Shown: in pieces, positions 1 to 57,692 of the stretch
Position numbering within the stretch: the first letter of the stretch is position 1
Layout: each line of letters starts with the position of its first letter
Source of the DNA: Verrucomicrobiia bacterium
Lineage (GTDB): Bacteria > Verrucomicrobiota > Verrucomicrobiia > Palsa-1439
Assembly: GCA_022072455.1 (NCBI GenBank)
Contig: JAJVHY010000014.1
Span: 1 to 57,692 of the forward strand
DNA length: 57,692 nucleotides
Direction of reading: 5' to 3'
Notes under the pieces: generated by a model
What the model was told of the DNA's origin: nothing
What the model saw: only the letters and a program-made list of their open reading frames with translations
Databases searched by the model: none
Program-made: the position numbers and the translations under genes

Positions 1-53
1 TTACGCGAACAACGAAAGGTACAAATGGCACTAGCTGCCTGACCGACGAAAAA

Positions 54-81
54 TTTGCCCCTCCCCTCGGGGAGGGGCAAA
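54..81 (-). terminator. Strong hairpin, probable intrinsic terminator
   Basis: A perfect 13-base inverted repeat (TTTGCCCCTCCCC at 54-66, its complement at 69-81) with a 2-base centre. On the minus strand the hairpin is followed by a run of T (complement of the A-rich 48-53), as in an intrinsic terminator. It would end transcription coming leftward, for example from the subtilase gene whose stop is about 380 bases away. It could equally be a dispersed repeat of the genome; only one copy was noticed in this window. Confidence 0.5.
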
Positions 82-462
82 CGGGAGAACTACCAACTCA
101 ATTACTGAACTTGACGGACACAACTCGTAGCAGAACAGTTTTGATGCATTTTGTTGCAGTCTGTTGCCGGATAGCAATTGACACAAGGGATTGAAACCCG
201 CAGATTTCTGAGGAAAACAACGGTTCGCCCAAAACCCTCGGGCAGGATTTCTAATCCGGCGGTCGGGAGTTCGAATCCCCTCGGGCGCGCCAACTTATCA
301 GTCGAAACATCAAGCGGTTGCGTCAACATAACCCCACTATCGTGACGCAAACTGTTTGCCGAAAGGAGAACTATTAACCGGGATGCTGACCTTTCACGCA
401 ACACGGCTCGATGGCGTGGACTTGTGGAGCGCGGTTCGAGCGATCAGGACTATTCCTGTGAG
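82..462. other. Non-coding stretch downstream of the subtilase
   Basis: No convincing gene is seen. Apart from the tRNA-Arg 3' fragment at about 245-292, nothing recognisable is present. An open frame across it on the minus strand contains the typical translation of a tRNA region and is taken as spurious. Confidence 0.6.
245..292 (+). other. 3' half of a tRNA-Arg(TCT), probable attachment-site scar
   Basis: The bases from the anticodon stem-loop (loop TTTCTAA, anticodon TCT) through variable region, T-loop (TTCGAAT), acceptor 3' strand and CCA (290-292) are present. The bases upstream do not supply a 5' acceptor strand (GCGCCCG expected) or a D-arm, so this is not a complete tRNA. The T-stem also has an A:C mismatch. 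3' halves of tRNAs beginning at the anticodon loop are what tyrosine-recombinase elements leave at their right end. The element would lie to the left, mostly outside the window. Inference from sequence form; no integrase is in view. Confidence 0.6.
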
Positions 463-3400
463 TTAGGGCACCAACCGAATCTGGTAGAATCGAGAAGGTT
501 GGTTCGTTCCTGCGCCGGTATCGAGATAGTTCGTCGTGATCTCGCCGCTGCCGGGGATGATGATCAGCGGGCCGATGTTGGTGAACGGGGTACCAATGAT
601 CGGGGCTGCTTGTACTTGGTTGGTCCGACTCCCGGCGGTCAGCCAGAACACCCGGAGATCCGGTCCTTCCGGAAAGACCGACAGCACATGGAAATACGAG
701 GCCGCATTGGTGGGGTTCATTCCGGTCAGGAGTTCCGACCCATTGGTCTGTCCGTCGCCATCCGGGTCACCACTCGGTCCGTCGTTACCGGTACCCACGG
801 CGGGGTTCAGGCCATGGGCCAACTCCCAAGCATTCGGCAGTCCATCGCCATCCAAGTCGCCATTGCCGCCATTGATACCGGTGGCGTCCAGTGGATTGAG
901 TCCGCGGTCCTGTTCCCAGCCATTGGGCAGGCCGTCGCCATCGGCATCTCGGTTGGGGTTGAGTTGATAGCTTCCGAATTCAACCGTTCCGCCGGCGATC
1001 AGGAGGTTGGCGCAACTATTGGTCGCCAGCAGCCGATCCGCCCGCAACAAACCGCCCGTGACGATCAGCGATCCGCCCCGCAGTTCAAGCGTCGCGTTGC
1101 CGGTCGCGTTGGTCACGTAAAGTTTTCCGCCGCTGACGATGGCGGCGGCACCGGAGTCGCACGCCAACCGGCCGATAACCAAGTTCGATACGATCATCAC
1201 GGCGTTGTCGGTGACCCAAACGGTGCCGGTCGCGCCGGCTGAGCTGGCGATGGTGAGGGTGTCGATGATGTTCGTCCCGCCCGCGAAGGTCGCCATTCCA
1301 ATTGCGCCCGCAGAGGATCCCAGAACCATGCCTGCGCTTCGCAAGGCGCCATTGGAAACATTTAATTCACCCAAGCCAAAATAGCCGACGTAGATGTAGT
1401 TCTTCGAGATGTCCACCTCGCCGCCGGTTACCCACACGGCACCTTTGCTTAAAGACGACTGGCCCGCATAGAGCGAGGACTTCAAGAGGTATGACCCGCC
1501 GGCAACTGTGAGCGTGCCGAGGGAGCCGGAGAAGCTGCCCACATAGACCTGACTCATTTGCACCGTGCCGTTGGAAATGGTCAACTGTCCCACGCCATTG
1601 TAGCCGATGAAACTAGTGCTGTTGGTGATTGTCGTGACACCCCCGGTTACCCAGACAACCCCGGTACTGCTGCCAAATCGCCCAGCGTACAAACTGGCTG
1701 TCAGCAGATTACTCCCGCCGGCGAAAGTCAGGGTGCCCCGTGAGCCGGGATTGAATCCCGCATACAATGAGTTGGCTCGCATGTTGCCGTTGGAGACCGT
1801 CAACTGGCCTATGCCATTGCTGCCGATGTAGGTGGCGGCATTGGTGACGACGAGTTGTCCGTCGGCGATCCAGACGTCGCCCGTAGCGCCCGACATGGCA
1901 CCCACTGTTAGAACGGAGGCGACCGTGATCGTTCCCCCGGCCATGCTCAACAGACCATGGGCACCAAACACCCGGCCGACGGTCACGTCGCGACTGGCCA
2001 GCGTGCCGCCACTGATGATGAGACTACCGCTCGTGGGGTTGCCAATCCGTACCGAACAGTTCGTGGCCAAGAGCAGTGCGTTGTTCTGCAGGGCGAGACT
2101 GCCGTTCACGGTCAGTCCCACCCCGGTCAGTCCCTCGACCCGCAGCACCGAGTCGGTCAGATACATGGCGCCACCGCTACTGAGCGTGCAGGCGTTAAGA
2201 ACTTGCAACGGAACCGACGGGCCGGCGTTGGACAACACGAGCGTGTTGTGTGTGCCTGCCGGTGCCGACAACATCAGGCACTTCACGATCATCGTATCCG
2301 GATGACTGGTGACTGTGTCGCTGTTGATCGTGACGGTATTGCCGTTGGTGTTGGCGATCTGCACGCGTGCATGGGTGCTGGTTGGCGCCACGCCAAGTGA
2401 CCAGTTGCCGACATCCTGCCACCGACCATCGGCCACATTCGTCCAACTGTTGTACTCGCCCAGTGAAGCGATCGCGTTCCCCAAATCCACGCGTGGTTTG
2501 ACCATGGTCACTTTGTGATCGGTGAGCAGCTCGCCGGATTCAGTCAGCAGGGCGCGCACGGTTGCCGGGCTGAGGTAGTCCCCCAGCAACGTCCGGGCGG
2601 CCTGCTGCAGGCAGGCGACGGCCCCCGCCGCATACGGGCAGGCTGCTGAGGTGCCACCAAAGAACGCATAGTAGTCATTGGTACTGCTCCCATTGGCCCC
2701 GACAATGTCGAGCGTGTAGCAGTGCTCCGCTGGGGCGAGGAGAGACAGATTCGTGGACACGTTGGCATAGACAGCGACACGGTCCGACGCCGTTGTATCC
2801 CTGGCCCATTGCCGCAATTGTGGGGGAGATCCACCACAAATGAGCGACTTGTTTGCACAAGAGGAGGAACTGACGCAGAAATCATAGGTTCCAATGCCCT
2901 GGTCGTACACCGCACCCACCGAGATAACGCTGGAGATGCCGGCGGGCCAACTTACCGAATCGCAGTACCCATCGTTGCCCGACGACGCCAACACCGTGAT
3001 GCCGGCGGCGACCGCGTTGCTGGCCGCGGTGGTCATGGCCGGAGAATAGGAGTCGCAACTGCCGGGGGTGTAGTACCGGCCGCTCCCAAAACTGGTGCTC
3101 ATCACCAGAATCGGGTTGCTGGGATCATCGTTCTTGTGGGTGACGCACCAATCCCACGCGGCCACCATGGAGTCGTTGGAGGCGGTCTTGGTGCTGCCGT
3201 ACGAAATTTTCAGGGCATAGAGCTTCGCCTCTGGCGCAACCCCGCCAATGTAATCCCCGATGGCGTCCAGATCACCGGCAGCGATGCCAGCGCAGGCAGT
3301 ACCATGGGCCTGGTCGTTGGGCTTAGGGTCGGCGTCCCAATCGCCGAAGTCGTAGCCACCGATCACCTTGCCGTTAGGAAAACCACCACCGCCCAACCGT

Positions 3401-3933
3401 GCGTGGGTGTAATCAATACCGGTATCGCAGATTGCAATGGCGATGTTTGTGCCACTGTACATTGAGCGGGTCGCGAAGGCATTCATCAAGGGAATCCCTT
3501 GGGCCAAATGCGCCTCCAGTTCCTGCACCGGTTCAACCGACTCTACAAGCGGATGGTTCAGTAGTTGTTGCAGACCACGCTCAGTTACGTCGCACGAGAA
3601 ACTCGCTTGATTGTCAAAACGCAGCCGCACCCGGTGTTCTTTGCCATCCACCGCCCCCAATACCTGGTCAGTTGTCGCCCGAATGGCGACCTGAAGCGAT
3701 TGCAGCGAAGCGCGCGCGTTCCAGTCCGTCGGTTGCTTGGCCCGGGCGGGAGTCACCAAATTGACGATGACCGCCACCCGGTCACCCGGTTTCGCAAAAC
3801 CGGCCAACACTTGCTCGGGCAGCAACAGCTTGGCGCGGCCAAGCGGTTCCTTGGCCCACAGGACGGTGGCCGGCAACAACGAGATAGCGATTGTCAGCGC
3901 AAGCGTGCAGTAAATGACACGATGAGAGTTCAT
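463..3933 (-). CDS. Secreted subtilisin-like (S8) protease with beta-solenoid and TSP3-like repeats
   Basis: A 1156-residue exported protein. Residues 1-28 are a signal peptide (hydrophobic LALTIAISLL, then AKEP). Residues about 50-145 resemble an I9-type propeptide. The S8 catalytic domain follows with Asp170 (CDTGID), His210 (AHGTACAG), oxyanion Asn320 (SSGND) and Ser429 (GGTSAACP), so it should be active. From about residue 490 there is a W..GNW..G.AP motif and then a long array of Gly/Ser/Thr-rich units of roughly 60 residues (VWVTGG...YVG...LTVSNG), as in beta-solenoid surface proteins. At about 1000-1075 come three Asp-rich DxDGDGLPNxWE repeats of the thrombospondin-3-like calcium-binding kind. 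The C-terminus (FYQIRLVP) has no PEP-CTERM anchor. It stands alone and its substrate is unknown. Confidence 0.9.
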   Translation of the reverse strand: MNSHRVIYCTLALTIAISLLPATVLWAKEPLGRAKLLLPEQVLAGFAKPGDRVAVIVNLVTPARAKQPTDWNARASLQSLQVAIRATTDQVLGAVDGKEHRVRLRFDNQASFSCDVTERGLQQLLNHPLVESVEPVQELEAHLAQGIPLMNAFATRSMYSGTNIAIAICDTGIDYTHARLGGGGFPNGKVIGGYDFGDWDADPKPNDQAHGTACAGIAAGDLDAIGDYIGGVAPEAKLYALKISYGSTKTASNDSMVAAWDWCVTHKNDDPSNPILVMSTSFGSGRYYTPGSCDSYSPAMTTAASNAVAAGITVLASSGNDGYCDSVSWPAGISSVISVGAVYDQGIGTYDFCVSSSSCANKSLICGGSPPQLRQWARDTTASDRVAVYANVSTNLSLLAPAEHCYTLDIVGANGSSTNDYYAFFGGTSAACPYAAGAVACLQQAARTLLGDYLSPATVRALLTESGELLTDHKVTMVKPRVDLGNAIASLGEYNSWTNVADGRWQDVGNWSLGVAPTSTHARVQIANTNGNTVTINSDTVTSHPDTMIVKCLMLSAPAGTHNTLVLSNAGPSVPLQVLNACTLSSGGAMYLTDSVLRVEGLTGVGLTVNGSLALQNNALLLATNCSVRIGNPTSGSLIISGGTLASRDVTVGRVFGAHGLLSMAGGTITVASVLTVGAMSGATGDVWIADGQLVVTNAATYIGSNGIGQLTVSNGNMRANSLYAGFNPGSRGTLTFAGGSNLLTASLYAGRFGSSTGVVWVTGGVTTITNSTSFIGYNGVGQLTISNGTVQMSQVYVGSFSGSLGTLTVAGGSYLLKSSLYAGQSSLSKGAVWVTGGEVDISKNYIYVGYFGLGELNVSNGALRSAGMVLGSSAGAIGMATFAGGTNIIDTLTIASSAGATGTVWVTDNAVMIVSNLVIGRLACDSGAAAIVSGGKLYVTNATGNATLELRGGSLIVTGGLLRADRLLATNSCANLLIAGGTVEFGSYQLNPNRDADGDGLPNGWEQDRGLNPLDATGINGGNGDLDGDGLPNAWELAHGLNPAVGTGNDGPSGDPDGDGQTNGSELLTGMNPTNAASYFHVLSVFPEGPDLRVFWLTAGSRTNQVQAAPIIGTPFTNIGPLIIIPGSGEITTNYLDTGAGTNQPSRFYQIRLVP

Positions 3934-4681
3934 AAACCGACATTTCCCACATGACCTAGGCCAGCGACCATCGCGAGGTGATGGATTATAGATTTTGCCA
4001 TCATTTTATCCTCGCTGATGTTGTGTATCCGATTGACGAACCACGCCTGAACGAACCGGCAAAAAAATGGGAGAATACGATCCGGAAGAAATGCGCGTGA
4101 GAACTTTCGTGAAGTCAGAAACGCAGAGTACGCCTGTTCGGTCGTTTTCCATGCCTACACCAATAACGACTACGTCGCTATCGCAACCAAGCAACGCACA
4201 AACAGGGTGACGGATTTCTACTCCCACTTCTTGCGCTAAGTCAATCTCGGTTTGGGAAAAGTAGCGGACAATAATTATCCTGATTTACGGTGAGCCAGCG
4301 CTCTAGTCTGGCTTAAGACTTACGATCCCGATGCGGGGGTGCCGGTGCTCATTGTGCGAGACACTGGCGGCCCGAGCGGGTAGTGGTGAGACGGCGCCGG
4401 TTCGTGAACGTTCTGATACAAGATCAGTCTGATGACACCCTAGATCACATCCATTAGGAGCACAGCCGACTCGAACAATGAAGTTGGGTGGCGAGAAAGG
4501 GAGGCCCAGAAGTTGATGTAAGAAAGGGGACTGAAATTGTGCTCTTTCTTTTATCTATGGCATCACAAGTGGCTTGACCAACTTCCAACGGTTACGGTAT
4601 ACGAAAGATCTCACCCCGCTTGGGGCCACGTTCAATGGCCTTCACTTCTGATTGCGTGGCGGTCACTTAGGAGACTTAAAG
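3934..4681. other. Intergenic stretch without a recognisable gene
   Basis: About 750 bases between the subtilase start and the lipoprotein gene. Short open frames on either strand (for example 4006-4227 minus) have no credible start context or recognisable product. A TATAAT on the minus strand (3985-3990) could be the -10 of the subtilase promoter, but no good -35 is seen at 17 bases. Nothing else stands out. Confidence 0.5.
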
Positions 4682-5320
4682 ATGAAACTGAACTCAGTGT
4701 TCACTTCGATTACCGCAATGTCCCTAACCTTAGTCATCAGTGGTTGTTCTACCCCCGGAATGGCGCTGAAATCACATACTGGGAGTCTGGCCAGCCCCAA
4801 GAAGCCAATTGGTTTGTTTACCCTGAGAACAGAAAACTCATTCAAACCTCACTATGTACCAGAGCCTTCTAAGATCCATATCCTCTGCAATCAGTCACAA
4901 AAGAGCGCCGTCGTTGCATGTGATAGACCATATAAAATGGTGGTCGGAGAATACTATGAGTACCTCATCAGCGTGGAGTTAGAGCGCGGCGACTATGTTG
5001 TGGGGAATGTTCAGGGCATTGCCGCCGCACCACGAGGGTTGGGGATTGGGCGGTTTGGTTTCCCAATCAATACACAGTTTACCTTGCCGAATGGCATCAC
5101 CTACTTAGGTCATATTACAATGACTAATCGTGAACGAAAGGAAGGCGAGCCGAGATCTGGCCCTGTCTGGCCGCTGATCGACCAATCAGCCAGTGGCTTC
5201 CATGGCGGGACGTTCGATGTAAGCATCATCGATAGGGCAGATGTGGATATCCCGGAATTTATCAAAGCTTATCCGGCGCTAAAAGACGTCAGTATTACCA
5301 AATCAATTATGAAGAGGTGA
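4682..5320 (+). CDS. Putative lipoprotein, hypothetical
   Basis: A 212-residue protein if it starts at the ATG at 4682, which has a good ribosome-binding site (AGGAG about 8 bases upstream). The longer frame from 4652 lacks one. The N-terminus reads MKLNSVF followed by SLTLVISGC, a type II signal peptide with a lipobox-like cysteine at about residue 22, so the mature protein is probably lipid-anchored. The rest has no motif I recognise; it includes a Gly-rich middle (RGLGIGRFGFP). Its stop overlaps a possible GTG of the next gene, suggesting co-transcription with the zinc-ribbon membrane protein. Function unknown. Confidence 0.75.
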   Translation: MKLNSVFTSITAMSLTLVISGCSTPGMALKSHTGSLASPKKPIGLFTLRTENSFKPHYVPEPSKIHILCNQSQKSAVVACDRPYKMVVGEYYEYLISVELERGDYVVGNVQGIAAAPRGLGIGRFGFPINTQFTLPNGITYLGHITMTNRERKEGEPRSGPVWPLIDQSASGFHGGTFDVSIIDRADVDIPEFIKAYPALKDVSITKSIMKR

Positions 5321-5343
5321 AGCTGACTGAGTCACCAAGAGAA

Positions 5344-5946
5344 ATGGCAATGATTGTCAGATGTCCATGTTCAAAATGTGGTGCTTCCATGGTCGTTCAC
5401 GACTACAACGTCGGCCAGCAGGTTAAATGTCCGACATGTCACCTGGAGCAGGTTGCTGTGTGTCCCGCTGAACAGTATGCTTGCCCTCCTACCGGCTGTG
5501 AACAAGGCTGGCGTAACCAATTGTCTAGCGATCTAGCCTGCCCGAAATGTGGAAAAACAGTCAAAAGAACAACCGGCCACATCACAGACCAGCGATGGCT
5601 CCCTTCGGTCGGAGGAGCTGTCGGTGCTGTCATTGGTTTCGCTGGCAGTTCCATGTCAAAAACAAATAATCCTTTGGATGCAACTGCCGGTAGTGCAATT
5701 ATTGGGGCAAAAGCGGGTTTCGCGGGAGCAATCATAGGCATTGTATTCGGCTTTGTTATTGCCGCTGTATTCTGCCCTGCTTACAACTGCATAAGTTGTG
5801 GGAAGTTGGCATTGCGTGAGTTCCCTGATGCAATCCGCAAGCGGGAGCTTTTGTTACGCTACGCGGCGCCTGCACTGCTCATCGTCATTATCCTCGCCTT
5901 GATCGCAGTGAAGACTTACATGGAGTTCGGAGCCTTTTGGCGCTGA
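5344..5946 (+). CDS. Zinc-ribbon protein with glycine-zipper and membrane segments
   Basis: About 200 residues. The N-terminus carries two CxxC-type knuckles (CPCSKCG, KCPTCH) and a third pair (CPKCG) near residue 70, typical of a zinc ribbon. The middle is a glycine-zipper-like hydrophobic segment (GGAVGAVIGFAG ... AGAIIGIVFGFVIAAVF), followed by another Cys pair (CISCG) and a final transmembrane helix (PALLIVIILALIAV). The start is uncertain: GTG 5317 overlaps the previous stop, but ATG 5344 or 5350 sits directly before the zinc ribbon and is preceded by a weak AAGAGA. Probably an inner-membrane protein; function unknown. It follows the lipoprotein gene with almost no gap. Confidence 0.7.
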   Translation: MAMIVRCPCSKCGASMVVHDYNVGQQVKCPTCHLEQVAVCPAEQYACPPTGCEQGWRNQLSSDLACPKCGKTVKRTTGHITDQRWLPSVGGAVGAVIGFAGSSMSKTNNPLDATAGSAIIGAKAGFAGAIIGIVFGFVIAAVFCPAYNCISCGKLALREFPDAIRKRELLLRYAAPALLIVIILALIAVKTYMEFGAFWR

Positions 5947-6141
5947 ATTAAGCGCATCCGGGGCTCACCCAGGAAAAGTCCATGGGTGCAGCCGTGAGGT
6001 CATTGGTCAGGATGGGGAGGTCGAGAAGTTGAAGTTGTAAACCATAAGGGATTCACGTCCCTTTTGTTTAGCTTTTCCTGTAGCACACAGCGGGGTATGA
6101 TCAGCCCTGCGAAAGTTGAACTCTCTAGTGGAGATACTGCT

Positions 6142-6852
6142 ATGCGGCTGTTGAATTCGCAGAAACTCACCAATACAACGCTCGTCGCATTTGTGCTGCT
6201 TTGCCTGTTCTGTATGCCCGCATTGTCACAGCAGGCTTCTTCTGCTTCCACCACAACCAATGACAGCGATCTTACAACACTGAAGGGAAACCGTGCGCTT
6301 TGGCCGCGTGAGGTAAGCCTGACGCGGGCGGTTGAGTTTCCAGTCATCAGTGGCGGAAAAGAGATTGGTACACTCGAACTTCCCGTTGGGACGCTGGTGA
6401 AGCTGGTCGACATTACTGGCGCGCAAGTCAAAGTGATCCATATGGCAACAACCAATGTGATCGCTAGTGAATCAACGGACCTGCTTGCACGGGTTGAGGC
6501 ACTCAGGGCTGCACGTCGAAAAGCGGCCGTGACACCCAGTCCCGCCAAGGTTGATTCGTCACTTGTTGCCGTGACGATTGTCAACAACGGAGGCATGGAC
6601 CTTAGCCTCAGCATTTTTGACAACCCGAGCGCAGTCAAACTCCGATTGAAGCCCGGCGAGACACGGGTGATCAAACTGACCAAGGGCAAGTACAGCATTG
6701 ATGCCGTCACGCCCGATCCAAAGGACTTTACCCGCATGAAGGAAGGAACGGGTGGGTTTATGAGGGGCGGCACGATTGAGCGCCCCGAAACCTGGCCATT
6801 CCAAATGAACAGAAATGATGAATGGACGATGTTCACGCGTTCATCCGAGTAA
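6142..6852 (+). CDS. Exported hypothetical protein
   Basis: A 236-residue protein starting at the ATG at 6142, which follows GGAG by 9 bases and places a signal peptide (LVAFVLLCLFCMPALSQQ) at the N-terminus. The frame could extend 26 codons upstream but that would bury the signal peptide. The mature part begins with a Ser/Thr-rich stretch, then a region with VKLVDITGAQVKVIH that resembles a small SH3-like beta domain, an Ala/Arg-rich linker near residue 140, and a C-terminal beta-rich part. No family is recognised. The next gene starts 9 bases after its stop. Confidence 0.7.
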   Translation: MRLLNSQKLTNTTLVAFVLLCLFCMPALSQQASSASTTTNDSDLTTLKGNRALWPREVSLTRAVEFPVISGGKEIGTLELPVGTLVKLVDITGAQVKVIHMATTNVIASESTDLLARVEALRAARRKAAVTPSPAKVDSSLVAVTIVNNGGMDLSLSIFDNPSAVKLRLKPGETRVIKLTKGKYSIDAVTPDPKDFTRMKEGTGGFMRGGTIERPETWPFQMNRNDEWTMFTRSSE

Positions 6853-6861
6853 CGTGGTCTT

Positions 6862-7518
6862 GTGATCTTCGACCTCGCCACCCACCGCTGGCACAAGGCG
6901 ATCATCAAAGACGCCGAGGTTAAGCTTGGGAGACCGCTGAAAGACTACGAGAAGACCTTCATCACTTCACGCGGTGGCTTTATTGCCCTGGAGATGATCC
7001 ACGATACGGTCAAGGCAGCAGCCAGCAAAGAAGAGCTGGAGAAGTACTTGGCTTCGGAGCAGCCAAAACCAACCACAGCAAATCCCGATCCCTACAATCT
7101 TGATCGCTTCATCCTGGCACAGGAGCAGGTCTATGATACGGCATTGGAAGAGTTACAAAGCGGCCAGAAGGAGACGCACTGGATGTGGTTTATATTCCCA
7201 CAGATTGCGGGCTTGGGAGTCAGCAGCACCTCGACGCATTACGCCATCAAGAGCCTCGACGAAGCTCGCGCATACCTGCAGCATCCTGTCCTTGGCACAC
7301 GGCTGCGGGTCTGCGCCAATACCGTGCTGAAGATTAACGGCCGAACCGCATCCGACATCTTTGGCTACCCCGACGATCTCAAGCTCAAGTCTTCGATGAC
7401 ATTGTTTGAAGCTGCTGCAGTTTCAGATTCGGCATTTGCTCAAGTGCTGGCGAAGTATTTCAATGGGGAGCGGGATGAGAAGACGCTACAAATACTGCGG
7501 ACTCAGGGATTAGCCTGA
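6862..7518 (+). CDS. DUF1810 family protein
   Basis: A 218-residue protein with GTG start. Residues about 75-215 match the DUF1810 family by eye: DPYNLDRFILAQEQVYDTAL, HWMWFIFPQIAGLG, YAIKSLDEARAYL, HPVLGTRLR and DDLKLKSSMTLFEAA are its conserved blocks. The family's role is not established. The 74-residue N-terminal extension (helical, Lys/Glu-rich, ITSRGGFIALEMI) is not part of the usual DUF1810 domain and may be a fused small domain; a shorter start was not apparent. The 3' end overlaps the convergent Smr gene by 16 bases. Confidence 0.85.
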   Translation: MIFDLATHRWHKAIIKDAEVKLGRPLKDYEKTFITSRGGFIALEMIHDTVKAAASKEELEKYLASEQPKPTTANPDPYNLDRFILAQEQVYDTALEELQSGQKETHWMWFIFPQIAGLGVSSTSTHYAIKSLDEARAYLQHPVLGTRLRVCANTVLKINGRTASDIFGYPDDLKLKSSMTLFEAAAVSDSAFAQVLAKYFNGERDEKTLQILRTQGLA

Positions 7519-7967
7519 TACGCCACTTTGATCCCCTTGCGCACTTCCTTCAGCTTACCCTGATTCACCAATGCTCGCACCAGTTCCCGTATCTTGACAC
7601 CGTCTGGCTGGATGAACTCCCCCAAGATCTTCTCTTCGGTTCTTGGAATCGAGCAATAGCCAAGAATATCCAGCGCCAGTCGTTCTTGTCGGTCGGGCAG
7701 TCTGATCTTGGGATACACCCACGTCCAGCCAGGGTTGCCGAAGTTGTCTCCCGCCTCGTAGCGCAGCTTGTCTTTGTGTTGCTCCAGAAATGATCGGAGC
7801 TTGCTGCGAATCACACCACCCTGGCCTGATGAACCGTAGCCGTGAACAATAGTCCATGCGCCGCCTTGGGACTTCTTCACCCGCTCGTTGTAGTGCTGAA
7901 CAAAGTGCTCAATCGCTTCCTCAACAGTCAAGCCGTGCAGATCGAGAGTATCAGCGGTTTTGCCCAT
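7503..7967 (-). CDS. Smr-domain protein
   Basis: A 154-residue protein. The N-terminal half (residues about 6-85) is a small MutS-related (Smr) domain, shown by LDLHGLTVEEA and the VHGYGSSGQGGVIRSKL segment, which corresponds to the family's HGxG nucleic-acid-binding or nuclease motif. Smr domains bind or cut branched DNA or RNA. The C-terminal part (residues about 90-150) is a winged-helix-like tail (EKILGEFIQPDGVKIRELVRALVNQGKLKEVRKGIK), unusual for a stand-alone Smr protein. It lies upstream of no obvious partner and is convergent with DUF1810. Confidence 0.8.
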   Translation of the reverse strand: MGKTADTLDLHGLTVEEAIEHFVQHYNERVKKSQGGAWTIVHGYGSSGQGGVIRSKLRSFLEQHKDKLRYEAGDNFGNPGWTWVYPKIRLPDRQERLALDILGYCSIPRTEEKILGEFIQPDGVKIRELVRALVNQGKLKEVRKGIKVAYQANP

Positions 7968-7990
7968 TGAGAATCTGAGTTGCCGTGGAG

Positions 7991-8191
7991 TTACTTCTGG
8001 TACGCCAGCAACACCACCCCCAGTTCCTGTTCCAACGCCTTCAACTTCTGGACCTGGGCCTCGGTCAGATTGGCGGCTGGGTAATACGGTTCAAGCGCCA
8101 CGATGGAATGACCGAACTCCTCTTCCATCACTTTGATCTTGTCGAGGGTTTCTGGGTCGAGCTTGGCAATGCGAACGCGGGGTGTGGGCAT
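7991..8191 (-). CDS. Small hypothetical protein
   Basis: A 66-residue, mostly helical acidic protein (LDPETLDKIKVMEEEFGHSIVAL, then TEAQVQKLKALEQELGVVLLAYQK). The ATG at 8191 has a clear AGGAG 8 bases upstream, which supports it being real despite its length. It lies between the Smr and CDGSH genes on the same strand. The family is not recognised. Confidence 0.65.
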   Translation of the reverse strand: MPTPRVRIAKLDPETLDKIKVMEEEFGHSIVALEPYYPAANLTEAQVQKLKALEQELGVVLLAYQK

Positions 8192-8233
8192 GGTTTGTCT
8201 CCTGCTGATTAACTTCCGACTCGACCTCAGAAC

Positions 8234-8470
8234 TTACAAGGACTTGTGTTTGCCGTCGCAGAACGGAGCCCCTGCGGTATGTTTGCACTGGCACAACGCA
8301 ACCTTCTTGGGTTGATCGAGCTTGAACTCCAGCGGCGCGAATCCAGTGCCCTTGTGTGATCCATCGCAAAAGGGTTGTTTCTGCGACTTGCCACATTGAC
8401 ACCACCAATACGTTCCTGCCGCTAAATCCAATACTGCTGGTTTCTTCTGGGCAATAACTGGCGCGCTCAT
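8234..8470 (-). CDS. CDGSH iron-sulfur domain protein
   Basis: A 78-residue protein from the ATG at 8470, which has AGGAGAAATT just upstream; the frame runs further but without a better site. It holds two CDGSH-type 2Fe-2S motifs: WCQCGKSQKQPFCDGSH and LCQCKHTAGAPFCDGKH, each giving three Cys and one His as ligands. This tandem form is common in bacteria. The N-terminal PVIAQKKPAVLDLAAGTYWWC also fits the family. The proteins are thought to act in redox or Fe-S handling in the cytoplasm. Confidence 0.93.
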   Translation of the reverse strand: MSAPVIAQKKPAVLDLAAGTYWWCQCGKSQKQPFCDGSHKGTGFAPLEFKLDQPKKVALCQCKHTAGAPFCDGKHKSL

Positions 8471-8543
8471 AATTTCTCCTGTTGGTTCACTGAGTATAAT
8501 GCGGCGTTGGCTATTCTCACAAGGCAATTAGCCAAGGCGCGAT

Positions 8544-8969
8544 TCACTTCGAGGTCGTGGCTGAACCGACTGTGCTGCCACTCTTGTCGTAATACGTTGT
8601 CCGACATCCACTGGTAGATGCCCGACCAGCACTGCTGCCAGTCTTGTCGTAGTAGTACGTGGTGTTCCCTGAAGTGGTGGAACTGCCCTTGGTCGAACCG
8701 CTCTTGTCATAACAGGTCGTCCGATTGCCTGACTCCACTGATCGACCTGCGGAGCTCCCCGTTTTATCGTAATAGTACGTGGTATTACCGCTGACGGTTG
8801 CCGATCCCGTCGTGCTGCCAGTCTTGTCGTAGTAGGTGGTACGGTTGCCTGAGGTCACAGCCCGCCCCGCCGAACTACCTGTCTTGTCGTAGAAGTAGGT
8901 GGTAGTGGATTCAGCCCAGCAGACGGCAACTGTGAGCCAGAGCCCCAAACAGGCAATGAGGAGTTTCAT
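8544..8969 (-). CDS. Exported YDKTG tandem-repeat protein
   Basis: A 141-residue protein from the ATG at 8969, giving a signal peptide (MKLLIACLGLWLTVAVCWAES). The whole mature protein is six 20-residue repeats. They alternate between two types: YYYDKTGSSAGR-x4-SGNR and TTYYDKxGSTxGS-x4-SGNT, so the true period is 40 residues (120 bases) and it is present three times. One repeat carries a cysteine in TTCYDK and another in SGCR. Similar Tyr-Asp/Gly repeats occur in small exported proteins of many bacteria, with unknown function. Stable alternation suggests recent expansion of a 120-base unit. Confidence 0.75.
   Translation of the reverse strand: MKLLIACLGLWLTVAVCWAESTTTYFYDKTGSSAGRAVTSGNRTTYYDKTGSTTGSATVSGNTTYYYDKTGSSAGRSVESGNRTTCYDKSGSTKGSSTTSGNTTYYYDKTGSSAGRASTSGCRTTYYDKSGSTVGSATTSK
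8547..8912 (-). repeat. Three 120-base direct repeats inside the YDKTG gene
   Basis: The coding sequence repeats with a 120-base period (each period made of two 60-base sub-repeats). Phrases such as GTCTTGTCGTAGTA recur at regular spacing on the plus strand. The copies differ at scattered positions, so the array is not brand new. Confidence 0.7.
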
Positions 8970-9184
8970 GATCGGTCTCCTGTCTTGTGACGCTAGTTTA
9001 GCCCGCTTCTTCACCTTTACGAGTGAAATAATTAGCTTATTCAGGGATTGGGTGTAGGTTACCGCAGCATCTAGGGTACGGCTCGGCAAAGTTTCAATTA
9101 GCGCCATAGATGCCTTCGTACGAAACAGCGGCAGCCGAACTTAGCTGTCGTTGTTTTGTTTCGCAGGAAATCGTCAAGGTCATT

Positions 9185-9583
9185 ATGTACACCCACAAAC
9201 GCAAGTTAGGTCCGCGCGCTGAATACCGTGAGCAACAAGGGCAACGGGTCACGGCTGCGCCAAGTTTGTCTCAGAAGTATGGCAAGCTGAAATCCCTCAC
9301 GGTCGATGTGGGCTATTTTGCTCCTGAAGGCGGCAGCCAATTTCGCCAAATGAGTTACGCGGTGAATCTGGATCACGCCAAGTCGGTGTTCCGCATGGAT
9401 TGCTGCAATGACGAGTGTGTGCAGGGCGATTATGAACTGACTGAAGAACTGGCGAAAGCCATTGCCAAACGTGCCAAGAGTGTTGTTGGAGAATTGTGCT
9501 GTCACGGTTGGCAGAACAAGGCTTCGATCAAGACCACCAAATGCAACCATGTCCTGCGCTATAAGCTGAAGCTGGGGTATTAG
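9185..9583 (+). CDS. Hypothetical Cys-containing cytoplasmic protein
   Basis: A 132-residue basic protein if started at ATG 9185 (AAGGT just upstream); the frame is open from 9110. Two CC-x2-C or CC clusters (DCCNDECV, ELCCHGW) and a later Cys could bind a metal. Other features are a Lys/Arg-rich N-terminus (THKRKLGPRAEYREQQ) and the segment EGGSQFRQMSYAVNLDHAKSVF. I do not recognise the family. No signal peptide or membrane helix is seen. Confidence 0.6.
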   Translation: MYTHKRKLGPRAEYREQQGQRVTAAPSLSQKYGKLKSLTVDVGYFAPEGGSQFRQMSYAVNLDHAKSVFRMDCCNDECVQGDYELTEELAKAIAKRAKSVVGELCCHGWQNKASIKTTKCNHVLRYKLKLGY

Positions 9584-9609
9584 GTCATCACGACCGTCCC
9601 CAGGGGCTC

Positions 9610-10050
9610 GTGAAGATCAACCCGCCACACATTGCCGCTTTGTCTTTCACCGTGAGTGTTGGCGTGCATTTCTTACTTCCCGTCGAGTCTCGCCGCCAGT
9701 TTGCTTGCCTGCCTTGTGGCATCACCGCACTGGCAATTGGTTTGGGTCTGGGGATCTGGGGATTGGTGCTCTTTCATCGCCGTGGTACTTCCAGCGACCC
9801 CACTGCCCAAGCCACAACGCTTGTGACCTCAGGTCCATATTGCTTCTCACGGAATCCGATGTATCTCGGCGTTCTGCTAATCCTGCTCGGCATTGCCGTG
9901 TGGGTTGGCTCATTCCCACTATTGATCGCTCCCATTGGGTTCTGGGCGGTCATGTCGATGTTTTACATTCCGCGTGAAGAGCAGCGGTTACGGAAGTTAT
10001 TTGGCAACCCCTACGACGCCTACACAAAGAAGGTGCGGCGCTGGATCTAA
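9610..10050 (+). CDS. Isoprenylcysteine carboxyl methyltransferase (ICMT/PEMT) family membrane protein
   Basis: A 146-residue integral membrane protein with about four helices and a GTG start. The motifs SGPYCFSRNPMYLGVLLILLG and the C-terminal EEQRLRKLFGNPYDAYTKKVRRWI are the SAM-binding and catalytic signature of the ICMT/NnrU/phospholipid-methyltransferase-like family. Bacterial members methylate small or lipid substrates that are mostly undefined. The length is normal for the short bacterial form. It is not evidently in an operon. Confidence 0.85.
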   Translation: MKINPPHIAALSFTVSVGVHFLLPVESRRQFACLPCGITALAIGLGLGIWGLVLFHRRGTSSDPTAQATTLVTSGPYCFSRNPMYLGVLLILLGIAVWVGSFPLLIAPIGFWAVMSMFYIPREEQRLRKLFGNPYDAYTKKVRRWI

Positions 10051-10222
10051 CGAATGTGGTACCCAACCGCCCATGCTCTCGACAATTGCGACTGTGAAAA
10101 GCGATTGTGTTCCTTCCATGCTCTGCTATATCTCCTGCCCAGCAACCGAAGGTGAGTTCGGTTGCTACAATGAATGCAGCCGTAAACCAAATGCTGAGTA
10201 ATCCAAGAAAGGTAGAAGTTAC

Positions 10223-10603
10223 ATGATCTCCACCGCCGTCAAAGAGCTTAATGCCGCCAGACAGCAACGCCTCGGACAGATCAAGGATTTGGAAGCCCAG
10301 ATTCAGAAGATCGATTCCGCCTTGGCCGCATTATCAGGATCAGTCGTCAGCGGTGCCGCAACGGTGGCAGCTAAGGGTAAGGGAAAACGCAAGATGTCAG
10401 CGGCAGCCAAAGCCAAGCTGTCAGCCTTCCAGAAAGCTCGCTGGGCCAAGATTAACGCCGCGAAAGCCAAAGCGCCCACTGCTTCAGCACCTGTTGCCAA
10501 GCCTGCCAAGAAGAAATTTGTAATGTCCCCAGCCCATAGGGCCGCCCTGAAGAAAGCTCAAGCCGCGCGTTGGGCGAAGGTCAGTGCCGCGAAGAAGAAG
10601 TAA
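10223..10603 (+). CDS. Histone-H1-like Lys/Ala-rich protein
   Basis: A 126-residue protein. Residues 1-45 form a coiled coil (VKELNAARQQRLGQIKDLEAQIQKIDSALAAL), and the rest is Ala/Lys/Pro-rich with two similar cores, MSAAAKAKLSAFQKARWAKI and MSPAHRAALKKAQAARWAKV, each a repeat of the AxKARWAK type, and a KKK end. This composition matches bacterial histone H1-like and DNA-binding tails. An AAGG precedes the ATG. Only 32 bases separate it from the SWIB gene, so the two are probably co-transcribed. Likely role: nucleoid binding (inference). Confidence 0.7.
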   Translation: MISTAVKELNAARQQRLGQIKDLEAQIQKIDSALAALSGSVVSGAATVAAKGKGKRKMSAAAKAKLSAFQKARWAKINAAKAKAPTASAPVAKPAKKKFVMSPAHRAALKKAQAARWAKVSAAKKK

Positions 10604-10635
10604 CCAGTCCAATCAACCAACCCAAGGAGATCACC

Positions 10636-10908
10636 ATGGCCGCGAAAGCCAAACGTAAACCCAGTGCCGCATTCATGAAGCCCGTCCAACCCAATGAGAA
10701 ACTCGCCTTGGTGGTCGGCTCAAAACCGTTACCCCGTACCGAACTCACGAAGAAACTGTGGGTGTACATCAAGAAGAACGGGTTGCAGGACAAGAAAGTC
10801 AAAACGAACATCAACGCCGATGCAGCCCTTCAGGCTGTGTTCGGTGGCAAGAAGTCAGTCTCGATGTTTGAGATGACCAAGCTCGTATCGAATAACCTCG
10901 TGAAGTAA
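10636..10908 (+). CDS. SWIB/MDM2 domain protein
   Basis: A 90-residue protein with GGAG before the ATG at 10636. Residues about 20-88 form a SWIB domain: LALVVGSKPLPRTELTKKLWVYIKKNGLQDKKVKTNINADAALQAVFG is the conserved core, with a basic N-terminal tail (AAKAKRKPSAA). Bacterial SWIB proteins are known mainly from Chlamydiae and other PVC or environmental bacteria and are linked to chromosome or topology functions. It follows the H1-like gene directly; in other bacteria these two domains are often fused in one protein, which supports a joint role. Confidence 0.9.
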   Translation: MAAKAKRKPSAAFMKPVQPNEKLALVVGSKPLPRTELTKKLWVYIKKNGLQDKKVKTNINADAALQAVFGGKKSVSMFEMTKLVSNNLVK

Positions 10909-10930
10909 GCAGTAAACCGAAGGAATCACC

Positions 10931-11158
10931 ATGAGTGCCGATTGTTGCAGTACCCCGACCGCAGGCAAGAAATGCTGTCCCTGCAGTAAGTTTCCGGGAT
11001 TGTTGGTCATCCTATTCGGGTTGACCTTTCTGTTGCGGGAAACAGGATTGATCAGCCATCATTGCGCGGGCATTACCTGGCCCGTCATCCTGATCGTCGG
11101 CGGAGCCCATTACATGTTCCGCGACCTGTGCAAGTGCTGTAAGACGGAAGCGAACTAG
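10931..11158 (+). CDS. Small Cys-rich membrane protein
   Basis: A 75-residue protein with AAGGA upstream of its ATG. The N-terminus (CCSTPTAGKKCCPCSKFPG) and C-terminus (DLCKCCKTE) are cysteine-rich, flanking two hydrophobic helices (LLVILFGLTFLL and ITWPVILIVGGAHYMF). The second helix resembles the small LiaF/DUF5668-type membrane segment. It starts 22 bases after the SWIB stop and is probably the last gene of that transcript, since a hairpin follows. Possibly a metal-binding membrane peptide (inference). Confidence 0.6.
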   Translation: MSADCCSTPTAGKKCCPCSKFPGLLVILFGLTFLLRETGLISHHCAGITWPVILIVGGAHYMFRDLCKCCKTEAN

Positions 11159-11179
11159 TCGATCTGTCAACTATTCAAC

Positions 11180-11215
11180 GGGGCGATCTCAGCAATGGGG
11201 TCGCCTCTGTTGTTT
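11180..11215 (+). terminator. Possible intrinsic terminator after the H1/SWIB operon
   Basis: GGGGCGA at 11180-11186 pairs with TCGCCTC at 11201-11207 (one G:T pair), with a 14-base loop, followed by TGTTGTTT. It lies 20 bases downstream of the Cys-rich membrane gene. The T-tract is imperfect, so this is only a candidate. Confidence 0.4.
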
Positions 11216-11600
11216 ACTGAGGCTACACGGGCAGTTTAACTGCGGTTTGGGCTGCCTGCTTCAGATACTGCAACTACATCGCTTCCCGTGAGGTCAAATA
11301 ATTCATCTGGCGCAAAGTGGTGCTGAATCACCAGCCGCCGGGCCGTGGCCAATGCCAGTGGAGGTGGCAAAGCCACTAGATGCAAGCATGCGCGGGGGCA
11401 GTCAAGACAGTGGCGGCAGGACGGGACGACGTAGGGCGGCACACCGGTGCACAGCGCGGTCAGGCAAGTGAACTGCGCGGAGTCATTGTCAGGCGGCTTG
11501 GCGGTGGCAGAAATTCAGCAGTCCGCCCAACCGCCCTACTTTCACGAGAGACACCGCCGACTTTCTGTGGGAAGCAGCCCTTGACAATGCATAAATTCTT
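11216..11600. other. Intergenic stretch upstream of the BrnT-type module
   Basis: A minus-strand open frame (11236-11442, 68 codons) contains CRHCLDC, then LATARRLVIQHHFAPDELFDL, and may be a remnant of a larger gene, but I cannot assign it. No promoter or repeat was identified with confidence. Confidence 0.4.
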
Positions 11601-11885
11601 ATGCAGTCTAACCAAGTGGAATTTGAGTTCGACGCGGTTAAGTCCAAGGCCAATGAGGCAAAGCATGGCCTCGACTTCGTGACGGCGCAAGCGCTCTGGG
11701 CGGATGCAGGTTTGGTGATCCTCCCATCCCGATATGCGGACGAGCCGCGGTATTTGGCGATTGGGCGAATTGGTCAGCAACATTGGACGGCGATCTTTAC
11801 GGAACGGGGCAATACCGTGCGACTGATCAACGTTCGCCGGGCTCGCGACAATGAAAAGAGACTCTATGAACAAAACGAATCGTAA
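11601..11885 (+). CDS. brnT: BrnT-family toxin
   Basis: A 94-residue protein matching the BrnT (COG2929) ribonuclease toxin family by its blocks: FEFDAVKSKANEAKHGLDF, ALWADAG, DEPRYLAIGRIGQQHWTAIFTERGNTVRLINVRRARDNEKRLYE. The RxAR...E/YE C-terminal region that contains the RNase residues is intact. BrnT inhibits translation by RNA cleavage and is neutralised by its partner, encoded just downstream with a 20-base overlap. Function from family knowledge; activity is not visible from sequence. Confidence 0.9.
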   Translation: MQSNQVEFEFDAVKSKANEAKHGLDFVTAQALWADAGLVILPSRYADEPRYLAIGRIGQQHWTAIFTERGNTVRLINVRRARDNEKRLYEQNES

Positions 11886-12132
11886 GAATCTGGAACAACG
11901 GTTTACGGCAGGCGAGGACGTTCTCAACTACTTCGAAACAGATGTCGTCCTGAACATTCAGCGACTGGCAGAACTGGCGCCGATTCTCAACCTGTCGGCC
12001 TTGGCGCGGGAGGCCGGCATCAACATCCAGACGCTGCAGGCCAAGATTCGGCGGCAGACTCCGTTATCGGGGGCCGAAACCGCCTGTTTGGTCAATGCCC
12101 TGAAGAAGCATCACCTTGCCACTGTGAGTTAG
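11866..12132 (+). CDS. Probable antitoxin partner of BrnT, unusual C-terminus
   Basis: An 88-residue protein starting at ATG 11866 inside the end of brnT. The N-terminus (LEQRFTAGEDVLNYFE) matches the start of common BrnT-partner antitoxins (FD.GEDV). The usual ribbon-helix-helix C-terminal part is missing. In its place is IQRLAELAPILNLSALAREAGINIQTLQAKIRRQTPLSGAETACLVNAL, which looks like a helix-turn-helix (Cro/XRE-like). That would be a swapped DNA-binding module for autoregulation. No separate promoter is visible. Confidence 0.65.
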   Translation: MNKTNRKNLEQRFTAGEDVLNYFETDVVLNIQRLAELAPILNLSALAREAGINIQTLQAKIRRQTPLSGAETACLVNALKKHHLATVS

Positions 12133-12378
12133 CCATGAAAGCCCAACGACCATGGCCGGCCGATCATCTTGCTCGTAGGGTCGAAATGCTCATCTGACTT
12201 CGACGCACGAGATGGGACTGTCTACTCACAACGACCGGCACGATTGACTGTTGGCACAAAACCCTGTTTCGCTTTGGCAAGGTCGTCAGGAATCTCAAAT
12301 CCGGCGTATTGAGACATGCCCTGCCGTGGGCGTGATGTATTACTTGATTCTTTTTATAGTAATGCTAGGCTTACTTAC

Positions 12379-12630
12379 ATGATTGCCAAAGTTTCTGTCA
12401 AAGGTCAGATGGTCATTCCGGAGGCGGTACGTGAACAGGCGCGAATCCACGCCGGTGACGAAGTGGAAGTCGGCTACGCCAATGGCTTGGTTGTCCTGCG
12501 TAAACGCCAGCCGTTGACCGCTGCCCACGTTCGATCCCTGCTGCGGGGTGGCAGCGAATTGCCTAAGTTGTCCCCCAAGGATGAAGACGCCGTTGCCCGC
12601 GCTATTCAGCGGGTCCGCAGTCGGGCTTGA
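12379..12630 (+). CDS. AbrB/SpoVT-type antitoxin
   Basis: An 83-residue protein from ATG 12379. The N-terminal 45 residues are a swapped-hairpin AbrB domain (AKVSVKGQMVIPEAVREQARIHAGDEVEVGYANGLVVLRKR). The C-terminal tail (ELPKLSPKDEDAVARAIQRVRSRA) would wrap the toxin. Its stop overlaps the possible TTG start of the PIN gene, the standard antitoxin-toxin arrangement. The upstream 12133-12378 has no other gene. Confidence 0.85.
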   Translation: MIAKVSVKGQMVIPEAVREQARIHAGDEVEVGYANGLVVLRKRQPLTAAHVRSLLRGGSELPKLSPKDEDAVARAIQRVRSRA

Positions 12631-13046
12631 GTGTGAAGGTCGTCTTCGACACCAATGTCGTCGCAAGCGCCACTTTCTGGCGTGGCGCGCCATTTGATTG
12701 CCTCGTTGCTTGGTCTCAAGGACGATGCGAGGCCGTCGTCAGCCCGCCGTTATTGGTCGAGTACCACGAAACTATTGAAGAGCTTCGCAAGGACTACTCG
12801 GATCATCCCAGCGTTGCGTGGACGGAGGCGCTAACAGATGCCGCCACCCTCGTTTTCCCGGCTGATAGTGCTCGCGGTGCCACACCTGATCCGAACGACG
12901 AAATGATCCTTGAGTGCGCCCTTGCTGCCGAGGTTGATGTCATCGTTAGTGGCGACAAGAAGCACTTGCTTCCGCTGCGAAAATTCCGGGGCATTCCCAT
13001 TCTTAGCCCGGCGGATTTCCTGCGCACACTCCCTGCCGCTTCGTGA
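12627..13046 (+). CDS. PIN-domain toxin (COG1569 type)
   Basis: A 139-residue PIN ribonuclease. The metal-binding acids are visible: Asp8 (VFDTNV), Glu45 (LLVEYHE), Asp91 (PDPNDEMILECAL) and Asp110 (IVSGDKKHLL), and the end ILSPADFL is typical of the putative toxin component PIN family. Start TTG 12627 overlaps the antitoxin stop; GTG 12633 is an alternative. It pairs with the AbrB-type antitoxin upstream. Predicted to cleave RNA when released from the antitoxin. Confidence 0.87.
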   Translation: MSVKVVFDTNVVASATFWRGAPFDCLVAWSQGRCEAVVSPPLLVEYHETIEELRKDYSDHPSVAWTEALTDAATLVFPADSARGATPDPNDEMILECALAAEVDVIVSGDKKHLLPLRKFRGIPILSPADFLRTLPAAS

Positions 13047-13397
13047 GATCGGAATCAAGTTTCAAAGCGGCCGCGTTTCCGGTCGGGTATGCCCAAAGGT
13101 ATGCCACAGGTTACAAACAGTAACGCCCGGTAACTGGTGGTAACAATTTCGGTAGTTTTGGAGGTAATTCTCTCTTTCTAAATCAGTTAGCGTTACCGTC
13201 AGCAACCGTTCGTTACTGGATTTGACCAGCCTGGTCGCCCTCTTAATCAGCGGGTTCTCGGTTCAAGTCCGAGCGGATCCACCAATTTTCCTCAGTAAAA
13301 TCGCAAATTCGGCCGCTGGGAAGCGGTAAAAAAACCACGGGTATACCACCGAGATTTAGAGCGGTTGGGTGGTCATTGAGGCGGGAAGCAGATCAGA
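13047..13397. other. Boundary region with repeats and a tRNA fragment
   Basis: No gene. It contains short related motifs (GGTATGCC twice near 13086-13105, GGGTATACC near 13340, and GGTAAC/GGTTAC/GGTAAT elements between 13105 and 13170) that could be arm-type recombinase sites, followed by the tRNA-Lys 3' fragment. Beyond that there is no recognised feature up to the transposase remnant. Confidence 0.4.
13240..13284 (+). other. 3' half of a tRNA-Lys(CTT), probable right attachment site
   Basis: Starts at an anticodon loop CTCTTAA (anticodon CTT), continues through a perfect T-arm (CTCGG-TTCAAGT-CCGAG) and the acceptor strand CGGATCC, and ends in discriminator A plus CCA at 13282-13284. The upstream bases do not pair to form an anticodon stem or a 5' acceptor, so only the 3' half is present. 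This is the scar expected at the right end of an element inserted in a tRNA-Lys gene on the plus strand, the element lying to the left. Gene character changes here: accessory genes to the left, GC-rich metabolic operons to the right. Confidence 0.7.
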
Positions 13398-13703
13398 ATG
13401 CGATTTCAGCAAGCCGACCACGTCCCCAAGCGGGCGGGGGTGCGTCAGCTCCTGATTCTGGACAACGCGTCCTGGCACAAAGCGGCGCGCCGGAATTGGC
13501 ATCACTTTGAACCGTGGTATTGGCCGGGGTACTCGCTGGGTTTCAACCCGATCGAACGGCTGTGGTTACGCCTGAAGGCCGATTGGTTCTGGGACTTCAT
13601 CGCGCGCAGCGAGGCGGAACTTATTGACTGCTTGATGACGGGGTTGAAGAGTTTTATCGAAAACACCGCCAAAACTGCTTCCGTCTGCGCTTTTCGGAAA
13701 TGA
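13398..13703 (+). pseudogene. IS630-family transposase, C-terminal remnant
   Basis: About 100 codons encode the C-terminal part of an IS630/Tc1-like DDE transposase: LLILDNASWHKA (second catalytic Asp), WYWPGYSLGFNPIERLWLRLKADWF (the P-x-N-PIE-LW block with the third acid), and a normal C-terminal end. The N-terminal HTH and first catalytic Asp are absent; an in-frame stop lies just upstream at 13377. The terminal repeats were not found. It sits 30 bases from the end of the SGNH gene. Confidence 0.85.
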
Positions 13704-13734
13704 GTTTTGGCAATCAGTCTAACCGGTTTCGATA

Positions 13735-14352
13735 TCACCGGCCACTCACTGCATCCAGCCACGTCCGCGCCATCAACGCGAAGCCGGCGGCGGTCGGATG
13801 TACGCCGTCGAAAGCCCAATAGTCGGGCGGGGCTTGCTGTTGCGCGGCGGCAAAGGCGGCGTGGTACGGAACAAAACGCGCGCCAAACTCATCGGCCACC
13901 TGGCGGACCAGTGGCCGGCGGTGTTCCATGTCGGCGATGTGCGCGGGTTTGATGATGCCACAGGGCAGGACGAACGGTTCGCCCACGATGAAACGCACAC
14001 CCGGCAACGCCGCGCGCGTTTCGCTCAGGAGTTTCCGGTAGCGCGGCACGAATTGGCCCAGCGAAGTGGCGCTTAACGTGTCGTTGACCCCGATGAGGAT
14101 GCTGATGATTGTTGGTTGCAAAGCCAAACAGTCGGCGGGCCACCGCGTCGCCATCCGCTCCAGCGTATCGCCGGACACACCGCGATTGTGAAACGCCAAA
14201 TGATCGCCGGGTCGTTGGAGCAGCAACTGCGAGGCGATGAGCAAGGCGTACCCCGCGCCGAGCTGATAGGCATTGCTGACTTCTTCGGGTTTGCGAAAGG
14301 CGTTGGTGATGGAGTCGCCCTGAAACAGAATCGTGTCGTGTGGCTGGATCAT
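13735..14352 (-). CDS. SGNH/GDSL-family hydrolase
   Basis: A 205-residue enzyme of the SGNH esterase superfamily, last gene of the 18650-13735 operon. All blocks are present: GDS with Ser14 (FQGDSITN), Gly61 (NRGVSGDT), Asn90 (IGVND), and Asp182/His185 (FDGVHPT). No signal peptide, so it is cytoplasmic. Members of this size near glycan genes usually remove acetyl or other acyl groups from sugars. Its ATG overlaps the stop of the SIS gene (ATGA), which shows translational coupling. Substrate inferred from context only. Confidence 0.88.
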   Translation of the reverse strand: MIQPHDTILFQGDSITNAFRKPEEVSNAYQLGAGYALLIASQLLLQRPGDHLAFHNRGVSGDTLERMATRWPADCLALQPTIISILIGVNDTLSATSLGQFVPRYRKLLSETRAALPGVRFIVGEPFVLPCGIIKPAHIADMEHRRPLVRQVADEFGARFVPYHAAFAAAQQQAPPDYWAFDGVHPTAAGFALMARTWLDAVSGR

Positions 14353-15077
14353 AAGTAGTGAATCCGGTGGCGGTTTTGCCGGAGCAAGTTGGCGTTGTGG
14401 GCGTCGCCAGGATCGGTGTTGGCGCTGACGAAGACCGGCGGGGTCACGCCGCGGGCGACGAGGAGGCGGACCGTTTCGCAGGCCAGCGCGTTGACGATGG
14501 CGCAGCCGGTCACGGATGAGAGGGGGCCGACTTTGTGCGCAAATCCCGGCACCGCCACAGCGGCATCGCCATAGGGCGCACCGTTATCAATGACAATGTC
14601 GCACAGCTCGGCGAGTTTCTTGCCGGAGGGGTGCCGGCTGGTCACGCCTTTGGTGTACGCGAGCGCGGTAATGGCGATGGTCTGAATCTGGCGTTCGCGG
14701 GCGAGCAACGCCATGTCAATCGTCACCGCGTTGCGGCCGGAGGTGGACGCGAGGATTAGCACGTCGCCGGCTTGCGCGGGGGAGTTGGCGAGAAGTTCGG
14801 TGCCGAGGCCGACGACGCGTTCAAGTTTGGATGTCATGGGCAGCGGTTTGACGCTGAGATTCATGCCGTGCGGGTAAATCGGATTGACGAGCATCAAGCC
14901 GCCCGTCCGGTAGACCATTTCCTCGGCGAGCATGAACGAGTGCGACGCCCCGAACGCAAACAGACTCTTGCCGGTGCTGATCTTTTCGGAGAGCAACACG
15001 GCGGCGCGTTCGATGCCGGCCACATCAAGGGCACGAATGGCGGCGGCGGCCTGTTCCAGATAAGTGCGGGCGGACAT
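14349..15077 (-). CDS. SIS-domain protein (UPF0309-like), copy 1
   Basis: A 242-residue sugar-isomerase (SIS) fold protein of the UPF0309 type. Conserved blocks include FAFGASHSFMLAEEMVYRTGGL, GDVLILASTSGRNAVTIDMAL, TIAITALAYTKGVTSRHPSGKKL and CDIVIDNGAPYGDAAV. Members bind phosphosugars; the exact reaction is unknown. It is a paralog of the next upstream gene (shared SRHPSGKKL/ESLHPTGKKL and VIDNGAPYGDAAV). The context of an amino-sugar kinase upstream suggests a sugar-phosphate etherase, isomerase or deaminase-like role (inference). One base separates it from copy 2. Confidence 0.85.
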   Translation of the reverse strand: MSARTYLEQAAAAIRALDVAGIERAAVLLSEKISTGKSLFAFGASHSFMLAEEMVYRTGGLMLVNPIYPHGMNLSVKPLPMTSKLERVVGLGTELLANSPAQAGDVLILASTSGRNAVTIDMALLARERQIQTIAITALAYTKGVTSRHPSGKKLAELCDIVIDNGAPYGDAAVAVPGFAHKVGPLSSVTGCAIVNALACETVRLLVARGVTPPVFVSANTDPGDAHNANLLRQNRHRIHYL

Positions 15078-15078
15078 A

Positions 15079-15807
15079 TTAGTAGCCTCGTTCGTTGTAT
15101 TGTTTTTCGGCCGCTTTCAGATCGGCGATGCCGGTTGGGCGATTGACGCTCTGGAACACGGTGGCCGGCGTGCCGGTCGCGGCCATTTTTTCCAGTACGC
15201 GCCCCCACAGCATGTGCCCGGCAACGGCGCAACTCACGCCTGAAACCGGCAACAGCTTGTGCGTGTAGCCGGGAATCTCCACCGCCGCGTCGCCGTAGGG
15301 CGCGCCGTTGTCAATCACGACATCCACCACGTCGCAGAGTTTTTTGCCGGTGGGATGAAGTGATTCGACTTGCCGGGTGTAAGCCAGTGAGGTGAGGCCG
15401 ACGGTTTTGACGCCGCGCGCCCGGCAGGCGAGAGCGAGTTCGACCGGTGCGCGATTCTTGCCCGAGACGGACCCGAGGAGGAGGACGTCGCCCGCGCGGA
15501 GGGTACTGGTCGAGACTCCGAACCGGATGGTTTCGAGGTCGCGGTCGGGATTGGCGCGCGCGTGAACTGCGGGCGATTTGTCGGCGAGATCGAGCCGGCA
15601 ATGGAAGTGTTGGACGGCCGCGAGGCCCCCGGCGCGATGGATGAAATCGCCCTGAATGCCGTGGCCGATTTCCCAGCAGTAGATGACGCCGTTGTTTTGG
15701 AGCGCTTGGACGCAGAGATCGGCGGCGCGGTCGAGGGCGGGGAGTTGGGTGTTTTCGAGGTGTGTCAGCACGGCGCGAACAGCGGCGAGGTATTGGTGGG
15801 GAATCAT
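15079..15807 (-). CDS. SIS-domain protein (UPF0309-like), copy 2
   Basis: A 242-residue protein from ATG 15807, which overlaps the kinase stop by four bases (ATGA); the frame extends upstream but into the kinase gene. The SIS blocks are CWEIGHGIQGDFIHRAGGL, GDVLLLGSVSGKNRAPVELAL, TVGLTSLAYTRQVESLHPTGKKL and VDVVIDNGAPYGDAAVEIPGYTHK. It is clearly homologous to copy 1 but differs in the N-terminal phosphosugar-binding loop (GHGIQGD against GASHSFM), so the two may form a hetero-oligomer or take different substrates. Confidence 0.85.
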   Translation of the reverse strand: MIPHQYLAAVRAVLTHLENTQLPALDRAADLCVQALQNNGVIYCWEIGHGIQGDFIHRAGGLAAVQHFHCRLDLADKSPAVHARANPDRDLETIRFGVSTSTLRAGDVLLLGSVSGKNRAPVELALACRARGVKTVGLTSLAYTRQVESLHPTGKKLCDVVDVVIDNGAPYGDAAVEIPGYTHKLLPVSGVSCAVAGHMLWGRVLEKMAATGTPATVFQSVNRPTGIADLKAAEKQYNERGY

Positions 15808-16730
15808 AAGTGGTGGCCTTTTTGAAAGGTGGCAAATAATTTGGCGATGGCCGGCGGATTCGCCAGACCGATGGCTGCCAAACCAGCGACCGGCGGCAGT
15901 GGGACGCGCCGGGGTTGGAAGCGGGGCGCGATCCGGCGGACTTGCCGGCGGAGTTCGCGCCAATAGAGGTCGGACTGGGTCGCGACGCTGCCGGCACCGA
16001 CGAAGACGACTTTTTTTCCGGCGAGTCGCCAGTGGCGAACCAGATCGTGGACGGTGGCGGCCATGGCGGTCGCGCCGGTTCGCAATAAGGCGCGGGCCAA
16101 GGGATCGCCGGCTTCCGCTTCGTCATTTACGATCTTGGTCAGGGACGCAATGAGGGACCGGTCGCGGGGTTGCAGGCTGAATCGGACCAAATCGCCCATG
16201 TCGCGGCAGCGGCAGGCGCGGAGGACGCGGCGCCGCAGCCGCGTGACCGGGTGGCGGAGTTGCATCCCTCGCGCCAACGCGCGCAAGGTAGCGCGTCCGA
16301 TGTAGTAGCCGCTGCCGTCATCGCCCAACAGCGGCCCCAGGGCATCCAACGAAAACTCGGTGCCGGTCGCAGTGCGCCAAGTAATGCGCGCACCGGTGCC
16401 GGCAATCACCACGACGCCCGTGGTCTTCCCGATGGTGGCCAGCGCGGCAGCGGATTCCGAGGACGGCAGATTTTGTGCGAGCCGCCGCCACGCGGCTGGC
16501 AGGTACAGATTCCATTTTTTCCCGCCAATGGCGACGATGAGCAACGGGGCGGGAGTGTGGCCGCGCAAGACTTCGCGCATGGCCCGTTGCATGATTTTGG
16601 GGTGGCGACCGCCGAGTTTCCAGTCCCGCAACTGGTGGCGCGCGACGATGGTGCCGTTTGGTTTGACCAGCAGCGCAGCGCATTTGGTGCCGCCGGGATC
16701 AATGGCAAGGACGTACGAGAATGCTTTCAT
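15804..16730 (-). CDS. BadF/BadG-type ATPase, probable N-acetylglucosamine kinase
   Basis: A 308-residue member of the BadF/BcrA ATPase family, which includes eukaryote-type GlcNAc kinases. The ASKHA nucleotide-binding blocks are visible: AIDPGGTKCAALLV (phosphate 1), VVVIAGTGARI, GPLLGDDGSGYYIGRATLRA (GDEGSG in most members, here GDDGSG) and KKVVFVGAGSVA (adenosine). Likely reaction: ATP-dependent 6-phosphorylation of an imported amino sugar or glucose-type sugar in the cytoplasm. It lies 3 bases after the hydrolase gene and is coupled to the SIS genes. Confidence 0.85.
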   Translation of the reverse strand: MKAFSYVLAIDPGGTKCAALLVKPNGTIVARHQLRDWKLGGRHPKIMQRAMREVLRGHTPAPLLIVAIGGKKWNLYLPAAWRRLAQNLPSSESAAALATIGKTTGVVVIAGTGARITWRTATGTEFSLDALGPLLGDDGSGYYIGRATLRALARGMQLRHPVTRLRRRVLRACRCRDMGDLVRFSLQPRDRSLIASLTKIVNDEAEAGDPLARALLRTGATAMAATVHDLVRHWRLAGKKVVFVGAGSVATQSDLYWRELRRQVRRIAPRFQPRRVPLPPVAGLAAIGLANPPAIAKLFATFQKGHHL

Positions 16731-16733
16731 CGC

Positions 16734-18650
16734 TTACGCCAGCGCGGCGGGGCGGTCAACGCGTTGGCCGTTGACAATGAGTTCCTGGTGGTTGAAGTCG
16801 GCGGTGACTTCCGTGCCGTCGGCAAATCGTGTGGTGGTGATGCCGTCATTGGGTTCGTGGTAGTCCGTCAATTCCAGCGTTTGAAGATGGCCGAATTTTT
16901 TCAGGACGAGATCGTAGTGGGCTTTGAGTTTGGCCAGCAACCCGTCAGTGAGGACCGGCATGACGCCGGGATTGGCCGACCATTCCGTGCGCGGGTGGCC
17001 GCCGAGCAGGATGGCGTTCATGGCGGCGCCCCAGGTTTCGCCGTGATTCTCGTGGATGAGCAGACCGTGGAGTGCGAGGTGCCAGAGCGGGACGCGTTTT
17101 TCCAGCAAGGCCGTGACCGGCCAGTGCGGCGGACACGCTTTCAACATCCACTCCGCGCCACCCTGTACCATCGAATCCGCCGGCAACGCCGCGTAGAGAA
17201 AACCGCACTCCGTGCCGGCTGCGCCGTAGACTTTTTTGGCGGCTTCGATGATCCGTTGCGTGCCGCGCGCGTAACCGGTCCGCGTGCCGCGGTGGCGCGG
17301 GTGATAATCCCGGTAAAGCGGGTTGCCCATGCCATCAATGTAGCCGGCCCCGGTCAGTCCGAGCGCTTTCACGCCTTGTATCTCGCCTTCGAGCCGCTCG
17401 GCCGGCAGCGTCAACGCCCAGTGAATGTACGTGATTCCGCCGCCCCATTCGCCCAACCCCATCAACCCGCCCCATTGATCGTGGATCAGCAACTCCGGGT
17501 CGAAGTCCGGCGAACTCCGGTACGCGCTCAGGTAATTATCGTGGACGTTCATCTGGAATCCGAGGGAGTGGCCGGTCGCGAGGAGTTGCCGGAAGCCGCT
17601 TTCGCCGCCGAGGCGTTCCTCGATGGGAAACCGCGTCGGCCACAAACCATCGTGCCCGCGCGGATTCCAACCGACTGATTGCGTCACCACCTTGTCAATG
17701 CCAGCCGCGCGCACTTTCCGCAAGAGCGCGCCCGCTTCCGCGAAGTTCATCACCTGTTTGAAACTGAGCGCGCCCGCCTGCGGCGTGCCTTGCATCATGA
17801 TGCCGTTATGTTCGACTGCGTAAAACAATTTCATGATGTACGCGTCGTGCAAGTACGCCAACTCCGGCGATTCGCTCAGCCGCTGTTGCAACGTCGGTTT
17901 CTGGAGATCTTCCACCACATGCCGGCGGAGGCGTTTCGCGACGAATACGACCGGGTCGGCTTTGGCCGGGATGGGGGCGTAGCGGAGGACGCGCGTTTCG
18001 GGTTCGACCGGGTCCGGCCAGAATTGCCGGAACGACATCGCGAACGTCACTGTGCCCATGCCGGCGCCGTCAGTGGCGACATGACACTCCGTCTCGGCGG
18101 CACCGCCGGTTGCCAGGACCAGCCAATCGCCCGCCGCCGCGACCGGCAATGTCGGCAACAATTCCCACCGGCTTTGTTCGCCGTAAATCATAAACCGGTC
18201 GGCCACCTGCGGCTTGCCGGCGACGTTGCAGACGATGCCGGTGTTCAACGGGAGGATCAATTTGCCGGTGGTTTGCAGCAAACCCGGCAGGATGATCGCG
18301 GTGAAAGTCCGGTAGACTTCCGCTTTGTTTTCGTAAAGTTCGGCCAGCGGCAACGTCACCACCAATTCGCCGTTCTCGATGCGCAGCCACAGCCCGAGTT
18401 GGAGGCGCCGGAAACTGTCGCCGATCACGATATGCGCGCCGTCCGGCAACGGTTGGACGAGGTCGATCCGGTATTTCGTGAGCGTGTTGACGCGGAACTC
18501 GGCCTTGTCGTAGACCTCGACGTGCAGGAGTGGAACCGGCCCCCGGGTCGTCCCGGTGGCTGGGGCGCGCAGTGTCAGCCAGAGTTGGTCGGGCCGGTGT
18601 TCCAGCGTCGCTTGCAACCGGTCATCACCGAAAGTGACAGTCGTGCTCAT
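16734..18650 (-). CDS. Large glycoside-hydrolase-like protein (DUF5696/GH101-like)
   Basis: A 638-residue protein without signal peptide, first gene of the minus-strand operon. The N-terminal ~250 residues are beta-rich (a galactose-mutarotase-like or beta-sandwich region). The following TIM-barrel-like region contains SVGWNPRGHDGLWPTRFPIEERLGGESGF, FQMNVHDNY, ALGLTGAGYIDGMGNPLYRDYHP and a C-terminal small beta domain (TTTRFADGTEVTADFNHQELIVNG). The GxNPRGHDG...GG and HDNY blocks resemble DUF5696/GH101 endo-alpha-N-acetylgalactosaminidase-like enzymes; this family call is by eye and moderate. The catalytic Asp may be in HDNY or YIDGMG. With kinase and SIS genes it suggests breakdown of imported glycan pieces. 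Confidence 0.65.
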   Translation of the reverse strand: MSTTVTFGDDRLQATLEHRPDQLWLTLRAPATGTTRGPVPLLHVEVYDKAEFRVNTLTKYRIDLVQPLPDGAHIVIGDSFRRLQLGLWLRIENGELVVTLPLAELYENKAEVYRTFTAIILPGLLQTTGKLILPLNTGIVCNVAGKPQVADRFMIYGEQSRWELLPTLPVAAAGDWLVLATGGAAETECHVATDGAGMGTVTFAMSFRQFWPDPVEPETRVLRYAPIPAKADPVVFVAKRLRRHVVEDLQKPTLQQRLSESPELAYLHDAYIMKLFYAVEHNGIMMQGTPQAGALSFKQVMNFAEAGALLRKVRAAGIDKVVTQSVGWNPRGHDGLWPTRFPIEERLGGESGFRQLLATGHSLGFQMNVHDNYLSAYRSSPDFDPELLIHDQWGGLMGLGEWGGGITYIHWALTLPAERLEGEIQGVKALGLTGAGYIDGMGNPLYRDYHPRHRGTRTGYARGTQRIIEAAKKVYGAAGTECGFLYAALPADSMVQGGAEWMLKACPPHWPVTALLEKRVPLWHLALHGLLIHENHGETWGAAMNAILLGGHPRTEWSANPGVMPVLTDGLLAKLKAHYDLVLKKFGHLQTLELTDYHEPNDGITTTRFADGTEVTADFNHQELIVNGQRVDRPAALA

Positions 18651-18739
18651 GGGGAGGGACTTTACGGGAAAGTTTGCCCCGCCGGCAATACTTGACCGGC
18701 GGCCTTGATTTGTCGGCGCGATTCGTGATCATGTGGCGC

Positions 18740-19384
18740 ATGTTGATATCGCAATCGCAACACAGCGGGGCACAAGTGGTCTGGCTTTGCCGGCACGGGA
18801 ATCGCATTGATGCTGTGGATCGTACCTGGCGCGGTCACGATCCGCATCTGTCGCCGGACGGAGTGCTGCAAGCCAAGGCTACCGCGCAGCGATTGCGCCG
18901 GGAAAACATTCGCCAGATTTATTCGTCGCCTTTCCTCCGCACCGTGGAAACCGCCTTTCATATTGCCGAAGCCCTCGACCTCGACATCAAAATCGAGCCG
19001 GGCGCTGGCGAGTGGTTGAATCCGGTCTGGTTTGCGGGTCAGCCGCAGTGGCTCTCGCTGCCGCAACTTCACGCCCGCTTTGGGCGGATTGATCTGCATT
19101 ATCAAGCAGTCCATCATCCGATTTGGCCGGAAACCCGGGACGATGTGGAGGCGCGGTGTCGACGGACAGTGCGGGAGATTATGCCGACCGCTGGCGCGGA
19201 GATTCTCATCGTGGGGCATGGCGCTTCGGTTGTCGGTCTGGCGAAAGGTCTGGTCGGGCCAGAAGCGACGATCGGTAGCGATTTGTGCTCGTTGACAAAA
19301 ATCGTCTGTGCGAACGGCCGTTCAGTCCTCGAACTCAATGGTGATACCTCACATCTGACAAACGGGGCGGCGTCGCGGAACTAA
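18740..19384 (+). CDS. Histidine phosphatase (phosphoglycerate-mutase-like)
   Basis: A 214-residue protein starting at ATG 18740 (an ATG 9 bases earlier is possible). The catalytic motif is CRHGNRID (His19), the second His lies in LIVGHGASVVGLAKGL, and YSSPFLRTVETAFHIAEAL is the RT..TA substrate-binding block. Family members dephosphorylate small phosphoesters or phosphoproteins; the substrate here is unknown. It is divergent from the hydrolase operon (90 bases between) and its end overlaps the convergent membrane gene by 50 bases. Confidence 0.88.
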   Translation: MLISQSQHSGAQVVWLCRHGNRIDAVDRTWRGHDPHLSPDGVLQAKATAQRLRRENIRQIYSSPFLRTVETAFHIAEALDLDIKIEPGAGEWLNPVWFAGQPQWLSLPQLHARFGRIDLHYQAVHHPIWPETRDDVEARCRRTVREIMPTAGAEILIVGHGASVVGLAKGLVGPEATIGSDLCSLTKIVCANGRSVLELNGDTSHLTNGAASRN

Positions 19385-21023
19385 TGCGTGAGTTCGCACC
19401 CGCCGGAGGTGGGACCTGGCTGAGCTGCCATAGGTTGCCGCTGCTGATGGAGTGGAGTTTTAAGTCTGGCGCGGCGGCGATCCACTTCCGCATGGGCCAG
19501 CCGTAATCATCCGCGAAATAAACCGCGCGTCCGGCCGCGAGGTCGTGTCGGATGCGCGTGAGAAAATCCTGGCGGCGATCGGTCCGGGCGTACCACTCGT
19601 GACGGGCGGCGTGGCGGCGCGGGTCTTCCCAGATTTTGGCGCGGGCGCAATCAGCGTCGAGCGGCTTGTCGTAGTGGGCATCGTGCCAACTGGCCAAGTC
19701 GTAATTGACGGCGTTCTTCGTCGCACCAAAAGTCCAGCCCCTTCGGCCGGTTGCGTAGAGCGCGCCGGGACCAGGGGGGAGGTGGTTGGTTTTCGGCAGG
19801 CGGTGGAACATGCCGGCCAAGCGCACGGCTGCGGACTGGCTCTCTTCGAGGTTGGTGTATTGCCGGCCGGCCTGATGCTGTTGGAGGTGGACCAGAAAAG
19901 CCGGCGGAACCGCCGCCAGCCAGAGCCCAAAGCCGGCCAATCCCACCAGGCGCCAGCGCGCATCTTCCGGGAGGAGAAAGCCGACCCACAGAATCCACGC
20001 CGGCAACCCGGCGAGGAGAAACCGGGTGAACTCTTCATGCGGTTGAAAATAGTAGTAGCTCGCGTAGACCACCGGCAGCGGCAGCAGCCACAGCGCGATG
20101 GCCACAGCCAATTTCCAGCGCCGCCAACTGAGCAGCATTCCAGCGAGAATCAACCCCCACCAGCGCGGTTCAAAAAATGTGGTGGTGATTGCCGGGAGTA
20201 ATTGCCACCGGCTTTCGAGGGCTTGCCAGCCAAAGCCGGTTTGCTCGCCGGTCAACGCGTAGCCGGTGCGCCAGGGAGCGCCGAAGCTGATCCAGTTGTA
20301 AAGCGCGAGCATGGCCAGCGGGATGAGCCACGCCACCAAGCCGGCCCGCCACCGGCGGGGTTTGCCGGGGTGAAGCGCCCAGAACATTGCGGCCAGGGCC
20401 GGCCAGAGCAGGACGTTGACAGGCCGGATGGCCGGGAGAAAACCGGCGCAACCGCCGGCGGCGATCAGCAGCCACAGGCGGCCGGTTTGCGCCGCGCCCA
20501 CCGTGAACAAAAACGCGAGCAACGTCATCGTCACGTCGGCGCTGTGGCTGAGAGGGTAATTCATGTAGAACGGCACCAGCGGGGAGAACACCCAGAGCGT
20601 TGTCCCGATGAACGCCACCGGGACATTGAACAAACGCCACAGCAGCAGGAAAAACGCGAGCGCGCCGAGCACCGCCAAGACCGGATTGACCCACAACGCC
20701 CCCGCCAGCCCGGCCAGCCAATAGCCCAACGTCAGCAAGACCGGCCAGCCGGGCGGGTATTTGGCCATGACGTGTTGCTCGCCCACTTGAACCCAAACGT
20801 GGCCGACAAACCGGCTGAAGTCTTCTGGCCAGCGGGGCCACTCGAACTGACTGAATGACCGGGCGATGAGAAAGTACCCTTGGCAATCCACTTCGGGGAT
20901 GACCGGGATATGATGGCGAAACAGCAGCGCCGCGAACCACGCGATCACCACGGCGCCGCCAAGCCAACCTGTTGCGTTGGCGAGAAGCGTCCACCGGCGC
21001 TGGCTGGCATCGGGAGAGTTCAT
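19335..21023 (-). CDS. Multi-pass membrane glycosyltransferase (GT39/ArnT-like)
   Basis: A 562-residue membrane protein with about ten to twelve helices. The first luminal loop holds PEVDCQGYFLIARSF and later KYPPGWPVLL, the layout of GT-C enzymes of the PMT/ArnT/GT83 type with an acidic residue in the first loop. The C-terminal 150 residues are soluble and periplasmic. Such proteins transfer sugars from polyprenyl-phosphate donors to protein or glycolipid. Acceptor unknown; assignment by topology and loop motifs only. Confidence 0.65.
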   Translation of the reverse strand: MNSPDASQRRWTLLANATGWLGGAVVIAWFAALLFRHHIPVIPEVDCQGYFLIARSFSQFEWPRWPEDFSRFVGHVWVQVGEQHVMAKYPPGWPVLLTLGYWLAGLAGALWVNPVLAVLGALAFFLLLWRLFNVPVAFIGTTLWVFSPLVPFYMNYPLSHSADVTMTLLAFLFTVGAAQTGRLWLLIAAGGCAGFLPAIRPVNVLLWPALAAMFWALHPGKPRRWRAGLVAWLIPLAMLALYNWISFGAPWRTGYALTGEQTGFGWQALESRWQLLPAITTTFFEPRWWGLILAGMLLSWRRWKLAVAIALWLLPLPVVYASYYYFQPHEEFTRFLLAGLPAWILWVGFLLPEDARWRLVGLAGFGLWLAAVPPAFLVHLQQHQAGRQYTNLEESQSAAVRLAGMFHRLPKTNHLPPGPGALYATGRRGWTFGATKNAVNYDLASWHDAHYDKPLDADCARAKIWEDPRRHAARHEWYARTDRRQDFLTRIRHDLAAGRAVYFADDYGWPMRKWIAAAPDLKLHSISSGNLWQLSQVPPPAGANSRISSATPPRLSDVRYHH

Positions 21024-21116
21024 GACCGGGAGTTACGTTTAGCGAAACTCATCACCCCCGGCAAGGCGGACACGAAGCTTGTCAGCGCGAGGTCGGTGTC
21101 GTTAAGTTGGCTGCCG

Positions 21117-22706
21117 ATGAAGAACCGCGGACTGTGGGGGTTTTTACTGCTTTGGCCGGGACTGGTCCACGCGGATACCGCCGTGGGTGATTGGGGGCAT
21201 TTCCTTATGAACCGGCCGCGGGTGCTGCTGAATAATCCCACCGGGGCCGCGTTCACCGTCACGCTGCACGTGATGCGCTGGCCGCTCGCCAAGTGGAATC
21301 CGCCGACCATCCAAGCGCGCTTGACCGATCCGACCGGCAAAGTGATCGCCGCGGGCGCCCAAACTTTGGATCGTGCCGAAGCCGTGCTGCGCGGGCCGGC
21401 TGGCGTGGCGGGCGTTTATCGGCTGGAGACGGACGGGCCGCCCCATTGGATTTCTTCCACCCTCGACGAAGCGGTGTTGTGGACGGGCGATCCCCAGAAG
21501 GATCACGTTTTTCGGGAACGGTTCGCGCCGGTGTTTCAATGTGTGGTGCCGCGCCGGTGGTGGTTTTATGTGCCGGCCGAGGTGACGACGTTTACCGTGA
21601 AAGCCCAACGGTCAAGCGAGCACATGTCGCAACGGGAAGATTGGGGATACTTCGTCCTCACGCCGCGCGGGCAACGGATCCGCGCCTTGTGGGGGCAGCC
21701 GCCGTTGACGCCGCCCGCGCAATACCGGCAGGACATGGTCGCGGCGGTGGAAGTTGAACCAGGCGCCGGCGGCCGGTTTTGGGCCATCGAGATCGGGTTC
21801 GGTGATTCGCATAATTATTCGAAACCGAACGTCTGCCTCGATGGGGTGCCGCCGTACCTGGCGCGCAGTCCCGAGGAATGGTTCGATCCCGCCACCGGCA
21901 AGAAACCGCCGTTCAAGGTTTACGATGACGATCCGTTCATTCAATCGGCGCGCGATGAGGCGAAGCTGAAAGCGCACTGGCCCAACGTGCAGCATTTCTC
22001 GCCGTGTCCGGCGTTGGGCGATGCGGATGGGACGCAAATCGTCGGCGACGCAACGTTCGCGCTGGGGAATCCGGGCGCGCGCGAGTTCGGGTTTCGCATC
22101 GGGACATATCTTCCGAGCGGCGCGCTGACGGCGCAGGTGGCGGTGACCGGGCCGAACGGGCGCAAGGTGTTGGTGAAAGAACTGCCGGTCATGCATTTGC
22201 ACGGGACCGAAGGCCAGCCCACCGAGACGCTCACGACCGGTCAAGGCGTGAGTCGCGTGAAGGTGACCGGCGCGGCGCGTTGGTTCGCGTTCACCTACCC
22301 GGCCACGCCGCTGGTGTTGTGCGCGAATGCCGCCGGGGAGTTCCGGTTCACAGTGGCGACGGCGCGGAATTGGTATTTTCAAGTGCCACCGGGGACGAAA
22401 GAGTTCTCCGTATCCGTGACGGCGGAAGACATGGTCAATCTGGCGATCAACGCCCCCGACCGGACGGTGGGCTTGATTTATGATAAAGCCGGCACGAAGA
22501 CCGTGCAGGTGCCGGCCGGTCTCGACGGGAAAATCTGGCACCTGCGCTGCGAGGTCGCCAGCGGGGCACGGCTCAGTCCAGCACTGGACGTCGACCGGTA
22601 TCAAGATGTGCCGGTCACGATTGAGTTGCGCGGGGTGCCGGGATATTTGGCGCCGACGTGGGAACAGTGGTTTGTGCCCCCCGCGCCGAAATCATGGTTG
22701 CGGTGA
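21117..22706 (+). CDS. Secreted protein with two homologous modules, hypothetical
   Basis: A 529-residue protein from ATG 21117, giving a signal peptide (KNRGLWGFLLLWPGLVHADT); the frame is open upstream but without signal. The sequence appears internally duplicated. Each half has a beta-rich domain (VTTFTVKAQRSSEHM and TKEFSVSVTAEDMVNL), then an Asp/Gly-rich strand region (FVLTPRGQRIRAL; GLIYDKAGTKTV), and ends with DGVPPYLARSPEEWFDP and RGVPGYLAPTWEQWFVP. The module end PYLA...EQWF is not one I can name. It precedes the ABC transporter genes by 45 bases, so it may be a glycan-binding partner of the binding protein. Novel family for me. Confidence 0.7.
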   Translation: MKNRGLWGFLLLWPGLVHADTAVGDWGHFLMNRPRVLLNNPTGAAFTVTLHVMRWPLAKWNPPTIQARLTDPTGKVIAAGAQTLDRAEAVLRGPAGVAGVYRLETDGPPHWISSTLDEAVLWTGDPQKDHVFRERFAPVFQCVVPRRWWFYVPAEVTTFTVKAQRSSEHMSQREDWGYFVLTPRGQRIRALWGQPPLTPPAQYRQDMVAAVEVEPGAGGRFWAIEIGFGDSHNYSKPNVCLDGVPPYLARSPEEWFDPATGKKPPFKVYDDDPFIQSARDEAKLKAHWPNVQHFSPCPALGDADGTQIVGDATFALGNPGAREFGFRIGTYLPSGALTAQVAVTGPNGRKVLVKELPVMHLHGTEGQPTETLTTGQGVSRVKVTGAARWFAFTYPATPLVLCANAAGEFRFTVATARNWYFQVPPGTKEFSVSVTAEDMVNLAINAPDRTVGLIYDKAGTKTVQVPAGLDGKIWHLRCEVASGARLSPALDVDRYQDVPVTIELRGVPGYLAPTWEQWFVPPAPKSWLR

Positions 22707-22751
22707 AATTTAGTATCGCCGAAGCGGCGGGGAGGTGGATATTCTCGTAGC

Positions 22752-24200
22752 ATGCGCTTGCTGTTGACTTCGATCCTCAGCGCCCTGGTGTTATTGACCA
22801 TCATCGCCCAGTGGTTAAAACCGGCGCCGCCGCAAGATGGCAAAACGCCGCTGGTCTGGGTGAGTGACAATAATCCCGAGCGGCAGCGCCAGATCACGAC
22901 TTTCAACCAATTGCACCCGGATCTCCGACTGAATCTCGACCCGAACAATACCGGGCTGCAGAAGGTCATCGTGCAGAGCAGCAGCGGGGTGGGGCCGGAC
23001 TTGTGTGATAGCTACAGCGCAGGGCAGTTGCAGACGTTGGTGGATACCGGGATTGCGTGGGACATCACGGAGCCGGCGGCCGCGCAAGGGTTCGCCATGG
23101 CGGACAAAGTCTGGCCCGGCGCTGCCGCGGAAATCTCCTACAATGGCCGGCAGTACAGTTATCCCTGCAACGTCAACGTGGATATTTTGATCTACAACAA
23201 AAATATCTTCGACCGTTTTGGGGTGCCGTATCCCCGCGCTGACATGACTTGGGACGAGTTCGTCACGGTGGCCAAACAAGTCACCCGGTTGGAACAGGGG
23301 GGGCGCGACGCGGTTTATGGCGTGACCGGCTTGAGCTGGTTGCATTTTTTTGCTGCCGAGCGCGGTGAGTTTTTTTCGCCCGATGGAACGCGGTTGTTGA
23401 TGCAGGGAACACCGTTGCGCGCCGCGTTCCAACGGCACCATGATTTGCTCCACGTCCACCGGGTTTCGCCGACGTCGCTCGATATCACGACGATGTCCGG
23501 TCAGGGTGGGTGGGGGGCTGGCAACATCAATTTGTTCGCTGATGGCCGGTTTGCCATGGTCACCATCGGCAAGTGGGTGTTGATCCGGCTGCGCGGCGCG
23601 CATGCCGATCAGTTGAAGCGCTTGGCGCGTTGGGAGGCGAATCCGGCGCGAAACCCGGCCGAGCGGCCGGTCGTGTTACGGCTCGGTTCGGTCCCGTTGC
23701 CGTGTCTGCCGGGCCGGTCACCATCCTATCTGGTCGGCTCGCGGTCAGCGGTGGTGAACGCCCGCAGCACCCGGCGCACTGACGCGGTGCAGTTTCTGAA
23801 ATATTTGTCCGGGCCCGAATACAGTCGGTTGATCAACGAAGGCGTGGACGCGTTGCCCGGCAACCCGGCGCATGTGAATCTCGGGTTGCGGGAGGGGGTG
23901 CCGGATCTGGCCGAACTCGAAATGCATAGTAACACCGTGGCGGCGATCCAATCTGGGTTTGGTTTCCGCAAAAGTCCGTTCTTGCTCACCAGCGATGTGG
24001 AGCGGTTGTTGAAAGATGCCGTCAATCGCATGGAAACGAGTCCGACGCTGCCGGTGACAGAGTTGTTGGCGGATGTGGAGCGGAGCTTGATCGGGTTGAT
24101 GCAGCGGAACCTGAATCGCGACCCGGCCTTGCGCGCCCGCTATCGTGAGTTGACCGGCACGGCGGACGTGGCGGCAGCGCACCGGGAGCCCGCGCCGTGA
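22752..24200 (+). CDS. ABC transporter sugar-binding protein (family 1)
   Basis: A 482-residue extracellular solute-binding protein of the MalE/UgpB type. An N-terminal hydrophobic segment (LLLTSILSALVLLTIIAQWL) without lipobox works as a membrane anchor or signal. Blocks: LVWVSDNNPERQRQITTFNQLHPDL, GVGPDLCDSYSAGQLQTLVDTGI, YSYPCNVNVDILIYNKNIFDRFGVPYP, TWDEFVTVAKQVT. Captures oligosaccharides in the periplasm for the two permeases that follow. The C-terminal extension is long (ELLADVERSLIGLMQRNLN). Overlaps the next gene by four bases (GTGA). Confidence 0.9.
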   Translation: MRLLLTSILSALVLLTIIAQWLKPAPPQDGKTPLVWVSDNNPERQRQITTFNQLHPDLRLNLDPNNTGLQKVIVQSSSGVGPDLCDSYSAGQLQTLVDTGIAWDITEPAAAQGFAMADKVWPGAAAEISYNGRQYSYPCNVNVDILIYNKNIFDRFGVPYPRADMTWDEFVTVAKQVTRLEQGGRDAVYGVTGLSWLHFFAAERGEFFSPDGTRLLMQGTPLRAAFQRHHDLLHVHRVSPTSLDITTMSGQGGWGAGNINLFADGRFAMVTIGKWVLIRLRGAHADQLKRLARWEANPARNPAERPVVLRLGSVPLPCLPGRSPSYLVGSRSAVVNARSTRRTDAVQFLKYLSGPEYSRLINEGVDALPGNPAHVNLGLREGVPDLAELEMHSNTVAAIQSGFGFRKSPFLLTSDVERLLKDAVNRMETSPTLPVTELLADVERSLIGLMQRNLNRDPALRARYRELTGTADVAAAHREPAP

Positions 24201-25312
24201 GCACGCCGCTTCGCGATCAGAAAAATTTCCGCGTGGCGTGGTTGTTTTTGTTGCCGAACTTTTTGGGATTTCTGATTTTTGGGTTGGTGCCGTTGCTGCT
24301 GAGTCTGGCGGGAAGTTTCACGACGTGGAGTTTGCGGCCGGCGGTACCGTTGCAGTTTGTGGGATTCACCAACTACATCGAGCTGTTTCGCGACCGGAAT
24401 TTTTATTTCTACCTCTACAACACCGCGTACCTGATGCTGGGCTTGCCGGTTGCCATCGCGGGGGCGTTGACGCTGGCGGTGTTGTTGAATCAACGCTTGA
24501 ATTTCAAGCAGCCGCGTTACCGGCCGGGCTTGGCGCTGGCGGCGGCGGTGGTGGGGGTGGGCAGCGCGGCCATGTTGTGGGTGAGCGGCGCGCCGAGTCT
24601 GGCGTATATTTTGTTGGCGTTGGGAGTGCTCAGCACGCTCGGGTTTTTGTTTGGCTCAGTGTCGTACCGGACTTTTTTCTATCTGCCGCATTTTACAGCG
24701 GGCGCGGCGACGATTTTGTTGTGGACGCAGTTGTACAATCCCAACTTCGGGCTGATCAATCAGACGCTCCGGCAAGTCTATGATTTCTTCGGCGTGACGT
24801 GGGAGGTGCCGGGGTGGTTGACCAGCACGAAATCGTTGCTGGGGTTTCTGCCGTTGCCGGCGCACTTCAACAACGGCGGGTTCGGTCTCGGGGCGCGCGA
24901 GGCGATCATGCTGATGGGGGTTTGGGGCGCGATTGGCGGCAACACGATGTTGTTGTACCTGGCCGGGCTGTCGAACATCCCGCCGGATTTGTACGAGGCA
25001 GCGGACATTGATGGCGCGAGTTCGTGGCAACGGTTTTGGCACATCACCTTCCCGCAACTGGCGCCGACGACGTTTTTCGTGACGATCATGGGCGTGATCG
25101 GCGGGTTGCAGGGCGGTTTTGAGCAGGCGCGATTGATGACCCAAGGCGGCCCCGCCGGGACGACCACCACGATCAGTTATTACATCTACACGCAAGGCTT
25201 CGAGCGGCTCGACCTCGGGTATGGCGCGGCGGTGGCGTGGGTCTTGTTCGTGATGATTCTGGTGTTGACGTTGGCGAACTGGAAATTCGGCAGCCGGCGA
25301 ATGAGCGATTGA
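24197..25312 (+). CDS. ABC sugar transporter permease, MalF-like, with extra membrane pair
   Basis: A 371-residue inner-membrane permease. The EAA loop that docks the ATPase is at residues 267-290 (YEAADIDGASSWQRFWHITFPQLAP). Relative to ordinary ~300-residue MalF-like sugar permeases there is a ~50-residue insertion at about 106-156 (ALAAAVVGVGSAAMLWV, LAYILLALGVLSTLGFLFG), two additional hydrophobic helices placed just before the conserved RTFFYLP block. A pair of helices keeps the topology. GTG start overlaps the binding-protein stop. No ATPase gene is present in the window; a shared MsmK-type ATPase elsewhere is likely. Confidence 0.9.
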   Translation: MSTPLRDQKNFRVAWLFLLPNFLGFLIFGLVPLLLSLAGSFTTWSLRPAVPLQFVGFTNYIELFRDRNFYFYLYNTAYLMLGLPVAIAGALTLAVLLNQRLNFKQPRYRPGLALAAAVVGVGSAAMLWVSGAPSLAYILLALGVLSTLGFLFGSVSYRTFFYLPHFTAGAATILLWTQLYNPNFGLINQTLRQVYDFFGVTWEVPGWLTSTKSLLGFLPLPAHFNNGGFGLGAREAIMLMGVWGAIGGNTMLLYLAGLSNIPPDLYEAADIDGASSWQRFWHITFPQLAPTTFFVTIMGVIGGLQGGFEQARLMTQGGPAGTTTTISYYIYTQGFERLDLGYGAAVAWVLFVMILVLTLANWKFGSRRMSD

Positions 25313-25319
25313 ACCGACC

Positions 25320-26174
25320 ATGTTACTCTGGCAAGAACTGAAGACGTTGCTGCGGCACCTCGTGATGATCACGCTGGCAATCATGATGGTGGTGCCGTTT
25401 CTGTGGATGGTCGGCACCAGTTTCAAGCCGCACAGCGAAGTGGAACGCCCCGCGTTGTTGCCGGAGCAGGCGCAGCCGGAAAACTACGCCATCGTCCTGC
25501 GCCGCGCTCCGGATCCGTACACGCAGCGGTTCCTCGATCTCGATTTTCCGAAGTGGTACTTCAACAGCCTGTTCGTCGCCGCGTGGGTGACGGCGTTGCA
25601 GGTGCTGACAAGCTGCATGGCGGCGTATGCGTTTTCGCGGATCGAATGGCGTTGGCGTGACAAACTGTTTTTCCTCTACCTGAGCACGATGATGATACCC
25701 GGCTTGGTGCTCATGTTGCCGAATTATCAGATCATGGTGAAACTTGGGTTGGTGAACACGTATCTCGGACTGATTTTGCCGGCGGCGTTCAGCGCGTTTG
25801 GGACGTTTCTGATGCGACAATTCATGCTTGGCATCCCCAAGAGCTACGACGAAGCCGCCGAGATTGATGGCGCGAATCATCTCCAGATTTTCCTCGATGT
25901 GATTCTCCCGCTCGCCCGGCCCGGCATGATCACGCTGACCATCTTCACTTTCATGGGCAACTTCCAATCGTTTTTCTGGCCGTTGGTCATGGTGAAGGAT
26001 GACCATCTCCGCACCATCCCGATTGGGCTGCTCAGTTTTCAGAGTCAATACGGCCAGCAGACCGAATTGATCATGGCCGCGACTGTCATGAACATCGTCC
26101 CGCTGATCATTCTGTTCGTGACGATGCAAAAACAACTCGTTGCCGGCATCCAACTCGGTGGCGTCAAGGGTTGA
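25320..26174 (+). CDS. ABC sugar transporter permease, MalG-like
   Basis: A 284-residue permease with six helices. The EAA motif is SYDEAAEIDGANHLQIFLDVILPLARPG at about residues 177-204, and the N-terminus (LAIMMVVPFLWMVGTSFKPHSE) and TNPLVM-like block FFWPLVMVKDDHLRTIPIGL are classic for carbohydrate permeases of the MalG/CUT1 class. It forms the transport pore together with the MalF-like protein. It starts 7 bases after that gene and ends the plus-strand operon; a convergent hydrolase follows. Confidence 0.92.
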   Translation: MLLWQELKTLLRHLVMITLAIMMVVPFLWMVGTSFKPHSEVERPALLPEQAQPENYAIVLRRAPDPYTQRFLDLDFPKWYFNSLFVAAWVTALQVLTSCMAAYAFSRIEWRWRDKLFFLYLSTMMIPGLVLMLPNYQIMVKLGLVNTYLGLILPAAFSAFGTFLMRQFMLGIPKSYDEAAEIDGANHLQIFLDVILPLARPGMITLTIFTFMGNFQSFFWPLVMVKDDHLRTIPIGLLSFQSQYGQQTELIMAATVMNIVPLIILFVTMQKQLVAGIQLGGVKG

Positions 26175-26268
26175 TCCCTTGCACCCTTCTCCATTGACCA
26201 ATCATGGCAGTCAAGCCGCCGTTGGTTCCGGCCCGGAAATTCGTACAACTTCGCCAGGGACACCCGGC

Positions 26269-27879
26269 TCAGTTTGATTTCCGAAAAACTGACAGGCGCT
26301 GCGTGAGGGCGCGGCGGCTGACGGGGGCGACGAGCCATTCGGCGTTTTCCGCATGATAGATCCGGTTCAATTCCTCAAAATACTCGTCGGCTTTGTCGGT
26401 GGGGCGACCGGCGGAGCACTGTAACTCGTCGCCCAGCAACGCCCGCAAGAACACCACGCGCCACCGCCAGGCCGTGCGTTTTTCCGCCGGTAACTGCGCG
26501 TCCACGCGGCGGAGGCGCTCGACTGTGCTCGCGGCGGCCGGGTTGGCCGGGATCACGTAGATGCGCGGCAGTTGATCCGGGAATCCATCCCAGCCGCCAC
26601 CATACAACACGTCGTGAATGGTTTTGTGATCAATGCTGAGATGGTCTTTAGCGTCGGTCATCGCCGTTTCGAGCGCGAAGATCAGTTCCACCATTTCGTC
26701 GGCCACTGCGGGCGAGAATTCGGCGGCAGCGTATTCGCGGAGGATGTCGCGCGTCGAACGCCGGCTGTCCCACGCCAGTTGCAGCAGGCAGACCTTGTTC
26801 AAGTCCTCGTAGATGCCTTCGGAGTACGGCAAGATGCCGGCGAGTTTGTCGCCGAGTTCGTTCCAGTAGTTTTGCCAGCGCGTCGGGCGCGGATTCGCGC
26901 CGAATGCGCCCCACGGCCACATGTTGACCATGCTGATCTCGGGAAAACTGATCATTGGTAAGCCGCCCGGCGTGCCGTGTTCGAGCGGATACTTGGGAAA
27001 CGCGTGTGGGTTGTCGGCCAAGAGGTAATCCACCCAAGCCGGTGCGCCATTCGCGAATGCCCGGCCCAAACCAGCCCACTCGCCGTCAATGTGCTTGTCG
27101 AAATACCACGCCGACAAGCCCGTCTTCGCGGCGGGATAATTCTGGCGCACGAGCTTGGCCACGGCTTCGGCGGCGCGGAGATAACCATTCGCACCCCACG
27201 GCTTGCAAGCCGCACAGGTGCAGCCGCCCTGGTCGTACGGCCAGAGTGTGAAACACCCGACATTCAACCCGCGAAACGCATCCAGCATTTGCTGCCGGGA
27301 CTCGCAGATCAACTCCAGCCCACCCGGCTTGTTCGGGCACAACTCGACGCCGTACGCGCCAATGTCGCGCCGATAGCCGTTCTCCTTCCAGTGAAAATCC
27401 GCGCGCAATTCGGCCCGGCTGTTCGCAAACCCTTCATTGGCCAACCCTAATAATGTGGCGCTCATCCCGACGCTCTCCGCCGTCGTTAAAATCGCCCGCA
27501 ACCGCGTCACCATCGCCTGCGCCGCCGGGTCCTGCATCCCGTGAAAATGATGCATGTCGAACCAGACCGCCAATCCATTGCAGCCCCACAACGCCAGCTC
27601 CTCGACATACCGGCACACTTCGTCAACGGGGGCGTCGTGATAAAAATTGTGGAAGTGCGAGGCGAAATAAATCAGCCGGAGCGGCTTCTCCGGCACCGAA
27701 GTCCCGCGCCAGCTCGGATCGCGCAGATGCTTGCCGACGCCGTAGATCAGACCGCGTTCGTCATTGCCGGTAATGCCATTGTCATCAATCCGAAACCCTT
27801 CCGCGCCAATGCCGGGTTGAATGTTCAGGGCAATCGATCGTCCTCCATACCGTTCGAGCAACTCCCGTGCTTTCTTCAT
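26269..27879 (-). CDS. Glycoside hydrolase-like protein (GH20/GH67-type fold), paralog A
   Basis: A 536-residue protein with no signal peptide. The N-terminal part (IQPGIGAEGFRIDDNGITGNDERGLIYGVGKHLRD) is the alpha/beta hexosaminidase-type N-terminal domain that precedes the barrel in GH20 and GH67 enzymes. The barrel then shows LRLIYFASHFHNFYHDAP, WGCNGLAVWFDMHHFHGMQ, GLANEGFANS, CPNKPGG, and DQGGCTCAACKPWGANGYL, with four Cys that may bind zinc. The C-terminal helical part includes LPAEKRTAWRWRVVFLRALLGDEL. Two close paralogs lie at 32791-34341 and 34543-36174. Substrate unknown; probably a glucosaminide or uronide glycosidase acting on imported pieces. Confidence 0.72.
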   Translation of the reverse strand: MKKARELLERYGGRSIALNIQPGIGAEGFRIDDNGITGNDERGLIYGVGKHLRDPSWRGTSVPEKPLRLIYFASHFHNFYHDAPVDEVCRYVEELALWGCNGLAVWFDMHHFHGMQDPAAQAMVTRLRAILTTAESVGMSATLLGLANEGFANSRAELRADFHWKENGYRRDIGAYGVELCPNKPGGLELICESRQQMLDAFRGLNVGCFTLWPYDQGGCTCAACKPWGANGYLRAAEAVAKLVRQNYPAAKTGLSAWYFDKHIDGEWAGLGRAFANGAPAWVDYLLADNPHAFPKYPLEHGTPGGLPMISFPEISMVNMWPWGAFGANPRPTRWQNYWNELGDKLAGILPYSEGIYEDLNKVCLLQLAWDSRRSTRDILREYAAAEFSPAVADEMVELIFALETAMTDAKDHLSIDHKTIHDVLYGGGWDGFPDQLPRIYVIPANPAAASTVERLRRVDAQLPAEKRTAWRWRVVFLRALLGDELQCSAGRPTDKADEYFEELNRIYHAENAEWLVAPVSRRALTQRLSVFRKSN

Positions 27880-27969
27880 CGTGGGCGAATTCTATGAACG
27901 GTGTGCCGGTCCGATGCAAGATGGTTCTGCGCTTGTCATCGGGCCGCGCTCACCCGTAGCATCCCACCC

Positions 27970-29448
27970 ATGAACGCCTACGAACTGACACGCCGGATCT
28001 ATGCCGTGGACTCGTGGTGGCAACCGGTCCGGCATCGGTTCCGACGCTGGAGTTCGTACGATCCTGCCGGCAACACCTTGTTGGATTACGACAAGTTCGT
28101 GCGCGTGTCCGGCAACACCGCCGTGCTGGCGGAGACGCCAGAATCCGGTGCCATCGTCCGCATCTGGGCGGCCTCCGATGTCAACCGGCAGGTGCGGATG
28201 TTTCAGGGCGGCGCCGGTCAGCCGTTTCTCGATGCGCCACTGCCGGCGCTCTTCGACGGCTCATTCAACAACCGCACGATGCTGCATACCGGCGTGGACT
28301 TCAACGTCACCGACGAGAAACACTGGCCGTTCGTGCCACCGTTCACGCGCATCCATCGCGGCGCACACGTCTGTCGCGTGCCGATCCCATTCCGCGACGG
28401 GCTGCGCGTGGAAGCCGACCTCATCGCCAACCCGCGCGTCGGGCTGTTCTATCACATTGATTGTCTTCTGGCGGATGATGTCCGTGGCTTTGATGGACGG
28501 TTCTGCTACCGGGATTTCACCGTCCGGCAGGCCGAAGCCATCCACGCCAACCCGCTCGCGTTCTACGCCGACGAACTGCTCGGCGCGCGCCGCCTCCCGT
28601 TGCAGGGTCGCGGCGACCGGGTCACGCTGCTCCGCGCCAACGGCGCCGGCATGGTCCGCCGTCTCGCATACCGGCTGACTGACGTTTCACTGGAACACCT
28701 GCACGACTTGCGGCTGACGATTTCCTACGGCGACCGGCCGCCGTCATTCCACACGCCGGTCAGCCTGCTTTACTGCGCCGCCTTCGAACTGCACGCGTTC
28801 CGCTCGCGGGCGCTGGGGTACGAGGACGGCGTGTTCACGTTTCAATTCCCAATCCCGTTCCGCGACGGCATCACCATCGCGTTGGAGTCGGTCACCGGTC
28901 GGACCTTCGGCGTCGAAGGCGAAGCGTTGCTGCTCGACCGCGAGCCGCCGGCGGACGCGTTGCTGTTGCACAGCCACAGCGCGTTCGATGTCGGCCCAGA
29001 CCCGCGCCGGTATGTATTTGCGAACATGCCGGACGCCGCGGGCCGGTATGTCGGGATGGTTTTCTCCTGCAAACCGTACCAGCAAGAGGACAACGAGATC
29101 ATCACCGTGGACGGCGAAGTCGTCGCCCGCGGCACCGGCCGCGAGGATTACTTCAACATGGCGTGGGGCTTCAAGGAACACTGCGAACCCGACCACGGCT
29201 GCCCTGTCCAAAGCGGCGAATGGCCGTGGCAAGACCTTCAGTGTGGTCACGGCTACTACAGCGCCTACCGGCTGCATTTCAACGAAAGCATCCCGTTCCG
29301 CCACAGCTTCGAGGCCGCCTTCGAGAAGGACCACGACCCCGGCAAGATCGGCCACGGCTGGGCCAGCACGGCGTTCCTGTATCTCACCCGCCCACAGCCG
29401 GCCAATGCCATCCCGGAAGATTGGCGGAGCTGGGCGCGGCTCGGATGA
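27970..29448 (+). CDS. DUF2961 (GH172-type) glycoside hydrolase
   Basis: A 492-residue protein from ATG 27970 (the frame is open from 27901). The DUF2961/GH172 signature is clear: GAIVRIWAAS near the N-terminus, IPIPFRDG segments, and GTGREDYFNMAWGFKE and GYYSAYRLHFNESIPFRHSFEAAFEKDHD in the C-terminal half. GH172 members act on D-fructofuranosyl or D-arabinofuranosyl linkages and form jelly-roll trimers or hexamers. No signal peptide, so it is likely cytoplasmic. It is divergent from paralog A with about 90 bases between; the pair may share a regulator. Confidence 0.88.
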   Translation: MNAYELTRRIYAVDSWWQPVRHRFRRWSSYDPAGNTLLDYDKFVRVSGNTAVLAETPESGAIVRIWAASDVNRQVRMFQGGAGQPFLDAPLPALFDGSFNNRTMLHTGVDFNVTDEKHWPFVPPFTRIHRGAHVCRVPIPFRDGLRVEADLIANPRVGLFYHIDCLLADDVRGFDGRFCYRDFTVRQAEAIHANPLAFYADELLGARRLPLQGRGDRVTLLRANGAGMVRRLAYRLTDVSLEHLHDLRLTISYGDRPPSFHTPVSLLYCAAFELHAFRSRALGYEDGVFTFQFPIPFRDGITIALESVTGRTFGVEGEALLLDREPPADALLLHSHSAFDVGPDPRRYVFANMPDAAGRYVGMVFSCKPYQQEDNEIITVDGEVVARGTGREDYFNMAWGFKEHCEPDHGCPVQSGEWPWQDLQCGHGYYSAYRLHFNESIPFRHSFEAAFEKDHDPGKIGHGWASTAFLYLTRPQPANAIPEDWRSWARLG

Positions 29449-29552
29449 GAAACTGTCGCGGCGGTCTATGACCGCCGTTGCTGTCGGGTGACGCTCCGGC
29501 GGTGTATTCGCGGACAAGTCGCTGCAACCGGTCGAGCTGGAAGGTGTGCCGA

Positions 29553-29918
29553 CTACTTCAGGCGAACGGTGCGGCAGCGCAGCCCGCTGATGCGTGTCAA
29601 CCGCGTGTCGTTGGTCCATAACTCGACGTTCTGTTCGAGGGCGGTTGCGCCGATGATCGCGTCGGGCAACTTCAGGCGCTCGGCGCGGCGCAGCGCGACG
29701 GCCCGCAACCGCACCGTCGGCGTCAATTCGCAAATCGTCAGGTTGGTGATGAAACGGCGCACGTGTTCTTCCTCCTCCGTCGTCAAGGTGGGATACGCCA
29801 GTAACTCCATTTCCGTGATCACCGAGATGCCGTAGTCACCGACTGGCAACGCCTCGGCCAACCGTCCGCCCAACAGGTACAGCGCGACGTTCGTGTCGAG
29901 CAGTCCTGTCACCGCCAC
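29553..29918 (-). CDS. PIN-domain toxin (VapC type)
   Basis: A 121-residue PIN protein with a GTG start. Catalytic acids: Asp8 (LLDTNVAL), Glu in ITEMELLAYP, Asp in LKLPDAIIGATAL and Asp in LWTNDTRLTRI. A typical VapC-sized ribonuclease toxin. Its start overlaps the upstream antitoxin stop by ten bases, so translation is coupled. Toxin activity is predicted from the family. Confidence 0.88.
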   Translation of the reverse strand: MAVTGLLDTNVALYLLGGRLAEALPVGDYGISVITEMELLAYPTLTTEEEEHVRRFITNLTICELTPTVRLRAVALRRAERLKLPDAIIGATALEQNVELWTNDTRLTRISGLRCRTVRLK

Positions 29919-30118
29919 TCATCCCGGACGGCGGCTTGCCACACCAACGGCTCTTCGTGCAGTCGCACCGTGCCCCCGAATTCGGCCAGGTCCTTGGTGC
30001 CGGCCGCGCGGGCTGCCGGCGACTGCGACGCGCTTTCGGCCAGATACCGCATCAACGCCTCCCGCTGCTTGGGTGGCAGCGCATCCACCGCGGCTTCGAT
30101 CTCGGTCAACGTGCTCAT
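29909..30118 (-). CDS. Antitoxin partner of the PIN toxin
   Basis: A 69-residue protein from ATG 30118 (the frame extends upstream without a site). The N-terminus is helical (MSTLTEIEAAVDALPPKQREALMRYLAESA), as in small VapB-like antitoxins of the DUF2281 kind, and the C-terminus ends in RLHEEPLVWQAAVRDEWR, the probable toxin-binding tail. Position directly before the PIN gene supports the call; the DNA-binding class is not clear. Confidence 0.75.
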   Translation of the reverse strand: MSTLTEIEAAVDALPPKQREALMRYLAESASQSPAARAAGTKDLAEFGGTVRLHEEPLVWQAAVRDEWR

Positions 30119-30355
30119 GCGGGGTAACGTATCACGCCGCCCTGCGCCCGACAAGCCGTGAGTCCCGCCGTGAGCCTCGCACCGAGCCTGACCGGCCGAG
30201 TGACCAGCGGCTTGCGCTTACTGGCGGGCGTGGCATACTCCGCCGAAATGAACCGGTTGCCTCCGAAACTCGACGACCGGAGGCCAGACGAATTACGCGT
30301 CGAACCGTCGCCTTTGTTTACGACGTTAAGTCGTCTAATTTATAATAGGTGACCA

Positions 30356-30712
30356 TTGCGATACCTAATTCAATTTTGGATTCCATACGGGATTCCCGCG
30401 CTGGTTGGCTGTGTCCCGCTTTGGTTTTTCGGTCGGCATCGCGTCGAGTGGTTCCGGTGGGAGTTCGCTGCATGTCTGACTGTCCCTTATCTCCTCTGGT
30501 ATGCTTTAGTCGCTGTCGAGTGCAGGGGCAAGTCGTTCGCCAACGTGGGGCTGGAGTGTTTTACCATCGGGTGCAGTGTCGTAGCGATTCCGTTGATTCG
30601 CGTTTTGGTCGGCAGGCGAGCAGACCGGCGGTTGCTCACCGGCAGCTTGCTTGGAGTGGTCTGCCTAGTCGCGGTTGCTTTGTGGGCTCTCGTTCCGGTA
30701 TTGCCAGAGTGA
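30356..30712 (+). CDS. Small membrane protein, hypothetical
   Basis: A 118-residue protein with four hydrophobic helices (IPALVGCVPLWFF, FAACLTVPYLLWYALVAV, LECFTIGCSVVAIPLIRVLV, LLGVVCLVAVALWALVPVL). The start is TTG 30356, with AGGTGA six bases upstream. The other overlapping frame is less protein-like. No family is recognised. It is followed after 80 bases by another hypothetical on the same strand. Confidence 0.6.
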   Translation: MRYLIQFWIPYGIPALVGCVPLWFFGRHRVEWFRWEFAACLTVPYLLWYALVAVECRGKSFANVGLECFTIGCSVVAIPLIRVLVGRRADRRLLTGSLLGVVCLVAVALWALVPVLPE

Positions 30713-30791
30713 GACAGCACCTATCAATGCAGTGCAGCGAACGCGGCTTATGCCGCGTCACTGACTTTTATCGTTCGCCGGAAACTGAGTA

Positions 30792-31439
30792 ATGACTGCC
30801 TCGGTCAAACTGATTCTGCCGATTGAAAGGCAAGCGGCTTGCGAGGGTCAGACTATTCTGATCCCTGCCGGGAATGAACTACACGGCAAGCTCACGCTCC
30901 AACCATCCGACGGTCCGCATGGGATTCGTGAGTATGAGCATCCGCACTACGTGCAAGCATCGTTTGAGTTTGAGCTTGAGGGACAGCGATTCCAATACAA
31001 CGGACTGATTACCCAGTGGGATCTATGGGCGCGAAATGGTACGCAAGTGGATACAAGCCGGTCGGATTTTCGAGATGACATCGGACAGATTGACGGCATG
31101 ATGGATGACCGTGACGACTGGTTCTACGTTCTTCCAGATGGCCGGACGCATTCCAACCGGCTCAAATATACCTCATGCAACTTCCGGGTGATGCTTCAAC
31201 CAACCTCCTTACTGGTCCGATGCCAATACTATGACCAGAATCCCGATGTGACCGGTATGGTCACGATTTATTACACAAGACCGCTGGAGGACTTGCTTCT
31301 CTTGAAGGACACGAAGTTTTCCTATGACGCGAATGGCGCGCTGGAAGATTTCAGTCTTCGTGATGGAGCAACGATCACGCTCCAAGCACTGAGGGCGAGC
31401 AAATCGGTTCAGGCAGCGGGCGAGGACGCCCGTGCCTGA
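30792..31439 (+). CDS. Hypothetical beta-rich protein
   Basis: A 215-residue protein with no signal peptide or helix. Aromatic and charged strands dominate (YVQASFEFELEGQRFQYNGLITQWDLWARNG; DDRDDWFYVLPDGRTHSNRLKY). The C-terminus has YTRPLEDLLLLKDTKFSYDANGALEDFSLRDG. I cannot name the family; an immunity-type protein for an unseen toxin is one possibility (weak). The 3' end abuts the convergent SGNH fragment. Confidence 0.55.
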   Translation: MTASVKLILPIERQAACEGQTILIPAGNELHGKLTLQPSDGPHGIREYEHPHYVQASFEFELEGQRFQYNGLITQWDLWARNGTQVDTSRSDFRDDIGQIDGMMDDRDDWFYVLPDGRTHSNRLKYTSCNFRVMLQPTSLLVRCQYYDQNPDVTGMVTIYYTRPLEDLLLLKDTKFSYDANGALEDFSLRDGATITLQALRASKSVQAAGEDARA

Positions 31440-31874
31440 CTACAAACTAGCAGTAGCGGTGATCAGTCCGCGCAACCGGGCTGCCAGATTGAAACCCATA
31501 AGCTGATGGCCGTCGGGGCTGGGGTGAATCAGGTCGGCACTGAGGCCGGCAAAGCTCGGCAGGATGTCTGTGCCTTCGATCAAATGCAGATGCGGGTCGC
31601 GGCTGTCGGCGTGGATACGGCGTAGGATTGTGCGGAAGGCTTGGTTGTGTTCGGCGCAAAGTCCCAGCGTACGGGCGGCGTCGTCGGAGTTCGGGAAGAT
31701 GGTGATGAGTATGGCCGGCTTGATCGGGGCGACGGCGCCGTTCGCCCAAGCGAAATTGCTGCGGGCGGACAGCGTCAGCGACAGCCATGTAACGCCTGAG
31801 AAAAAGCGCATTTCAACCCCATCGGATGTAGCGGCGGCATTATGAAATTCGATGTTGTCGTGGATGATTGGCAT
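31440..31874 (-). CDS. Truncated SGNH-like protein (internal deletion)
   Basis: A 144-residue protein. The N-terminal 40 residues (MPIIHDNIEFHNAAATSDGVEMRFFSGVTWLSLTLSARS) look like the start of the beta-sandwich domain in longer SGNH hydrolases. The C-terminal part (ILPSFAGLSADLIHPSPDGHQLMGFNLA) contains the block V Asp-xx-His pair. The GDS serine block and the GxND block are missing, so it should have no esterase activity. Reads as an in-frame internal deletion, last gene of the 34341-31440 operon and 2 bases after its neighbour. Confidence 0.6.
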   Translation of the reverse strand: MPIIHDNIEFHNAAATSDGVEMRFFSGVTWLSLTLSARSNFAWANGAVAPIKPAILITIFPNSDDAARTLGLCAEHNQAFRTILRRIHADSRDPHLHLIEGTDILPSFAGLSADLIHPSPDGHQLMGFNLAARLRGLITATASL

Positions 31875-31876
31875 AG

Positions 31877-32794
31877 TCAGAGTTGAGCGATGGCCAAACC
31901 AGTGCCGGACGCGCCGAAGCCGTTTCCGTTGTAGAACATCAGATACTCCGCGCCGCGCTTAACCACGTAAGCATACTCGACCATTTCTGAATCCCAACCG
32001 GTCGCGGATGGTTCAATGCCGGCGGGCCGCCGCGTCCAGTGCCGGCCATCGGTTGATTCCGCATAACCAATCCGGTAGGTCGCGCCATCTGAACGCGTGG
32101 CAAACCACATCCGGTAACCGTCCGCTTCCTTGAGCACGGCCGGGCGGCCGATGGCGTATTCCTTGTCGTCGATGAAATCGATGGCGAGATTGTCGGCCGG
32201 TTTCTCCCAATGAATGCCGTCGGCGGACTCGGCGTATTTGATGTGATAGAAGTGCCGCCAGCTGCCGTCCGGCATCTGCCGCCATTCCCGAAACGTCGTG
32301 TACCACATCCGCCAGAAATCCGGCCGCTCACGCAACACATCGACCGTTCCGACGCCAATCGGGTCGCGCTCGTCAATCAGCGGCAGTGGCGCTTCTGACC
32401 AACGCCGCCACGTCGCGCCGTTATCGTCACTGATGGCCAAGCCGCACCGGTTGACGAAGAAGCCCGGCGCGGTCAATCCCCAGCCGACGTAGTACAGATA
32501 CAATTGCGTGGCCGAAACCCGCACCACCGTTGGCATGCAGAGGCCGTGCGAATCGAAACACCCCATCCGGCCCGCAGCCAATACCGGCTTATCCTGGGTG
32601 ATGTTGAATTGGGCATCGAGGTCCACCCAGCCGATCTGAAACCGGCCCTTCTCATCCTTGCCGGTGAGAAAGACCCGGTAACCGCCGTCATCCGCCGGCA
32701 AGACCGAAGTCATCCCGGCATGGGCAGACCGCCAAGCCGGTGCGCCTTGCGGTGAAATGATGCAGCCTAGTTTTTTCCAGACGATTGTTTTCAT
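31877..32794 (-). CDS. Five-bladed beta-propeller glycosidase-like protein (GH43/GH130-like)
   Basis: A 305-residue protein from ATG 32794, which overlaps the upstream hydrolase stop (ATGA). It has the repeating propeller pattern of GH43/GH130-type proteins: MTSVLPADDGGYRVFLTGKDEKG, LYLYYVGWG, CGLAISDDNGATWRRWSEAPL, WRMWYTTFREW, IKYAESADGIHWEKP, YRMWFATRSDGATYRIGYAESTDGRHWTRRP, and a final EYLMFYNGNGFGASGTGLA. Catalytic residues cannot be fixed by eye. No signal peptide, cytoplasmic. Probably acts with the paralog B hydrolase encoded just before it. Confidence 0.75.
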   Translation of the reverse strand: MKTIVWKKLGCIISPQGAPAWRSAHAGMTSVLPADDGGYRVFLTGKDEKGRFQIGWVDLDAQFNITQDKPVLAAGRMGCFDSHGLCMPTVVRVSATQLYLYYVGWGLTAPGFFVNRCGLAISDDNGATWRRWSEAPLPLIDERDPIGVGTVDVLRERPDFWRMWYTTFREWRQMPDGSWRHFYHIKYAESADGIHWEKPADNLAIDFIDDKEYAIGRPAVLKEADGYRMWFATRSDGATYRIGYAESTDGRHWTRRPAGIEPSATGWDSEMVEYAYVVKRGAEYLMFYNGNGFGASGTGLAIAQL

Positions 32795-34341
32795 AGTTTT
32801 GGGAAGACAGGTTTCAGCCGGGTGAGTGCGCGGCGGCTGACCGGGCTGACGAGCCAATCCGCCTGATCGGTGTGATAAATCCGATTGAGCTCCTCGAAAT
32901 ACGCGTCGCTCTGAGTAGTCGGTCGGCCGGCGGAGCGGTGTAACTCATCATCCAGCAACGCGCGCAGCAGCAGCACGCGCCAGCGCCAGCCAGCCCGTTT
33001 TTCCGCCGGCAATTCGGCGTCCACTCGGCGCAACGTCGCGAGCGCGTCACTCGCCGCCGGCAACTTGTAGATGCGCTCGGTGTCCCAACTGCCGCCGTGC
33101 AACGCGCGCCCGATGGCGTGATGGTCAATGTCGTGCGCTTGGGCCGTTTCGAGAGCCAGCAGGGCGTTGACGACGCTGGCCGCGGTGGCCGGTGAAAATT
33201 CGGCGGCGCAGTATTCGTGGGCGATGTCGCGGAGCGGGCGGCGGCGGTCCCAGCCGTGTTGAAGGTGGAGCACTTTGTTGAGGTCTTCGTAGATGCCCTC
33301 CGAATACGGAATCGCCACGGCCAACCGGCTGTCCGCATCGTTCCAGTACTCCTGCCAATGCGCCACGCGCGGGTTCGCGCCGAACGCACCCCACGGCCAC
33401 ATGTTCGCCATGCTGATTTCGGGAAATCCGATGATCGGCAAACCGCCCGGCACACCCGGCTTCAACGGATACTCTGCCAACAGGCAATCGGCCCAAACCG
33501 GCGCGCCGTTGGCGAACGCGCGGTTCAAGCCATCCCACTCGCCGTCGATGTGCAGATCGAAATGCCAGGTCACCAGCATCGCCTTGGCATTCGGGAACGT
33601 CTTTTTCACCAGAGGCGCGACGACGGCGCAGGTTTTGAGATGACCATTCGCGCCCCACGGTTTGCATTGTTGGCAAGTGCAACCGCCTTGGTCGTAAGCG
33701 CCGAGGGAGAACAGGCCAACATTCAATCCGCGAAACGCAGCAAGCATCTCCTGCCGATACCGGCAGATCAACTCCAGCCCGCCCGGCTTATTCGGGCAAA
33801 TCTCCACGCCGTAAGCGATGATGTCGCTCTTGTAGCCGTTTTCCTTCCAGCGAAAATCACCGCGTTGTTCGAGCGGACTGTTGGCGTATGCCTCGTTGAC
33901 AAGCATTGCCAACCCCGATTGCATTCCGACGCTTTCCGCCGTCTCCAACATTTTTCGCAGGCGCTGGATCATCGCCTGCGCCGCCGGGTCGTTGATGCTG
34001 GTGTAATGGTGCATGTCGAACCAGACCATCAACAGATTGCAGCCCCAGAGCGCGAGTTCCTCGATATACCGGCACACATCGGCGATGGGCGCGTCGTGGT
34101 AGAAGTTGTGGAAGTGCGTCGCGAAATACATCGGCCGCAGCGCCCGGTCCGGCACTGAAGTCCCGCGCCAGCTCTGGTCGCGCAGATATTTCCCCACGCC
34201 GTAAATCAACCCGCGCTCGTCGTTGCCGGTGATACCGTCATCATCGATGCGAAAACCTTCCGCTCCGATGCCGGGTTGGATGGTGAGTCGGATGTCGGAC
34301 TTGCCGCCGTATCTTTCGAGTAACTCTCGCGCTTTCCTCAT
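32791..34341 (-). CDS. Glycoside hydrolase-like protein (GH20/GH67-type fold), paralog B
   Basis: A 516-residue protein if it begins at ATG 34341 (RKARELLERYGGK aligns with the start of paralog A); the open frame continues to 34410. Same blocks as paralog A: EGFRIDDDGITGNDERGLIYGVGKYLRD, MYFATHFHNFYHDAP, LWGCNLLMVWFDMHHY, CPNKPGGLELICRY, DQGGCTCQQCKPWGANGHL and the C-terminal LPAEKRAGWRWRVLLLRALLDDEL. Highly similar to paralogs A and C, so this is a recent family expansion. First gene of the operon with the beta-propeller and the SGNH fragment. Confidence 0.75.
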   Translation of the reverse strand: MRKARELLERYGGKSDIRLTIQPGIGAEGFRIDDDGITGNDERGLIYGVGKYLRDQSWRGTSVPDRALRPMYFATHFHNFYHDAPIADVCRYIEELALWGCNLLMVWFDMHHYTSINDPAAQAMIQRLRKMLETAESVGMQSGLAMLVNEAYANSPLEQRGDFRWKENGYKSDIIAYGVEICPNKPGGLELICRYRQEMLAAFRGLNVGLFSLGAYDQGGCTCQQCKPWGANGHLKTCAVVAPLVKKTFPNAKAMLVTWHFDLHIDGEWDGLNRAFANGAPVWADCLLAEYPLKPGVPGGLPIIGFPEISMANMWPWGAFGANPRVAHWQEYWNDADSRLAVAIPYSEGIYEDLNKVLHLQHGWDRRRPLRDIAHEYCAAEFSPATAASVVNALLALETAQAHDIDHHAIGRALHGGSWDTERIYKLPAASDALATLRRVDAELPAEKRAGWRWRVLLLRALLDDELHRSAGRPTTQSDAYFEELNRIYHTDQADWLVSPVSRRALTRLKPVFPKL

Positions 34342-34410
34342 GGGTGGATTTATTGGGAAACCACCGGCAGCTTGCAAGCGAATGTTCGCAGTGAACCACG
34401 TCAGCGGCAT

Positions 34411-34455
34411 TTCGCGACCGACGATGCCGTCTCATCAATGCGAAACCCTCTCATG
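34411..34455 (-). pseudogene. Relic of a further paralog start (GFRIDE)
   Basis: Between paralogs B and C the minus strand reads MRGFRIDETASSVAKC, which at DNA level resembles the EGFRIDDxGITGND segment of the three full paralogs (shared GGTTTTCGCAT-type core and GATGA), but with small deletions and no continuation. Read as the scar of a fourth copy or of unequal crossing-over. By eye only. Confidence 0.35.
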
Positions 34456-34542
34456 TGTTCAGCCACTCCAGCGCAGTCATCGCATCCCAAGTCCATTCGC
34501 CCTGTAACGGAGGATGTTCCGCCAGCCAACCGGTGGGGGTGA

Positions 34543-36174
34543 TCAGGAGAATAAACGCCGGAATCGGTTCAGGGCGCGGCGGCTCATGGGCGTGACCGCA
34601 AGCTCCGCATTGCCGGCGTGGTAAATGCGGGTGAGCTCCTCGAAATACTCATCAGACTTTGCCGTTGGCCGGCTATCGGACCGTTGCAGTTCGTCATCGA
34701 GCAACGCGCGCAAGAACAACACGCGCCACCGCCACGCCACCCGTTTCTCCGCCGGCAACTGAGCGTCCACCCGCTGCAACCGCGCCACCGTCGCCCCGGC
34801 GCACGGGTTGGCCGGTACCGTGTAGATTCGCGGCAGTGGGTCAGCGAATCCGGTTCGCAGCGCTTCCGCAATGCCCGGCTTTTCGAGGCTGAGATGATTG
34901 ACGCCATCGTTCATCGCGCCCTCCAACGCGAACACGGCTTCGACGACCTCGTCAGCCACTGCAGGCGAGAATTCGGCGGCGGCGTATTCCCGGGCGATGT
35001 CGCGCAGGGGACGCCGGCGATCCCAACCGTGTTGGAGTTGCAGGATTTTGTTGAGGTCTTCGTAGATGCCCTCGGAGTAGGGAATCGCGGCGGTGATGCG
35101 GGGGTCGAGATTGTCCCAATACTTCTGCCAATGGGCGAGGCGCGGGTTCGCGCCGAACGCACCCCACGGCCACATGTTGACCATGCTGATCTCGGGGAAA
35201 CTGATTACCGGCAAGCCACCCGGCACGCCGTGTTTCAACGGATAATCGGGAAAACTCCCGGCATTGTCCGCCAACAGACAATCCACATACTTCGGAGCGC
35301 CGTGGGCGAAGGCCTTGGCCAAACCTTCCCACTCGCCATCAATGTGTTTGTCCAGATACCACGTCACCAGCATGAACTTGGCATTGGGAAACGACTGCTT
35401 CACCAACGGCGCGACCACTTCGCAGGTCCGCAAGTAACCGTTCGCGCCCCACGGCTTGCACTTTTGACAGGTGCAACCGCCTTGATCGTACGCGCCGAGC
35501 GAGAACAGCCCGAGGTTCAACCCACGAAACGCGTCGAGCATTTCCTGCCGATACCGGCAGATCAACTCCAACCCGCCCGGTTTGTTCGGGCAAATCTCGA
35601 CGCCATATGCGCCGATACCGCTCTTGTACCCATTCTCCCGCCAACGGAAATCGGCGCGCTGCTCCAGCGGACTGTTCGCGTACGCCTCGTTGGCCAACAT
35701 CGCCAAGCCCGACTGCATCCCGACACTTTCCGCCGTCTCCAACATCGCCCGCAGTCGCTGGATCATCGCCTGCGCTGCCGGATCGTTGATGCCGGTGTAG
35801 TGATGCATGTCGAACCAGACCATCAACAGATTGCAGCCCCAGAGCGCGAGTTCCTCGATATACCGGCACACGTCGGCGATGGGCGCGTCGTGGTAGTAGT
35901 TGTGGAAGTGCGTCGCGAAATACATCGGCCGCAACGCCCGGTCCGGCACCGAAGTCCCGCGCCATGCCGGCTCGCGCAGATGTTTTCCGACGCCGTAAAG
36001 CAACCCGCGTTCGTCGTTGCCGGTAATGCCGGTGTCGTCAATGCGAAAGCCTTCCGGACCAATCCCGGCTTGGATCTTGAGCTCGACATTGCCGGGAGGT
36101 GGCACGGAGCGCGCGAGTAATTCGAGGGTCTTTTTGACCAGCGGCGTCTGGCAAAGTGAGGTAGTCAAAGGCAT
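34543..36174 (-). CDS. Glycoside hydrolase-like protein (GH20/GH67-type fold), paralog C
   Basis: A 543-residue protein from ATG 36174. Compared with paralogs A and B the first ~30 residues differ (TTSLCQTPLVKKTLELLARSVPPPGN), then EGFRIDDTGITGNDERGLLYGVGKHLREP, MYFATHFHNYYHDAP, LMVWFDMHHYTGI, CPNKPGGLELICRY and DQGGCTCQKCKPWGANGYL align closely. The four-Cys GCTCxxC site is conserved in all three. No signal peptide. It lies 94 bases downstream of the LacI regulator stop region on the same strand and could be read from the LacI promoter. Confidence 0.75.
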   Translation of the reverse strand: MPLTTSLCQTPLVKKTLELLARSVPPPGNVELKIQAGIGPEGFRIDDTGITGNDERGLLYGVGKHLREPAWRGTSVPDRALRPMYFATHFHNYYHDAPIADVCRYIEELALWGCNLLMVWFDMHHYTGINDPAAQAMIQRLRAMLETAESVGMQSGLAMLANEAYANSPLEQRADFRWRENGYKSGIGAYGVEICPNKPGGLELICRYRQEMLDAFRGLNLGLFSLGAYDQGGCTCQKCKPWGANGYLRTCEVVAPLVKQSFPNAKFMLVTWYLDKHIDGEWEGLAKAFAHGAPKYVDCLLADNAGSFPDYPLKHGVPGGLPVISFPEISMVNMWPWGAFGANPRLAHWQKYWDNLDPRITAAIPYSEGIYEDLNKILQLQHGWDRRRPLRDIAREYAAAEFSPAVADEVVEAVFALEGAMNDGVNHLSLEKPGIAEALRTGFADPLPRIYTVPANPCAGATVARLQRVDAQLPAEKRVAWRWRVLFLRALLDDELQRSDSRPTAKSDEYFEELTRIYHAGNAELAVTPMSRRALNRFRRLFS

Positions 36175-36267
36175 GGGCGGATTTATTGCCGTCCGATTGA
36201 TTGGATGCAAGTCCGGTATTGGTGGGCTGCGCGGCCGGTCGTCTGACTGCCAATGACGGCCGGGGAC

Positions 36268-37392
36268 TTAGCGGCGCTCAGGAGCAGGGCGGGCCGGCAA
36301 GTCTTTCCCGCACGAGGTTCGCAGGATGATGCGGGACTGGAAAGTTTTGTGATGCGGATTCTTTTTGGGATGAGTGATGCGTTGGAAGATTTCGGACGTC
36401 GCGGCGGCACAAATTCCCCCGATATCTTGCTCGGCGGTAGTCAACCCAAAGGCCGGAAACTCACCGATCCGGTCATTGTCATAGCCGGTCACGGCGATAT
36501 TGTCTGGCACGCGGATGCCCACTTCCAAACCGGCGGCGATTAATTCGAAGGCTGACGCGTCATTCGTGCAAACAATGGCATCTGGCAGGGTGCCATGAGC
36601 AAAGAGGCGTTTGCAGAATTTGTAAACCGGCTTGTCGAGTGCGCTGTAGAGTTCCATATCCTGCATGACGGTTATCCCCAGCGGCGCAGCAGTGGCCGGC
36701 GATTGCTGAGGCCAGGCGGCAAAAAACTCGGCTTCGGTCATTCCGCGCCATTGGCCCTGGCCAGCAAATGCCGCGCGAAAGCCTTTGAGACGTTCGCCGA
36801 GTGCACGGTTTTGTTCCAAATCTTTCGCCGTCGGCCACAAGTGCAGAATGCGCCGATGTCCGACCTTGAGCAGATGTTGGGTGAGTGCCAGAAACGCCGC
36901 CTCAACATCATCACAGATAATGCTTGCTCCCGAGCGGGGTTCGCCATTGACCACCACGACCGGAATTCCGACGCGCGTGAGCATATCCACATGCTCTTTT
37001 TGGAAGACTTCCTGAATGTGGGAGATGATCACCCCCTCCACCCGGGCTTGGATCAATTCATCAATGACCCGCCGGACGCTTCCGCCGTGCCAGTTCATAT
37101 CCACGGCCAGGTAGTCGTATCCACGGGCGGAGACGTCGGCCGCCAAGGTGAGATTGGCTTTGTGAGCTGCCTCGATACCGGCGCCGAAATGAACAATTCC
37201 AATCAGGTTGCTGCGCTGCCGGCGAACTGTTTGGGCCGCTCGGTTTGGTTGGTAGCCCATGTCCGCCGCGGTTTTCAGGACGCGCTCCCGAGTGGCCGGG
37301 GCGTAACGCAAGCCGGGGCGTTCACTTAATATATTCGCCACGGTGGCAAGCGATAAATCCAGTCGTTCAGCAATCTGTCGTTGAGTGATCAT
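36268..37392 (-). CDS. LacI-family regulator, copy 1
   Basis: A 374-residue LacI/GalR regulator from ATG 37392. The N-terminal HTH (TQRQIAERLDLSLATVANILSERPGLRYA) and hinge (NRAAQTVRRQRSNLIGIV) are followed by a periplasmic-binding-like effector domain ending TGYDNDRIGEFPAFGLTTAEQDIG. A near-duplicate lies at 43768-44913 with the same recognition helix. Its promoter carries the GTAA-N8-TTAC operator at 37415-37430 placed exactly as at three other promoters, so it probably regulates itself. The effector may be a sugar or sugar phosphate from the glycan handled here. Confidence 0.92.
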   Translation of the reverse strand: MITQRQIAERLDLSLATVANILSERPGLRYAPATRERVLKTAADMGYQPNRAAQTVRRQRSNLIGIVHFGAGIEAAHKANLTLAADVSARGYDYLAVDMNWHGGSVRRVIDELIQARVEGVIISHIQEVFQKEHVDMLTRVGIPVVVVNGEPRSGASIICDDVEAAFLALTQHLLKVGHRRILHLWPTAKDLEQNRALGERLKGFRAAFAGQGQWRGMTEAEFFAAWPQQSPATAAPLGITVMQDMELYSALDKPVYKFCKRLFAHGTLPDAIVCTNDASAFELIAAGLEVGIRVPDNIAVTGYDNDRIGEFPAFGLTTAEQDIGGICAAATSEIFQRITHPKKNPHHKTFQSRIILRTSCGKDLPARPAPERR

Positions 37393-37414
37393 TGGGGCGG
37401 ATCTCGGCAGTTGT

Positions 37415-37430
37415 GTAAAAGCCCGTTTAC
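37415..37430 (-). promoter_or_regulatory. LacI-type operator A over the -10 of LacI copy 1
   Basis: Minus-strand 16-mer GTAAACGGGCTTTTAC. The -35 TTGACA is at 37452-37447, and the gap between them is exactly 16 bases. The palindrome (GTAA...TTAC, on the plus strand flanked by T and A to give TGTAAA...TTTACA) covers the expected -10 (TAAACG). The ATG is 22 bases downstream. Confidence 0.75.
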
Positions 37431-37508
37431 ATGTCGCCCGGTGCATTGTCAATGGAGGATTATCTGTACAAGCCGGAAGTTTTTCTTAGACAAGGTGACG
37501 GTTTAATT

Positions 37509-37524
37509 GTAAGCACGTTATTAC
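37509..37524 (+). promoter_or_regulatory. LacI-type operator B over the -10 of the DUF4091 operon
   Basis: GTAAGCACGTTATTAC, flanked by T and A (TGTAA-N8-TTACA). The -35-like TAGACA is at 37487-37492, gap 16 bases. The leader continues to ATG 37572, which has a good AGGAGAG site. The promoter is divergent from site A. Confidence 0.75.
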
Positions 37525-37571
37525 ATGATGCATATTGTTGTTGTGATTCATGATCATGGAGGAGAGATTGG

Positions 37572-39530
37572 ATGAGAACGATATTGCGCTCACTTGCCGG
37601 TGGATTGATTTTGTTGGTGTTTGCGGGCACGGCGCGAGCCGATGAGAGGTTGCGGTTAGTCGAATCCGCCGCCGGTGATTGTCAGCAACCGCAGTTCAAG
37701 GCGTACCTCACTGCGGTGGCGGCAAAATACCGCAGCGGTGAACTGGACAATACTGCCGCACAGGAAGTCGCGATCGCGCTTCAAGTGGCGAAAGATCTGG
37801 CGGCTAACCCGCAACTCGTACGCCCAACCGTTCCGTTTATCACGTATACCGTACCGGCGGTCAGCAATACCAAACGAACCCAGTTTGCTTATCCGGTCGA
37901 CGGTAGCTTGGCGGCGCCGATTCAGTTGGTGGTTGCCCAAGGAGAATATGAGCCGGCAGCGGTGGTATTTTATCCATTCGTAGCGGCGCAGCGGGTGGAG
38001 TTGCAGGTCAGCGATCTCGTCGGCAAGCAGGGCAAAATACCGGCGGTGGCGGTTGATTTGAAGATTGTGAAAGTTTGGTATCAGGCTGGGACGGCTTGGT
38101 ACAGTTACTTTGCCGATAGCACGGGTCGCGAACTCGTGCCGGAGCTGTTGCTGAACGACGAGACGCTCATCCAGGTCAACACCCGCAGCCGGGATAACTA
38201 TCTCCGGGTTGATTATCCGGCGCCGGCCGGCCCGGCTTATGTCTGGATCAGCAATCCGGTCAACATCAACATCCCGTTCAACGATAAGTTCGAGCCGGTG
38301 GCAGACGCCACGACCCTGCGCCCTTTCACACTCACGGCCGGCGAATGCAAACAGCTCTGGATCACGGTGGCGGCCCCCGCTGACGCCGCAGGACTTTACA
38401 CGGGGCAAATCGCGGTGACGGTGGACGGCCAACCGCAAGGGAGTCTGCCGTTGGAAGTCCGGGTGCTCCCGTTTTCGCTGCCCGATCCTAAGACCAATTA
38501 CGATCTGGAGCGGACATACTACGCGGGCATCTATAACCACAACCGGTTGGGAGAATACGTGAAGAAGAACGGTGGTGACTTGGTGAAAGCCAAGCGCCGG
38601 CTCTTGAACGAGTACACCAACATGCGGCAGCACAATGTCCTGTACCCCCACGTGCCCGATCTGATCCTTGGCGAAGAAAATCTGCTGGCCAGTCAGATGG
38701 AGATCTATCGGCAAGCTGGTCTGCGGACCGACGCCATTTTTGGCGCGATCCCGGCAATCCCGCCGTACGATTGGATGACCTCAGCCGACGTGACCGGTAA
38801 TCCGATTGCGAAACAACCGCTCCCGACCGCGCTGATTCGCCGGGTTGATGCCGGCTCCGCCCTGTTGACTGAAAAACTTGGGCTCACCAACATTTATTGC
38901 TTCGGCTGGGATGAACCAGCCATGCGGTTGCTCGTTGCCCAACGCAAGCCGTGGAAATATATCCACGACAAGGGGCTGAAGACCTATACCACCGGCACTG
39001 ACAAACATCTCATCTACGGCGGTTACAACGAGGACTTTGTCAACTACGGCGGGCGCTACTTCAAAGAAGCGGCTGACAAATGGCATGCGTTTGGCGGGCG
39101 CATCACCAATTACGCCGGACCGCATACCGGGCCCGAAAATCCCGACTTCGTCCGGCGCATCCATGGGCTGGATCTCTACATGGCGGACTTCGATGGCACT
39201 TTCAACTACAAGCTCAACGGCAGTCCTTGGAACGACTTTATCGGCACTGAATACAACTTTCGCAGTTTCAACTTGGTCTACCCCGGGATCGACAGGCCGA
39301 TTGACACCATTCAGTGGGAGGGCTTCCGGGAGGCCATTGACGATGTCCGGTATGCGACATTGCTCAAGCAACTGGCCCACCGAGTCATCGCCACCGGCAA
39401 GACCGAGAATATCTACCAAGGACGCATGGCGCTGCAATGGTTGGCGTTGCTCGACACGAAAACCTGCGATCTCAATGCGGCGCGGTTGGAGATGATCGCC
39501 TATATCCTCAAACTCAAAGCGGTAAACTAA
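37572..39530 (+). CDS. Secreted DUF4091-type glycoside hydrolase-like protein
   Basis: A 652-residue protein with a signal peptide (MRTILRSLAGGLILLVFAGTARADE). The N-terminal ~300 residues are beta-rich (VVAQGEYEPAAVVFYPF, LWITVAAPADAAGLYTGQIAVTVDG), then a TIM-barrel-like part with TNIYCFGWDEPAMRLL, and a C-terminal block IQWEGFREAIDDVRYATLLKQL that matches the DUF4091/GH123-like tail. Family members are predicted hydrolases of polysaccharides with amino sugars. First gene of the operon controlled by operator B; AGGAGAG lies upstream. Exported to periplasm or outside. Confidence 0.8.
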   Translation: MRTILRSLAGGLILLVFAGTARADERLRLVESAAGDCQQPQFKAYLTAVAAKYRSGELDNTAAQEVAIALQVAKDLAANPQLVRPTVPFITYTVPAVSNTKRTQFAYPVDGSLAAPIQLVVAQGEYEPAAVVFYPFVAAQRVELQVSDLVGKQGKIPAVAVDLKIVKVWYQAGTAWYSYFADSTGRELVPELLLNDETLIQVNTRSRDNYLRVDYPAPAGPAYVWISNPVNINIPFNDKFEPVADATTLRPFTLTAGECKQLWITVAAPADAAGLYTGQIAVTVDGQPQGSLPLEVRVLPFSLPDPKTNYDLERTYYAGIYNHNRLGEYVKKNGGDLVKAKRRLLNEYTNMRQHNVLYPHVPDLILGEENLLASQMEIYRQAGLRTDAIFGAIPAIPPYDWMTSADVTGNPIAKQPLPTALIRRVDAGSALLTEKLGLTNIYCFGWDEPAMRLLVAQRKPWKYIHDKGLKTYTTGTDKHLIYGGYNEDFVNYGGRYFKEAADKWHAFGGRITNYAGPHTGPENPDFVRRIHGLDLYMADFDGTFNYKLNGSPWNDFIGTEYNFRSFNLVYPGIDRPIDTIQWEGFREAIDDVRYATLLKQLAHRVIATGKTENIYQGRMALQWLALLDTKTCDLNAARLEMIAYILKLKAVN

Positions 39531-39543
39531 TTCTGGGGTAATT

Positions 39544-41430
39544 ATGCTACGTCACCATATCATCAGCATCGGACTGTTTGGGTTGAGTTTAGGGATGAGT
39601 CTGGCAGCCGATGACAAGCCGGGCGACCTGCTCAAAGCCGCCCAAGAGAAGGTCAAGGCCAAGGATTTGGCCGGAGCCGCAGAAATCTACGCCGGGATTA
39701 GCGCCGATCCAGCGGCCGGCAAGTCGGTGAAAACTCAGGCGATTAAAGGTCTGGCGTCCATTCTCATGGGGCGCGGGCAATTCGACGAAGCCCGGGGTGA
39801 GTATCAGAAGCTGCTGGCGCTGCCCGATCTCAAGCCAGCGGAACAAGCGGATGCTTTTATTTTAATCGGCCAAACTCATGACCGGCAGCAACGTTTCGCG
39901 GTCGCCCGAAGTGAGTATGCCAAAGCAGTTGGGCTGCCGGGCTTGGACGAAAAAAAGAAACTGGTGGCGTTGATTGCTTCCGCCAGGACATACCACCGCG
40001 AAGGCGATCTGGTGAATCTGAAGAAGGCGGTAGCCGATTTGGGACAGCCGGGCGATTTTTCGCTGTGCCGGGATTATGCGTTGCTCGCGGCCGAGAAGAT
40101 GCAACCGGCCGAGGAAGAAGCAGCTTGGACGCAAATTCTCGAAATGCCCAATCTGACCAATCCCCAGCGCGCGGAAGCCACATTCAAAAAAATAGATCTT
40201 CTAGCCACTGGTCAACGGATTGCCGAAATCAAACCACTGGCGGAGGCCGCGGCTACGAACGAGCAGCTCAATGCCGAACAACGCTTTCTCGCCGCGGTAT
40301 TGGTTGCCGGCTTGGCGTCGCCGCCCGGCAGTCCTGGCAACTTGGCGCCGATGCCGGCAACCAATCTCAATCCCGATCAGCAAGCCAAACTTTACGCCGA
40401 TGCCGCCAAGATTTTCATGCGTGCGCGGAACTACGCGGTGGCAAAGGCATTGGGACAGCAGGCGGACTCGCTGTTCCGGGCCATCCCGCAATACGTCTAT
40501 GATTGCCACTTCATGGACCAGTCGCCGTTTGGTGTGTCCGGGTGGCAAAATTCGGACATCGTGAAAGATCCGTCCCGCCGCGAATCCCGGTTTGAGGAAT
40601 ACAACAAGAAAGCCGCCGCGCTTCTGATCAACGATGTCAATCTGATGCGAGATACCGGTGCGGGGGATGCCAAACCTGCCAACATCCACTTTTTCATGGC
40701 CGCCGACCCGCGCGGTTGGCACATTTATGTTCAGTGTCAGGACGATCAAGTTGAACAAGTTTTGGCCGGCCTCACCCGCGGGGGGACCTTGGAGATGTAT
40801 TTCGCCCCCGGTCAAGGCGAGTGTTACTACCAATGGATGCTGCCACTGCCGGCCGGGCAGATCCAGTTTATCCCGTGGACGTCGCCGCACCGGCGCTATC
40901 GGAAGCTGGATGACTATCTGAAAACTGAAATTGCCCCGGTTCCGGGTGGGTTCGGGGTCTACCTGATGATTCCTTGGGAGCTGATTTACGACAAGCTGCC
41001 ACACGCCAATGAGCGCTGGACGTTCGGCTTGGTCAACTGGAGTCGCCATGGTGGGTTCACGTGGGGCAGTGGGCAGGTTCACGAATTGAACAAGTTCGGC
41101 AGGGTCCAATTCACCGGCATTGAAAAATACCGGCCGGCGATTGAACGGGCGTTGGTCATGAAAGCCTATGCCAAATACAAAACAACCGCCGCCACGGCCG
41201 CCACCTTCTGGAACGATGAAGTCAAAGGCGATCAGGTTTTCTTTGCCAAAATTCTCAAACCGAAAATTGACCAACTCAACGAGCCGGGGAAACTGGTCAA
41301 ACCGGAACTTACGGCCGCCGACGCCACCCGACTGTTTGCGACTGTCGTTCCGGACTGGATGGAATTTGAGTATCTGGTCGGTGAACTCCGCCGGGCTTAT
41401 CTCACGGAGCAACTGTTGCAACAGCCATGA
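39544..41430 (+). CDS. Exported TPR protein with C-terminal CBM9-like domain
   Basis: A 628-residue protein with signal peptide (LFGLSLGMSLAADD). Residues about 25-310 are helical TPR-like repeats (KAKDLAGAAEIYAGISADPA, GRGQFDEARGEYQKLLALPDLK, QQRFAVARSEYAKAVGLPGL). The C-terminal ~200 residues are beta-rich (HFFMAADPRGWHIYVQCQDDQVEQVLAG, FGVYLMIPWELIYDKLPHANERWTFGLVNWSRHGG), like the family-9 carbohydrate-binding fold. It starts 13 bases after the DUF4091 gene. Likely a glycan-binding scaffold at the cell envelope (inference). Confidence 0.72.
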   Translation: MLRHHIISIGLFGLSLGMSLAADDKPGDLLKAAQEKVKAKDLAGAAEIYAGISADPAAGKSVKTQAIKGLASILMGRGQFDEARGEYQKLLALPDLKPAEQADAFILIGQTHDRQQRFAVARSEYAKAVGLPGLDEKKKLVALIASARTYHREGDLVNLKKAVADLGQPGDFSLCRDYALLAAEKMQPAEEEAAWTQILEMPNLTNPQRAEATFKKIDLLATGQRIAEIKPLAEAAATNEQLNAEQRFLAAVLVAGLASPPGSPGNLAPMPATNLNPDQQAKLYADAAKIFMRARNYAVAKALGQQADSLFRAIPQYVYDCHFMDQSPFGVSGWQNSDIVKDPSRRESRFEEYNKKAAALLINDVNLMRDTGAGDAKPANIHFFMAADPRGWHIYVQCQDDQVEQVLAGLTRGGTLEMYFAPGQGECYYQWMLPLPAGQIQFIPWTSPHRRYRKLDDYLKTEIAPVPGGFGVYLMIPWELIYDKLPHANERWTFGLVNWSRHGGFTWGSGQVHELNKFGRVQFTGIEKYRPAIERALVMKAYAKYKTTAATAATFWNDEVKGDQVFFAKILKPKIDQLNEPGKLVKPELTAADATRLFATVVPDWMEFEYLVGELRRAYLTEQLLQQP

Positions 41431-42359
41431 GCGATTTTCGATTCTTGCCATCACCGTGGGTCCCTTTTCGCGACCCAGCCGTTTGCGAGCGGGTTCGCCG
41501 CATCAAACGGGCCGACATCGAGAAACATCCCAATCCCGATTTCCAGATCAAAGTGATGCCGGACAACATGTTTCCATTTCTCCATTTCAGTGACGCGCTG
41601 GCGCGGTTGATCGAGACGCGCGCCCACGGCGAGCCGTGCGTCTTCATCATGGGGAACCCGAACCCGGGCTACATCAACCTCGCGCACCTGATCAACCGGC
41701 TGCGTATCGACTGCCACCACCTCCATGTTTTCAACATGGATGAATGGGCGGATCAGGACGGCAACACCGCCCCGGAGAGTTATCCGCAAGGTTTCATGCA
41801 CGCGATGAAAAAATATTTCTACGCGAATCTCGATCCGGCGTTACGCCCTCCGGAACGCCAGATCGTCGGTCCCACAACCCAAAACATCAACGATTTCGGA
41901 AAAATGCTCGCCGACTTCGGCGGGGCCACTGCGTGTTACAGCGGCTCCGGTTGGACCGGGCACATTGCCTTTATTGATCCTGACGTCCCGGAATTTGCCG
42001 GGACATTGGACGAATGGAAACGCATGGGGCCGCGCATCGTCACCCTCAACCCGTTCACCATTGCGCAGAACTCACTGCATGCGAGTTTTGGTTTCAGCGG
42101 CGACATGGCCAACGTCCCGCCCAAAGCCGCGACCATCGGCCCCGCCGAAGTCCTCGGCGCCAAATACCGGCAAGACCACAACGCGCTGACAGTGGCCGGC
42201 TCCCACGTCTCGTGGCAACGCTTCATCACGCGCCTCATCGCCCACGGGCCGGTCACCCCCCAAGTCCCGGCCAGCATCCTGCAAACCGTCCCCACGAAAT
42301 TCTACATCTCCGAAACGGCGGCAGCCGATATTGAGCCGGTCTGGGGCAAGGGGTATTGA
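41427..42359 (+). CDS. nagB-like: NagB-like glucosamine-6-phosphate deaminase homologue, altered active site
   Basis: A 310-residue cytoplasmic protein of the NagB/6-phosphogluconolactonase fold. The proton-relay Asp is kept in FNMDEW (Asp105, Glu106), and His179 in the loop GHIAF is kept. However, compared with the NagB sequence GNDGHIAFNEP the loop reads SGWTGHIAFIDP: the Asp before GHI is Thr177, and the Glu is Asp184. It may act on a different amino-sugar phosphate. The N-terminal ~45 residues are extended relative to typical NagB. Its ATG overlaps the previous stop (ATGA), within the operator B operon. Confidence 0.75.
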   Translation: MSDFRFLPSPWVPFRDPAVCERVRRIKRADIEKHPNPDFQIKVMPDNMFPFLHFSDALARLIETRAHGEPCVFIMGNPNPGYINLAHLINRLRIDCHHLHVFNMDEWADQDGNTAPESYPQGFMHAMKKYFYANLDPALRPPERQIVGPTTQNINDFGKMLADFGGATACYSGSGWTGHIAFIDPDVPEFAGTLDEWKRMGPRIVTLNPFTIAQNSLHASFGFSGDMANVPPKAATIGPAEVLGAKYRQDHNALTVAGSHVSWQRFITRLIAHGPVTPQVPASILQTVPTKFYISETAAADIEPVWGKGY

Positions 42360-42361
42360 CG

Positions 42362-43696
42362 ATGCAGACGCTCCGCGCCGGTGCGGCCGCCGTCAATATT
42401 TCTCCGCGCCGCCCACTCTTCCTGGCGGGGTACCCCAACGGCGAACGCATCAGCACCGGCGTTCACGATCCGCTCCTGAGCTCCGCGCTTTGGCTGGATG
42501 ACGGCACCCGGGCGGTGATCTTCGTCGCCAACGATGTCATCTTCATTCCCAAGGCGCTGGCCCACCGGGCACGCCAGCGCATTGCGAAGCAGACTGGTGT
42601 GCCGGCCGGCAATATCATGATCACGGCCACGCACACGCACTCCGGGCCGGTCACCGTCGACCGGCAGCCGCGTCCGCCGGCTTCCGTGGTGCCGCCGCCC
42701 GATGCGCAATTTCTGGCGGAGTTGGAAGATGGAATTGTTCGCGCGGCCTGTGCGGCCCACCGGCAGGCCCGGCCTGCCGAGATTGGACTGGCGGTTGCCG
42801 ACGGGGCAGCGGTGGGAACAAACCGGCGAAATCCGCTCGGTCCCGCCAACCCGCGCGTGCCGGTCTTGTTGGTCCGGGGGGCAGCCGACCATGTGCCGCT
42901 GGCGCTGATGCTCGTCTGCAGCATGCATCCGACGGTGTTGCACGAGGATTCCAAACTGGTCAGCGCGGACTTCCCCGGCATGACCCGGCAGTATCTCCAA
43001 CAGCACGTGGTGGGAGAGGACTGTCCGGTGTTGCACCATACCGGGGCGGCCGGCAACCAAAGTCCCCGGCATGTGACGCGCGGAAATACGTTTGCCGAAG
43101 CCGAACGGCTCGGAGCACTTTTGGGCGCGGCCATCGCTCAGGCCGTCGCCGCAGTGGAATTCCATCGCGATCTACCTCTGGCCGTCGGCAGTGCGGAAGT
43201 GGATTTGCCACGACAACAGTTTCCAGCGGTACCCGAAGCCGAGGCAGATGAGCGGCGGGCGTTTGAGCGGCTGGAGGCAATGCGCCGGAACGGGGAACCA
43301 CGGGCGGCAGTCCGGACCGCGGAATGTGACTGGTTTGGCGCGGTTCGCCGTGCCGGGTTGGCGCGGTTGGCGGCGGGTGGTCGCTTGGAGGAGTTGGCGG
43401 CCGTCTGTTTGCCGGCGGAAATTCAAGTTATCTGCATCGGCCAATGGGCATTTGTCGGATGGCCGGGGGAGTTCTTTGTCGAGTTTGCCCTCGATTTGAG
43501 CCGGGCGCAGCCCAATGCGCATGTGATCGCGTATGCCAATGGTGAGACGAATGGTTACCTGGTGACAGCTGAGGCCGTCGCCGAAGGAGGCTACGAAGCG
43601 GCCAACGCCATTTTTCTGAGTCCGGCCAGCGGTGAGCGCGTGGTGGCTCAATCGCGGGAATTGCTGGCGCAGTTGCGGTTAGTCAAAGTCACTTGA
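42362..43696 (+). CDS. Neutral/alkaline ceramidase N-terminal-domain-like protein
   Basis: A 444-residue protein from ATG 42362, two bases after the NagB-like stop. Matches the neutral-ceramidase-like family that is frequent in planctomycetes and verrucomicrobia: INISPRRPLFLAGYPNG, HDPLLSSALWLDDG, ATHTHSGPV (zinc His), SMHPTVLHEDS, SADFPGMTRQYL, TGAAGNQSPRHV, GWPGEFFVEFAL. No signal peptide, so a cytoplasmic amidase or esterase is more likely than a true secreted ceramidase. In this operon it may remove an N-acyl group from an amino sugar (inference). Confidence 0.8.
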   Translation: MQTLRAGAAAVNISPRRPLFLAGYPNGERISTGVHDPLLSSALWLDDGTRAVIFVANDVIFIPKALAHRARQRIAKQTGVPAGNIMITATHTHSGPVTVDRQPRPPASVVPPPDAQFLAELEDGIVRAACAAHRQARPAEIGLAVADGAAVGTNRRNPLGPANPRVPVLLVRGAADHVPLALMLVCSMHPTVLHEDSKLVSADFPGMTRQYLQQHVVGEDCPVLHHTGAAGNQSPRHVTRGNTFAEAERLGALLGAAIAQAVAAVEFHRDLPLAVGSAEVDLPRQQFPAVPEAEADERRAFERLEAMRRNGEPRAAVRTAECDWFGAVRRAGLARLAAGGRLEELAAVCLPAEIQVICIGQWAFVGWPGEFFVEFALDLSRAQPNAHVIAYANGETNGYLVTAEAVAEGGYEAANAIFLSPASGERVVAQSRELLAQLRLVKVT

Positions 43697-43737
43697 AACG
43701 GATGAATAATCGGCGTTGACAAGGTGTTTTACTCAAA

Positions 43738-43753
43738 GTAAACACGATTTTAC
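43738..43753 (+). promoter_or_regulatory. LacI-type operator C over the -10 of LacI copy 2
   Basis: GTAAACACGATTTTAC. The -35 TTGACA is at 43716-43721 and the gap is 16 bases, as at sites A, B and D. It overlaps TAAACA (43739-43744), a -10 at 17 bases from the -35. A second small palindrome, TTTACTCAAAGTAAA, partly overlaps it upstream (43728-43742). ATG 43768 follows. Confidence 0.75.
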
Positions 43754-43767
43754 GTAATCAGTCGTAT

Positions 43768-44913
43768 ATGATCACTCAGAGACAAATTGCCGAGCGGCTG
43801 GAACTCTCCCTGGCGACGGTGGCCAATATCTTGAGCGAAAGACCGGGTCTGCGCTATGCCGCCGCGACTCGGGAGCGCGTCCTGAAGACGGCAGCGGAGA
43901 TGGGTTACCAACCGAATCGAGCGGCCCAAACCGTCCGGCGCCGCCGCAGTAACTTGATTGGCATCGTGCATTTCGGTGCGGGCATCGAGGCGGCCCACAA
44001 AGCCAATCTCGCCTTGGCGGCGGATGTCTGCGCTCGCGGATATGATTATCTGGCGGTGGACATGAACTGGCACGGCGGCAGTGTCGAGCGGGTCATTGAT
44101 GAATTGATCCAAGCCCGGGTGGAGGGGGTGATCATCTCCCACATTCAGGAAGTCTTCCAAAAAGAGCATGTGGATATGCTCACGCGCGTCGGAATTCCGG
44201 TCGTGGTGGTGAACGGGGAACGTCGTTCCGGCGCGAGCATCATTTGTGACGATGTGTATTCGGCCTTTCAAGCACTGGGGCGACATCTGATTCAGTTGGG
44301 ACATCGCCGGATTCTGCATCTTTGGCCGGCGGTGGATCGGTTGGAGGAGAATCGGTCAATTGGCGAAAGACTGAAAGGTTTTCGGTCGGCGATTGAGGAG
44401 CGTGGCAAGTGGGTGAGTTTTTCGGAGGAGGAGTTTTTTACCGCGTGGCCTGATCAGTTGCCGGCGACGGGGGGGGTAATGGGCGTGACGGTGATTCAAG
44501 ACATGGAGAAGTACAGCACGCTGAACAAGCCGGTCTACAGTTTCTGCGAGAGACTTTTTGCTGCCAGCCCGTTGCCGGATGCCATTGTCTGCACGAACGA
44601 CGTCTCCGCTATCGAACTGATTGCCGCTGGATTGGAACATGGTGTCCGCGTTCCGGCGGATGTGGCGGTGACCGGCTATGATAATGATCGGATTGGCGAA
44701 TATCCGGCCTTTGGCCTGACCACGGCGGAACAAGATATTTCGCGAATTTGCGCCGCGACGGTGGCGGAAATCTGCCTCCGGATTGCCGACCCCCACCGGC
44801 CCCCGCGGCAGCAATCATTTCCCTCTCGGTTGATTTTGCGCACATCGTGTGGAATGGCTTTGGCGGCGCAGAGTAGGAGCAAAGCAACAACCACGGACAC
44901 GGTGCGGTCGTGA
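43768..44913 (+). CDS. LacI-family regulator, copy 2
   Basis: A 381-residue LacI/GalR protein, a close paralog of copy 1: the HTH and hinge are nearly identical (LSLATVANILSERPGLRYA, NRAAQTVRR) and so is most of the first half of the effector domain (SNLIGIVHFGAGIEAAHKANL, DMNWHGGSV, ISHIQEVFQKEHVDML). Differences are concentrated in the second half and C-terminus, so the two may bind the same DNA but different inducers. It starts 72 bases after the ceramidase-like gene and its stop overlaps the next gene by four bases (GTGA), putting it at the head of the second operon. Confidence 0.93.
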   Translation: MITQRQIAERLELSLATVANILSERPGLRYAAATRERVLKTAAEMGYQPNRAAQTVRRRRSNLIGIVHFGAGIEAAHKANLALAADVCARGYDYLAVDMNWHGGSVERVIDELIQARVEGVIISHIQEVFQKEHVDMLTRVGIPVVVVNGERRSGASIICDDVYSAFQALGRHLIQLGHRRILHLWPAVDRLEENRSIGERLKGFRSAIEERGKWVSFSEEEFFTAWPDQLPATGGVMGVTVIQDMEKYSTLNKPVYSFCERLFAASPLPDAIVCTNDVSAIELIAAGLEHGVRVPADVAVTGYDNDRIGEYPAFGLTTAEQDISRICAATVAEICLRIADPHRPPRQQSFPSRLILRTSCGMALAAQSRSKATTTDTVRS

Positions 44914-47087
44914 GTACTCCCCAAGCGCCGCGGCGGCAACCGATCGTTCTGCCGGCCTGTGGTCTCTTTCTCGGCACCGGGATCATGAATTCCGTGGCCG
45001 ATTATCTGGTCGGCTCCGGTCGCACGCATACCATCTGGTGTCCGCAGCTATTTTCACCGCTGGAATTGCTCGACAAGATCCTTGAGGACAATCAGGGGAA
45101 TCTGGTTCAGTACTGGGGATTCAGTGGCGGCCTCAGCCCGATCACATTCGCCCGTCATCACGCGCTCGAAGACGTCGGTCTCGTCCCCCCGGCGCCGGAT
45201 TGGCAGAACGGCAAGTTCCTGACCATCGCCGACTGGGTTGATCCCAAAAAGTTTGCCGACCGGTTCGGGGCCGGCGTGCTCAAGTTGGTCAAGGTGGCGG
45301 CGGCGAAGGGCATTTACACGATCCTGCTCTACACCGAGGCCAATCCGGAGTATTCGAGCCAGTTTCAGGAAGCCGGCGGCAAGTATTACCTCGGCTACGA
45401 TTTCGGCGAACGCTTCACGTTCCGCCTTGATGAGAAACCGCAGCCCGACCTCAAGAGTTTGGCCGACGATTTGGTCGGGCGCGTGCGCCGGCATGTGGAC
45501 GAACGCCACGCCACCGGCTGGGGCAACGTCATGGCCACCAGCAGTAATTTCTACATTGACTACGAGATTGCCGGCGGGGCCGACGTGCCGCTCACGGAAG
45601 ACTTCGCGTTCCGGCATCTCCACATGGCCTCGGCGCTTGGCCGCGGCTTGTACCGGCAATACAATCTGCCGATCTGGGGCTCACACCTAGCCCACGAACA
45701 CTACTCGTGGATTCCGTACGCCAGCGAACACAAGTTCGATCTCCTGCGCGCTGCTTTCTACCAGAAGTACATGGCCGGCGCGAAGATCATCGTCAACGAA
45801 AGCGGCGGCTGGTATTTGGAAGCGGCGTTGGTGACCGACTCGCCCATGTTCGAGACCCCGCGCGTCGAACTTGGCGGCATTCAGAATCGTGACCCCAAAC
45901 TTTCGGCCCCGTTTGTCGCGGCGGCTCGCCAGACCTACGACAAGATCAACTATCACTCGCCGGTCGCGCGGGCTTACCGGAAGGAAATTTCCGACTTCTA
46001 CGATTTCGTCAAAGCCCACGGCACACCCGCCGGCCAGCCAGAAACCACCATCGCCATCGCCAAGGGCAACTACGACCTGTGCAGCCACGAGTACTATCCC
46101 AACGGCGCGGTCGGCGGCATGTTCCCGCTCGCGGAGAAGAATCCGCTCTGGTTCTACGGCGCACCGGAGCGCGGCTGGAACATCGTCAAGAACGTCTTTT
46201 ACCCGCGTCCGCCGGTGCTCGCGCCATGGCTGAACTGGTTTCTCTCCGGCACGCCCTTCGGCATGGTGGACATCGTCAGCTTCGCGCGCGACCACGCCAC
46301 GGCGGACTTCCTCAGCCGGTACAAGGCGCTGTTGTTTGCCGGCTGGAACACCGCCTCGGAAAAGCAGTACGCCGAACTCACCCGGTATGTCCGTGACGGC
46401 GGCACCCTATTCATCAGCATCCCGCATCTCTCCACGAATACGACTCGCAACTACGCCGACTACGGCGTCGCCGAACTCGTCCACGGCGGCGACTTCTCCG
46501 AACTCTGCGGTGTGCGCGTCAAAGGCAGGGGCGACCGGTTCTACTGGGCGACCGCGCCTGATCGGAGCGGCGAACTCGGGTTCACGCATCCGCGCCGCTT
46601 CGGCATCCTGACCACGTGCATGGGCAACATCGAGATCACCGATCCCACCGCCGAAACGCTCGTCGTGGACGATGAAGAGATGCGGCCGGTATTGCTCCGC
46701 CGCCGGTATGGCAAAGGCACGGTGTACTTCCTGAATTCGTGGGCCTACCCCGGCGCGATGGATGTGGACGAGGGGCCCGGTGCGACGATTGGCTCACCGG
46801 GTTTGATCGGCTACATCTACCGGCACATCGCCCGGCATGCGCGCGGCAGCGTCTGGATTACGGCCGACCAAAATACGGCCGAACCGGCGAGTGATTGCAT
46901 CGCCTACTCCTTTTTTCCGCAGGATGGAACAATTTGTCTGCAAAACATTGACTTCAAAAACTCGCACCGGTGTTGGTTGCATTATCTGGCGAAATGCGCA
47001 GTGATTGAACTGGCGCCCGGCGAATTTCGCCGACTCAACGCAACGCAAATCTCGAGGTGTCAGAGTGGTGCCGAAAATTGTTTGTGA
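44910..47087 (+). CDS. Glycoside hydrolase with TIM barrel and GATase-like domain (GH42-like)
   Basis: A 725-residue protein with GTG start overlapping the LacI stop. The N-terminal ~400 residues read as a TIM-barrel hydrolase (LPACGLFLGTGIMNSV, IYTILLYTEANPEYSSQF, YNLPIWGSHLAHEHYSWIPYASEHK, GAKIIVNESGGWYLEAALV). The later part, KALLFAGWNTASEKQYAELTRYVRDGGTLFISIPH, is the glutamine-amidotransferase-like trimerisation domain found in GH42 and related enzymes, followed by a small beta domain. No signal peptide. The family is not a precise match to one I can name. The acid/base Glu may be in NESGG or TEANPE. Confidence 0.65.
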   Translation: MSTPQAPRRQPIVLPACGLFLGTGIMNSVADYLVGSGRTHTIWCPQLFSPLELLDKILEDNQGNLVQYWGFSGGLSPITFARHHALEDVGLVPPAPDWQNGKFLTIADWVDPKKFADRFGAGVLKLVKVAAAKGIYTILLYTEANPEYSSQFQEAGGKYYLGYDFGERFTFRLDEKPQPDLKSLADDLVGRVRRHVDERHATGWGNVMATSSNFYIDYEIAGGADVPLTEDFAFRHLHMASALGRGLYRQYNLPIWGSHLAHEHYSWIPYASEHKFDLLRAAFYQKYMAGAKIIVNESGGWYLEAALVTDSPMFETPRVELGGIQNRDPKLSAPFVAAARQTYDKINYHSPVARAYRKEISDFYDFVKAHGTPAGQPETTIAIAKGNYDLCSHEYYPNGAVGGMFPLAEKNPLWFYGAPERGWNIVKNVFYPRPPVLAPWLNWFLSGTPFGMVDIVSFARDHATADFLSRYKALLFAGWNTASEKQYAELTRYVRDGGTLFISIPHLSTNTTRNYADYGVAELVHGGDFSELCGVRVKGRGDRFYWATAPDRSGELGFTHPRRFGILTTCMGNIEITDPTAETLVVDDEEMRPVLLRRRYGKGTVYFLNSWAYPGAMDVDEGPGATIGSPGLIGYIYRHIARHARGSVWITADQNTAEPASDCIAYSFFPQDGTICLQNIDFKNSHRCWLHYLAKCAVIELAPGEFRRLNATQISRCQSGAENCL

Positions 47088-48519
47088 TGCCCAGCCGGAC
47101 TGGTTGAGGTTGACGGAACTTGCCTGGCGAATCGCGGCGGCGCAGGTGGAGCAACCGCCCTTGCCGGGGTGGAAGCCGCAGATGTGTTGCATGCCGGGGA
47201 CGGGGATCATCTGGATGTGGGATTCCTGTTTCATGACGTTGTTTGCCCGGTATGGCGCCGGCGTGGTGCCGGTGATGAATAATCTGGACAATCTCTACCG
47301 GCTGCAGCGGGACGATGGCTTGATCGGAATGGCCTATGAGACCGGTTCCGAACAACTCGCGTATGGCGAACGCATCAACCCGCCACTCCTGGCCTGGGCG
47401 GAAGTGAATTATTGGCGGCTGACTGGTGATGATTCCCGGCTGTCGCAGGTGATGCCCAAACTGGTGCGATTTTTTGACTGGATCAAAACCAATCGCCGGC
47501 GTCCCAGCGGACTGTATTGGTTTGAAGACTCCGGTTCGTCCGGTATGGATAATTCGCCGCGGTCGGGCTATTTCGCTGAGAAGTTGAATGGCAGCGATGT
47601 TTGTCATGTGGATCTGGCCGCCCAACAAGCGCTGGCTGCCGAATGCATCGCCACGTTGGCGCGGCATCTGGGCGACGTGGCGTTGGCAGCGCGCTTCGAG
47701 CAGGAATACCGGGAGATCGCGACAGTGGTGCAGCTTTACCATTGGAACAAGGCCACCGGGTTCTTCTATGACGTGTTCAATCGCGATGACCCGGCGGCCC
47801 GCCACAATCATCTCAATCACAAAACTGTTGCCGGGTTTTGGCCGTTGGTGGCCGGGATTTGTACCGCTGATCAGGTCGCCGCCTTGATCAAGCATCTGCT
47901 CAATCCCGCGGAATTCTGGACCCGGCATCCGGTGGCCAGTCTCTCCAAAGACGATCCCAATTTTGATCCAGGGGGCGGCTATTGGCTTGGCGGTGTGTGG
48001 CCGCCGATGAATTATATGATTGCGAAGGGGCTGCAGCGCTCTGGGCGCGCCGATCTGGCGCGGCGAGTTGCGGTGGCGCATCTCGCGGGCATGGCCGCCG
48101 TTCATCAATCGCCGCCGTACACCGGTATCTGGGAAGCGTACGCGCCGGATTTCCTGCAGCCCGCGACCAAGAAATTGCTGATCAGCCAGGATGGCAGTCT
48201 GAATTCCGAAACAATCGTACGTGACGACTTCGTCGGTTGGGGTGGCCTCGGGCCAATCGCGATGCTGCTGGAAGATGTTTTGGGTTTTGATTTTGACGCG
48301 CCGCGCCGTCGCATCACGTGGCATCTCCAGACGGACGGGAGACACGGGGTTGAGGGCGTGCGTTTCAATGGCGGGTTGGTGTCGCTCCTCGCCACCGAAG
48401 CCGAACTCGTCGTCACGACGGAAACCGCGCTGAGTCTCGCGGTTTTGGTCAACGGTACGCTCCGCCTGGAGCAACAACTCAGTCCGGGAATGCACCGGCT
48501 GCCGTTCGCCCGGTCATGA
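47068..48519 (+). CDS. Alpha-toroid glycosidase (trehalase/GH63-like)
   Basis: A 483-residue protein. GTG 47068 is preceded by GAGGTG at a proper distance; the frame is open from 47005 and overlaps the previous gene by 20 bases. Signature blocks for the (alpha/alpha)6 GH37/GH63 clan: GIIWMWDSCFMTLF, RLQRDDGLIGMAYE, MDNSPRSGYF, HWNKATGFFYDVF, GGGYWLGGVWPPMNYMIAKGL, PPYTGIWEAYAPDF. The Asp in WMWDS and Glu in GIWEAY are the likely acid and base. No signal peptide. Its end overlaps the oxidoreductase start by four bases. Confidence 0.82.
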   Translation: MPKIVCDAQPDWLRLTELAWRIAAAQVEQPPLPGWKPQMCCMPGTGIIWMWDSCFMTLFARYGAGVVPVMNNLDNLYRLQRDDGLIGMAYETGSEQLAYGERINPPLLAWAEVNYWRLTGDDSRLSQVMPKLVRFFDWIKTNRRRPSGLYWFEDSGSSGMDNSPRSGYFAEKLNGSDVCHVDLAAQQALAAECIATLARHLGDVALAARFEQEYREIATVVQLYHWNKATGFFYDVFNRDDPAARHNHLNHKTVAGFWPLVAGICTADQVAALIKHLLNPAEFWTRHPVASLSKDDPNFDPGGGYWLGGVWPPMNYMIAKGLQRSGRADLARRVAVAHLAGMAAVHQSPPYTGIWEAYAPDFLQPATKKLLISQDGSLNSETIVRDDFVGWGGLGPIAMLLEDVLGFDFDAPRRRITWHLQTDGRHGVEGVRFNGGLVSLLATEAELVVTTETALSLAVLVNGTLRLEQQLSPGMHRLPFARS

Positions 48520-49802
48520 CACCAACCACCTTCATTCTGATTGGTGCTGGCAATCGCGGGCGGGGCACGTTTGGGCAGTATGCACTCGACAACCCGTTGC
48601 GGGCGAAATTCGTCGCGGTCGTCGAGCCGGAGCCGGCGCGGCGGGAGGCGTTTGCCGCGGCACACAAAATTCCGACATCCCACTGCTTCGAGTCGGTTGC
48701 CGGCTTTTTTGCGCGGCATCCCGCCAAAATCGCCGATGCGCTGGTCGTCGCGACACCGGGCGCTGTGCGCGCGGAGCCGGTCGCCTGTGCCATCCGGGCC
48801 GGGTATGCGGTGTTATGTGAAAAGCCCTTGGCGCATACCGCGGCGGCGACGATTGCGGTGACGGACAGCGCGCGGAGTTACGCGGGGTTGTTCATGGTTT
48901 GTCACCAGATGCGCTACGCGCCGCTCTACCGGCTGTTGAAAAGTTTGCTGGACTCAGGTGATTACGGTCGCGTCATCAACGTGGAACATAGTGAGAACGT
49001 GAGCTTCCGCCACATGGCGCACACGTTCGTGCGCGGGGTCTACAATAACGACCGGTTGGCGCCGATGATTCTGGCCAAGTCGTGCCACGATATGGATTTA
49101 TTGCTTTATCTGATCGGTGCCAAACCCAGCCGGGTGGCCTCGTTTGGCGGGTTGGCGCATCTGCGGCCTGAGAACGCGCCACCAGGCGCACCGCGTTTTT
49201 GCCTCGATGGTTGTCCGATTTCCGCAACGTGTCCTTACGATGTGACGCGGATCTATATGCAGCCGGACACCGATCCCGCTTACCTGCGGCAGATGGGCGT
49301 GGTCCGCGATCAGGCCCATTTACGCGAACTGTTGCGGACCAATCGCTATGGCCGGTGCGTTTATCGGTGTGACAACAACGCGCCGGACCACCAAGTCTGT
49401 TCGTTCGAGTTTGCCGGCGGTGCCACGGCGTCTTTTTCCATGACCGGCCACAACGGGGTTGAACGGCGCCGCACACGCTTGATGCTCGAGGATGCCGAAA
49501 TTGAATTGGAGACGGTGCGGAATACCATTGAGATACACCGCTTCTCCACCGGCGAACACCGCGTTCTCGAACCCGCCAGGGGTGGCACCCACAGCGGCGG
49601 CGACCGCGCCATCATGGACGATTTCATTGCAGCGGTTCAAACCGGCCACCATGAGCAGGTGTTAACCTCGGTGGCGGATTCGTTGGACAGCCACCTCATG
49701 GCGTTTGCGGCGGAGGAATCCCGCCAGACCGGGCGTGTCATCCAATTGGCTGATTTTGAAGATAATTGCCGGCGGGCGGCCACTGCGGTTGACAAGGGTT
49801 GA
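48516..49802 (+). CDS. Gfo/Idh/MocA-family oxidoreductase
   Basis: A 428-residue protein. The NAD(P)-binding Rossmann start is FILIGAGNRGRGTFGQYA, followed by ADALVVATPGAV, YAVLCEKPLAHT (the EKP block), FMVCHQMRYAPLYRLL and the Cys-containing CLDGCPISATCPYDV, a Cys cluster seen in a subset of this family. It acts in the cytoplasm on sugars or sugar glycosides; subfamilies oxidise amino sugars or eliminate glycosides (GH109). Co-transcribed with the two hydrolases by 4-base overlaps. Confidence 0.9.
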   Translation: MTPTTFILIGAGNRGRGTFGQYALDNPLRAKFVAVVEPEPARREAFAAAHKIPTSHCFESVAGFFARHPAKIADALVVATPGAVRAEPVACAIRAGYAVLCEKPLAHTAAATIAVTDSARSYAGLFMVCHQMRYAPLYRLLKSLLDSGDYGRVINVEHSENVSFRHMAHTFVRGVYNNDRLAPMILAKSCHDMDLLLYLIGAKPSRVASFGGLAHLRPENAPPGAPRFCLDGCPISATCPYDVTRIYMQPDTDPAYLRQMGVVRDQAHLRELLRTNRYGRCVYRCDNNAPDHQVCSFEFAGGATASFSMTGHNGVERRRTRLMLEDAEIELETVRNTIEIHRFSTGEHRVLEPARGGTHSGGDRAIMDDFIAAVQTGHHEQVLTSVADSLDSHLMAFAAEESRQTGRVIQLADFEDNCRRAATAVDKG

Positions 49803-49810
49803 AAACCGGC

Positions 49811-49826
49811 GTAACTACGCTATTAC
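49811..49826 (+). promoter_or_regulatory. LacI-type operator D before the prepilin gene
   Basis: GTAACTACGCTATTAC. The -35 TTGACA lies at 49789-49794, inside the end of the oxidoreductase gene, and the gap is exactly 16 bases. It overlaps the -10 candidate TAACTA. The only start available (GTG 49828) is 2 bases after the operator, so the mRNA would be nearly leaderless. Confidence 0.7.
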
Positions 49827-49827
49827 A

Positions 49828-50628
49828 GTGGTAATTCGTTCACTTGGAAAGTTTGAGAGTTTTCGCGAGCGGCGGTCGTTTTGCGGGAGCAAAAGTGCGG
49901 GTGCCTTCACGCTGGTAGAGTTGTTGTTGGTTGTCGCGATTGTGGCCCTGCTGGCGGCGCTCTTGTTGCCATCTTTGAAGCGCGCCAAAGACACAGCCAA
50001 GACAGCCTCGTGCATGAATAATAGTCGGCAGGTCGGCTTCACGATGATCATTTATCGGGATGACAATAATAACTATTTCCCACCGGGAAAAAGATTTTGG
50101 CCGACGAACGACTCCGCAGTTGTGATGACTGGTCTTGTGCCGAAGTACCTCAGTAAATTGCCCCGTTGCCCGAAAGGATCAGCCGGCAAGGTGGCCAACT
50201 TCAACAACTACGGCATCAATGCTTATCTGGCGCAAGTCCTGACACCGCCGGGGCCAGACTGGCCGGCGAACACGCCCTATCCCGGCGATGCCAAGATGCC
50301 GTTTGTCGCGGAAGTTGGCTGGGTGGGGGCTTGCTGGTCCATGGGCGCACATCAGTCGCAGGCGATGGCTCAACCCCCCGGTTATCCACGCACCGCCCAC
50401 GGCAGCCAGAATGATTCGCTGAATTTCATGTTTCTTGATGGCCACGTTGAATTGATCCTCCGAGATGATCCAATTCATACAGGGATTGGTGTTGACGTAA
50501 AAACATATGTTTATCCCGGCAATCCCAACGGCCGATTTGCCCAGTGGGGCCGGTACGGAAAATTTGTCAGCATTGATCGGATTGATACTGTGACCGCCAT
50601 GAATACCTACTACCCGGGGACACAGTGA
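49828..50628 (+). CDS. Type IV prepilin-like (pseudopilin) protein
   Basis: A 266-residue protein with a GTG start directly after operator D; the frame is open upstream but that part lies inside the oxidoreductase gene. The prepilin segment AGAFTLVELLLVVAIVALLAALLLPSLKRAKDTA shows the N-terminal methylation motif, though the cleavage Gly is followed by A, placing Glu at +6 instead of +5. The C-terminal half (NDSLNFMFLDGHVELI, with YPRTAHGSQN before it) is the H-x9-DG-type tail of verrucomicrobial and planctomycete pilin-like proteins. Probably part of a type II secretion-type pseudopilus or a surface fibre. It heads the surface-protein set. Confidence 0.8.
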   Translation: MVIRSLGKFESFRERRSFCGSKSAGAFTLVELLLVVAIVALLAALLLPSLKRAKDTAKTASCMNNSRQVGFTMIIYRDDNNNYFPPGKRFWPTNDSAVVMTGLVPKYLSKLPRCPKGSAGKVANFNNYGINAYLAQVLTPPGPDWPANTPYPGDAKMPFVAEVGWVGACWSMGAHQSQAMAQPPGYPRTAHGSQNDSLNFMFLDGHVELILRDDPIHTGIGVDVKTYVYPGNPNGRFAQWGRYGKFVSIDRIDTVTAMNTYYPGTQ

Positions 50629-50641
50629 TGGGGGAAAAAGC

Positions 50642-53242
50642 ATGAGTAAAAATCGTTTCAGTCGATGCGGCGTTCTTCTGGCTGCCTGCTGTGCCGCCAC
50701 CCTGAACATCCAGGCGTTGGATTACACGAATACCACCAGCGGCGGTTATAACACGGCGATCTGGAATCTCGCCGGCAATCCCGGGGACACGAACACTTCT
50801 GACAACGTCGTAGTCACCAGTGGGGCGGTTGCAATGCAGTTTGCCTACGCGGCTAGCAACGACTTCATCAATGTCAACACCTTCGGTCGCCTGACCAACA
50901 ACGTGGCGTTTGGTCTGAGTGGTGCCATTGTCAGCCTCAACAACGGTGGGCGGTTATTTGTCGGGACCGCCGCTGATACTTTGGCGGCAGCCGTCATCCG
51001 GCTGAATGGCGGAGTTATGCAGTACAGCACGTTTGGCGGGCTCTCTTCGCTGGGCGCGCTGGAGGTCTGGGATAATTCGGTCATAACCAATTCCTACACA
51101 TCCGGCAGCACCGGTAACTATACGAATTACAGTCTCGACTTCACCGTGGCTAACAAGACTTTAACCATCGCCACCACGGCGACTGGTCCCCAAACATACT
51201 GGTTCAATTCCGTGATGGTCTCGAATAACGCGACGCTGTTATTTGCCAAGCTGGGAGTCGGGAGCTTGGGGGTGAATCTGCAGAATGTCACCCTCACGTC
51301 GACCAGCACCTTGACAGTCACTAATACCGGGACACTGACTCTGGGCGGAGGTAACGGTGGGATGTCAGGAACGCTTGATATTCGCAATGGCGTCTATGCC
51401 ATTGTGAATTCTTCGGTGGGAACTTCCACGGTCACCCTCAACAACGGGGCGACGCTGAGTGTGGGGGCCTTGCAAAATTCTCTCGGCAACGTTGTGCGGC
51501 TGAACGGTGGTAACTTGCTCTTCTCCGCTGGCAATCAGACGGTCAACTACGCGGGCAATTTGCAGGTGTGGGATGATTCGGTGATCCTCAAGACCGTCTC
51601 AGGTGGCGGGACCGCCAACTTTACCAATTCCACCCTTGATTTCACTCGGGCTGACAAGGCGTTGACGTTTGCCTTGACGGCCAACGGCAGCGGCGATCTC
51701 AACCTGCGGTTTCAGAGCGTGATGGTTTCCAACGATGCGACCACGATTCTGGCGCGGACCGGGCTGGGGGCGGGTGATTTTTCCGTGCAGTACAACAACC
51801 TCGCGATCACGGCAGGCAGCACACTGACGGTGACCAATTCCACCGGTGGGAATCTGCCGTTGACCATCATGGGTAACAACACCGGCATCGAGGCCGGGAG
51901 TGCCGTGGAGGTGCGGGCGGGGGCGCGGGTCGTGGCCACCGCGGCTAACTCGCTTGGGAACGCGGCGCTGTTGCTCACCGGCGGGACGCTGACCAAGAGT
52001 GCGACGGCGGGGGTGCACGACGTGATTACGATCACGGATGGGATGTTGTTTGCCAACACCGCCGGCGTCTCGCATCGGGTTGGGTTGGGGTGGAGCAATC
52101 AGACCGTGCTGGTGAGTGGGAGCAGTTCAGTTTTCAGCAATCTGGCGGTGTTCGTGGTCGGCACCAATGAAGCGGTCAACAACGTGGTGACGTTGGCCAG
52201 CGATGGTGTGCTTTTTGCCACGGCGGTGAACGTTGGGAACAGCCTCGCCGCGACGGCGAACGGGTTGGTGATTTCCAACGGCGGTTCGGTGTTGGGTGGA
52301 TCACTGACGATCGGCAACAATGGCTCGACCGGCAACTACTACCGGGTGCTCGGCGGCGGGACAGCGTCCAATGGGGTGTTGACGATTGGCGGGACGCGGT
52401 CAGGTTTCAATGCGCTGTCAGTCTCAAACGCGACATTGCACAACAATGGGGCCGTTACCATCGGCAGCGGTTCCTCCAATAACACCGCGACAGTTTTTGA
52501 TGACGGCACATTCGATTTACTCGGCAACCAATTGACCCTTGGTCTTGGAGCGGCGCGCAGCAATCAGTTGCTGATTAGCGGCGGTACCGTGTTGGCGGGG
52601 AATCTGGTTGTCACCGGCGTGGCGAACCGCGTGGTTTTGAACGCCGGGACTTTGTCAGTCCGCGGCACCGTCTACAGCAACGACACCGTGCTCGTGGTGG
52701 GCGACGGCAGTAACGCGGCGACTTTGAGTCTCAGCGCTGGCGGCTCCGGTTATCACTATTTCCAAGCCGGCCTGACGATTGCCCCAGCCGCCACCCTGCG
52801 AGGGACAGGTACAATCACCGGCAACACCCTTGTCAACGGCACAATTGCGCCCGGCGCGAGCTTGGGAACGCTGGTCTTCAGCAACGACCTGACCTTGGCG
52901 GGATCCTATGAAGCCCAGTTGGACGGCACGGGAACCGGAAGTGCGGATCAGTTGATTGTCGTGGGCGAATTGTCCTTGGCCGGCGCGACACTGAACGTGA
53001 GCGAACTCGTCGGCGTGGATGACTTGGCTTATGTGATTGCGACCTATGGCAGTCTGGATGGAACATTTGCGGGGGTGACCGGTTTGCCGGGCGGGTACAC
53101 CGTGGATTACACCTATAACAGCGGGTCTCAGATCGCGATTGTTTTGATTCCTGAACCCGGAGTAGCTGCGTTGGTGGTGTTGGGTTTATGTGCCTTATGG
53201 GTGGTCGGACATAATCGGCGCCGGTTCAGCCGTTGGCAGTGA
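50642..53242 (+). CDS. Surface beta-helix protein with PATR-like repeats and PEP-CTERM anchor
   Basis: An 866-residue secreted protein. Signal peptide at residues 1-25 (GVLLAACCAATLNIQALD). The first module (TNTTSGGYNTAIWNLAGNPGDTNTSDNVVVTSG) and the following VRLNGG, VMVSNDATTILARTG and LTVTNS units are a beta-helix repeat of about 60-130 residues. The C-terminus is a PEP-CTERM sorting signal: LIPEPGVAALVVLGLCALWVVGHNRRRF, meaning anchoring and processing by an exosortase. It lies 13 bases after the prepilin gene. An almost identical 300-base block is shared with the next gene. Confidence 0.88.
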   Translation: MSKNRFSRCGVLLAACCAATLNIQALDYTNTTSGGYNTAIWNLAGNPGDTNTSDNVVVTSGAVAMQFAYAASNDFINVNTFGRLTNNVAFGLSGAIVSLNNGGRLFVGTAADTLAAAVIRLNGGVMQYSTFGGLSSLGALEVWDNSVITNSYTSGSTGNYTNYSLDFTVANKTLTIATTATGPQTYWFNSVMVSNNATLLFAKLGVGSLGVNLQNVTLTSTSTLTVTNTGTLTLGGGNGGMSGTLDIRNGVYAIVNSSVGTSTVTLNNGATLSVGALQNSLGNVVRLNGGNLLFSAGNQTVNYAGNLQVWDDSVILKTVSGGGTANFTNSTLDFTRADKALTFALTANGSGDLNLRFQSVMVSNDATTILARTGLGAGDFSVQYNNLAITAGSTLTVTNSTGGNLPLTIMGNNTGIEAGSAVEVRAGARVVATAANSLGNAALLLTGGTLTKSATAGVHDVITITDGMLFANTAGVSHRVGLGWSNQTVLVSGSSSVFSNLAVFVVGTNEAVNNVVTLASDGVLFATAVNVGNSLAATANGLVISNGGSVLGGSLTIGNNGSTGNYYRVLGGGTASNGVLTIGGTRSGFNALSVSNATLHNNGAVTIGSGSSNNTATVFDDGTFDLLGNQLTLGLGAARSNQLLISGGTVLAGNLVVTGVANRVVLNAGTLSVRGTVYSNDTVLVVGDGSNAATLSLSAGGSGYHYFQAGLTIAPAATLRGTGTITGNTLVNGTIAPGASLGTLVFSNDLTLAGSYEAQLDGTGTGSADQLIVVGELSLAGATLNVSELVGVDDLAYVIATYGSLDGTFAGVTGLPGGYTVDYTYNSGSQIAIVLIPEPGVAALVVLGLCALWVVGHNRRRFSRWQ
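51563..51865 (+). repeat. ~300-bp block shared with the next gene (copy 1)
   Basis: From GTGTGGGATGATTCGGTGATCC onward this segment matches 54247-54549 with only scattered differences (for example AGC/GGC in the NGSG/NGGG codons, GATTTT/GACTTT). It encodes WDDSVILKTV to NLPLTIMGNN. Confidence 0.8.
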
Positions 53243-53245
53243 CTG

Positions 53246-56200
53246 ATGAAGAAACCGTTTCCATTTTACCGGTTGAGCTTCGGCCAGCGACCGGTTTCGT
53301 CGACCGTGTGTCGCGTGCTGCTTGTGCTGGCTTGGTTCGCCTCGATAATGACGACGCAGGCGGCCAATTCGTTGTATACCAACACGGCCCCGGGGGGGTA
53401 TAATGCCAGCATCTGGAATCTCGCTGGCAATCCCGGCGACACCAACACCGCCGGCAATGGCGACAGCGTGGTGATCAGCGGCGGCCAGGTTGACATTCAG
53501 TTTGCCTATGCCGCCAGCAACGACACGATCCACATCAACAGCGCCGGCATTCTCTCGGACAATGTGGCGTTTGGCCTGAGTGGGAGCACGCTGAGTCTCA
53601 ATAGCGGTGGCCGATTGCTCGTCGGCACCGCCGGTAATTCGTTATCAGGGGCTGTTGTCCGCCTCAATGGCGGGATCTTGCAGTATAGTCTGAACGGCAT
53701 CTTTTCGCCGAACGGTGCGTTAGAGGTGTGGGGTAACTCGGTCATTACCAATTCCTATGCTTCCGGTAATAGCTCGACCTACACAAACAGAAGTCTCGAT
53801 TTCACTGTGGCGGATAAGACTTTGACGGTGGCTGGTAGTCCGGGGGGGAACTCTGTCCAAGCCCATTGGTTCAACACGGCCATGGTCTCCAACAACGCAA
53901 CCCTCCTGTTTTCCAGAACGCCAAATGGCGTAAATCCGACCCTCGAAGCGAACTTTCTAAATATGACCCTTACGCCAGCGATCACGTTGACGGTCACCAA
54001 TGCCGGCACCCTCAATCTTTACGGCAGCAACAGCGGCATGGAGGGAACTCTGGACATTCGCGGCGGAGTCATCCTCTTTGTGAGAAGCAGTGGTGCGCTG
54101 GGAACCGCCACAAACCTGCTTAATAATAATGCGACACTGAGTGTGGGGGCCTTGAACAATTCCCTCGGCAGCGTCGTGCGTCTGAACGGTGGCAATCTGC
54201 ACTTGACTGCCCTAAACAACACGGTCAACTACGCCGGCAACCTTGAGGTGTGGGATGATTCGGTGATCCTCAAGACCGTTGGGGCTGGCGGGACCGCCAA
54301 CTTTACCAATTCCACCCTTGATTTCACTCGGGCTGACAAGGCGTTGACGTTTGCCTTGACGGCCAACGGCGGCGGCGATCTCAACCTGCGGTTTCAGAGC
54401 GTGATGGTTTCCAACGACGCGACCACGATTCTGGCGCGGACCGGGCTGGGGGTGGGTGACTTTTCCGTGCAGTACAACAACCTCGCGATCACGGCAGGCA
54501 GCACACTGACGGTGACCAATTCCACCGGTGGGAATCTGCCGTTGACCATCATGGGCAACAACAGCGGGATGGTGGGCGGGTTGGATCTGCGGAACGGAGT
54601 GACGGTGCTGGCCGGCGTGAGCAACGTGTTGGGGAGTGCGAGCGTGACGATTGGCGAGGGCGCCCGGGTGAATGCATCGGCGGCGTATGCGTTGGGCACG
54701 AGCACAAATACGCTCAACAGCGGCGGCCTGCTGACGGCCGGCAACATCAACAACGTCATGTCCGGAGCGGTGGTTCAGCTTAATGGTGGCGTGCTGTATT
54801 ACACTGCCACACCCGTTGGCGGAGCCTTCTCGCCGTTGGCCGTTCTGCAAGTCATGAGTGACTCCACGATCACCAACGCCAACACGAGCAACAGCGGGCC
54901 CAGTGGAATCTACACCAACGCCAGTTTGGATTTTACGGGTGCAGGGACGACTTTGAAACTGGCACTCAATGCCACCAGCGGCGACGGCACCACCTATGCC
55001 TTCAAGCAAGTCATGGTTTCCAATAACGCGACGCTTCTGTTTTCGGCCACAGGCGCCGGCGCGGGCGCCGGCAAGTTGGCGGCGGTCTTCTCCAACGTCA
55101 CCCTGAACGCCAACAAGACGCTGACACTCACGAACGTGTCTGCCTCCGGCAACAGCACGCTGTCGTTCTTCGGGAACAACACGGCGCTGAATGGGGCGAT
55201 TAGTGTCAACACGGGGATGGTGCTGTTTGCCGGTGCCAGCAATTCGCTGGGCAGTGCGACCGGAACGATCAACGCCGGCGGTACGCTGGTGGTAACGGGT
55301 GGAGTCCGCAATGCACTCGGCACCAGCGTGAACACGATCAACGCCGGTGGCACCATGTTTGTCACTCCGAACCCGGTCACCAGCAACCTCAACGGTTCGG
55401 TGACGCGCCTGAATGGAGGTGTGCTGTATGTGGCGTCCACCATCAACAACCCCTACGCGCCGTTGGGGGACATCGAGGTCTGGGATGATTCCACGATCAC
55501 GAATGCGGCCGCCACTGCCATTATCGTCTCCGTGGTGCACAACAGTCTGGATTTCCCCGTGGCGGGTACCACACTATCGCTTGCCGGTGAGCTTGGCAGC
55601 ACTTCCGCCTCGATCCTCAACCAGTTCAATGCCGTCACGGTCTCCAACAACGCGACACTTGTCTTTGCCAAGACGGGCACCGGCAGCAGCGCCGGGTACG
55701 CCGCGCTCTTCTCCAACGTCACCCTGACCACCGGCAAGACCTTACAGGTCACCAACCGGACCGGCGCCGGGACCGGCACACTGACTTTCCTCGGCAACAA
55801 CAACGGTATGGTTGGGGCGTTGGACGTGCGTGCGGGCGCGACCGTGGTCGCCAACGCCAGCAACGTGCTCGGCCGTGCGTCGCTCTATGTCAATGGCGGA
55901 ACGCTGGCATACGGCAACATCTTCGCTGGTGTCAACGATGCCATCGCCATCAGTAACGGCACCCTGTTTGCCAGCACCGCTGGCACCTCGTATCTCGCTG
56001 GCAACGGCCGGAGCAATCAAACCGTGCTCGTCACCGGGAGTAGTTCGATCTTCACGAACGTCGGCGTCTTCGCCCTCGGCACCAACGCGGCCGTCAACAA
56101 CGTTGTCACGGTCGCCAAAAACGGCACACTTTTCGCCACAGCAATCACTGTTGGTAATAGTGTGAACGCGTTCGGCAATGGCTTGGTGATCTCCAACGGT

Positions 56201-57692
56201 GGGGCGGTGCAGGGTGGCGCTCTTACGATTGGCAGCAACGGCGCGACCGGCAATTTCTACCATGTGCTGGGCGGGGGCACGGCGTCCAATGGAGTGTTGA
56301 CGGTGGGCGGAGGCGGTTCTGGCTTCAACACACTCTCGGTCAGCAATGCTACGCTGCTCAGCGGGGGGGCGGTTGTTATCGGCAGCGGGTCGTCAAATAA
56401 CCTTGTGACGGTCTCCAACGCCGGCCGGTTGGATTTATTGGACAATCAACTGACACTCGGGATTGGTGCGGCACGTAGTAATCAGTTGGCGGTCAGTGGT
56501 GGGACGGTGGTGGTCGGCAATCTGGTGGTCACCGGCGTCGCCAACCGGGTCAGTCTCGGCGCCGGCACGTTATCGGCGAGTACCACCGTGTACAGCAACG
56601 GCACCGACTTCGTCATCGGCGCCGGTACGCAGACAGCCGTGTTTCAAACGCGCAGTGGCAATCATATCTTTCAGAGCAACGTGATCGTCACCAATGGTGG
56701 CTTGTTGGCCGGCACCGGGAACATGATTGTGAACGACGGGGCCGGGCAGACCGTCATTCAAAACGGTGGTTTCCTTTCGCCCGGTAGCAGCCCGGGAGTG
56801 CTGACGAATACCGGCAATGCGGAATGGCAGGGCGGAGGCAGCTACATCTGGGAAATCAACAGCATTACCGGTCCGGCGGGGAGCACTTGGGATCTCTGGG
56901 AGGTTACTGGCAATCTCGACATCACCGCCGCCAGTGGCAATGAGTTCGTCATCGACATCAACTCGCTGACTGCCGGTAACACGGTGGGGAACGTCAGTGA
57001 TTTCAACGCCGACAGCGATTACACATTCACCATCGCTGCTGCTGGTAGCGTGACTGGTTTCAGTGCCGACGACTTCATCCTGAATCTTGCCGGGTTCTCC
57101 AATGCCTATGACGGCATTTGGAGTCTCGCACAGTCCGGCAACAGCGTCGTCCTGAACTACACCGGCGCGGTTAACTTCGTTTGGAACAATGTGACCGGTA
57201 CGTTTAGCAACAGCAGTCCGGTCGGAGTGAACTGGCAGGACGCTGTTCAGCCGCCGGACTTCAAGACCAACGTCGCGCTGTATTTTGGCGGCACCGGCAG
57301 TCAGCAGTACACCGCGAGCAATGACATCGACAATCTGGTCGCCAAGCGGATCGCCCTGACCAACAATTCATCCGCCACGCAATACCTCATCGGCAACGGG
57401 ATCACGTTGAGCAGCTCGGTCACCCCGCAGGTCCAGCAGAACGGGGCGGGACGGTTTGTCATCTCAAATGCCTTCGCACTGGCGGTCAATACCCTGTTTA
57501 CCGGGACCGGCAGCGGGGCGCTGGAAGTGGCCGGCCCCATCAGCGGAAACGCCAGTCTCACCAAGACCGGCACCTACGCCTTGGTGTTGAGTGGGCTGAA
57601 TACCTACAGTGGCGCAACGACCATCAAGCAGGGCACCGTGGTCGTGGCGGCGACCAACGCACTGGCCAACTCCACTGTCAATAATCTGGTGA
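53246..57692 (+). CDS. Large PATR/beta-helix surface protein (partial, runs off the window)
   Basis: An open frame of at least 1482 codons from ATG 53246, with no stop seen before the right edge. Signal peptide at residues ~20-40 (VCRVLLVLAWFASIMTTQA). The first module (YTNTAPGGYNASIWNLAGNPGDTNT) matches the neighbouring gene's start; then VTRLNGG..., WDDSTITN, VSNNATLLF and LGNNNGMVG units repeat many times. Near the end ISGNASLTKTGTYALVLSGLNTYSGATTIKQGT is an autotransporter-associated PATR-type repeat. A probable adhesin or S-layer-like surface protein. PEP-CTERM or autotransporter barrel would be outside the window. Starts 4 bases after the previous stop. Confidence 0.85.
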   Translation, partial: MKKPFPFYRLSFGQRPVSSTVCRVLLVLAWFASIMTTQAANSLYTNTAPGGYNASIWNLAGNPGDTNTAGNGDSVVISGGQVDIQFAYAASNDTIHINSAGILSDNVAFGLSGSTLSLNSGGRLLVGTAGNSLSGAVVRLNGGILQYSLNGIFSPNGALEVWGNSVITNSYASGNSSTYTNRSLDFTVADKTLTVAGSPGGNSVQAHWFNTAMVSNNATLLFSRTPNGVNPTLEANFLNMTLTPAITLTVTNAGTLNLYGSNSGMEGTLDIRGGVILFVRSSGALGTATNLLNNNATLSVGALNNSLGSVVRLNGGNLHLTALNNTVNYAGNLEVWDDSVILKTVGAGGTANFTNSTLDFTRADKALTFALTANGGGDLNLRFQSVMVSNDATTILARTGLGVGDFSVQYNNLAITAGSTLTVTNSTGGNLPLTIMGNNSGMVGGLDLRNGVTVLAGVSNVLGSASVTIGEGARVNASAAYALGTSTNTLNSGGLLTAGNINNVMSGAVVQLNGGVLYYTATPVGGAFSPLAVLQVMSDSTITNANTSNSGPSGIYTNASLDFTGAGTTLKLALNATSGDGTTYAFKQVMVSNNATLLFSATGAGAGAGKLAAVFSNVTLNANKTLTLTNVSASGNSTLSFFGNNTALNGAISVNTGMVLFAGASNSLGSATGTINAGGTLVVTGGVRNALGTSVNTINAGGTMFVTPNPVTSNLNGSVTRLNGGVLYVASTINNPYAPLGDIEVWDDSTITNAAATAIIVSVVHNSLDFPVAGTTLSLAGELGSTSASILNQFNAVTVSNNATLVFAKTGTGSSAGYAALFSNVTLTTGKTLQVTNRTGAGTGTLTFLGNNNGMVGALDVRAGATVVANASNVLGRASLYVNGGTLAYGNIFAGVNDAIAISNGTLFASTAGTSYLAGNGRSNQTVLVTGSSSIFTNVGVFALGTNAAVNNVVTVAKNGTLFATAITVGNSVNAFGNGLVISNGGAVQGGALTIGSNGATGNFYHVLGGGTASNGVLTVGGGGSGFNTLSVSNATLLSGGAVVIGSGSSNNLVTVSNAGRLDLLDNQLTLGIGAARSNQLAVSGGTVVVGNLVVTGVANRVSLGAGTLSASTTVYSNGTDFVIGAGTQTAVFQTRSGNHIFQSNVIVTNGGLLAGTGNMIVNDGAGQTVIQNGGFLSPGSSPGVLTNTGNAEWQGGGSYIWEINSITGPAGSTWDLWEVTGNLDITAASGNEFVIDINSLTAGNTVGNVSDFNADSDYTFTIAAAGSVTGFSADDFILNLAGFSNAYDGIWSLAQSGNSVVLNYTGAVNFVWNNVTGTFSNSSPVGVNWQDAVQPPDFKTNVALYFGGTGSQQYTASNDIDNLVAKRIALTNNSSATQYLIGNGITLSSSVTPQVQQNGAGRFVISNAFALAVNTLFTGTGSGALEVAGPISGNASLTKTGTYALVLSGLNTYSGATTIKQGTVVVAATNALANSTVNNLV
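54247..54549 (+). repeat. ~300-bp block shared with the previous gene (copy 2)
   Basis: Second copy of the block at 51563-51865, almost identical over about 300 bases. The flanks (before WDDSVIL and after the NNSG codons) differ more, which suggests gene conversion or recent module transfer. Confidence 0.8.

Follow-up and report, generated by a model that had tools for sequence, protein, structure and literature searches.

A gene for a BadF-type sugar kinase and the genes for two different sugar-phosphate enzymes, here called SIS1 and SIS2, constitute a small gene set (the module) that is kept across several bacterial groups. The set was found in a 57,692-nucleotide stretch of DNA from a Verrucomicrobiia bacterium (contig JAJVHY010000014.1, analysed whole and hereafter called the window), within an array of five minus-strand genes, given here in gene order:

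16734-18650, minus strand: DUF5696 glycosidase (PF18952, 1.6e-22; nearest solved relative 5wzn)
15804-16730, minus strand: BadF-family (NAGK/hexokinase-like) sugar kinase, core gene 1 (PF01869, 4.8e-13)
15079-15807, minus strand: SIS1, diverged UPF0309/PRK02947 SIS protein, core gene 2 (NF002805)
14349-15077, minus strand: SIS2, UPF0309/PRK02947 SIS protein, core gene 3 (NF002805; NagS-like catalytic residues intact)
13735-14352, minus strand: SGNH/GDSL hydrolase (PF13472, 1.2e-27)

All five open reading frames of the coupled array reported between 13735 and 18650 in a preliminary description were recovered. From their coordinates, DUF5696 and the kinase gene lie 3 nt apart, the kinase gene and SIS1 share 4 nt (the kinase stop and the SIS1 ATG at 15807 overlap), SIS1 and SIS2 are separated by 1 nt, and SIS2 and the SGNH gene again share 4 nt; as no junction exceeds 4 nt, the tight coupling of the five genes is real.

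Conservation of this arrangement was surveyed around 31 SIS1 relatives from 30 genomes, mainly of Verrucomicrobiota and Armatimonadota, using fetched stretches of 3.9 to 20 kb per locus. SIS2 lies directly after SIS1 at 23 of the 31 loci (stop-to-match distances of 2-307), and one or two genes separate them at two further loci; a kinase gene adjoins SIS1 or SIS2 at 25 loci, directly upstream of SIS1 at 23 and after SIS2 at two. The adjacency table was compiled without L119, which is on the same contig as L091, and without L038, the SIS2 of G006; in the 24-match SIS1 search, L095, a SIS2, and L096, which is of the single type, were kept out of the SIS1 count, and duplicates of G genomes were counted once. 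Across 387 genomes of the phylum, SIS1 (E<=1e-40) was detected in 10 and SIS2-proper (>350 bits) in eight, all of which also carry SIS1 (Fisher p 4e-15, kinship being ignored); both counts were treated as one 387-genome sample, since their number and listed handles agree. No SIS2 was found beside SIS1 in three lineages with a diverged SIS1 (L094, L117 from G387, and the two G510 copies), and in G006 the two genes are on different contigs. A genome of the window's own genus, G004, carries the SIS1-SIS2 pair without an adjacent kinase and gave no P0002 match at E<=1e-15.

Beyond this core, the neighbouring genes differ widely between loci. Some copies lie near genes of amino-sugar metabolism, namely a PIG-L deacetylase at L039 and NanE at L121 (both by Pfam), the latter locus having SIS1 and no SIS2, and NagB-like ORFs recognized by eye at L039 and L040. 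A LacI-type cluster is found near the module at three loci (the window, L040 and L078); this cluster aside, the neighbour survey, made without L035, L037, L038, L041 and L119, revealed no conserved fourth gene beyond close relatives. In the mostly open-access literature covered, no description of a kinase-SIS1-SIS2 module was found, and the retention of this set points to a step of sugar breakdown that is not yet described.

The two outer genes of the array look like local additions to the core. Within the fetched stretches, DUF5696 lies beside the SIS pair in the window only (1/31 loci), and an SGNH gene is near the core at two loci, the window and L040, where the protein is 30% identical and its gene lies at the opposite flank of the kinase gene. 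The locus survey thus upholds co-occurrence for the kinase, SIS1 and SIS2 and contradicts it for DUF5696 and SGNH, so that the five-gene unit of the preliminary description contracts to three genes. Among genomes of the class, DUF5696 matches were obtained in 25 of 384, and in two of the eight that carry SIS1 (E<=1e-15), three of these eight being 76-85% complete.

As for the products of these outer genes, membership in DUF5696 is clear (PF18952, 80.3 bits against a cut-off of 25.6), whereas the GH101-like label given earlier is weak, the PF12905 score of 19.8 bits falling below the cut-off of 25. Among solved proteins, the alpha-N-acetylgalactosaminidase 5wzn is the closest, through a local match of residues 298-458 (E 7.6e-8). 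We take 5wzn to belong to GH129, in which an Asp presumably serves as nucleophile and a Glu as acid/base. Asp439 of the DUF5696 protein aligns by eye with chain residue 435 of 5wzn, and both Asp439 and Glu481 are invariant in an alignment of 12 sequences; for Glu481, no alignment to the solved chain was obtained. Inspection by eye revealed no signal peptide in this protein. The SGNH hydrolase assignment holds, with 98 bits for PF13472 (GDSL_2) against a cut-off of 32.9.

Both SIS proteins belong to UPF0309, with 183.3 bits for SIS1 and 275.6 bits for SIS2 against NF002805/PRK02947 (cut-off 135 bits), and they share 35% identity over 227 columns, in agreement with their earlier description as two diverged members of the family. 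The difference proposed in their substrate-binding loop was also found, as SIS1 has a two-residue deletion a few residues past the catalytic His. In the phylogenetic tree, from which the L093 pair was excluded as too short and in which 13 extra single-type loci were included, SIS1 and SIS2 form separate clades (100/99 and 98/97, respectively); the single-type residue set comprised 25 of the 30 fetched single-type regions, to which one gene from L094 and one from L096 were added. The two proteins are inherited jointly: their distance matrices over 24 shared genomes correlate with r 0.61, a value matched by none of 10000 label shuffles, and the mean pair distance between genomes is 1.39 for SIS1 versus 0.95 for SIS2.

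The structure nearest to both predicted models is that of NagS (9eol), with Z 27.8 and rmsd 2.2 over 228 aligned residues for the SIS1 AlphaFold model (pLDDT 90), and Z 32.9 and rmsd 1.6 over 241 residues for the SIS2 model (pLDDT 87.5). The structural matches of the SIS2 model also include MurQ chains (Z 18.2-18.8) and chains of GKRP. Neither SIS1 nor SIS2 matched the MurQ family model in NCBIfam at E<=0.001.

NagS (SCO4393) is the GlcNAc-6-phosphate dehydratase of Streptomyces, a UPF0309 homodimer whose active site combines His53, Ser54, Ser91, Glu94, Ser119 and Ser121 of one chain with Arg64 and Asn228 of the other (PMC12680351). The same source limits NagS to Streptomycetaceae, where it adjoins dmdR1 and its orthologues are at least 58.7% identical, and reports negligible or no activity on GlcNAc-6P for homologues of 25.7-35.7% identity (PMC12680351). 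Over NagS residues 21-249, SIS2 is 40% and SIS1 30% identical, both under the orthologue level; given the inactivity of those distant homologues, it is doubtful that they share the substrate of NagS.

Of the NagS positions, His53, Arg64 and Asp179 are kept in 31/31 SIS1 and in all scorable SIS2, and Asn228 is present in each of the 23 scorable SIS2 and in 29 of the 30 SIS1 that could be scored; Glu94 is present in the 24 scorable SIS2 sequences, and overall SIS2 retains His53, Arg64, Ser91, Glu94, Asp179 and Asn228 wherever these can be scored. In SIS1, the phosphate-binding Ser119 and Ser121 are kept in 31/31, Ser54 in 5/31 and Ser91 in 2/31. The equivalent of Glu94 in SIS1 depends on the aligner: in the register of phmmer and hhalign it is Glu92, close to where a predicted helix (residues 89-100) begins, with Glu in 27/31 sequences, one of the other four (UBA1393) having a Glu one residue earlier, whereas MAFFT places at this column D in 16, E in five, N in five, P in two, A in two and H in one (n = 31). 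The MAFFT reading, that SIS1 lost the catalytic Glu, was withdrawn because the phmmer and hhalign register keeps it in 27/31. Judged from these alignments, SIS1 appears to keep most NagS catalytic positions within a rebuilt sugar/phosphate pocket; inactivity of the SIS proteins is not supported, as SIS2 preserves all of these positions and SIS1 apparently most of them.

The kinase matches PF01869 (BadF/BadG/BcrA/BcrD ATPase; 49.7 bits against a cut-off of 31.5), and among solved proteins it is related to 2e2n (5.6e-17) and human NAGK (1.9e-8); with the NagK equivalog NF046058 it reaches 59.1 bits, below the cut-off of 370. The GlcNAc-kinase type proposed earlier is retained by homology, with the reservation that the position of the catalytic base looks changed, as in one alignment Glu or Gln occupies the column of NAGK Asp107. 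We take Asp107 to be the catalytic base of human NAGK, and to our knowledge an Asp in this role is the rule for sugar kinases of the BadF/NAGK fold. In the HMMER alignment, Glu92 of the window kinase faces Asp107, and this position is Glu in 23 of 24 module kinases and Gln in one, the G042 kinase, cut by a contig end, being left out of the motif scoring. In 10 of the 24, an Asp directly precedes the Glu (three, at -20 from the GTG) or stands two residues past it (seven, at -17), and the remaining 14 have none between 21 and 17 residues before the GTG. A plain swap of Asp for Glu was initially considered and then softened, given these 10 nearby Asp residues and the MAFFT alignment, in which the 2e2n Asp falls two columns past the Glu.

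Kinases outside the module were scored in the same way. Of 30 kinase loci taken among the matches listed, 21 come from genomes without SIS1; 18 of these have the Asp (15 at -20 and three at -23 from the GTG, by eye), L211 (G466) lacks it, and L219 and L222 have no scorable motif. Among 17 off-module kinases of SIS1 genomes, an Asp is close by in nine, L188 (G510) carries a Glu, L195 and L200 have no Asp, and five, which by motif we presume to be dehydratase activators, were left out of the comparison. Four of five control kinases have the Asp, the exception being that of L121, the same gene as L200. Since a kinase profile (A5) derives from module kinases, those of the window and G457 included, these match it by construction; the module kinases of G539 and G436 scored 147 and 137 bits, versus 140 for the best non-module kinase.

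The association between kinase and SIS genes is wider than the module, because in at least 17 genomes without SIS1 a single UPF0309 gene and a BadF kinase gene are on the same strand and no more than 1 kb apart, a tally drawn from 22 same-contig pairs picked by eye. UPF0309 itself is common, with SIS2-profile matches (E<=1e-30) in 105 of the 387 phylum genomes. A replacement of MurQ by the module was also considered; in module genomes, MurQ is over its cut-off in four of 17, G000 not being among them.

The reading that we tentatively favour is that of a cytoplasmic kinase and a SIS1-SIS2 heterodimer that act on a phosphorylated N-acetylhexosamine with chemistry like that of NagS and MurQ. The BadF-type kinase would phosphorylate an N-acetylhexosamine-like sugar, probably at O6 as its homology suggests, and SIS1 and SIS2 would act on the resulting sugar phosphate, most likely as a heterodimer. 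As both proteins keep the residues donated across the interface, the two sites of such a dimer would be unequal, one resembling NagS, with the body of SIS2 and the Arg and Asn of SIS1, and another with the rebuilt sugar/phosphate pocket, formed by the body of SIS1 and the Arg and Asn of SIS2. The pair would likely open the sugar ring and eliminate the C3 substituent, in the way of NagS and MurQ, and the second site might then rehydrate the product. In the window, the alpha-glycosidase (DUF5696) and the SGNH esterase added to the operon may release the sugar inside the cell. The stricter proposal of an obligate SIS1-SIS2 heterodimer with two unequal sites, served by an amino-sugar kinase with a Glu base and carrying out an undescribed phospho-amino-sugar conversion, such as elimination in one site and then re-addition in the second, is unlikely.

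Two separate homodimeric enzymes would agree just as well with the adjacency, the coupling and the mirrored trees, and shared descent alone yields mirrored SIS1 and SIS2 trees. Independent homodimers working in sequence, for example with SIS2 carrying out an elimination and SIS1 a hydration, epimerisation or isomerisation, are a possible if somewhat doubtful alternative: each SIS protein by itself has an almost full set of catalytic residues, NagS is itself a homodimer, and the changes in SIS1 are mainly at sugar/phosphate contacts (Ser54, Ser91 and the loop deletion), as a change of substrate would predict. That SIS2-proper was found only together with SIS1 (8/8 genomes) is left unexplained by homodimers as such, although a two-step pathway could account for it.

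It is improbable that SIS1 is a phosphosugar-sensing regulatory subunit over SIS2 or the kinase, in the manner of GKRP, a SIS protein that controls glucokinase (PMC4109836). The GKRP matches of the SIS2 model, the greater variability of SIS1 between genomes, and its universal Ser119 and Ser121 set against the rarity of Ser54 and Ser91 and the four sequences without Glu at the Glu92 column would fit such a role, yet the invariant His53, Arg64 and Asp179 and the predominant Glu94 equivalent exceed the needs of a pure binding protein. A dedicated five-gene pathway from glycan to amino-sugar phosphate, with DUF5696 and SGNH as essential members, is very improbable: the tight coupling of all five genes in the window, the alpha-N-acetylgalactosaminidase relationship of DUF5696 and its invariant Asp and Glu speak for it, and against it are the adjacency of DUF5696 at one locus and SGNH at two, and the lack of a DUF5696 match (E<=1e-15) in six of the eight SIS1 genomes of the class.

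The module offers a gene-order handle on a UPF0309 reaction, as the kinase presumed to make the substrate is encoded in the same operon, and SIS1 and SIS2 are a natural pair of paralogues from which the joint changes of pocket residues can be read. Should the heterodimer that we favour be real, a SIS enzyme would here be divided between two unequal subunits, and a kinase with Glu for Asp would be a testable exception among the sugar kinases of its fold.

Among known systems, NagS, the only UPF0309 protein with a published reaction found in the literature covered, is the closest to SIS1 and SIS2, with which it shares family, fold and the catalytic His, Arg, Asp and Asn, the Glu being common to SIS2 and probably to SIS1. 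It differs in being a homodimer encoded by one gene, whereas the module has two diverged paralogues behind a kinase, one of them with a pocket that appears rebuilt. MurQ catalyses ring opening and loss of a C3 substituent; it resembles SIS2 in its SIS fold, and its family genes adjoin BadF-kinase genes in G008 and G626, which recalls the kinase-SIS pairing of the module, but neither SIS1 nor SIS2 is recognized by its family model. The likeness between 5wzn and the DUF5696 protein is confined to the local match described above. Finally, human NAGK, the Sulfolobus hexokinase 2e2n and MurK (8zo3) are BadF-type sugar kinases by sequence, like the module kinase, and NAGK has Asp107 where the kinases of the twin-SIS module have Glu or, in one case, Gln.

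Five minus-strand open reading frames occupy 13735-18650, in the order DUF5696 glycosidase, BadF-type kinase (15804..16730), SIS1 (15079..15807), SIS2 (14349..15077) and SGNH hydrolase. The kinase/SIS1 and SIS2/SGNH junctions are 4-nt stop/start overlaps, and the others are gaps of 3 nt (DUF5696/kinase) and 1 nt (SIS1/SIS2); the five genes are therefore tightly coupled, as the preliminary description had it. The gene families it named also hold, except that the glycosidase belongs to DUF5696 (1.6e-22), its match to GH101 being sub-threshold (19.8 bits, cut-off 25). By eye, none of the five proteins starts with an obvious signal peptide. The operon has the following neighbours, with the importer genes on the opposite strand:

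13398-13703, plus strand, transposase-like fragment just beyond the operon's end (by eye)
22752-24200, plus strand, ABC importer binding protein (Pfam)
24197-25312, plus strand, ABC importer permease (Pfam)
25320-26174, plus strand, second ABC permease (by eye)

Further along, three open reading frames (26269-27879, 32791-34410 and 34543-36210) share by eye a stretch like GAEGFRIDD.GITGNDERGL, the two scanned having no Pfam match. A DUF2961 gene lies close to them, as do LacI-type regulators with near-identical starts at 36268 and 43768.

To assess recurrence, 31 SIS1-type sequences were gathered from 30 genomes, counting that of the window; the sources are genomes of its class and phylum together with named contigs of Verrucomicrobiota (including Opitutae and Lentisphaeria), Armatimonadota (including Chthonomonas), one Firmicutes MAG and uncultured-bacterium records. 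SIS2 is the next same-strand gene after SIS1 in 23 of the 31 loci, and one or two genes intervene in two (L036, L092). Among the remaining six, genome G006 carries SIS2 on another contig, the contig of L082 ends, and SIS2 is absent beside SIS1 in L094, L117 and both copies of genome G510. The kinase lies directly upstream of SIS1 in 23/31 loci and after SIS2 in two (L091, L118). Within these stretches (3.9-20 kb each), DUF5696 adjoins the SIS locus in the window alone (1/31) and SGNH in the window and L040 alone (2/31); no further gene recurs past close relatives, except a LacI-type cluster in three loci. The conserved unit is therefore kinase-SIS1-SIS2, and the proposed five-gene route from glycan to amino-sugar phosphate gives way to a smaller module of three genes, unusual in two features of sequence, for which a literature search found no published description. 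Across the class, DUF5696 matches (E<=1e-15) occur in 25 of 384 genomes, and in just two of the eight that carry SIS1.

Pfam places amino-sugar genes close to some copies of the module (a PIG-L deacetylase in L039; NanE in L121, which has SIS1 only), and NagB-like frames were seen by eye in L039 and L040. Around other copies there are sugar genes of different kinds (GH4 in L042, PfkB in L078, DUF4838 in L117) or unrelated genes. In five Chthonomonas/Armatimonadota loci (L083, L084, L086, L089, L090) a family including a PFL-like glycyl radical enzyme (L083 copy: PF02901, 3e-215) stands directly upstream of the kinase. By eye, a phosphoglucomutase-like gene replaces the kinase before SIS1 in genome G004, of the window's own genus (L035, 972-2603), and a group II intron-type reverse transcriptase frame follows SIS1 in G387 (L117, 11147-12535).

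Among genomes that lack SIS1, at least 17 have one UPF0309 gene lying no more than 1 kb from a BadF kinase on its strand, a common two-gene arrangement. The twin-SIS set would thus seem to be an elaborated form of a more widespread pairing of kinase and SIS gene. Two examples of the simpler arrangement are:

G092:C1:1025643-1027118, same strand, single UPF0309 gene and BadF kinase, genome without SIS1
G289:C13:78028-79500, same strand, single UPF0309 gene and BadF kinase, genome without SIS1

BadF kinases also directly adjoin MurQ-family genes (G008:C20:13133-14809, G626:C421:17450-19196, G626:C117:10752-12479), a separate kinase-etherase pairing.

SIS2 proper (>350 bits; next best 196) was detected in 8 of 387 phylum genomes, all eight with SIS1, which itself occurs in 10 of the 387 (E<=1e-40; Fisher test for co-occurrence 4e-15, uncorrected for kinship). 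A tree of 96 rows sets off SIS1 (30 rows) and SIS2 (24 rows), each by a branch of its own (100/99 and 98/97), and does not settle the relation of SIS1, SIS2 and NagS, the Streptomyces GlcNAc-6-phosphate dehydratase (68/11). SIS1 is the more divergent. Distances of the two proteins correlate across 24 shared genomes (r 0.61; 0/10000 shuffles); because common descent yields such a correlation too, it demonstrates joint inheritance, not contact.

AlphaFold models (pLDDT 90 for SIS1, 87.5 for SIS2) both match NagS best (SIS1: Z 27.8, rmsd 2.2, 228 aligned; SIS2: Z 32.9, rmsd 1.6, 241 aligned), then 3cvj (Z 26.8 and 30.6), and no other SIS protein exceeds Z 18.8. Each NagS site combines His53, Ser54, Ser91, Glu94, Ser119 and Ser121 of one chain with Arg64 and Asn228 of the second (PMC12680351); the mutants H53A, R64A, E94A and D179A are inactive, activity is weak in S91A and N228A, and the residues changed in S54A, S119A and S121A are not crucial. 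In 25 SIS2 sequences (23-25 scorable per position), His53, Arg64, Ser91, Glu94, Ser119, Ser121, Asp179 and Asn228 are kept in all scorable, and position 54 is Ser in 22/25 and Ala in 3/25. SIS1 keeps His53, Arg64, Ser119, Ser121 and Asp179 in 31/31 and Asn228 in 29/30; two residues are deleted shortly after His53, position 54 is Gly in 22/31 and Ser in just 5/31, and the helix after the catalytic His spans only 51-54 in the predicted SIS1 model, against 45-56 in that of SIS2. In the hhalign and phmmer register, the Ser91 position of SIS1 is Arg in 20/31 and Ser in 2/31, and its Glu92 (Glu in 27/31) falls on NagS Glu94, an equivalence that is probable, not certain, because MAFFT places a different, unconserved residue in that column.

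In a gap-free alignment, Glu92 of the window kinase falls on Asp107 of human NAGK (chain 2ch6), the catalytic base of that enzyme. At this position, -19 from the GTG motif, 23 of 24 module kinases have Glu and one Gln (G008); Asp also occurs at -20 in three and at -17 in seven, and in 14 the stretch -21 to -17 holds no Asp. The additional Asp residues, together with a MAFFT register in which the 2e2n Asp falls two columns past the Glu, argue against a clean Asp-to-Glu swap. Of 21 kinases retrieved from genomes lacking SIS1, 19 show the motif; 18 of the 19 carry Asp, in 15 of them at -20 and in three at -23, but in none exactly at -19. Thus Glu is the only near-invariant acid at this site in module kinases, is rare in the others seen, and is a candidate base. 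One BadF kinase from a genome without an SIS1 match (L211, G466:C66:16734-17633) lacks the usual Asp and has Glu residues nearby. Against a profile built from the module kinases themselves, kinase scores >200 bits were reached in 7 of the 377 genomes of the phylum, all seven with SIS1; the G510 kinase, however, lies away from its SIS1, and two module kinases fall into the score range of kinases outside the module.

For the glycosidase, the closest solved chain is alpha-N-acetylgalactosaminidase 5wzn, a GH129 enzyme; across 12 aligned sequences, Asp439, which pairs with residue 435 of that chain, does not vary, nor does Glu481. Gene order and homology suggest that, in the window's genome, glycosidase and SGNH esterase would feed the sugar pathway inside the cell. 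The kinase would then phosphorylate a sugar, probably an N-acetylhexosamine, to its 6-phosphate, for SIS1 and SIS2 to process by NagS/MurQ-type chemistry, in which the ring opens and the C3 substituent is lost. The NagS study (PMC12680351) reports that dehydration of GlcNAc-6P is slight or absent in distant homologues, a warning that the module's substrate may be other than GlcNAc-6P itself.

How SIS1 and SIS2 would share this step allows three readings. A purely regulatory SIS1, the protein with the deletion after His53 and Arg at most Ser91 positions, is improbable; it keeps His53, Arg64 and Asp179 throughout. Two homodimers acting in sequence are a serious possibility, each resembling NagS, itself a homodimer. 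Our tentative first choice is a SIS1-SIS2 mixed dimer, which is chemically reasonable, since the residues that cross the interface are present in SIS1 and SIS2 alike; where NagS is built from two identical chains (9eol), such a dimer would hold one NagS-like site and one altered site.
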